A stretch of DNA of 30,300 nucleotides from a virus, in the IMG/VR virus record IMGVR_UViG_3300029448_000086, positions 13,341 through 43,640 of that record; one strand, given 5' to 3'. Below are positions 1-30,300 of the stretch, in pieces. A model generated the notes under the pieces. The model saw only the letters and a list, made by a program, of their open reading frames with translations, did no database searches and was not told the DNA's origin. A program made the translations under genes and the position numbers. Numbering within the stretch: the first letter of the stretch is position 1; each line of letters opens with the position of its first letter.

Positions 1-387
1 TATGTCAGTTCTTTTTATTCTTGATATAATTTTTTCTTCACCTACGTAATTTATTATAAAGTTGTTTATAATATCATCTATACTTATATATTGATAGTTA
101 CCTAGTGTTTCAGAGTTAGTAGTTTGCCTAACTAATATTGTAGCACCTACCGCGGGTGCTGAGCTAAAAGTTAATCTACCAAAATTTGCAGCAGCAGCAT
201 CACCTTGATAAACATAAGTATTTTGAGCTAATTCACTACCATTTAAAAAAACATCGAACTGAGATTCAGCTGTAGGTAATGGACTAAACGTTAAAGTTAT
301 ATAACTATTAGAGTTTATAGTAGAGTCTACTGATACTTGATAGCTATTGTCGTAATACTGTTGTTGTGTTCCTGTGAATAATGGCAT
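1..387 (-). CDS. Virion structural protein, 3' end outside window
   Basis: An open frame starts at the ATG at 387-385 and stays open for 129 codons to the left edge of the window, so the C-terminus is missing. The visible protein begins MPLFTGTQQQYYDNSYQVSV and is rich in Ser, Thr, Asn and aromatic residues in a beta-strand-like alternation. It contains a segment of the type FDVFLNGSELAQNTYVY, typical of beta-rich phage tail or adaptor proteins, and then a more charged helical part from about residue 105. It follows the 241-residue connector-like gene by 6 bp at the end of the head module. I infer a head-tail joining or tail structural protein. No specific family is recognised. Confidence 0.7.
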   Translation of the reverse strand, partial: MPLFTGTQQQYYDNSYQVSVDSTINSNSYITLTFSPLPTAESQFDVFLNGSELAQNTYVYQGDAAAANFGRLTFSSAPAVGATILVRQTTNSETLGNYQYISIDDIINNFIINYVGEEKIISRIKRTDI

Positions 388-393
388 ATCTTA

Positions 394-1119
394 TTAATTT
401 TCTTGTTGAACGTTCTGTGCTTCTTCTTGAGCAGCTATAGGATATAATTGAGGATCTTTTATTGTTATACCAGCTAATTCTAATATTTTTATAACTAATT
501 CACTTTCTTCAGAATCATGTAATTCAAAATTTTGACTATCAGTAGAATTATACAAAGCTTCATTTAAAACTATTGTATAAGACCATTCTACAGTTTGTGG
601 CCTAGCAATATAATTACATTTTACTTTGGCTGTAGTTATAGAGTTTGATATTGGATAAACAGTTATAGTGTTTTCAAGATTAGCTGAAGTGTTTGATCTA
701 ACATAAACAGGTCTTTTTAATGTAGGTGCTGTTAAAGGTGAGTTGTTTACGTGATGAATATGGTTTTGTTCAATTTTTTCTATTTCAACCCAACCAAGAT
801 CGCAGTTGTAATATAGTTCACCTATTCTGTAATGATTTGGTAGAGTACCAATACCATCACTACCAGTCATAGTAACTGGTTGCATATATCTTTCAAATAT
901 ATTAATTTTTTCTTGTAGTATATCTACCATGTCTCCATAAGTAGAATCATTACCTGGCATTTTCATAAACTGATCTAGATCATAAAAATATTGCTCAAAA
1001 ATATCCATTTGAGCTTGATTAGCAAACAAATTAAACTCTTGAGGTGTTACATAACCTCTTTGTTCTTTGTTAGCTATAGCTAATACTCTTTGATATACTG
1101 TGTCTATACTTACTGCCAT
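394..1119 (-). CDS. Head-tail connector / ring-like structural protein
   Basis: This 241-residue protein begins MAVSIDTVYQRVLAIANKEQ. Its N-terminal half is helical, with an aromatic and acidic patch of the type ANQAQMDIFEQYFYDLDQF at about residues 33-51. The middle is beta-rich and contains LPNHYRIGELYY, and the C-terminus is a helical acidic tail. The pattern of an early helix reading 'GY(V/I)TP.EFN..AN.AQ..IFE.YF.D' is one I associate with conserved virion proteins of marine and gut Bacteroidota phages, encoded downstream of the capsid gene. By position it is probably an adaptor or ring protein below the portal. The start is supported by its place just after an AT-rich leader reading AAATAAAT before ATG, with no Shine-Dalgarno. 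Function is inferred mainly from context. Confidence 0.8.
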   Translation of the reverse strand: MAVSIDTVYQRVLAIANKEQRGYVTPQEFNLFANQAQMDIFEQYFYDLDQFMKMPGNDSTYGDMVDILQEKINIFERYMQPVTMTGSDGIGTLPNHYRIGELYYNCDLGWVEIEKIEQNHIHHVNNSPLTAPTLKRPVYVRSNTSANLENTITVYPISNSITTAKVKCNYIARPQTVEWSYTIVLNEALYNSTDSQNFELHDSEESELVIKILELAGITIKDPQLYPIAAQEEAQNVQQEN

Positions 1120-1130
1120 ATTTATTTTTT

Positions 1131-1174
1131 TTTATAGTAGATAGTCACCTAATAAAGATGACTATCTCTATAAA
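1131..1174. promoter_or_regulatory. Long imperfect hairpin in the leader of the 241-residue gene
   Basis: AGATAGTCA at 1139-1147 is a perfect inverted repeat of TGACTATCT at 1159-1167. The pairing extends outward through TATAG/CTATA after a single bulged base, and then through two more A-T pairs. The loop is 11 bases. In the minus-strand transcript the stem is followed by a run of A, not U, so it is not a standard intrinsic terminator. It sits between the stop of the 261-residue gene and the start codon of the connector-like gene. It could be an RNA processing or stability element or a translational control hairpin. Confidence 0.6.
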
Positions 1175-1181
1175 GTGATTA

Positions 1182-1967
1182 TTATTTTAATCTTTTTTCA
1201 ATACTAGCGAAAACTTCTAATCCTTCATCGGTTTTAAACCAAGCAGCTAGCGCTGAATATGGATGTTCATCAAATGGAATTGTCATTAATTTTCTACCAT
1301 TACTAGCCCAAGTAAATTGTCTGTTGTCTCCAGATAATTTAATTATACCAGCTTCCACAGCTTTAATTCCAAAATTCCTTAATTGTACGTTTTCGTCTTG
1401 AACTAAATTAATAAATAAACCAGGATTTCTTTTTGCAAAAATCAATAAATCCCTTTTTATTTCTTTTGAAGTCATTTGAGAAACCTTACTACCTTGTTCT
1501 ACTCTAAGTATTCCTTCAGCCATATCTATTCCTAGATCTTTAGCTATATTTAAAGCTTCAATTTCTAACTCCATGTAATCTAATTCGTTGTCTGCTATTT
1601 CAACAGCATTGTGTTCTCTAAATATAACACCGTTTAATGGGTGGTATATAGATAACATTTTTTGTAAAGATTGCTCTCTAGCAGGAACTTCTAATGTTCC
1701 ATTTCTAAAAACAATATGTCCTAACGTTGAAGTTCCTTTTTGTTCATCAACAAGCGGGGACGGTTGGTTAGTGGCATATCTAATCTCTCTTTGATAACCT
1801 AACTCTTTGTCAAACCATAACAATGGTTTTCTTCTAGTGTGTTTTGATGGTAATTTAAATACCAAAGGTTGTTCTTTTGTTGTAAGATAGTAAAGTCTAT
1901 CTTTCATTTCCCAGTTGATTCCATTTGGAACACCAGGAGTCATTTTAATTTTCTTTGTTTTTTCCAT
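1182..1967 (-). CDS. Conserved virion-associated protein of unknown function
   Basis: This 261-residue protein begins MEKTKKIKMTPGVPNGINWE. It looks like a mixed alpha/beta protein, with a helical acidic centre (about residues 120-150) and a C-terminal part (about 190-255) that includes FGIKAVEAGIIKLSGDNR and TIPFDEHPYSALAAWF. No enzyme motif is evident. It lies between the major capsid gene and the connector-like gene, separated from the capsid gene by a strong terminator, so it should be transcribed at a lower level than the capsid gene. I recall similar proteins behind the capsid gene in related Bacteroidota phages, but I do not know a function. A head-completion or minor capsid role is inference. 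Confidence 0.75.
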   Translation of the reverse strand: MEKTKKIKMTPGVPNGINWEMKDRLYYLTTKEQPLVFKLPSKHTRRKPLLWFDKELGYQREIRYATNQPSPLVDEQKGTSTLGHIVFRNGTLEVPAREQSLQKMLSIYHPLNGVIFREHNAVEIADNELDYMELEIEALNIAKDLGIDMAEGILRVEQGSKVSQMTSKEIKRDLLIFAKRNPGLFINLVQDENVQLRNFGIKAVEAGIIKLSGDNRQFTWASNGRKLMTIPFDEHPYSALAAWFKTDEGLEVFASIEKRLK

Positions 1968-1968
1968 G

Positions 1969-1980
1969 ATATAATATAAT
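1969..1980 (-). promoter_or_regulatory. ATTATATTATAT box one base before a start codon
   Basis: On the minus strand the 12-mer ATTATATTATAT is followed by one base and then the ATG of the 261-residue gene. The identical 12-mer at the identical distance occurs before the scaffold-like gene (4749-4760). It could be a phage-specific -10-like promoter giving a leaderless transcript, or an A/T-rich translation-enhancing leader of the kind Bacteroidota use in place of Shine-Dalgarno sequences. Confidence 0.35.
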
Positions 1981-1989
1981 ATAAATTTT

Positions 1990-2031
1990 TAAAAAAATAA
2001 AGGTGCAGGGTGCCGAAGCACCCTTACCTTT
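1990..2031 (-). terminator. Rho-independent terminator after the capsid gene
   Basis: In the minus-strand transcript GGGUGC and GCACCC pair around a UUCG tetraloop (a C(UUCG)G loop, exceptionally stable). A small internal loop separates this from an outer AAAGGU/ACCUUU stem. The stem is followed by A and seven U residues. It begins 20 bp after the stop codon of the major capsid gene. Read-through to the next genes must occur, because no obvious full promoter fits between it and the next start 22 bp away. It probably serves to give a high capsid dose relative to the downstream connector genes. Confidence 0.88.
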
Positions 2032-2050
2032 AATAACTGTTGACTAATAA

Positions 2051-3478
2051 TTAGTCTCCTTGTACACCGTCAGTAGACTTTAATAATACAAAGTTGTTAG
2101 CAGCTTGAACACATAAACATCTCTCAGATAAGAAATGAACGTTCATAGCATCCTCGTCGCTTGTATAATTTCCACCTACAGATCCAGTGATCCAAGATTT
2201 CATTCTTCTATCATCAGCTTCAGAAGCTCTATATCTTACATGTAAGAATGGTCTTTGGATGTTTTTACCCATAATCTGATCATAAACTGTTGAAGTTCCA
2301 GCAGGAACGATAACACCTTCGATATCAGCTACAAGTCCTCTAGTAGTAGAGTCGTTTAAGTATTTCCAATCAGTTTTGTAGAAGTCATAAGAACCTCTTC
2401 TAAAACCAGAAAAACCTAAATTCAACGCCATTTCCTCAGAGTTGTTAAATACACCGTAAGAAGTACCACCAGTACCATAAGAATTTTGAGCAGCAAGCAT
2501 GTTGTCAATAGATAGAGTTGTAGCTCTGTCTAAGAACATCATGTTTTCTTCAATAGAACCTTGCTTATCAAGTTCTTGTAAGATAGTATCAAATTCAGCT
2601 AAACCTTCATGAACACCAGATGAAATAGGGTCATCAAAGTCAGCGTTGTTAAATACTAAACCTCTTGAGCTAATAGCTGCAAAAAGACCTTCAGATCCAG
2701 AAATACCAGAGGCAGAGATTGCAGATGAACCTGCTTTTTTCTCAGCTTCAATCATAGCCATTTCTAATTGATCTTCAAATCTAATTCTAGCTTCGTGCTC
2801 AGATTTTAGATACCATAAGTATCCAGAAGTTCCAGCTTCAGTAGTAACTTCAACCCAACCGATCTGAGCAGTGTCAGAACCGTTTACACTATACTTGTCT
2901 CTTAGAATAATTGGCTTATTCGAGAAAGAAGTAAATGTTGCGTCTTTTTTGTCACCAGCGTTGCTAGATCCTTTTGCATATTCTGAACCGTATACAAATA
3001 CTTTTACAGCACTTACACCATCAGAACCGATACCAGAGATATCAGCAGCAGTATAAGGTTGAGCTGTTACAGTAGTTGCACTAGGCACAGCAGATACATA
3101 ACATTTTAATGTAGCACCACCTTTGCTAACGATGATAGTATCACCAACAGCAATTAAGTGTGCAGCAGAAAAAGTTAGTAAGTTAGCAGAAACGTCAGTA
3201 CCTACAACATTGTCATAAGCTACGTGGATTCTACCTTGTTCTGACCATACGACTTCGTCAGAAGCCATAGGCATTTCAGCACCTACCATAGACAAAAATC
3301 CAGAAATAGTTCTATTTCCATATCTTTCAACTTCTTTTTCATACACTTCTGGTAAGAACTGTTTTGTGAAATTAAAGTCGTTGCCTGAGATGCTTAAGTA
3401 ATTTGAACCAAATAAAGTTTTATTCGGTCTTGGAGTTAAGTGCGATAATTCCGCACCAGTTCCAGCGAATGCTCCCAT
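2051..3478 (-). CDS. Major capsid protein (HK97-fold, crAss-like type)
   Basis: This 475-residue protein lies directly downstream of the scaffold-like gene and is followed by a strong terminator. Both features are typical of the major capsid gene. The N-terminal part contains FLPEVYEKEVERYGNRTISG and GAEMPMASDEVVWSEQGRIH (about residues 41-84). I recognise this pattern from major capsid proteins of crAss-like and related Bacteroidota phages. The Gly, Ala and Thr-rich central beta region (about 95-200) and the later helical segment with FRRGSYDFYKTDW fit an HK97-type subunit with an inserted domain. The C-terminus includes a FLHVRYRASEADDRRMKSW stretch. No prohead protease gene was seen. The leader is AAAAATTAAAAATT before ATG with no Shine-Dalgarno. 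Confidence 0.88.
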   Translation of the reverse strand: MGAFAGTGAELSHLTPRPNKTLFGSNYLSISGNDFNFTKQFLPEVYEKEVERYGNRTISGFLSMVGAEMPMASDEVVWSEQGRIHVAYDNVVGTDVSANLLTFSAAHLIAVGDTIIVSKGGATLKCYVSAVPSATTVTAQPYTAADISGIGSDGVSAVKVFVYGSEYAKGSSNAGDKKDATFTSFSNKPIILRDKYSVNGSDTAQIGWVEVTTEAGTSGYLWYLKSEHEARIRFEDQLEMAMIEAEKKAGSSAISASGISGSEGLFAAISSRGLVFNNADFDDPISSGVHEGLAEFDTILQELDKQGSIEENMMFLDRATTLSIDNMLAAQNSYGTGGTSYGVFNNSEEMALNLGFSGFRRGSYDFYKTDWKYLNDSTTRGLVADIEGVIVPAGTSTVYDQIMGKNIQRPFLHVRYRASEADDRRMKSWITGSVGGNYTSDEDAMNVHFLSERCLCVQAANNFVLLKSTDGVQGD

Positions 3479-3502
3479 AATTTTTAATTTTTAATTGTTA
3501 AT

Positions 3503-4747
3503 TTATTTTTTAATTTTAACTTTGAAATCAGAAACTGAGTCACCAGGAACAACTCTTGCAGAAAATCCTGATGTCGGTATGACATTAGAATTAACTTGTC
3601 TAGGGTCCATGCTTACGTTCTTAGATTTAGCAATGCTATCTTTAATAGCGTCAGCTTTACCCTGTTGATAAAAGTGGTTGGCAACAGCATCCGGATTCAT
3701 AGCAGTAAATAAAGATTTATGATAACCTGGAGCGTCATTCATATTTTTGTTTTTGTCTAAAAACTTATTCACAAAATTATTTATGTCACTTTGAGTTTCT
3801 TTAACCTTATCACTGTTTTTGACGTTAAATCTATATCTCTTATCTCCGACCTTATATTCAAAACCTTTGAATTGATCGTTAAAAACCTGATTGGTTTTTT
3901 GAAGAAAATTAGACTTAGCTGCATCGTTTGCTTTTGTCGTTGTTTCTAACTCTTCGTTGTAACGATTGAAAAAGTCTATAGCCTTTTGTTGATCTTGCGT
4001 TAGCTTAGATCCAGCTTTAACCTCTTCGTAATATTTAGACTTTAGCCCGTCTAAGTGGCTTTTAGCACCGGCAACTTGCTCTTTAAGTGCTAATTTTTTT
4101 CTTTTAATATCTCTATCCTCATCTGTTTCTTCATCATAATCAAATTGATCTTCCATTAAAAATGAAATTTCTTCATCTGTTAAATGAGGTTTTGTTTGTT
4201 TGTAGTATTCTCTTAATAAAGTTACGTCATCATGATTACTATAATCTTGATTTAATTTTACGTAATCTTCTAAACTACCACCAGTTTCATTCATAAAGTC
4301 TACAACTTTTTGAATATTTTCTGGTAAAGGTTCAGCTGTTTGTTGAGCTTGCTCTACAGCTTCTTCAACTTCTTCTTTTAGTTCTTCAACTTTTTCCTCA
4401 ACCTCTTCACTGGTTATTTCTTCTAAAACAGGTTCTTCAACCTCTTCTGTTTTTTCTATTACCTCTTCTTTGCTTTCTTCAATTGGTTCAAGAACTTTTT
4501 CCTCTTCCACCTTTTCTTCATCTCCGCTTTCAACTTCTTCAACAGGTTTTTCTTCATTCTCCTTCTCCTTATTGTTTCTTAAATCAACTTTTACAACATC
4601 ATCTTCCTCCTGTTTTACTAATTTCTTAGGAGTTTTGATGACAGCATCAGGTTTTACTTCGCTATCTTGTATAGCTTTTTCTTGTTTTTGTGGTTGCTCT
4701 ACAACCTCTTTAGTAGTTTCTACTACTTTGTCTTCGTTTTTTGCCAT
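3503..4747 (-). CDS. Scaffold-like head assembly protein, Glu/Val-rich
   Basis: This 414-residue protein is encoded between portal and capsid, the classic scaffold position. Residues about 1-145 are low-complexity and strongly acidic (repeated EEV, KEEV and EKVEE runs) and probably disordered. The middle (about 150-280) is helical and highly charged, as in scaffolds. The C-terminal part (about 290-414) contains a YKVGDKRYRFNVKNSDKV patch, then AMNPDAVANHFYQQGKADAI and a short basic tail KVKIKK, which could contact the capsid or portal. The assignment rests on position and composition; scaffolds diverge too fast for family motifs. It is preceded by the ATTATATTATAT box one base before ATG. Confidence 0.72.
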   Translation of the reverse strand: MAKNEDKVVETTKEVVEQPQKQEKAIQDSEVKPDAVIKTPKKLVKQEEDDVVKVDLRNNKEKENEEKPVEEVESGDEEKVEEEKVLEPIEESKEEVIEKTEEVEEPVLEEITSEEVEEKVEELKEEVEEAVEQAQQTAEPLPENIQKVVDFMNETGGSLEDYVKLNQDYSNHDDVTLLREYYKQTKPHLTDEEISFLMEDQFDYDEETDEDRDIKRKKLALKEQVAGAKSHLDGLKSKYYEEVKAGSKLTQDQQKAIDFFNRYNEELETTTKANDAAKSNFLQKTNQVFNDQFKGFEYKVGDKRYRFNVKNSDKVKETQSDINNFVNKFLDKNKNMNDAPGYHKSLFTAMNPDAVANHFYQQGKADAIKDSIAKSKNVSMDPRQVNSNVIPTSGFSARVVPGDSVSDFKVKIKK

Positions 4748-4748
4748 A

Positions 4749-4760
4749 ATATAATATAAT
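4749..4760 (-). promoter_or_regulatory. ATTATATTATAT box one base before the scaffold start
   Basis: This is the second copy of the exact 12-mer found before the 261-residue gene, again one base from the ATG. Upstream on the minus strand lies further A/T-rich sequence (TTTAATTATTTAATT) within the 27-bp gap to the portal stop codon. Its function, as a late promoter or a translation leader, is not settled by sequence alone. Confidence 0.35.
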
Positions 4761-4774
4761 TAAATAATTAAACA

Positions 4775-7201
4775 TTATCTAGGATCAAATTGACCTAGAT
4801 TACCAAGTCCACCTAAACTATCATTACCCATAGATTCAAACTTTTTAGGTGGTTTATTGTTATTTCTTTGATCTATTAATTCAGATTGTTGAGATGCTTG
4901 AATTCTAGTTCTTTCATCTTTACGATCTTCCTTACCTTTTTCTTTATCTTTCGCAACATTTAACTCTAGGTTTTTAAGTCTCATGTTTATCATAAACTCA
5001 TGATTCATTAATTCTTTTTTAATCTGAGCTTCTTGTATTAATTTTTTAGATTCTAAATCAGCTTTACCTTGTTCAAGCTGCATCGTACTTTGAATAAGAG
5101 CTTGATTTTTTTGAACTTCAGCTTGAGCGGCAACTTGTTGCGCTTTAGCATTAGCGTCAGCTTGAGTTTTTATATTTCTTTCTTGTAACTCTTGATCTTT
5201 TTCTCTTTTCTTTTTTCTTCTAACCTTAAGAAGTTGATTAGCTAGTTTAACGTTTTTAATATCTCTTAAATCAATAACGTCTTCTAGTTCTATACTTTGT
5301 TGTGTTAATGCCATTTGTATATTGTTTTCTAGCATTTGTTTTTCTTCTTCATCTGGTGCAACTTGTAAGAAAATACCAAAGTCATAAAGATGTAGACTAG
5401 CAACTTCATCTAAAGTAGCTATACTATGATTACCTATTTTTTGTATAAACGCATCCCTTGTAGGTGAGTACTCTAATACATCAGATATTCTTAACGATAT
5501 AGATTCAGCAACCTCAGCTGTTAAGTATAAACCAGAATTCAATATATGCCTAGTGGCTGTGTTTGAATTAGCCGCTGCTAATTTTTGTACACCAACTAAA
5601 GCTCTTGAGTCAGGAGTGCTAGCATCTCTAGCTTCATTAAGACCAGTAGCATCTCTAATCATCTGCATATAATAATTATATGTTTGAATTAATGATTGCA
5701 TTTTTTGACCACCAGAACCTGATTGTATTTCTTGAATAGGAATTTTACCAGGATTCATATCACCTTCTGAGGTGAATGATCTACCTATAACACTACCTGT
5801 TTGAAAAAACATGTTTAATGCTTCCTGTGGACTGTAGTTGGTACCATTGCCTAAATCTATTTCAGCTAAACCATCAGCGTCTAAATATACACCATCTGGT
5901 ACTAATCTAGACATTACTTGCTGTAATTTTAAATGCGTTAACTGTATCATATCAGCAAAACCAGTTATTCTACCAACTAAAGATTCTATTTTACCTTTGT
6001 AAGTTCTAGGAGCAACTATGTTATAATTCATTTTAACCTTAGTGTAATCACTTTTAGGTCTCATCATGTTTTTAGCAATCTCCCATTTTAAAAGTTTATC
6101 AGTTCCTAAAACTAAAACACCTTCATATAAAACCTCTAGAGATCTTTCTATTTTTTCAAATTGACCAACCATTTCTTGTATTGGGGGATCAAAAGTATCA
6201 TCTCTTAATATAACTTTACTACCACCAGTAGCTGTATCTTTAACTTTATAAACCTCGTTCATGTAAGTTTTGTAGTTAAAATATAATAACTCTATAGTAT
6301 TTTTATCACCAGAATTAGAATCAGAGGTTGTGTTATACCTCATGTTAGATCTTTGATTTGGCTGTTTAGCTATTTTAGTAAGATCTTCCTCAGTCATATT
6401 AGGAAACTCTTTCTTTAATTCATTTATAGGTATTGTTTTTACCTCACCAACATAATATATGTCATCAAAATAAGGAGACTCTGTGTAAGAGTAAACTAAA
6501 TTAGCAGGATCAACATAATCAATTTTAATACCTTCAGATGTAGTAAACGTATCTTTAACACAAGCTATACCTAAAGTTGTTAAATCATAATATAATCTTT
6601 TTCTAGTTTCTTCAAACTTATTACCAGTTAATATAGTTGTTATAGCTTGCTCTTCAGCAATTTCTACTTCTTGCTTATAATTTAACTGCATGTGAAGATT
6701 TAATTCTTCTTCACTATCAGGTAGTCTTTCTGGATCAGTTTCCTGTAAATTAATACCAAAAGCTTGTTGAGCAAATTCTGTTAACTCTCTAGTTTCTATA
6801 TCTCTTAATATAGACTCCATGTATTCTGTTCTCTTACTCATTCCGTAAGGATCTTGAGAGTATGCTTTTACATCATACAACCTATTAGACATACCATTAA
6901 CTACTATGTCTACAAATTTAGGTATAATAGGTACAGGTTTCCAGTCTAAATTAAGATAAGATAAATCACCATTAATAGATAATTCATTTTTATATTTTTG
7001 TATACTTTGTTCTCCTCTAGCGTATAATCTTAGTTTATGAAACTCGTTTTGGTTATTATAAAACCTATTAGTTCCAGAATCTCTTTTAAACCATTCATTT
7101 TCTATGGCTCTAGCTACTTTTAAGCCGTAGTCATAGCTAATCTTTTCGTTATCACTAACGACTTGACTTGGGAAAAAACCTTTTGTAACTGATCCTGCCA
7201 T
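4775..7201 (-). CDS. Portal protein (crAss-like family)
   Basis: This 808-residue protein should form the dodecameric portal ring at the capsid vertex through which DNA is packaged. The N-terminal region (about 50-120) carries YARGEQSIQKYKN followed by LNLDWKPVPIIPKFVDIVV, a signature I associate with portal proteins of crAss-like and related phages. The clip/stem-like central region ends near residues 505-580, with ATGLNEARDASTPDSRALVG. This is the common portal pattern of a helix preceding the tunnel loop. The last part, about 640-790, is a long, Gln/Lys/Glu-rich helix (QELQERNIKTQADANAKAQQ type) that could be the barrel or a coiled-coil tail. It starts 1 bp after the terminase stop. The length of about 800 residues is large for portals in general but normal for this group. 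Confidence 0.9.
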   Translation of the reverse strand: MAGSVTKGFFPSQVVSDNEKISYDYGLKVARAIENEWFKRDSGTNRFYNNQNEFHKLRLYARGEQSIQKYKNELSINGDLSYLNLDWKPVPIIPKFVDIVVNGMSNRLYDVKAYSQDPYGMSKRTEYMESILRDIETRELTEFAQQAFGINLQETDPERLPDSEEELNLHMQLNYKQEVEIAEEQAITTILTGNKFEETRKRLYYDLTTLGIACVKDTFTTSEGIKIDYVDPANLVYSYTESPYFDDIYYVGEVKTIPINELKKEFPNMTEEDLTKIAKQPNQRSNMRYNTTSDSNSGDKNTIELLYFNYKTYMNEVYKVKDTATGGSKVILRDDTFDPPIQEMVGQFEKIERSLEVLYEGVLVLGTDKLLKWEIAKNMMRPKSDYTKVKMNYNIVAPRTYKGKIESLVGRITGFADMIQLTHLKLQQVMSRLVPDGVYLDADGLAEIDLGNGTNYSPQEALNMFFQTGSVIGRSFTSEGDMNPGKIPIQEIQSGSGGQKMQSLIQTYNYYMQMIRDATGLNEARDASTPDSRALVGVQKLAAANSNTATRHILNSGLYLTAEVAESISLRISDVLEYSPTRDAFIQKIGNHSIATLDEVASLHLYDFGIFLQVAPDEEEKQMLENNIQMALTQQSIELEDVIDLRDIKNVKLANQLLKVRRKKKREKDQELQERNIKTQADANAKAQQVAAQAEVQKNQALIQSTMQLEQGKADLESKKLIQEAQIKKELMNHEFMINMRLKNLELNVAKDKEKGKEDRKDERTRIQASQQSELIDQRNNNKPPKKFESMGNDSLGGLGNLGQFDPR

Positions 7202-7202
7202 A

Positions 7203-9422
7203 TTAATTTTCTATTAATTTTGATTGCATGCCTTTATTTTTGTATTTTGCTATGCTTAAATTTAGTTTTTCTCTTTTTATATCTGCATTTGGTTTGTATA
7301 AATGCCTATTACATGCCATTATAGCTAGCCCTGAGCTTATAGCTGCATCAAATTTTGTTCTATTGTTTATATCAAACTTAGCCCAATCACTTAAAGTTCT
7401 ATTGAAATACATATCACCATAGCTACCATCTACTCTTTTCTGACCAACGTGATCTTGTATGTACATTTCAATTGCAGCAGCGTGTGCTTGTTTAATATCT
7501 TCACTAGAGTTTGGTATTCCACCAACTTCTTTTTCTGCGGTTGATAATTTATTCCAAACTTTATCAGGCCTGTTCATGCTAAAACCTCTATAACCGCGTC
7601 TTCTTAAATAATACAATAGACGGGGTTTATTATTTTCCGCTAGTATAGGCATCCCGTAAAATACTATTGCCATTAGAACGTCCTCAAAGAACATCTCAGC
7701 GGTTTGTGGTCTAGCTAAGTACTCTAAAAAAAACTGGTTAGGTGGACAATCTTCCATACTGAACTTACTCAAACCGTGTAAAGCTCCTTTAGAGCCTTGA
7801 CCATCAACTGTTCCTGATATATCATAACTATCACAACCAAAAGCACCCATGTGCTCGTTACCAGGATATTTTAAACCATTTTTTATTATAATCTTATTTT
7901 GTTGGTTCAACAATGGTGTCCATGAAATTTTAAACCTACCTTTTGGATCTGGATAAAATATTACTTTTGAATCTTTTATTCCATTAACCCATTGAAAATT
8001 ACCAGTTGTTATAACTTTACCTAAACCTAAACCTTCATTAAAATCAATTTGTTCGTATATTTTTGCTAAATTAAACAAACTGTTTTGTGTTTCATCTCTA
8101 AAAGCATGTTCTTCAGTTCTAGGAAATTGCCTATAAAATTCATTTAAAGCATCCCCATCGTTTTTTAAACCGTCAACTTCATTTTGCCAGTGTTCTAATA
8201 TACCTGTTTCAATTACTTCTCCAAAAGGTCCGAAAGCCTCTTGCTCTGGAGTTTCGAATACAGGTATGCCATAAGAATCAATGAATCCTTCGTAGTTCCA
8301 TTCCATAGGTATGAACAAACTATAGAGTCCTGAGCTTGTCTGTCCATTGCGGTTTCTTTTTGTAACATCTGAGTTTTTATATAGTTTTTTAAAGTTATCA
8401 CCGCCTTTATCTAAAGCATTTGATGTTGAACCCATCATGCATTTACCAATAATTCTACTACCTAATCGTAGTGTTGTTTTTGTAACTCTCCAGTTATTTA
8501 AAATGTTATTAGGTCTCTCCCATTTACCACTTTCATCATGAGCTAACAACTTAAGTTTTTCACCATCATAACTATTATCACCGGTATTTTTCCAATCAAT
8601 AGTAGTGTCTAACCCTTGCAAATCATTATCATCACTACCTAATTCTATTTTTCTTCTAGTTAATTTACTAGCCGGTACTCTATATGCTAATTCTGTTTTA
8701 GGTCGATCCATACCATCTTGAATCGGTTTAAAAAAGAAAGGATAATTAACCGATATTGGCACAACCTTATCAGTAAACATTTTTTTAGCGTCCGGTCCTG
8801 TTTTAGATAATATACCAAATCTTGAATCACTTGATATAGTAGCCATATTAACTAACTCACCAGAAGCCATAAATGAAAATCCAGATCGTCTATTTTTAAG
8901 GTAACACATACCGTAACATCTTTGATCAGCTTTACAAGCTTCCCAGAATATATAAAACAATCTATTTGCTTCTCTAAAATCTGGTTGACCAACGTCTATC
9001 TTACTCCACTGTAAGTACATATAATGTGTACCTGTTAAATATGTTGGAACACCTTTGTTGTAATACCAAAAACCATCTTCTCTTCTACTGAACTCTTCTT
9101 CTATATAATCTATATATTTAGATTTAAATTCACTAGGGTATTCTTTCCAATCAAATATTGTTTTAATTCTTTTTAGTTCTTTTGGGTATTCTGTTACCTC
9201 CCAACTGTCACTTTTGAATTTATTAATTTTTTTAGGTGTTTTAGGTAACGCAATTTGAAAATTTTGTATTTCATATATTTCACCAATCTCACCAGTTCTA
9301 CTAATAACAACAATGTCATGCTCTTTATTATAACCGTATTTCCACTTTTTAGACTTATTAAGTCTTTTTATAGTGTTTATTTTTATAGGTTCTACAACCT
9401 TATACAATGTTTGCTCGTACAT
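7203..9422 (-). CDS. terL: Terminase large subunit (packaging ATPase/nuclease)
   Basis: This 739-residue protein should be the packaging motor: an N-terminal ATPase that translocates DNA into the procapsid and a C-terminal RNase H-like nuclease that cuts concatemers. The ATPase signature is KNRRSGFS at 176-183 in the Walker A position, with Phe where most P-loops have Lys. The Walker B strand with the catalytic Glu is LLAHDE at 292-297. GILSKTG (203-209) lies between them. Likely nuclease metal ligands are D531 in GCDSYD, E596 in ILAENN and D692 in FDAAISS. The region around 126-160 (VPTYLTGTHYMYLQW... EANRLFYIFWEA) matches terminases of crAss-like and marine Bacteroidota phages that I recall. 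Its ATG overlaps the preceding stop as TAATG. Confidence 0.95.
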   Translation of the reverse strand: MYEQTLYKVVEPIKINTIKRLNKSKKWKYGYNKEHDIVVISRTGEIGEIYEIQNFQIALPKTPKKINKFKSDSWEVTEYPKELKRIKTIFDWKEYPSEFKSKYIDYIEEEFSRREDGFWYYNKGVPTYLTGTHYMYLQWSKIDVGQPDFREANRLFYIFWEACKADQRCYGMCYLKNRRSGFSFMASGELVNMATISSDSRFGILSKTGPDAKKMFTDKVVPISVNYPFFFKPIQDGMDRPKTELAYRVPASKLTRRKIELGSDDNDLQGLDTTIDWKNTGDNSYDGEKLKLLAHDESGKWERPNNILNNWRVTKTTLRLGSRIIGKCMMGSTSNALDKGGDNFKKLYKNSDVTKRNRNGQTSSGLYSLFIPMEWNYEGFIDSYGIPVFETPEQEAFGPFGEVIETGILEHWQNEVDGLKNDGDALNEFYRQFPRTEEHAFRDETQNSLFNLAKIYEQIDFNEGLGLGKVITTGNFQWVNGIKDSKVIFYPDPKGRFKISWTPLLNQQNKIIIKNGLKYPGNEHMGAFGCDSYDISGTVDGQGSKGALHGLSKFSMEDCPPNQFFLEYLARPQTAEMFFEDVLMAIVFYGMPILAENNKPRLLYYLRRRGYRGFSMNRPDKVWNKLSTAEKEVGGIPNSSEDIKQAHAAAIEMYIQDHVGQKRVDGSYGDMYFNRTLSDWAKFDINNRTKFDAAISSGLAIMACNRHLYKPNADIKREKLNLSIAKYKNKGMQSKLIEN

Positions 9423-9697
9423 TACTTAGATCTTCTTTCTGCAAAACCACCAAAAGATGTTTCTTCTGCTTTTTCTTTAGGTTTATTATCTAACATATCT
9501 TGCTCGTCCTGTATTCTATTCAATATCTCAAAGGCATCAAATATAGCTAGCTTTTTTGTTGCAGCTGCATTTTTTAATCTATCCGCTGACACATCATCTT
9601 CACTATCAACTATTTTTTCTTTAGCAACTTTAATAAGTTCTTCAACCGCTTTATGTCCAGCTTGGATTATATTCTTCTTCGTTTCCTTGATATTCAT
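9422..9697 (-). CDS. Small helical protein before TerL, possible TerS
   Basis: This 91-residue protein is predicted almost entirely helical. It has the stretch AVEELIKVAKEKIVDSE, then SADRLKNAAATKKLAIFDAF and EILNRIQDEQDML, and a Gly/Arg/Lys tail (SFGGFAERRSK). Its stop overlaps the TerL start by one base, so the two are translationally coupled. The position immediately before TerL and the all-helical make-up suggest the small terminase subunit that recognises DNA. However, it is short and lacks an obvious helix-turn-helix, so this is inference. The start lies 47 bp inside the preceding gene. No other in-frame ATG would give a sensible length. Confidence 0.78.
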   Translation of the reverse strand: MNIKETKKNIIQAGHKAVEELIKVAKEKIVDSEDDVSADRLKNAAATKKLAIFDAFEILNRIQDEQDMLDNKPKEKAEETSFGGFAERRSK

Positions 9698-10238
9698 ATT
9701 TAATTGTAATAAATTTAGATAATAATCTATATAGCCTTTCGTTCTCTATAACAAATTCATACTCGCTGTTAGGTGTGAACCCTATTAAATCACCAACTTC
9801 AACTGGAATAGTATTGTTTGTGTATTTAACAATACCTATCAATGGTTTTTCTTTATTAATGTTATATATGCTATCAGAGCTTATAGGTTTTACAAAGCAA
9901 TACTCTGGTAAACTAAACCAATTTTTATTTTTTTTGTACAAAAATAATTGATCTAAAGATACAAAATATTGATCTTCTTTAAAAAAAGATCTACTATTTC
10001 TTTCTTCACCACGTTGGTCATGCCATCTTCTAAAAACATTATGATGTATTACAACAATATCCCCTATTTTAATATCTGTTTTTATGTTCTTAGGAACAGC
10101 TAAAACTTTAGCATGTCTATTAACATATTGATGATTAAAAATTTCAGTGTTAAGTATTAATTCTTTATCACCTATTTTTTTAACATTGTTGTACCTAGAA
10201 CCTAAAGGTTCTACTAAAAAATCATAAAGTCCCTGCAT
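9651..10238 (-). CDS. Tandem GroES-like beta-barrel protein
   Basis: This 195-residue protein appears to hold two GroES-like units. The first (about residues 27-102) has the order beta-strand, HAKVLAVP (43-49), IKIGDIVVIHHNVFR (56-70), then YFVSLDQLFLYK (91-102). This parallels the GroES pattern of 'A.V.AVG', 'VGD.V.F' and 'ESDILA'. The second (about 110-182) has EYCFVKPI, PLIGIVKYT, VEVGDLIGFTPN and RLYRLLSKFITIKYE in the same order. A canonical mobile loop is not obvious in either unit. The gene stands between small conserved genes and the putative TerS and is far from the phage's GroEL/GroES pair. It could be a co-chaperonin, or a structural protein using the same fold. The barrel assignment is by eye. 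Confidence 0.72.
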   Translation of the reverse strand: MQGLYDFLVEPLGSRYNNVKKIGDKELILNTEIFNHQYVNRHAKVLAVPKNIKTDIKIGDIVVIHHNVFRRWHDQRGEERNSRSFFKEDQYFVSLDQLFLYKKNKNWFSLPEYCFVKPISSDSIYNINKEKPLIGIVKYTNNTIPVEVGDLIGFTPNSEYEFVIENERLYRLLSKFITIKYEYQGNEEEYNPSWT

Positions 10239-10456
10239 TAATACTCTAGATTAAACTCAATAGCTATAGCCATGTTTTTATTAAAATCTTTCCACGGTAG
10301 TATTTCGTCGTCCTTTTTAATATAAATACTATATTTATCGTCTTCTTCTATTATATCAGAGATGATATGCCCTCCGTAAACCTCTTGGCCTACGGAGTAG
10401 TGCATAGCTTCATTTTTGTAATCTCTACCGATACTAATCTTTCTTATCAGCTGCAT
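10238..10456 (-). CDS. Conserved small phage protein of unknown function
   Basis: This 73-residue protein has MQLIRKISIGRDYKNEAMHY at its start and a VGQEVYGGHIISDIIEED core, then a beta-rich end with ILPWKDFNKNMAIAIEFNLEY. An upstream ATG at 10531 would make 97 residues, but it would lie deep in the preceding gene. The start at 10456 overlaps that gene by only 23 bp and keeps the part that looks conserved. The 'AMHY.VGQ.V..G' pattern is one I have seen in proteins near the terminase of Bacteroidota phages. The compact all-beta appearance with a C-terminal aromatic ending is consistent with a small binding protein. No function can be given. Confidence 0.72.
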   Translation of the reverse strand: MQLIRKISIGRDYKNEAMHYSVGQEVYGGHIISDIIEEDDKYSIYIKKDDEILPWKDFNKNMAIAIEFNLEY

Positions 10457-10721
10457 TTTCTTCAGGTATTTCAGTAATAGTACCATCTTGTAAGTTAACA
10501 GATACTTTACCGTATTTTTCTTCAAGTTCACTTTGAATTACTCCTAATTCTTGTTGAAAAGCTTTTAAAATTTCAATAGCCGCAGCTTTTTGAACTTCTA
10601 AACCACCAACTTGCATTTGAGCTTGATTTATACTATTTACCTTTTCTTGAACTGACTTTAATTCTTCATCAGTAATTTTGTTTACATCTTGAGCGATGTC
10701 CTCTACTTTTACGTCTTTCAT
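10434..10721 (-). CDS. Small coiled-coil protein, unknown function
   Basis: This 95-residue acidic protein begins MKDVKVEDIAQDVNKITDEE. Residues about 15-70 are a long amphipathic helix (LKSVQEKVNSINQAQMQVG followed by AAAIEILKAFQQELGVIQ), very probably a coiled coil or helical hairpin. It ends in a short beta segment (KVSVNLQDGTITEIP) and a charged tail. It precedes, and overlaps by 23 bp, the 73-residue conserved gene. The composition resembles small virion-assembly or tail-chaperone helpers, but nothing identifies a function. Confidence 0.78.
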   Translation of the reverse strand: MKDVKVEDIAQDVNKITDEELKSVQEKVNSINQAQMQVGGLEVQKAAAIEILKAFQQELGVIQSELEEKYGKVSVNLQDGTITEIPEENAADKKD

Positions 10722-10745
10722 TTTATTAAATTTAATTATTAATTG

Positions 10746-11123
10746 TTATACATCCGCGTAGTCTTTCCACGCATCTTCAGCTTTCATAGCCGTGTACGCT
10801 TGAACTACAGGGTTTTTTGCACTACTTGATACATCCATTACGAAATTACCGCTAACCTGAGCAATGTTTTCATAAAATTTACCAGCAGTGTCTCTAAGCG
10901 CTTTGTCTTTCCATATTTTAGCTTGATAATTTGCAGAATTACTTTTTACTACCACATCGTGATATACTGCTTCAGTTTTTAAGCTACCATCTGAATTATA
11001 CACAGCGGCTGTTTTAATTACGTTGTTAACGTTCTCATCAGTATTGTGATTTACGCTAACAATTTTTACATACGCATCAGCTAAGCTAATGCCTTTAAAA
11101 TTGTAAGATCCTTTTAATGCCAT
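10746..11123 (-). CDS. Probable small virion protein, unknown function
   Basis: This 125-residue protein begins MALKGSYNFKGISLADAYVK. The first 70 residues look beta-stranded (YVKIVSVNHNTDE, TEAVYHDVVVKSN) and the remainder helical (KALRDTAGKFYENIAQVSG, VVQAYTAMKAEDAWKDY). The opening with a short strand and 'ISL.DAYV+I' is common in small phage structural proteins that form rings or decorate heads or tails. A 65-bp gap containing a short direct repeat separates it from the glycosyltransferase gene upstream, so it may have its own promoter. Function is inferred only from context. Confidence 0.75.
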   Translation of the reverse strand: MALKGSYNFKGISLADAYVKIVSVNHNTDENVNNVIKTAAVYNSDGSLKTEAVYHDVVVKSNSANYQAKIWKDKALRDTAGKFYENIAQVSGNFVMDVSSSAKNPVVQAYTAMKAEDAWKDYADV

Positions 11124-11129
11124 TGTTTT

Positions 11130-11185
11130 GTTTTTTAAGTTATTTCTATGTTTATATTATTACGCTATTTTCACGTTTTTTAAGT
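11130..11185. repeat. Two copies of an 11-bp direct repeat in a gene gap
   Basis: GTTTTTTAAGT occurs at 11130-11140 and again at 11175-11185, 45 bp apart start to start, inside the 65-bp space between the glycosyltransferase and the 125-residue gene. On the transcribed minus strand each reads ACTTAAAAAAC. The proximal copy is close to the next start codon. They could be operator or promoter half-sites, or chance repeats in A/T-rich DNA. Confidence 0.35.
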
Positions 11186-11188
11186 ATG

Positions 11189-11800
11189 TTAAATCACTAT
11201 AGGCTTCTCATGTCCAACTATTACGTCTAGATGTGCATGTATTGGTATGCCTGTAGATTTTAAGTTATGGCAAAAAGCCATTGTTTCAGATATACATTTC
11301 CAATTCCCTGGTACTGTAAAATAAGGAAACTTCATAAGCTCATATACACCTTTTTTTATAAGCATAAATGCCATACCAGTAAAAGAAACTTCAACAATAC
11401 CTGAATTTTTTTCAAGAAAATCGTTATTTATTCTTAATTCTTCTTCTCCAACCCAACAAGCATAATACTTAGAAGCTTCAATTTTTGCTAAGCCAGTTAT
11501 AACTTGTTTATCTGCGTCAATTAATTTTTGTAGATCTTCGGGTTTAAAAACCATATCAGAATCAATCCACATTAAATAATCATATTCTATTTTTTCTCCA
11601 AAAGGATTTAAACAAGGGTTGCAATCACTTTGTGGGTTTATACCTAAGCAAGTATATCTAGCTAAATGAACTATAGATGTGTAACCATTGCTTAATTCAG
11701 CTTGTATACCATTTTCTTGACAATACTTTAAAAGCTTTGTCCATGATGTTAAAAAATTGTTACTAAAATTCCTACCAGGAACACAAAATATTATTTTCAT
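11189..11800 (-). CDS. GT-A fold glycosyltransferase
   Basis: This 203-residue protein is a likely nucleotide-sugar-dependent glycosyltransferase. The N-terminal strand KIIFCVPGR is followed by a helix. YDYLMWIDSDMVF (73-85) carries the DxD-type D80-S81-D82 that binds metal and nucleotide sugar. VEVSFTGMAFMLIKKGVYE (136-154) is the usual acceptor-side strand-helix. SETMAFCHNLKSTGIPIHAH (171-190) resembles the '(E/D)D.AFC.+....G' segment, with E172 a candidate base, and VIVGH ends with a metal-binding-type H197. It starts 1 bp after the methyltransferase-like gene, in a block between fibre genes and packaging genes. It could modify phage virion proteins, phage DNA bases or host surface glycans; the sequence does not decide which. 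Confidence 0.83.
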   Translation of the reverse strand: MKIIFCVPGRNFSNNFLTSWTKLLKYCQENGIQAELSNGYTSIVHLARYTCLGINPQSDCNPCLNPFGEKIEYDYLMWIDSDMVFKPEDLQKLIDADKQVITGLAKIEASKYYACWVGEEELRINNDFLEKNSGIVEVSFTGMAFMLIKKGVYELMKFPYFTVPGNWKCISETMAFCHNLKSTGIPIHAHLDVIVGHEKPIVI

Positions 11801-11801
11801 T

Positions 11802-12320
11802 TTATTTAATTTCTTTTTCTATTAAAGGTATAAGTATTTTACCATTAGCTTCTAAATAAGAGCTATAATTGTTTTTAATATTATCTTGTATTTCTTGTGT
11901 TATATCTTTTTCCTCCCACCATAAATCAATTAATATTAAGTCATATTTTTTATTAGGTGTGTATGACAACGCATTACCTTTTATTATGCTTATAGGAGAT
12001 TCTAAATAATCAATGTAATCTATTAATTCTTGATTATTTTCTATAACATCTATTACACTACAGTTTTTAATAGCTTTTGCATATTGAGGTAATAGACCTA
12101 AACCTAAACCACCTATTAATATTTTATCAAAAGTAAAACCATCATACAGGGCTTTTATTTTTGTACAAGGATCGCAATCACCTAAAAACACTTTACCATA
12201 ATGATCTATGTTTTCTATACATTTTCCATCTCCAAAATCTATTTTAGAAATACCTTCTGTTTTAGTTACACTGAAACTAACACCTGAGTGTTCTTTTATT
12301 TTACTTTCTTCTATTTTCAT
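11802..12320 (-). CDS. Class I SAM-dependent methyltransferase-like protein
   Basis: This 172-residue protein has the Rossmann-type order of SAM methyltransferases and spermidine synthase-like enzymes. The glycine-rich loop is KILIGGLGLGLLP at 66-78. The acidic end of strand 2 is SVIDVIENNQELIDY (88-102, with E94). SIIKGNAL at 111-118 follows, and motif IV is KYDLILIDLWWEE at 125-137. It is shorter than typical spermidine synthases and lacks their N-terminal beta domain, although residues 1-50 look beta-stranded and contain HYGKVFLGD. It lies 1 bp after the 303-residue virion-like protein and 1 bp before the glycosyltransferase, suggesting the two enzymes act together. The substrate is unknown. 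Confidence 0.75.
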   Translation of the reverse strand: MKIEESKIKEHSGVSFSVTKTEGISKIDFGDGKCIENIDHYGKVFLGDCDPCTKIKALYDGFTFDKILIGGLGLGLLPQYAKAIKNCSVIDVIENNQELIDYIDYLESPISIIKGNALSYTPNKKYDLILIDLWWEEKDITQEIQDNIKNNYSSYLEANGKILIPLIEKEIK

Positions 12321-12321
12321 A

Positions 12322-13233
12322 TTAACATGAGTTTACACTAGTTATAACACCACTGCTATCTACTTCAAATCTACTAGTTGTATCGTCTCCAGCATCACAA
12401 ATATTACAAAAACCATATTTACCAGCACTTGGTGTTGACGTACCTGTGGCCGCTGTATAAACTTGATCACCTGTTGATGGTGATACATCTGGAAAATACC
12501 AAACAGCATCTGTAGCTTGACCACAAGCAAATACTCCTTTTGGTACAGATGTACTATAAACATTTATACCAACTCTAGGAGCTACACAATCTTGATAATT
12601 AGAAACAACACCAGAGCTACTAACTTGCATTACTTTATCTATTGTAGAAGCTGTTGTACCAGTATATTGACCACCACATCCAGAAGTACCACCAGCGTTT
12701 GCTACAGAATCAATTCTTAACCATCTATCACCACCAGGCATAGCACCTTGGTGTCCAGTACAAGTGTTATACGCCCAATATATAACGCTACCATTTCCTA
12801 ATGTTCCTTGATAAAGTATCTGAGCGCATGTTCCTGGTCCATTAGACGCGGCGCATGCATTTGCCTTTGATGTATGAGTCCAGTTATTAGCATTACCAGA
12901 AGTTCCAACTATACCAGCTGACCTGTAAAAACTACTATGATACCAGGTACCACTACTAGTTATATCATGATCATAACCATAAAACTCACTCATAGCGTGG
13001 GGTGTACTACTATTAGGATGTAGTAGTGAATTAGTGTTAGTAGCTTCCATTACTACTTGCGGGCTATGATTGCTACCACTTGTAGCACATGATTCTAAAG
13101 ATATAGTACCAGTACCACCAACAACATTACCACCTTGTCCACCTTGTATTGCTGTTGTGTCTGTATAATCATCATTTTGTTTTTCCCTACATATACCTAA
13201 TAAACTTATTGCACCTGAACCTGGAACAGCCAT
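12322..13233 (-). CDS. Cysteine-rich tail or surface protein
   Basis: This 303-residue protein begins MAVPGSGAISLLGICREKQN. Similar openings recur in marine phage adhesin-type proteins I have seen. The rest is Gly, Ser, Thr and Asn-rich with eleven cysteines, including CAASNGPGTC, CNIC and a C-terminal Cys. Repeated short beta units such as KVMQVSSSGVVSNYQDC and SRFEVDSSGVITSVNSC resemble a motif that ends in Cys. It overlaps the start of the neighbouring long-fibre gene's stop by one base and belongs to the fibre block. I infer a secreted-like or virion-surface beta protein, perhaps a fibre tip or host-binding protein. Eleven cysteines are unusual for a protein assembled in a reducing cytoplasm and may bind metal. 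Confidence 0.75.
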   Translation of the reverse strand: MAVPGSGAISLLGICREKQNDDYTDTTAIQGGQGGNVVGGTGTISLESCATSGSNHSPQVVMEATNTNSLLHPNSSTPHAMSEFYGYDHDITSSGTWYHSSFYRSAGIVGTSGNANNWTHTSKANACAASNGPGTCAQILYQGTLGNGSVIYWAYNTCTGHQGAMPGGDRWLRIDSVANAGGTSGCGGQYTGTTASTIDKVMQVSSSGVVSNYQDCVAPRVGINVYSTSVPKGVFACGQATDAVWYFPDVSPSTGDQVYTAATGTSTPSAGKYGFCNICDAGDDTTSRFEVDSSGVITSVNSC

Positions 13234-16200
13234 TATTTATTACAATTACATTTGTTAGACTTTAACTCTTCTATTTCAGCTTTTAAATCTTTTATAGCTT
13301 CTATTAAATAACCTGTTAAGTTACCATATGCTACACCAAGTGTACCATCCGTTTCACTTACTAACTCAGGTGCTATTTTTTGTATCTCTTGAGCTATAAC
13401 TCCAGAGCTTTCATTACCATTATCTTTTCTTGTAAAGCTAACGCCGCGCATATTGTATACTTTAGAACCATCTAAAGTTTTAATATTTTTCTTTAATTTT
13501 TTATCTGAGTAAGCTACGACATCTCCAGAAGCTGTTACTGTTCCTGATGTTGCTATAGTAAATAGAGCAGTTGAGTTATTTTTATAAAACGTGTGGCTAA
13601 AATCACCCACGTTTTGATACCTCATATTGTCACTTTCCCAATAGATAAAAGTTTTACCAGTGCCATTAGCTTGAAATCCAACACCACCTGATAAAGCAGC
13701 AGCAGTAGATCCCAATGTAAGTGTTTTACAACCTCCAGATATACTTTGAGGTGAATCAGTTCCAATACCCACTTCGCCGTTTGATGCAATTTTCATTCTA
13801 GCATTTCCTCCATTGTTGGCAAATGTCATTGAATTATCATTATGATCATATGCTACATAACCAGTATAAGCTTGATCACCTGTGCTACCATCTGCAAAAC
13901 ATAAATATTGTTTTTGACCTGTTCCTGTCCCGGTTATTGTAATTCCATTTTCATCAGGCGCAGCTATAACAAGCTGATCACCGTAGTAACTATTTGGATC
14001 AGTTAGTCCAATTCCTACGTGACCTAATTTATCTATCATCATTTTAGTATCAGCAATACCAGCACTATTGCTATCAGCATTTGAATTAACTAAAAAATGT
14101 AATTCTTGTCTTGCAGCGCCATCTCCTAAAGCTTTGGCTGCAATACCAATTTTTCTATACGCGGCATTTGCATCTTCTGCATAACCTAAGCTTATACCGT
14201 TCCATTGACCATTAGTGTTGTTCTGCCCACCAAAATGCGCGACAAGATTATTTACCGTTCCTTTTACTTGAAGTGCAGAATTTGGGCTACCTACTCCAAT
14301 TCCGACGTTACCCGTCGCGTCTATCATCATCGCTGATGCGCTTGTCATATAAGAAGCTGAACCACCACCATCAGGACCAGCTGTCCAAAAATGTATTTCT
14401 CCAGTATTCCAGTTAGTATCTGCACCTGCCCCTGTTTTTTTACCACCAATAGCTCCATATACTGATGAGTAACTACCTGACTCAGAAAGTGCACTAAAAG
14501 TTATTAATGGTGAATGAGTTGAGTTTGTGCTACTGTGATTGTAAAGATTTAAACCTAAAGAATAACCTATTGCTGTTGAGTTACTGTTTCCTGCACTAGA
14601 TAAAGTTAAAATTGGATCTCTACCATCAGTAATCCATCCAGCTCCATTAGTAGTAAGTGTTCTACCATTACCTCCAGAATTTGTATAATTATGATTTCCA
14701 GAATCTGTATTACTCATACTGTAGAAACTTCCACTTGCAGAATTATTAACATTAAAACCACCTGTTGTTTCATCAGTACCAATTCCTACTTTTCCAGCTC
14801 CCTCTGCTTCAACAAAGAAAGCATGTGTACTATTATTTGACTCTACTCTAAAATCAACATCACCACTACCTTCATTTACTACAACCTCACTTTGTGTTCC
14901 ATTTTGTTTAGCTGTTAGTAGTTGTACACCATCACCATAAAAATCTATAACACCATCAGAACTTTCTGTTATATAAGTATTACTTTGACCATCTAGATAC
15001 AATTTTCTACCAGCTGGTATTGCAAAATCTGTTGAACCAATTACATGAACATCACCGGTAATTTGGAATCTATCACTACCACCTGCAACAACTTTATAAG
15101 TGTTATCGCCACTAAAACCGAAATAAGTATGTGTATCACCATTGTGTTTCACATAATCATTTATAGAAAGCTCTGGTGTATCTATATTTCCAGTTACATT
15201 AATACCCGCGCCAGCACTTATAAGCCCTGCAAAAGTTGCAACACCGTCATGAACCATTTCTTTAGTGTTCTTCCAATAAGTTGCTACTTGTGTATTAGTA
15301 CCTAACGCACCGTTTGAACCTAATGTAGGTTCTACAGTATTAGCATTACCTAATAATAAAGCAAATTTTGGACCCCCAGTTCCACCCATATCATAAGCGT
15401 TGGTTAAAGCCCAATGTCTTTGGTTACCTGTCCAACCTCCACCTGAATGCCACATTAAGAAACCTTCATTAGATAATCTTGTACCACCGCTCCAATCTAC
15501 TGAATAACCTGCTAACACAGTACTATGTCTAGGGTTATCATTAGATGATGAACCACTATTTGAACCTGCCATTCTACCTAATACAATCTTATGCTCTTCA
15601 CCATCATCATCATATGCCGGTTGTAGTACAGTGTGTCCTGCACTTTCTATATAAAGACCAGCTTGACCTCCACCAACTACACTAACAGCATTAGTTTCAA
15701 ATCTAACGTGGGTATCTGTATCACCCTGGTGATATATGTATTCATTAAGTGTTAAATTATCATCTATTATAACAGCTCCATTAAAATAACTAGTACCGTT
15801 ATTATAAAAATCATATGATCCATGAACAGCGCTACTCATTACAGCAAACTTACCTGTAGCATTACCTGTTGCCATGCCTATATTCCCTGCAATAGTTAAA
15901 TTCCCAGCGTCAGTAAGTGTGAATTTTTCACTTAATGTTACAGCGGTATCAGCGTTTACAGATGCAGTGGAAAAATACATATTAATCTCACCCCTTCTTA
16001 ATCTCATTAATGTAGCTTTACCAGCTTCTATTGATTTACCTGCGTCACCACCTCCATAGTAAAAGTTTTGGCCTATATAAGTTTCATCTGCTCTTGAGAA
16101 TAAAGTCATTTGATCTTTATACGTCATAGAGCTGGTAACATTTGCATGCCAGGATGGTATAGATGCATCAGTTAACCCGATATGCTGTGTTAATGAAAAG

Positions 16201-19200
16201 TTACCATCTATTTGTACATCACCTTTAAAAGTTGCAGATAAATCATTGTTTATCGTTAATGCAGTATATCCACTTGGTAATGATGTACCAATTGTTGCTT
16301 CTCCACTACCACTTGCATTTTCTGGTGGATCAATAATAAATGACATAGCCGCACCAGTAGCCGCGTTGTTTCCAGTGAATAATATTCCTGCTATATTACC
16401 CCAGTTATTATTTCCATGATTTGAAGCTCTTTTATAATTAGTACCATCCCATCTTAAGTTAGTACCAATCCATGATCTCCATACCCCATTTGTTGTAGAC
16501 CATAAAGATATAGCTCTTGAATAACCTATTGCCATACCATGACCACCAACCGTAAACATACCGGAATCTGCATCTATAGGTCTTGATTGAAAATCATGAA
16601 AACCTTGCAACGTTGATTCGTTTATAGTATATCCTTGTGAATCTACATTACCTGCAAAAGTTGCATTGTTGCTTTGATCAAGAGTTAATACTGTACCTGT
16701 TAAAGAACCTGTTGCTAATTTTAAACTACCCTGATAAGCTGTTAAAACTGTTCCATATCCATCATTACCATCTGTAACATATAAAGCACCACATTCTGTT
16801 CCATCATTTTCTTTGAAATATAAAGCACCAGCACGACCATTTGCTGAACTTGTTCCTTTAAAAAATAAAGTTGGTACACCAGTACCAAATGATGTTGCGG
16901 CTGCTCCTAAGCCAATATTATCAGCTCGCACATCACCTGTAAAAGTTGCATTTTGTGAAGAATCAATCCTTAAAGCTTCTGTTAAACTTCCACTATTTGC
17001 TCTTGTCATAAAAAACAAATCTGTATTTCTATCTCCCGCATCTTGAAACTCAGCACCTATTCTTGCTGTTTCAAAACCAGTTGAATTTGAAAAACTTATT
17101 GGAATAAAGTTACCATCAGTATTGCTTGTATTCTTTAACCAAATTCCATGATCACTACTCGCAGCTACATTAGTACTTGTGTTTGATTGTTCTACTCTAA
17201 AACTCTCAGCAAAAACACGCCCTGCAAAAGTTGCAGCTCCGCCTTCTGACATATCAAAAACTAAAGCATTTATACCAGAACCTCCATCATCACCAACTAA
17301 ATATAAATCTTTATCTTGACCTAAATTGTATATAACACCGTTACCCGAGCCATCTGTATACATTCGTAAACCTGTTCCAGCGTTTACGTTTCCTGCAAAA
17401 GTTGATCCAGTAGATGTCATTCTTAATGGTTCAACACTACTAGCTAATTCAAAAAATATCTCACCACCTGATTCAATATTTTTCATAGCAAAATTACCTG
17501 CTTGAGAACCATGACCTGCACCATAAGCAAGTATATATGCTTCATTTGTTCCATGTGCAGAAGTCTGCCACTGTTGAAGTGTGTAAGATGTTTGGCTGCT
17601 ACTACCTAATATTAAAGGATTATCAGCGGTGCTACTATCAGCTAAAGTTATAGTTCCAGTTCCTGTATCAGCTGCATCACTTCTTAAAAATGAAGCTGCA
17701 TGTAAACTATCAACCGTGTCGGCGTTACTTACTGTAACACCTGTTAAGTTACTACCATCACCGTATAATGTATCTGCGTATAAGTTTCTTACTCTTGTAG
17801 CGTTAGAACCTATATCATATGCGCTATCAGCTACAGGTATTAAATGACCACCATTTTCTATATTCCACCTACCAGTGTCATTAGTCATAAACTGTAAATG
17901 GTTATTTGTGACTGCTCCAAATTTAGCTAAAGAGCTTTGTGCTTGTATTCTTATTTCAGCACCACTTGTTCTTGTTATATCTATTTGACCATTACCACCT
18001 CCACCACCAGTTACATCAATATTACCACTAGCTATTGTTCCTGCAAAAGTTGCGTTACCATTAGCTGCTAACGATAATGCTGCGGTTGCAACGTTATCAG
18101 TATGAAAGTCCATTCTTTCAGTACCTTGTAAATATCTTATTTGACCTCTTTTTTCTGTAGCATCATCTGCTGTGCCATCTGCAAAGAATATTGATCCATA
18201 ACCACCTGTTCCACTTTGTATTGTTATACCAGTATTACCACTACCTGCACCAACTACAAGATCATCAGCATCAGCGTGAAAGTCAGTTGCTGTAGCACCT
18301 ATACCGACTTTACCTGCAAAAGTTGCATTACCAGTATCTAAAATGTTAAGAGAAGCGGTACCACCAGTGTTAATTTGTAAACCTCCGTTTGTAGTATCTC
18401 TTTCTATAGAATTATAACCAATATTACTATCTATAAAATCAATTGCTTGACCGGATGCCATTCTAAAACCTGTAGCCGCGCTTACATATCCTGCAGACAA
18501 AGAACCGTCATAGCCTACTTGGAAAGGTGTCCAGCCAGATGTATCAGATCCAGTACCTGCGGCAAGAGACATAATCTTACCTGTTATAGTTTTTTGTATT
18601 TGTTTGCTATCACCGGTTGGTAATGTATTTACGTTTGTAAAGTTTACAAGAGCTGCAGATGTAGAACCATCTGGAAGTATTGTTACTTCAACGTAATCTT
18701 CACCACCACCTTTTATATCTACAAAAGCTTTACCTGTTGTCGTGTTTCTTACAACTCTTATATCTGTTATAAAGTTTGGGTAACTATTATGTAGTATTGA
18801 CAATGTAGAGTTAGCGTTTGACCAAGCTGTATTAACTATAGCTTCAACTCTACATGGTGTACCACTACCACCACCTGTTTGTATTAAGAAATGACATTTA
18901 CCTCTACCAGTACCACCTGATATTTCAATTATTCTATGCCATCCATTGCTTGCATCCCATGATTCTCCTCCAGTGTTACTATTAATAGTTTCTCTATAAA
19001 AATGATTATCGGATGTAATTTGTAAACCATTAACGTGTAAAGTGCTTGTGCTTACATAAAAATCCGCATCAGAATCAATAGAATTAGTACCACTCCAAAC
19101 AGCTAGTCTATTATCAACTCCACTACCTGTTACACCACCTGATGAATCTTCCCAAGCAACACCACTACCTGTTGATGTTAATACTTGACCATCACTACCT

Positions 19201-19916
19201 TGAGCGCCGTTAATTTTATAATTTGTGGCATCTACAGTACCTGCAAAAGTTGCATAACCGGTATCCGCTGTGATAACAAATGCGCTATCTAAAGTTCCTG
19301 CGTCAAATCTAACATTACCACTATTGAATAATATCATTCTTGTATCCTCACCATCATCATTTATTGAAATACCAGCTGTACCACCTTTCATATAAAGAAA
19401 ATCGTTATTAGCGTGTTTAATACTAGCTACATCACGATTGCTGTCTGCCGATTTTTCAAAAGTTACATTTTGATCGCCTTTTAATGTAAGTACATCTATA
19501 TTGCTGTTTTCTGAGCCATTGTGAAGAGAAAATGTTAGGTAATTGCTTGCGAGAGTAGAAGAGACATAGGATTTTATATCATGGTGTCTTGAGGCGTTTG
19601 TATCATGCCTACCTATTCTTAAAATACCTTCAGATTGATGACCTGGCATAACATTTATATTTGTCAAACCACTTTCTGTTATTTTAAATAATTCTTTATT
19701 ACTGTTTGATGCACTTGTAGTATTACTATGTATCCTAAATATCTCTCCAGTGCTATTGTTATCGCTATCAAAGTTTAATGTTAGAGAAGATCCTGAATTA
19801 ATTATAGAATCAAACGTTGTACCATCTGATAAATTTAAAGTACCACCTTCAGCAGTAATGTTACCTGTAAAAGTTGCGCTTTTTCCTGAAATATCCGAAA
19901 GAAATGGTATTGCCAT
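13233..19916 (-). CDS. Giant tail fibre with S74 intramolecular chaperone domain
   Basis: This 2227-residue protein is a host-recognition fibre. It is built of many beta-rich modules that repeatedly contain NATFAG-type strands followed by (K/N/T)(V/I) and 'GIG' or 'SAG' turns, the mark of triple-stranded beta-helix fibres that trimerise. Near residue 2137 begins SDKKLKKNIKTLDG, the conserved start of the peptidase S74 domain. The Ser and the following Lys form the dyad that releases the chaperone after trimer folding. VIAQEIQKIAPELV and a coiled coil (YLIEAIKDLKAEIEELK) complete the domain, which ends in KCNCNK. The N-terminus MAIPFL is shared with the 425-residue fibre and is probably the particle-attachment end. 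A terminator lies just upstream of its start. Confidence 0.94.
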   Translation of the reverse strand: MAIPFLSDISGKSATFTGNITAEGGTLNLSDGTTFDSIINSGSSLTLNFDSDNNSTGEIFRIHSNTTSASNSNKELFKITESGLTNINVMPGHQSEGILRIGRHDTNASRHHDIKSYVSSTLASNYLTFSLHNGSENSNIDVLTLKGDQNVTFEKSADSNRDVASIKHANNDFLYMKGGTAGISINDDGEDTRMILFNSGNVRFDAGTLDSAFVITADTGYATFAGTVDATNYKINGAQGSDGQVLTSTGSGVAWEDSSGGVTGSGVDNRLAVWSGTNSIDSDADFYVSTSTLHVNGLQITSDNHFYRETINSNTGGESWDASNGWHRIIEISGGTGRGKCHFLIQTGGGSGTPCRVEAIVNTAWSNANSTLSILHNSYPNFITDIRVVRNTTTGKAFVDIKGGGEDYVEVTILPDGSTSAALVNFTNVNTLPTGDSKQIQKTITGKIMSLAAGTGSDTSGWTPFQVGYDGSLSAGYVSAATGFRMASGQAIDFIDSNIGYNSIERDTTNGGLQINTGGTASLNILDTGNATFAGKVGIGATATDFHADADDLVVGAGSGNTGITIQSGTGGYGSIFFADGTADDATEKRGQIRYLQGTERMDFHTDNVATAALSLAANGNATFAGTIASGNIDVTGGGGGNGQIDITRTSGAEIRIQAQSSLAKFGAVTNNHLQFMTNDTGRWNIENGGHLIPVADSAYDIGSNATRVRNLYADTLYGDGSNLTGVTVSNADTVDSLHAASFLRSDAADTGTGTITLADSSTADNPLILGSSSQTSYTLQQWQTSAHGTNEAYILAYGAGHGSQAGNFAMKNIESGGEIFFELASSVEPLRMTSTGSTFAGNVNAGTGLRMYTDGSGNGVIYNLGQDKDLYLVGDDGGSGINALVFDMSEGGAATFAGRVFAESFRVEQSNTSTNVAASSDHGIWLKNTSNTDGNFIPISFSNSTGFETARIGAEFQDAGDRNTDLFFMTRANSGSLTEALRIDSSQNATFTGDVRADNIGLGAAATSFGTGVPTLFFKGTSSANGRAGALYFKENDGTECGALYVTDGNDGYGTVLTAYQGSLKLATGSLTGTVLTLDQSNNATFAGNVDSQGYTINESTLQGFHDFQSRPIDADSGMFTVGGHGMAIGYSRAISLWSTTNGVWRSWIGTNLRWDGTNYKRASNHGNNNWGNIAGILFTGNNAATGAAMSFIIDPPENASGSGEATIGTSLPSGYTALTINNDLSATFKGDVQIDGNFSLTQHIGLTDASIPSWHANVTSSMTYKDQMTLFSRADETYIGQNFYYGGGDAGKSIEAGKATLMRLRRGEINMYFSTASVNADTAVTLSEKFTLTDAGNLTIAGNIGMATGNATGKFAVMSSAVHGSYDFYNNGTSYFNGAVIIDDNLTLNEYIYHQGDTDTHVRFETNAVSVVGGGQAGLYIESAGHTVLQPAYDDDGEEHKIVLGRMAGSNSGSSSNDNPRHSTVLAGYSVDWSGGTRLSNEGFLMWHSGGGWTGNQRHWALTNAYDMGGTGGPKFALLLGNANTVEPTLGSNGALGTNTQVATYWKNTKEMVHDGVATFAGLISAGAGINVTGNIDTPELSINDYVKHNGDTHTYFGFSGDNTYKVVAGGSDRFQITGDVHVIGSTDFAIPAGRKLYLDGQSNTYITESSDGVIDFYGDGVQLLTAKQNGTQSEVVVNEGSGDVDFRVESNNSTHAFFVEAEGAGKVGIGTDETTGGFNVNNSASGSFYSMSNTDSGNHNYTNSGGNGRTLTTNGAGWITDGRDPILTLSSAGNSNSTAIGYSLGLNLYNHSSTNSTHSPLITFSALSESGSYSSVYGAIGGKKTGAGADTNWNTGEIHFWTAGPDGGGSASYMTSASAMMIDATGNVGIGVGSPNSALQVKGTVNNLVAHFGGQNNTNGQWNGISLGYAEDANAAYRKIGIAAKALGDGAARQELHFLVNSNADSNSAGIADTKMMIDKLGHVGIGLTDPNSYYGDQLVIAAPDENGITITGTGTGQKQYLCFADGSTGDQAYTGYVAYDHNDNSMTFANNGGNARMKIASNGEVGIGTDSPQSISGGCKTLTLGSTAAALSGGVGFQANGTGKTFIYWESDNMRYQNVGDFSHTFYKNNSTALFTIATSGTVTASGDVVAYSDKKLKKNIKTLDGSKVYNMRGVSFTRKDNGNESSGVIAQEIQKIAPELVSETDGTLGVAYGNLTGYLIEAIKDLKAEIEELKSNKCNCNK
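15226..19254 (-). repeat. Dispersed 15-bp repeat encoding ATFAG in the long fibre
   Basis: The coding-strand 15-mer TGCAACTTTTGCAGG occurs exactly at 15226-15240, 16651-16665, 17221-17235, 18313-18327 and 19240-19254. Near-identical variants lie near 16225, 16940, 17390, 18040 and 19865. Each encodes Ala-Thr-Phe-Ala-Gly (or a close variant) at the start of a beta module. Identity at nucleotide level, not only at protein level, suggests the modules arose by duplication or recombination. It could allow unequal exchange that changes fibre length. Confidence 0.85.
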
Positions 19917-19937
19917 ATTAATTTATTTGAATAGTAA

Positions 19938-19965
19938 AAAAGACGGTACTCACGTACCGCCTTTT
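19938..19965 (-). terminator. Rho-independent terminator between fibre genes
   Basis: The minus-strand transcript forms a stem AAAAGGCGGUAC / GUACCGUCUUUU with a GUGA loop and one G-U pair. It is followed by further U residues. The stem is nearly symmetrical and A/T-flanked, so it could work in both directions. It starts 14 bp after the stop of the 425-residue fibre gene and lies 22 bp before the start of the giant fibre, separating their transcription. Confidence 0.85.
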
Positions 19966-19978
19966 AATTTGTTTTTTA

Positions 19979-21256
19979 TTATGTTATTGCAGGAAACTTA
20001 CTAACTAATACTAAATAATCTTCAGATGTAGTTGGAGCAGTCCCAAATATTATATCTACTTTGTCATTGTCACTGCCTTTTTGTACTTCAACCTGAACAA
20101 TATCATATGTAGCTCCTGAGCTATTGTCACCATAATGTAATACTTGAACCATAACTCTTGGTGTTGAAAACCCATGCGATATTGTGTACGTTGTATTTGA
20201 ACCATCACCTGAAAGTAGCTTTGTGACTTTACTATGACCGTCGTTTGTTAAAGCAACTGTACCAGATTCATTTGGTAATAATATAGTTCTGTCTGCTGTT
20301 GGATCTACTACATCTAAAGTTGTTTCGTGGTCATTAGATGTATCACCTTCAAATATTACACCACTTGATGTATTTATTAATTCAACTTCTTTTTGAGTAG
20401 TTTTAACAGTTACATTTAAATTTTTAACAGTTAATTGCTCTGTACTAGGATTATAAAAGAAACCACCACCAGATGATTCATCTAGTAAGCCATTACTGCC
20501 GTCGTGATAAACTATATTAAAGTTTGTGTTAGCTGTAGAGCTTTCTGTTACTGTAACCGTGCTAGCTAGAGTAGCTGTTGCTGCATTACCAGCGGTATCA
20601 GCATCCATAGCATCTGTTTGTGTAGTTACAAAAGTATGTATTTGATCAGCTGTAGCTAAAGCAGCTCCACCATTTGCAATCGCAGCAGTTTTAGCAGAAA
20701 CCGTTACAGCAGCGCTACCATTATAAGTTGTACCACTGTTTAATTGTACTGTTGTATCATCAAACGTTAAAGCATTTAAAGTACCACCTAAAGCAACTCC
20801 ACTTATTGTAGAGTTTGCTAATTTAGCATTTGCAATTGAACCGGCTAACATAGCATTTGTAATACCTAAAGCTTTTACTCTAATAGCATCACTACTAAGT
20901 TCTATTGAACTATCGTCAACACCAACAGCTAGAACACCAGAGCTATATGATAAACCATTACCAGCAACCGCAGCTTCTAATCCTAATGTTACTGAAAATG
21001 CTCCTGATGTAGTAGAAGCAGAACCAGCTTCGACTTCTAATCCTTCACCAGCGTTTACTGTTACACCAGTTATATCACCACCAACGTTTATCCAGCCAGT
21101 GCCATTGTAAAAGTAAATGGATTTATCACCACCAGTGCTGTCGTAATATATTTGACCTTCCGAAGGTGAACCAGGCGCTGTGCCTAAGTTTTGTACTACA
21201 GCATTTTGTAGTTCGTTTTTGTTTAAATCTATATGTTGTAAAAATGGAATAGCCAT
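19979..21256 (-). CDS. Tail fibre protein
   Basis: This 425-residue fibre begins MAIPFLQHIDLNKNELQNAV and continues with SPSEGQIYYDSTGGDKSIYF and NGTGWINVGG. This is the common N-terminal module of marine phage fibres. The middle is a Ser, Ala, Thr and Gly-rich beta-helix-like shaft with GNAATATLASTVTV and a DPTADRTILLPNESGTVAL unit. The C-terminal part has YTISHGFSTPRVMVQVLHY and DYLVLVSKF, which I recognise as a beta-sandwich tip domain frequent at fibre ends in uncultured marine phages. It shares the MAIPFL start with the 2227-residue fibre. A terminator immediately after its stop suggests separate control. Confidence 0.87.
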   Translation of the reverse strand: MAIPFLQHIDLNKNELQNAVVQNLGTAPGSPSEGQIYYDSTGGDKSIYFYNGTGWINVGGDITGVTVNAGEGLEVEAGSASTTSGAFSVTLGLEAAVAGNGLSYSSGVLAVGVDDSSIELSSDAIRVKALGITNAMLAGSIANAKLANSTISGVALGGTLNALTFDDTTVQLNSGTTYNGSAAVTVSAKTAAIANGGAALATADQIHTFVTTQTDAMDADTAGNAATATLASTVTVTESSTANTNFNIVYHDGSNGLLDESSGGGFFYNPSTEQLTVKNLNVTVKTTQKEVELINTSSGVIFEGDTSNDHETTLDVVDPTADRTILLPNESGTVALTNDGHSKVTKLLSGDGSNTTYTISHGFSTPRVMVQVLHYGDNSSGATYDIVQVEVQKGSDNDKVDIIFGTAPTTSEDYLVLVSKFPAIT

Positions 21257-21278
21257 AGTATCTTTGTTTTAAGTTTTT

Positions 21279-22013
21279 TTAATTTACAAATACCTCGCAA
21301 ACAAATTTTGCGTTAAATGTTAATTGTAATGTGTTTAATGCATTATATGATATTTTTCCGTGTACTATTGTGTTAGCACTATCTTTTACAGTAGGTGAAC
21401 CATATTTACCTAAGTTGTGTGTTATATCTAATACGTAGCCATCAGCTGAATCAGACCATCTATTATCGTTTGTGTTTATAGATCCAGAAGCATAATTTTT
21501 ATCTGCTCCTCCTCCAAAAACAACTAAAGCATAGTGATTATCTATTACTAAACTACCATTACTTTTGTTTTTATATAATAAAGTTATATCATAATTATTA
21601 GTAGCGCTTCCATCACTATCGTTTATAACAACTATAGATTGTATGCTATAAACACCAAAATTATCTTGATCACTAGTATCTACTAATATAATATCTTTAC
21701 CTACTATAGCTGATAAGATGTTTTCTTTAGAATTAACATCATCACCTTTAGATAGTTTACTTACCTTTAAATTTGTTAAATTAGCAAAAGTGCTACCGCT
21801 AGAAAAAACAGCTTGTAATTGTCCAGCGTTAGGTATTGTTGATTTGTATTGCCAAACAAACTGAGCCACAACACCCGCGGCATTAGTTTCTTTGTAAAAA
21901 TTACTTATACTTTCTAAACTAAAATTACGTGTACCACCTCCTGAATCAGATCCTAATAATTTATCTGACTTTAAAACATTATCATCTTGAATATAAGTAC
22001 TAACTCTAGCCAT
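21279..22013 (-). CDS. Tail fibre or fibre-associated protein
   Basis: This 244-residue protein begins MARVSTYIQDDNVLKSDKLL and continues with GSDSGGGTRNFSLESISNF, an N-terminal module common in marine phage fibre proteins. The remainder is beta-rich. Its C-terminus DGYVLDITHNLGKYGSPTV ... LTFNAKFVCEVFVN repeats the pattern of a conserved 'ITHNLG..... V.V' tip domain that is also visible, in diverged form, at the end of the 425-residue fibre. It sits between the holin and that fibre, with a 22-bp gap to the latter. The receptor is unknown. Confidence 0.8.
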   Translation of the reverse strand: MARVSTYIQDDNVLKSDKLLGSDSGGGTRNFSLESISNFYKETNAAGVVAQFVWQYKSTIPNAGQLQAVFSSGSTFANLTNLKVSKLSKGDDVNSKENILSAIVGKDIILVDTSDQDNFGVYSIQSIVVINDSDGSATNNYDITLLYKNKSNGSLVIDNHYALVVFGGGADKNYASGSINTNDNRWSDSADGYVLDITHNLGKYGSPTVKDSANTIVHGKISYNALNTLQLTFNAKFVCEVFVN

Positions 22014-22014
22014 A

Positions 22015-22413
22015 TTATTTTTTTCTTAATTTTTCAACACTTCGACCTCCAAAATAGGCCCCAATAACAGTAATTAAAACTAATTGCAAAAGATCTGTCC
22101 ATTTTTCTTCTACTTCAAAAGCTATAGATCCTGAATCTATAAATACCATTAATACAGTGCTAACAATTAAAAAAACAAGAACTAAAGGCCTAACTGATCT
22201 AGTTAACCAGTTTCCATGTTGAAGATCTGCTTGCCACCTTTCAGTAACATTTTTTTGCATCTCTGCTTCCGCTTTTATAAGTATTTCCGTCATTTCTTTT
22301 TCAAATGCGGCTTTTTCGTCTTTTGTTCTAATAAATCTATCTGCAACACCAGCTAGTTTATCTACAACGCTACCTCCGGCATTGCCAAATAGCTTACTTA
22401 ATAATTTACTCAT
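22015..22413 (-). CDS. Holin-like membrane protein (3-TM-holin family type)
   Basis: This 132-residue protein has an N-terminal cytosolic amphipathic part (about 1-60) with a helical KDEKAAFEKEMTEILIKAEA stretch. This is followed by a characteristic HGNWLTRSVRPLVLVFLIVS segment and two predicted membrane helices (about 76-92 and 108-123). It ends in a GGRSVEKLRKK basic tail. The order WLTRSVRP, TM, short acidic loop, TM, GGRS.EK matches the holin family seen in gene-transfer agents and many marine phages. It would permeabilise the inner membrane at lysis. No endolysin gene was recognised nearby, so lysis enzymes may lie outside the window. Confidence 0.85.
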   Translation of the reverse strand: MSKLLSKLFGNAGGSVVDKLAGVADRFIRTKDEKAAFEKEMTEILIKAEAEMQKNVTERWQADLQHGNWLTRSVRPLVLVFLIVSTVLMVFIDSGSIAFEVEEKWTDLLQLVLITVIGAYFGGRSVEKLRKK

Positions 22414-22424
22414 TTTATTTAATT

Positions 22425-24455
22425 TTATTTTTGAAAGCCTCCCCAGCCTTTTTGTTTAAACCCTGCAGCTGCTTTTAATTGATTTTCTCTTGCTTTTATA
22501 TCACCTACCACAGCAGGATTACCCTTGTCAACATGTCTTTTAACTTTACCAAGATTTCTCGCTGCTTTAACATTGTTACCTTCCATAAGAGCATTAAAAC
22601 CTTTTTCAGTGTTCTTATCAATAACCTTATTAGATCTTATCACGTCTTTATCAACACCAGCTTGCTTTTGTTGAAGTTTGTTTATTTTTCTCTCTCTTCT
22701 TGGTGTTGATTTTTTACCCTCTAATCTACTTACTCTATTACCAAGCTTTTCAACTTTCTTATCACTAACTTTAGGTTTTACAGTTGACACACTTGGTTTT
22801 GGTTTTGGTATGTTATCTAAGTTTACATTAGCTTCCGGCTTAACGTTAGTTGATACTGGTGCTACTTTAGCAGGTTTAATATTACTTACCGGTCCTGGAT
22901 CTTTTGGAGCATTTTTATAATCCCATTTACCAGTTTTAGCAAATACATCGTTCTGTCTTTTAGCTTCTTTTATATAGTTAGATTTATTCATATGACCATA
23001 CGTCTTTCTATCTCTATCTTGATAAGCTTGATCATATGATTTACCTGTTGTTTTAGTTGGTGTTGGAGTAACATTTGTTTCTTCAGTATTATTATTATTA
23101 TTATTATTACTTGAAGATTTACCAAGAAAATAACCTGTGACACCAGCGGCAACTGTACCTACTATTTTAGACATTGTACCAAATTTACCTTTACTTTTAG
23201 TGTTTTTCAAATTATTAGCAGTTTTATTTATTTTACTCATAGTACTATTATTTTGAACAACTGGTAAATTACTACCTGAAACAGCTGGTAGTTTTGTACC
23301 AGGTTTAGTAAAGCTATATTTTATACCTTTTTTATCAAGAGCTTTTATTTGCGCGCTGTTTTGTTTAAAATCACCTAAAGGATTTCCTTTGTGATCATAC
23401 ACCATATCTAGTTTATGAGATTTAGGGTTTAGTTGTTTAACATATGCTTCAGGTTTTCCTTTTTGCTCATTATTACTTTCTATTCTATCATCTTGAGTTA
23501 TTGTACCAGTTTGACCTTCAACATATTCTACATTAGCATCAGTAGCCATATTACCACCTTGTGTTTGAAGAGTTGTACCAACCATTCTACTACCATCCGA
23601 AGCTACATTAAAGTTTTGACCACCTGAACCCATAGAACCATCTTCATTAACATCGTACCTACTCATTACTTTATTTATACCACCACCTGATTTTCTACTT
23701 TTCTTTAATGAATTAAAAAACTGTGAACCTTTAGAATCTTGGAAAGTAACACCACCATCTTCACTTTTACCTTGATCTTGGTAAGCACCACCACCTCTAA
23801 CATATTCTCCTCTAGACATACCAGAATCTTTAATAGCTTTCTTTTCATCTCTTGATAAACTTTTCCAACTTTGTCTAGCATCTTTGACAAGGCCTCTATA
23901 ATCACCACCCATGGTTCTTTTATCATCTCTTATCTGCATATTTTTTGTTCTCTTCAGATTACCAGCTTCTGCTCTACCAACAACATCTTTAAATTTATCT
24001 GGAACATACGCAGCAGTTTCAACATCATCAGTGCCAGCAACAGTAGTTTCTGTCTGTAGATTTCTATTAGCTATATCTTCTTCACTAATATTTTGTAAAT
24101 CTGCATCACTTATAGTTCTAGTCTCACCAGCTTCATTAGTTCCTTGTACTTCAGCAAACTCCCCTGTGTTACCTGATTTTCTATTTTTAATTAATTTACT
24201 TTGCTCGTAGTCTTGAATAGCTTTTTTACTTAAATCAGTTATACCCATTCTAGCCATTTCTTTACCTAATGGACTATCTGACGCATAATAATCTCCTTCA
24301 TAAAGCTTATTGCCAGTATAACCTCCTTGTAGAGATTCATTTTCTGTTTTTACAGTTTCAGGAGTTCCTTTATCTACATAAACTATCTCACTTTTTTTAT
24401 TTATCTTAGCTTGGTTGTAGCTAGATTTAACTCTTTGTGTTATTGGTGATGCCAT
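22425..24455 (-). CDS. Large disordered virion/internal protein, unknown function
   Basis: This 676-residue hydrophilic protein is rich in Lys, Gly, Asn, Ser and Asp, with few aromatic residues. Probably most of it is disordered. A single small hydrophobic stretch, SKIVGTVAAGVTGYFLG (about 429-445), is followed by seven Asn encoded by an ATT microsatellite, then a Thr/Pro-rich linker. The region about 545-676 is basic (KPSVSTVKPKVSDKKVEKL, RRERKINKLQQK). A YDVNEDGSMG segment at about 267-276 resembles an EF-hand-type loop. Such make-up, with an Ala/Gly membrane-like segment and a basic tail, fits an internal or ejected virion protein in the tail/lysis region, but the function is unknown. Confidence 0.75.
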   Translation of the reverse strand: MASPITQRVKSSYNQAKINKKSEIVYVDKGTPETVKTENESLQGGYTGNKLYEGDYYASDSPLGKEMARMGITDLSKKAIQDYEQSKLIKNRKSGNTGEFAEVQGTNEAGETRTISDADLQNISEEDIANRNLQTETTVAGTDDVETAAYVPDKFKDVVGRAEAGNLKRTKNMQIRDDKRTMGGDYRGLVKDARQSWKSLSRDEKKAIKDSGMSRGEYVRGGGAYQDQGKSEDGGVTFQDSKGSQFFNSLKKSRKSGGGINKVMSRYDVNEDGSMGSGGQNFNVASDGSRMVGTTLQTQGGNMATDANVEYVEGQTGTITQDDRIESNNEQKGKPEAYVKQLNPKSHKLDMVYDHKGNPLGDFKQNSAQIKALDKKGIKYSFTKPGTKLPAVSGSNLPVVQNNSTMSKINKTANNLKNTKSKGKFGTMSKIVGTVAAGVTGYFLGKSSSNNNNNNNTEETNVTPTPTKTTGKSYDQAYQDRDRKTYGHMNKSNYIKEAKRQNDVFAKTGKWDYKNAPKDPGPVSNIKPAKVAPVSTNVKPEANVNLDNIPKPKPSVSTVKPKVSDKKVEKLGNRVSRLEGKKSTPRRERKINKLQQKQAGVDKDVIRSNKVIDKNTEKGFNALMEGNNVKAARNLGKVKRHVDKGNPAVVGDIKARENQLKAAAGFKQKGWGGFQK
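23088..23108. repeat. (ATT)7 microsatellite encoding seven Asn
   Basis: Seven perfect tandem ATT units (AAT on the coding strand) encode a run of seven Asn directly after the hydrophobic segment of the 676-residue protein. Unit size is one codon, so gain or loss would alter only the linker length and would not shift the reading frame. Confidence 0.9.
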
Positions 24456-24473
24456 AATTATTAATTTATTGTT

Positions 24474-24806
24474 CTAAGTTGTTTGTTCTTTTTTTTGATT
24501 CTGCAACTCTTCTATTTGTTTTTGTAATTCTTCTATTTTTGATTCGTCTGTTTCGGATTCTAATAACGTATTTAATTCTTCAATTTGAGCATCTATAGTT
24601 TTACCACCATCGCTGTTATTGTTTGAATTTATATTAGCGTCGTTTCCGATACCTTTGTCAATAGGATCTATTTGATCCGCGCTAAAATCAATACCCTGCG
24701 TACTTCTCATATCACCCTCCCCAGAAATTAAAGCTTTAGAAGCTAAATTAGCTGATTTAGGATTATTACTAACGTCTTTAAGTTTATGAAACCATGTCTT
24801 GTACAT
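24474..24806 (-). CDS. Small acidic coiled-coil protein
   Basis: This 110-residue protein begins MYKTWFHKLKDVSNNPKSAN. The N-terminal 60 residues look disordered, with an acidic patch; the C-terminal part is a coiled coil of EELN/EELQ heptads (QIEELNTLLESETDESKIEE, then LQKQIEELQNQKKEQ). The start is 23 bp inside the previous gene. No shorter in-frame start gives a useful protein. It may be a multimerising partner of the neighbouring virion proteins. No function is recognised. Confidence 0.7.
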   Translation of the reverse strand: MYKTWFHKLKDVSNNPKSANLASKALISGEGDMRSTQGIDFSADQIDPIDKGIGNDANINSNNNSDGGKTIDAQIEELNTLLESETDESKIEELQKQIEELQNQKKEQTT

Positions 24807-25209
24807 TGTTTGTATTATTTTTAGCGTTATACTTTGCTTCAGTCTCCCATCTAGCAGCAGTGCTACCCTCAGTTATTGGTTTATTTGACCCAGCTTTATT
24901 TGTTATAGGTATCATTTTTTCACCATCTCTTTTAAATATATTGAATTCACTAGGTGTGTTTTCAATAACGTGATTGTGAGTGTATTGATTACCTTTTTTC
25001 ATTTGTAATATATGTTCAGTTTCCTCTTCTAATGTTAAATTTTCTTTTAAATATTCATCAGAAGCGTTTTCATTAACATATATAGTATTGTCTCTATTTG
25101 CTTCAGCCACTGTGTTATTATCTAGTTTTCTGCTGAAAACCGGTATATTACCGTTAACAATTTGTTTTATACCAAATAATTCTTCTTTACTTTTTAGTAT
25201 AAAACTCAT
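24784..25209 (-). CDS. Degenerate zinc-metallopeptidase-like protein
   Basis: This 141-residue protein resembles a small phage metallopeptidase-like family that I recall from marine phage genomes (pattern '(I/V)YVN....DE.LK... (H)E..H..QMK.G...Y...V'). In this copy NTIYVNENASDEYLKENL (41-58) is followed by LEEETEHILQMKKG (60-73). This keeps a Glu and a His spaced as in HExxH but has Glu instead of the first His. RWETEAKYNA (120-129), with Glu residues, lies where the third ligand or following helix would be. So the fold is probably kept but catalysis doubtful. It overlaps the 254-residue gene by ATGA and sits among internal virion-like proteins. Confidence 0.65.
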   Translation of the reverse strand: MSFILKSKEELFGIKQIVNGNIPVFSRKLDNNTVAEANRDNTIYVNENASDEYLKENLTLEEETEHILQMKKGNQYTHNHVIENTPSEFNIFKRDGEKMIPITNKAGSNKPITEGSTAARWETEAKYNAKNNTNNVQDMVS

Positions 25210-25970
25210 TTGTTAAATTTTTTCCTGTTAGCATCTATCCATGCTTGACCAAATGATTTTGATCTATTAGATGGTCTTTGATTGTTTTGATAATTTATAT
25301 TTTCAGGTTGTTTTTGATTTTCAGTTTTTTCTTGATTTTCACCTTTATTTTCTAAATTATAATTTTCTTCTTCTACAGAACCTTCACTTTTACTTTTTTC
25401 TGTATCAACCATATCAGATATGTCATCATATAAACTTTTACTACCAAAGCCAATATCTAACCAACTAGGCTTGAAACCTTTTAAACCTGAGTTCATCATG
25501 TCTTTAACATCCATCATCATGTTTTTCTTCATATTGTTTGGTAAAAGTGCTTTTACTCCTTTTGCCCCGTACTTTGTTGCTGTAACACCTTGCCCCATAC
25601 CTGGTACAGCTGCCAGCAAACTCATAGTCGAATTTCCCGCATCTCCTTCTAAAGCGTACCAACCTGCATTAATTAAATCAGCAAAAGCACCAACACCTGG
25701 CACCATACCAAGCCCATCTAAAACCATATGCCCTGCTTTACTAAAGCCGCCTGAATCGTTATAGTCTTTCACGACTGACTTCATAGATTTACCAGTGTTT
25801 TTTGAATAGTTTTGTAAACCTGGATCATTCCAACTTACGTCATACTTTGTTTGCTTGTTAATAGATATAGGTCCACCACTACCGTCGGCATTCATAGTTA
25901 CCTCTTGGTTAAGTGGCATATTAAAACTAGCCTGTCTAGCTTTTACTCTATTAATAATATTGTTAGGCAT
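25206..25970 (-). CDS. Virion protein with pre-toxin-like hydrophobic segment
   Basis: This is a 254-residue protein. The ATG at 25970 was chosen because it overlaps the preceding stop by 8 bp; the longer frame (277 residues, from 26039) would overlap it by 77 bp. The central segment at about 83-140 has LDGLGMVPGVGAFADLINAG, then WYALEGDAGNSTMSLLAAVP and GMGQGVTATKYGAKG. This Gly/Ala-rich 'VPGVG...D..NAG..A..GD...A..S..AAVPG.G' pattern resembles the pre-toxin (PT-TG-like) segments of polymorphic toxins and the internal proteins of marine phages. Here it may be a membrane-active ejection segment. The C-terminal third is a Glu, Asn and Gln-rich disordered tail. No toxin domain follows it, so I call it a virion protein. 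Confidence 0.72.
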   Translation of the reverse strand: MPNNIINRVKARQASFNMPLNQEVTMNADGSGGPISINKQTKYDVSWNDPGLQNYSKNTGKSMKSVVKDYNDSGGFSKAGHMVLDGLGMVPGVGAFADLINAGWYALEGDAGNSTMSLLAAVPGMGQGVTATKYGAKGVKALLPNNMKKNMMMDVKDMMNSGLKGFKPSWLDIGFGSKSLYDDISDMVDTEKSKSEGSVEEENYNLENKGENQEKTENQKQPENINYQNNQRPSNRSKSFGQAWIDANRKKFNK

Positions 25971-26226
25971 CTTTTTTCTCAGCTTGAGGTTTAGGATCAG
26001 GGGATGGCCCAACAGTATTTGGATCTTTTTTACCAGCACCTTTTTTTGCTACACCTTTTCCTGCAGTTACAGCAGCTCTACTTATCGCTTGGGTTTGATC
26101 ATAAGGTGATCCTAATCCTTGTATTTCTGGATCAGTGTATCTATCTTTAGATATATCATTAGCACCTGGCACTCTACCATATATATTACTAATTTTACTT
26201 TGATTCTTGTTTCCTGGTTTTCCCAT
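25963..26226 (-). CDS. Small basic disordered protein
   Basis: This 87-residue protein begins MGKPGNKNQSKISNIYGRVP. It has a Gly/Lys/Ala central stretch (AAVTAGKGVAKKGAGKKD), a Pro-rich tail (NTVGPSPDPKPQAEKKDA) and little predicted structure. It overlaps the next start by 8 bp (ATGCCTAA), showing translational coupling. It lies in a run of small disordered proteins upstream of the holin. I infer a virion or DNA-associated accessory; no family is recognised. Confidence 0.65.
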   Translation of the reverse strand: MGKPGNKNQSKISNIYGRVPGANDISKDRYTDPEIQGLGSPYDQTQAISRAAVTAGKGVAKKGAGKKDPNTVGPSPDPKPQAEKKDA

Positions 26227-26237
26227 AATTGTTTAGT

Positions 26238-26687
26238 TTATTGATTTCGATAGAATTTTTTATCTTTTCTAGCGTATCTCTTTTTATCTTTATTTTCTTG
26301 TCTTTCAGCTCTTTTTGCTAATCTTTGTTTTCTAGCTTGTAATCTATTTGCTTTTGCATAGTTACCAGCCTCAGCTGCAGCTTCACCTTTTATTTGTGTT
26401 TTATCTAGCCTATGTTCAACTCTAGTTTTCTTTCTAGGTCCTGCTGTTATAACAACTTCATCTAAATGATTGTCTTCACCTGTTGTCATTCCTGTAGGTA
26501 TAACTGGTGCTTCACCGTATTGAGTATCAATAGTATCAGACATTACCTCTTCATCTGACATTAAAGCTTGACCAGGCGCTACCGCGGCGGGGTCAACTAT
26601 AGGTACAGCTGGAGGTTCGTTTATTATTTCTTTGAAAGGTGATCCATATTTCAAAGGGCCTATGCCCTTAAATCCTTTATAAGCCAT
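26238..26687 (-). CDS. Protein with acidic N-terminus and basic C-terminal helix
   Basis: This 149-residue protein begins MAYKGFKGIGPLKYGSPFKE. A Pro/Val/Ala and Asp/Glu-rich middle (about 20-85) ends in a short DEVVITAGP segment. The last 60 residues form a very basic helix (RKQRLAKRAERQENKDKKRY, then ARKDKKFYRNQ), suggesting nucleic-acid contact. It starts 1 bp after the winged-helix-like gene. Such proteins are often DNA-associated internal virion or assembly proteins in related phages, but this remains inference. Confidence 0.65.
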   Translation of the reverse strand: MAYKGFKGIGPLKYGSPFKEIINEPPAVPIVDPAAVAPGQALMSDEEVMSDTIDTQYGEAPVIPTGMTTGEDNHLDEVVITAGPRKKTRVEHRLDKTQIKGEAAAEAGNYAKANRLQARKQRLAKRAERQENKDKKRYARKDKKFYRNQ

Positions 26688-26688
26688 G

Positions 26689-27129
26689 TTATCTGTTTTT
26701 ATCTTTAATCATGTCATCAATGGCTTTATTATAAACCTTGTCAGTATATGATTTATTGTTAAAAAATACGTTACGTTCTGAAGTTGGAATATCCTCCTCC
26801 CCTAATAAGATTCTGTATATACGGGATATAAGTTGACTACATTTGAATGAGGTTTTGTATATACTATATTTAATTGAAGTTCTGTTTCTATGTCTCCACA
26901 CTTCGATCCAACCATCTTGTCGTAATCGTTCCCAACGGGTTTTATCCCACGAGTAAGTGTAAACACCCTCTATAAAGTTATTACGTGTAAATCGCGATTT
27001 GCAATCTAAATATACAAGTAATTCTAAATCTGAGTCTTTTAGCCCATAAGTTTTACAGGCCCATTTTCTAACAAGCCTGTAATATTTAAATAATCCTATG
27101 TCTCTTAAGTCCTGTGCACTTAGTTTCAT
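26689..27129 (-). CDS. MarR-type winged-helix regulator-like protein
   Basis: This 146-residue protein shows the order of a MarR-like winged helix. The N-terminal helix is LFKYYRLVRKWACKTYG. SDLELLVYLDCKSRFTRNNF (about 33-52) and a recognition-type helix (TYSWDKTRWERLRQDGW, about 58-74) follow. The wing is IEVWRHRNRTSIKYSIYKTS (about 75-94). The final helices are FKCSQLISRIYRILLGEEDIP. The overlap with GroES (ATGA, 4 bp) and the 1-bp gap to the next gene place it inside the operon rather than as a stand-alone regulator. It could govern the switch between early and late transcription; target sites are unknown. Confidence 0.7.
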   Translation of the reverse strand: MKLSAQDLRDIGLFKYYRLVRKWACKTYGLKDSDLELLVYLDCKSRFTRNNFIEGVYTYSWDKTRWERLRQDGWIEVWRHRNRTSIKYSIYKTSFKCSQLISRIYRILLGEEDIPTSERNVFFNNKSYTDKVYNKAIDDMIKDKNR

Positions 27130-27383
27130 TCTATTAAAACTATATCCTGCACTCTTATAACTTGGTAAAGCTTATCTTGCCACTGAATTCCATGACCAGC
27201 ATGTTTATCATAATGTACTGTATCACCATCACTAACACCTTCAACAAGATTACCTATAGAAATAATTTTTGCTTTTATATACCTGTTGTCACTGTCTAGT
27301 TTTTCTGTTATTTCTAAACCAGCAATTTTTTTAGGTTCTTTTTTTATTTTATCAACTACTATATAATAATTAACTGCTTGCAT
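27126..27383 (-). CDS. groES: Phage GroES co-chaperonin
   Basis: This 85-residue protein should cap the phage or host GroEL ring. YYIVVDKIKKEPKKIAGLEI (6-25) corresponds to the first strand and mobile loop; the hydrophobic tripeptide that docks on GroEL (Ile-Val-Leu in E. coli) would be Leu-Glu-Ile at 23-25. IKAKIISIGN (36-45), VSDGDTVHYDKHAGHGI (50-66) and YQVIRVQDIVLIE (73-85) follow the usual GroES barrel order, including the VG(D)D.V.Y and 'R..DIV' patterns. It is about 10 residues shorter than bacterial GroES because the roof hairpin between the two strand groups is missing, a feature it shares with T4 gp31. It overlaps the end of groEL by 14 bp. Confidence 0.9.
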   Translation of the reverse strand: MQAVNYYIVVDKIKKEPKKIAGLEITEKLDSDNRYIKAKIISIGNLVEGVSDGDTVHYDKHAGHGIQWQDKLYQVIRVQDIVLIE

Positions 27384-28941
27384 TTGGTATTCTTATATTA
27401 GATATTACACAATCTGCAGAAATTATAGTAGAAACAACGCTAACTGCATTTTTTAGAGCTGTTTTTGTAACTAAGACGGGGTCTACGATTCCGGATTTAA
27501 CCATATCGACTTGATCGCCGGTTATTACGTTAAAACCAATACCTTTTTGGGTAGGTATTTCGTAGTTTTCAATACCAGCGTTTGCCATAATGGTGGAAAA
27601 TGGAGATTTTATGGCTTCTACTAGTATTTTCTCCCCTATATTTTCGGTTTTTATGCTATTTGCAGCATTTAACAGCGCAATTCCACCACCTGGAACTATT
27701 CCTTCTTTCAAAGCTGCTTTAACTGCGTATATAGCGTCTTCAACTCGGTCTTTTTTCTCTTTTAATTCGACTTTTGAGTTTGCTCCAACCTTAATCATAC
27801 CTACAGAGCCACTTAACATAGCCAGTCGGTCTTGTAATTTTTTCTTAAAAAACGGTTCTTTTTCGTTTTTTATCTTTTTTCTTACTTCTTCGATTCTTTC
27901 TTTCAAATCTAGCTTTCCTACACCAGTTGTTAAGACGGTAGTTCTGTTATCTGTGACAGATTTTACTACTTGGCCTAAACAATCTGGCTGGATTAGATCT
28001 AAATCATCTCCAAGCTCTTCGTTCATTACTTTAGCACCTGTTAAAAATGCTAAATCTTCTATTGTATCTGCTTTGCTAGCACCAAAACCCGGGGGATCTA
28101 TGATGTTAACCTTAATATTACCCTTAACTTTATTCATTAAGAGCGCAGATTTAACTTGTTGATCAACTTCAGCAACTATTAATAAAGATTCTTTGTTCTT
28201 TATAACATGCTCAAGTATATTTTGTATTTTTCTTATACTAGGTATAGGTGATGAAACTATTAAAACACATGGATTATCTAATTCTGCTATGTGTTTATCT
28301 TTATTTGTTGCAAAATGCTGTGACGTTAGGCCACTATCTATTTGAACACCGTCTATAATTTCGGCGAAAGTTTCATCTGTTTCACTTTCTTCCATCAAAA
28401 CTACACCATCTTTACCTACTTTCTCGTAAGCTGACGCAATAATGCTACCAAGTTCCGTGTCATTGTTACATGAAATCGTAGAAACACTGGTAAGCTGAGT
28501 GCCAGATACTGCTTTGGCGTGTTTTGAAAGGTATTTATTAACCTTTTCAAGCCCTGATTCAATTCCATTTTTAATATTTCTAGTAGATTCACCCATAAAC
28601 TTGGGATCATTAACTGTTTTTAATAGTGATTCAGCAAGGACGATAGCCGTTGTGGTACCATCACCTGCTTCTTTCACTGTATTTTTGGAGGCTTCTTTAA
28701 TTAAAGTAGCACCTATATTTTCTACTGAGTCAAGTAATATAACAGATTCTGCTACTGTTACACCGTCTTTTGTAATTACGGGTTTACCTAACGCATCTTC
28801 GTATATCACGCACTTACCTGAAGCTCCAAGGGTAGACTTAACCGCCTTTGACAGTTTTTCTACACCTGTCATCACCTTGTCTTTTGCAGAATCGCCAAAA
28901 TATAGATCTTTGACTATCTGACTAGGATTATTGTATTCCAT
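27370..28941 (-). CDS. groEL: Phage GroEL chaperonin
   Basis: This 523-residue chaperonin is an apparently full set of equatorial, intermediate and apical domains. Nucleotide-binding residues are kept: ITKDGVTV (56-63), AGDGTTTA (92-99, the Asp equals E. coli D87), RVEDAI (399-404, Asp equals D398) and EGIVPGGG (413-420). Differences: the TLGPKG loop reads TLGASG (37-42). In the apical groove positions equal to Y199, Y203, L234 and L259 read about Leu205, His209, Gln240 and Lys264. The C-terminal GGM repeat tail is absent. The gene is the third of the leftward operon, followed by groES. Phage GroELs are known from Pseudomonas phages EL and OBP and from marine viruses. Clients here are probably the capsid protein or long fibre. 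Confidence 0.95.
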   Translation of the reverse strand: MEYNNPSQIVKDLYFGDSAKDKVMTGVEKLSKAVKSTLGASGKCVIYEDALGKPVITKDGVTVAESVILLDSVENIGATLIKEASKNTVKEAGDGTTTAIVLAESLLKTVNDPKFMGESTRNIKNGIESGLEKVNKYLSKHAKAVSGTQLTSVSTISCNNDTELGSIIASAYEKVGKDGVVLMEESETDETFAEIIDGVQIDSGLTSQHFATNKDKHIAELDNPCVLIVSSPIPSIRKIQNILEHVIKNKESLLIVAEVDQQVKSALLMNKVKGNIKVNIIDPPGFGASKADTIEDLAFLTGAKVMNEELGDDLDLIQPDCLGQVVKSVTDNRTTVLTTGVGKLDLKERIEEVRKKIKNEKEPFFKKKLQDRLAMLSGSVGMIKVGANSKVELKEKKDRVEDAIYAVKAALKEGIVPGGGIALLNAANSIKTENIGEKILVEAIKSPFSTIMANAGIENYEIPTQKGIGFNVITGDQVDMVKSGIVDPVLVTKTALKNAVSVVSTIISADCVISNIRIPNASS

Positions 28942-28961
28942 TAAATTAAATTTTATTTGTT

Positions 28962-29327
28962 TTACTTAAATGTTTTAACTACTTTAGGTCCTTTAACAAA
29001 CTCTAGCTTTTTAGCGTAGTGTTCTATGCTACCATCAATAGCAGCTTCAGCACCTTCTATAGTTTCTCTTCTTGTAACATCAAGCCATTTTTCGCAGCAT
29101 GTGTCTTCTTCAGGATCGCAAGGACAATCTATGTCTTTATATTCCGTCTGATAGAAACCGTTAGGTAGTTGAACAATCCTCCAGTTTTTCTTATCTGCGA
29201 GGTGTTTCCAAAGGTTTACTTGGTCTTCAGAAATTTGTGGTTGTGGTTGACTATTCCACGTATTAGTCTTGTAATAAAAATACGTCATTGTTTGGTATTT
29301 TAAGTTTGCAGAGGGTTGGTTATTCAT
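28962..29327 (-). CDS. Conserved protein with Cys cluster
   Basis: This is a 121-residue protein if started at the ATG at 29327, which overlaps the preceding stop by 8 bp (ATGAATAA) and is preferred over the 130-residue start at 29354, 35 bp inside it. A helical N-terminal half contains DQVNLWKHLADKKNW. A beta hairpin (RIVQLPNGFYQTEYKDID) follows, then CPCDPEEDTCCEKW (68-81) with four Cys, and the C-terminal IEGAEAAIDGSIEHYAKKLE, ending GPKVVKTFK. The 'IV.LPNGFYQTE...W.DVTRRET.EGAE.AID.SIEHY..KL' pattern recurs in related marine and gut phages as I recall. The Cys pairs are an insertion relative to that pattern and may bind metal. Function unknown. Confidence 0.78.
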   Translation of the reverse strand: MNNQPSANLKYQTMTYFYYKTNTWNSQPQPQISEDQVNLWKHLADKKNWRIVQLPNGFYQTEYKDIDCPCDPEEDTCCEKWLDVTRRETIEGAEAAIDGSIEHYAKKLEFVKGPKVVKTFK

Positions 29328-29553
29328 TACGCGTACCGTGTCCTCTGTTTCCACGATTCGCTTTTACTGTTGTAAATCTCTTGGTTTTGTGATCGTAATC
29401 TTTACCTTCTATATTTTTCCCGGCCTTTTTAGCTGCTCTTCTTTTTCTTTGATTCTCTGCTTTTTTCCTTTTCCTAGCAAAAGTTTTTGCAAACGCTAGA
29501 TCTCTCTTCTTTTTAGCCGCAGCTGCTCTAGGAGATAATTTCTGTTTAGGCAT
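29320..29553 (-). CDS. Small very basic protein, likely nucleic-acid binding
   Basis: This 77-residue protein begins MPKQKLSPRAAAAKKKRDLA. Residues 1-45 are an Arg/Lys/Ala helix (FAKTFARKRKKAENQRKRRA), like small phage histone-like or DNA-packing proteins. The C-terminal third contains GKDYDHKTKRFTTVKANRGN and ends RGHGTRNE. The DYDHKT...NRG segment resembles the His-Asn part of HNH nucleases but is too short and lacks a complete motif, so I do not call an enzyme. It is the first gene of the long leftward operon, facing the divergent intergenic region, and is translationally coupled to the next gene. Confidence 0.75.
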   Translation of the reverse strand: MPKQKLSPRAAAAKKKRDLAFAKTFARKRKKAENQRKRRAAKKAGKNIEGKDYDHKTKRFTTVKANRGNRGHGTRNE

Positions 29554-29852
29554 AATTATTTAATTACTTTCATGTTATAATAATCACATAGTCTCGTTAA
29601 AATTTAATAAACAGTGACAGTTGCCTATTACTAAGGTATACTATAAGGCTAGTGTCATAAAAAAAAGTATAAGATATTTTGGGAGTTTGCGTTGCCCCCC
29701 TCCCCTATACCACCCCGCTAACCTGGAAACGCTATGGATTTTGCCGGGCCCCCATGCTTATCCTCGTTTCGCCATGATAACCTAGTCAATTCGTATTCGT
29801 TCTGTGTTAACTATGTTGATTTCGCTTCACCATTTTGAATATACATTTCACG

Positions 29853-29900
29853 TTTTACATAGTAAATACGATAGCATACCGATTATATAATTGTAACTAA
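29853..29900 (+). repeat. 48-bp direct repeat, copy A (candidate early promoter)
   Basis: This copy matches 29983-30030 over 48 bp without gaps (36 identities by eye). The blocks conserved in both are TTTTAC, then six variable bases, AATACGA, eight variable bases, CGATTAT, and TAA/TGTAACTAA separated by single variable bases. The distance between TTTTAC and GATTAT suggests -35/-10-type elements. A 17-codon frame (29912-29965) follows, whose product would be MNLDIERVCGILLTQNK. Confidence 0.55.
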
Positions 29901-29982
29901 CAAACTAATAAATGAATTTAGATATTGAGAGAGTGTGCGGAATACTATTAACACAAAATAAATAAGTAAACAAACTAACTAC

Positions 29983-30030
29983 TTTTACAATACAAATACG
30001 AATCACTATCGATTATCTAAATGTAACTAA
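29983..30030 (+). repeat. 48-bp direct repeat, copy B upstream of rightward gene
   Basis: This second copy lies 25 bp before the ATG of the 75-residue plus-strand gene and shares TTTTAC, AATACGA, CGATTAT and TGTAACTAA with copy A. That placement supports a promoter or operator for this unit. The conserved block pattern with variable spacers is more typical of functional sites than of a recent duplication. Confidence 0.55.
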
Positions 30031-30055
30031 ATAATAATAATTAAATATAATAACT

Positions 30056-30283
30056 ATGAGTAACTTAATCACTAAAAGATTTGTCGTAAGACAATCACTA
30101 ATCGGAAAAAATGTAACATTTGAATTCACTAATAAAAAAGGTGACACAATAACTTACAATCACGATAAAGTATTTTCAATAATGAAAGACACACTAACTA
30201 ACTTAGCTTGCTGGTCTAAATACAAATCATACACTGCTACTAATAATATACCTTTAGTACTAAGAGATAAAGAGTTAGTATAA
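30056..30283 (+). CDS. Small early-type protein, unknown function
   Basis: This 75-residue protein, MSNLITKRFVVRQSLIGKNV at its start, contains a beta-rich part (FEFTNKKGDTITYNHDKV) and then a helical C-terminal half with NLACWSKYKSYTATNNIPLV. It is the only gene on the plus strand in the window and begins a rightward unit that runs off the edge. Its position opposite the late/structural operon, downstream of a promoter-like repeat, suggests an early gene. I recall similar short proteins at the start of flavobacterial phage early regions but no function for them. Confidence 0.75.
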   Translation: MSNLITKRFVVRQSLIGKNVTFEFTNKKGDTITYNHDKVFSIMKDTLTNLACWSKYKSYTATNNIPLVLRDKELV

Positions 30284-30300
30284 TCTAACTCATATCTTTC

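Follow-up and report, generated by a model that had tools for sequence, protein, structure and literature searches.

The phage T4 co-chaperonin gp31 lids the host GroEL for folding of the capsid protein. Phages EL, OBP, and AR9 encode GroEL-like proteins, and these chaperonins are reported to work without a co-chaperonin (PMC7185714, PMC9598537). Closer to the locus studied here, a GroEL gene and a Cpn10 gene are both carried by the cultured phage phi38:1, the Elemovirus phages, MW202828, and Panino. In the phi38:1 marine group, Nishimura et al. (2017) reported 36 genomes with GroEL and linked these genes to their homologues in Cellulophaga phages (PMC5332604), and the paper on Panino names both GroEL and GroES (PMC11590407). 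Methylated peptides of the phi38:1 GroEL, from infected cells as well as free virions, are listed in a 2026 proteomics study (PMC13288928). Thus, the gene is expressed; the peptides in the virion preparation may be carry-over. In chloroplasts, Cpn10 and Cpn20 form mixed lids of seven domains, and tandem co-chaperonins have been regarded as peculiar to chloroplasts (PMC5780408).

A sequence-only reading of the present locus had singled out its GroEL/GroES pair. The pair is not unusual here: it is already annotated in phi38:1, Elemovirus, and Panino, and it is an ordinary, known feature of this phage group. EL and OBP, which the same reading offered as analogues, are poor ones, since their chaperonins reportedly function with no co-chaperonin. 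Here we describe a second co-chaperonin gene, positions 9651 to 10238, which that reading did not list. None of the literature searched, the coverage of which was incomplete, described a tandem Cpn10 from a phage.

RESULTS

Layout of the late block

The window is the whole 30,300-nt stretch of DNA analyzed here. It comes from an IMG/VR virus contig of 45,094 nt in which one GroEL match was found. Its source is a marine phage of Bacteroidota-type bacteria. A minus-strand block extends from 29553 down to the low-numbered end of the record, with a divergent plus-strand block opposite, and contains GroEL, GroES, tandem co-chaperonin, fiber, holin, terminase, portal, and capsid genes. The features used below are as follows.

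29554 to 30055, no strand: noncoding stretch separating the minus- and plus-strand blocks, conserved in many relatives
27370 to 28941, minus strand: GroEL, group I chaperonin of 523 aa without a GGM tail (PF00118, phrog_5725)
27126 to 27383, minus strand: GroES, single-domain Cpn10 of 85 aa with mobile loop AGLEITE (PF00166, phrog_3188)
9651 to 10238, minus strand: tandem (double-domain) Cpn10 co-chaperonin of 195 aa, just upstream of the TerL gene (phrog_13932, structural model)
9422 to 9697, minus strand: helical-looking 91-aa open reading frame (ORF) between the tandem gene and TerL, without a family match
7203 to 9422, minus strand: large terminase subunit (TerL; phrog_6681, E = 8.5e-173), neighbor of the tandem gene

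GroEL is the third gene in this block, so the earlier placement of the pair at the head of the late operon holds approximately. The claim of crAss-like structural genes stood in part. A neighboring protein of 1,991 aa (record positions 6628 to 12603) passed the cut-off for the crAss muzzle C-terminal domain, which ties the phage to crAss-type tail architecture despite a capsid protein under the crAss cut-off: the putative major capsid protein scored 20 bits against Pfam Crass_capsid, where the curated cut-off that marks Crassvirales proper is 27 bits. The portal and terminase are members of the phi38:1/Elemovirus group, TerL being 38 to 62% identical to those of MW202828, Elemovirus, Panino, phi38:1, and phi46:3. 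The homologous terminase, portal, and head genes place the phage among the phi38:1-like, crAss-related podoviruses. The 91-aa ORF recurs across loci (211 matches), including MW202828 and phi46:3, and is by position a small-terminase candidate.

The noncoding region upstream of the block holds two 48-nt direct repeats, 75% identical, each with TTAGTTACAnTTAnATAATCGnTA. Two copies of that sequence were found, where none is expected by chance. A segment at 29710 to 29760 has 60% GC, against roughly 33% for the genome. The region is probably the site of late promoters or of a packaging or regulatory signal. The Bacteroidota -33/-7 promoter pattern was not enriched (2 sites, 1.76 expected, 0 near the block start), and a structured RNA in the GC-rich segment was rejected, as that segment had neither an Rfam match nor a stable fold.

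GroEL and the single-domain GroES form a complete pair

We found both ORFs exactly where the sequence-only reading had put them, adjacent and on the minus strand, and the pair is complete and phage-encoded as it claimed. GroEL matched Pfam Cpn60_TCP1 (PF00118) over positions 1 to 488 of the 490 in the profile (E = 4.7e-51; 174 bits, cut-off 34), which is full-length Cpn60 homology, and the PHROG chaperonin GroEL (phrog_5725) with an E value of 8.6e-131. The ATPase residues D52, D87, and D398 (E. coli numbering) are D59, D94, and D402 in the window, and together with GDGTTT they are invariant in the window GroEL and 27 close relatives. The apical groove is altered across the clade (Y199L, Y203H, L234Q, L259K, V263L, and V264M, with F204 and L237 kept). 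With Y199L, Y203H, L234Q, and L259K in the groove, standard lid binding is not to be assumed, and these substitutions suggest a restricted client set. R452 is not kept, the inter-ring segment is shortened, and the C-terminal GGM tail is absent.

The single GroES matched Pfam Cpn10 (PF00166) along its whole length (residues 2 to 82; E = 6.9e-7; 29.7 bits, cut-off 21.1), and a PHROG co-chaperonin GroES (phrog_3188; E = 5e-10). Its mobile loop, AGLEITE in the window and AGLIM or AGLIL in most relatives, aligns with E. coli GGIVLTG and keeps the hydrophobic tripeptide. A charge pairing between GroEL K259 and the acidic loop residue (E of GLEI) was considered and rejected, as that loop position is I in the majority of relatives that carry K259. 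The GroEL and GroES ORFs share 14 nt, and GroES shares 4 nt with the next ORF. GroES lies immediately 3' of GroEL in 95 of 97 GroEL loci, mostly with an overlap of 14 or 17 nt; the exceptions are phi38:1, where Cpn10 is upstream of GroEL, and one further locus (L138).

The pair is of phage origin

The best relative of the window GroEL among IMG/VR viral contigs is 84% identical, and many exceed 70%. The nearest cellular matches, among 84,980 bacterial and archaeal species, reach at most about 42%. In a maximum-likelihood tree of 121 sequences, 80 of them bacterial, the window and 26 other phage representatives formed one clade that excluded every bacterial sequence (SH-aLRT, 100; stem, 1.78 changes per site); this tree came from a quick search and has several long deep branches, and we rely on the phage clade alone. 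The window's clade grouped with phi38:1, MW202828, Elemovirus, and Panino (support, 89). Here groEL precedes groES, opposite to the usual bacterial arrangement: groES was upstream of groEL in 73 bacterial loci and downstream in 3. The sequence-only reading had asked if both genes might fall in a bacterial chromosomal clade with host synteny, and we found instead that the tree, the gene order, and the neighbors are all those of a phage.

The second co-chaperonin has two Cpn10 domains

Within the window, some 17 kb separate the tandem gene from GroEL and GroES. The tandem gene product matched a PHROG co-chaperonin GroES (phrog_13932) over nearly its whole length (E = 1.7e-18). The parts of the gene are as follows.

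9927 to 10238, minus strand: Cpn10 domain 1, modeled alone (Foldseek and Z scores)
10143 to 10184, minus strand: mobile-loop-like stretch of domain 1, residues 19 to 32, VKKIGDKELILNTE
9693 to 9926, minus strand: Cpn10 domain 2, with a shortened mobile loop (1p3h, hhalign, and phi38:1 Pfam match)
9654 to 9692, minus strand: conserved C-terminal tail ending in EYNPSW, predicted to be disordered (pLDDT under 50)

We modeled the tandem protein with AlphaFold2 from 31 relatives (pLDDT, 78; pTM, 0.73). Foldseek gave chloroplast Cpn20 (7ekq chain R) as the sole match below an E value of 0.001. The same chain was the best match by VIA (Z = 10.6), with 157 residues spanning positions 1 to 182. Domain 2 matched the GroES structure 1p3h over residues 103 to 183 (Z = 9.6) and bacterial GroES by hhalign at 94.6%, and domain 2 of the phi38:1 tandem protein passed the Pfam Cpn10 cut-off (E = 2e-6). 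Profile comparison of domain 1 by hhalign gave no significant match (0.03% for bacterial GroES and 5% for the phage single GroES). Because domain 1 lacked a sequence match to bacterial GroES, we modeled it separately, from 42 diverse sequences (pLDDT, 82.5). Foldseek ranks 1 to 22 for this model were all Cpn10 or gp31. The Z scores of 15 Cpn10 chains ranged from 8.1 to 5.9; the first non-Cpn10 structure scored 4.8, and gp31 scored 7.6. A full-length match to Cpn20 and a Cpn10 match for each half thus support two Cpn10 domains in one chain. Both halves are predicted Cpn10 folds, domain 1 on structural grounds only.

The loops differ between the halves. Domain 1 retains a loop-like motif (ELIL, within KELILN). 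Domain 2 in the window's clade has a shorter stretch without a recognizable mobile loop, so the Cpn20-type arrangement of a mobile loop in both domains is absent from this clade. We found loop-like stretches in both domains of the phi46:3 tandem protein and one, in domain 2, in that of phi38:1. Since the loop is missing in domain 2, we call the phage and plastid proteins alike in architecture and not one family. The tail is a mark of the window's clade: YNPSW was present in 130 of its 133 tandem proteins and in none of the other clades.

The tandem gene adjoins TerL and accompanies a single Cpn10

The co-occurrence of GroEL and GroES in relatives, which the sequence-only reading had proposed to check, was borne out, and it extends to the tandem gene: all three genes were present in 37 of 44 relative records. 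Twenty-nine of these were searched whole, and 27 held all three; the two exceptions are 47- to 48-kb fragments in which the tandem gene lies 2 to 4 kb from a contig end. Fifteen further records were reached via more distant tandem relatives, and 10 of them held all three. The complete Cellulophaga phages phi46:3, phi18:3, phi13:2, and phi19:3 have the tandem gene and a single Cpn10 without GroEL; these four are one near-identical lineage and were counted as one case. The tandem gene was found alone in three fragments, including one of 42 kb, and in none of the complete genomes examined did it occur without a single Cpn10. We found none of GroEL, single GroES, and the tandem gene in Gundel_1, which has a distant TerL.

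Downstream of the tandem gene, TerL is found within 2 kb in each of the 241 loci that extend far enough to hold it (these loci partly overlap between scans and are not 241 independent cases). The double-length protein is likewise beside TerL in phi38:1, Elemovirus, Panino, MW202828, and phi46:3. Public records label it co-chaperonin GroES, chaperonin cpn10, or hypothetical; several public "co-chaperonin GroES" annotations thus actually denote a double-domain protein.

A GroEL is also present in cr108_1, a crAss phage of the gut (Steigviridae; locus L253, positions 2992 to 4476). We looked directly upstream of its terminase for a counterpart of the tandem gene and found no match there. The gene two upstream of the terminase (L253, positions 5998 to 6378) has a weak Cpn10 match (E = 0.004) and may be a hidden crAss co-chaperonin.

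DISCUSSION

We propose that the phage encodes a dedicated three-protein chaperonin system in which the tandem and single co-chaperonins jointly lid GroEL for late virion or packaging clients, and we put the probability of this reading at about 0.65. The phage GroEL would be the ATP-driven chamber and the phage GroES a single-domain lid subunit. The tandem protein and single GroES would build lids together, for example five singles with one tandem or three with two, for seven domains in either case. Such mixed lids would close on the phage GroEL, or on the host GroEL in relatives without one of their own, and would serve the folding of late virion or packaging proteins.

In the complete genomes examined, the tandem gene is always accompanied by a single Cpn10, including those that lack GroEL. 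The pattern is most simply read as joint action of the two, by analogy with chloroplast Cpn10 and Cpn20, and from the same co-occurrence we infer a mixed lid that is active on a chaperonin. The clients are suggested by gene position, because the late block holds all three genes and the tandem gene keeps a fixed place beside terminase and portal. The sequence-only reading had proposed capsid or giant-fiber folding. A 2,227-aa fiber-like protein (positions 13233 to 19916) has a C-terminal endosialidase-type intramolecular chaperone domain (Peptidase_S74), and since this giant fiber carries its own folding aid, the case for chaperonin-assisted fiber folding is slightly lowered. With the mobile loop of domain 2 lost, the tandem protein may bind GroEL with little strength or have another function.

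The strongest rival takes up that last point. It holds that the tandem protein is a packaging or head-assembly factor with a Cpn10 fold that acts at the terminase or portal and is no longer a lid, leaving GroEL and the single GroES as an ordinary pair. The invariable place beside TerL, a domain 1 that has diverged past sequence recognition, and, in the window's clade, the loss of the domain 2 loop and the gain of a nearly invariant EYNPSW tail would all suit such a factor. It fits poorly with the constant company of a single Cpn10 in complete genomes and with the loop-like stretches in phi46:3 (both domains) and phi38:1 (domain 2), and the tandem protein, unlike the products of neighboring genes, is not labeled structural in the phi38:1 and Elemovirus records. 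We consider this rival unlikely.

Somewhat less probable again is that the co-chaperonins mainly redirect the host GroEL, as T4 gp31 does, and that the phage GroEL is an accessory in some lineages. Phages phi46:3, phi13:2, phi18:3, and phi19:3, with both co-chaperonins and no GroEL, would be explained in this way, and domain 1 does resemble gp31 in the structural comparison. However, being one near-identical lineage, these phages speak as readily for a loss of GroEL as for its late gain. In the window's clade, the translational overlap of groEL and groES as neighbors in 95 of 97 cases and the conservation of a GroEL with intact ATPase residues make a cognate pair likelier.

There is practically no chance that the pair comes from a piece of bacterial chromosome, was recently taken up from a host, or arose by chimeric assembly: GroEL is universal in bacteria and the window's is about 40% identical to that of Flavobacteriaceae, but the fully supported, long-stemmed phage clade outside every bacterial sequence, the reversed gene order, and the phage neighbors of both genes on dozens of independent contigs rule this out.

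The three-protein reading can be carried further. Phages may have independently evolved a Cpn20-type tandem protein that forms an asymmetric seven-domain lid with the single Cpn10 and so retunes the chamber for packaging or head proteins. The lid would be fitted to the host GroEL in the phi46:3 lineage and to the phage's own GroEL in the window's clade, where only one of the two domains of the tandem protein would still grip GroEL. We offer this extension tentatively and think it somewhat more likely to be wrong than right. A phage that supplies the ring as well as two lid types would offer a natural setting in which to ask how client specificity depends on lid symmetry and GroEL groove chemistry. 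A widespread marine phage tandem protein beside the terminase would show that this design arises outside chloroplasts. phi38:1, Elemovirus, and phi46:3 are small, genetically tractable systems in which to study tandem co-chaperonins.

Comparison with known systems

The most similar described phages share the gene set and differ in detail. phi38:1 (Callevirus, Pervagoviridae) has all three genes: gp5 is GroEL, gp7 is Cpn10, and gp89, annotated "co-chaperonin GroES," is the double-length protein, adjoining the terminase gp90 as the window's tandem gene adjoins TerL. Its GroEL is only about 39% identical to the window's, its single Cpn10 is upstream of GroEL and one gene away, and the second domain of its tandem protein retains a mobile-loop-like stretch. 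In Elemovirus (Flavobacterium phages vB_FspP_elemo) and the Maribacter phage Panino, as in the window, GroEL is directly followed by a Cpn10-sized gene and the tandem Cpn10 adjoins TerL. In contrast to the window, their GroEL is about 36% identical to it and the EYNPSW tail is absent; in the elemo phages the GroEL/GroES pair also lies on the strand opposite its neighbors.

Chloroplast Cpn20 (Chlamydomonas CPN20, 7ekq chain R) resembles the tandem protein in having two head-to-tail Cpn10 domains and a single-Cpn10 partner. It differs in sequence (14% identity) and in that the phage clade has the mobile-loop motif in domain 1 only. We found no evidence that the fusions in chloroplast Cpn20 and in the phage tandem protein share a common descent.

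EL, OBP, and AR9 also encode GroEL-like proteins; these are very distant in sequence, whereas the window GroEL has a cognate GroES. The overlap with that GroES and an ordinary group I GroEL sequence rule out a lidless chaperonin of their type. T4 gp31 and RB49 CocO are likewise phage co-chaperonins of Cpn10 fold. They are single-domain proteins, and T4 encodes no GroEL of its own, whereas the window phage has three genes. The overlooked tandem co-chaperonin is the new element of an otherwise known phage chaperonin system.
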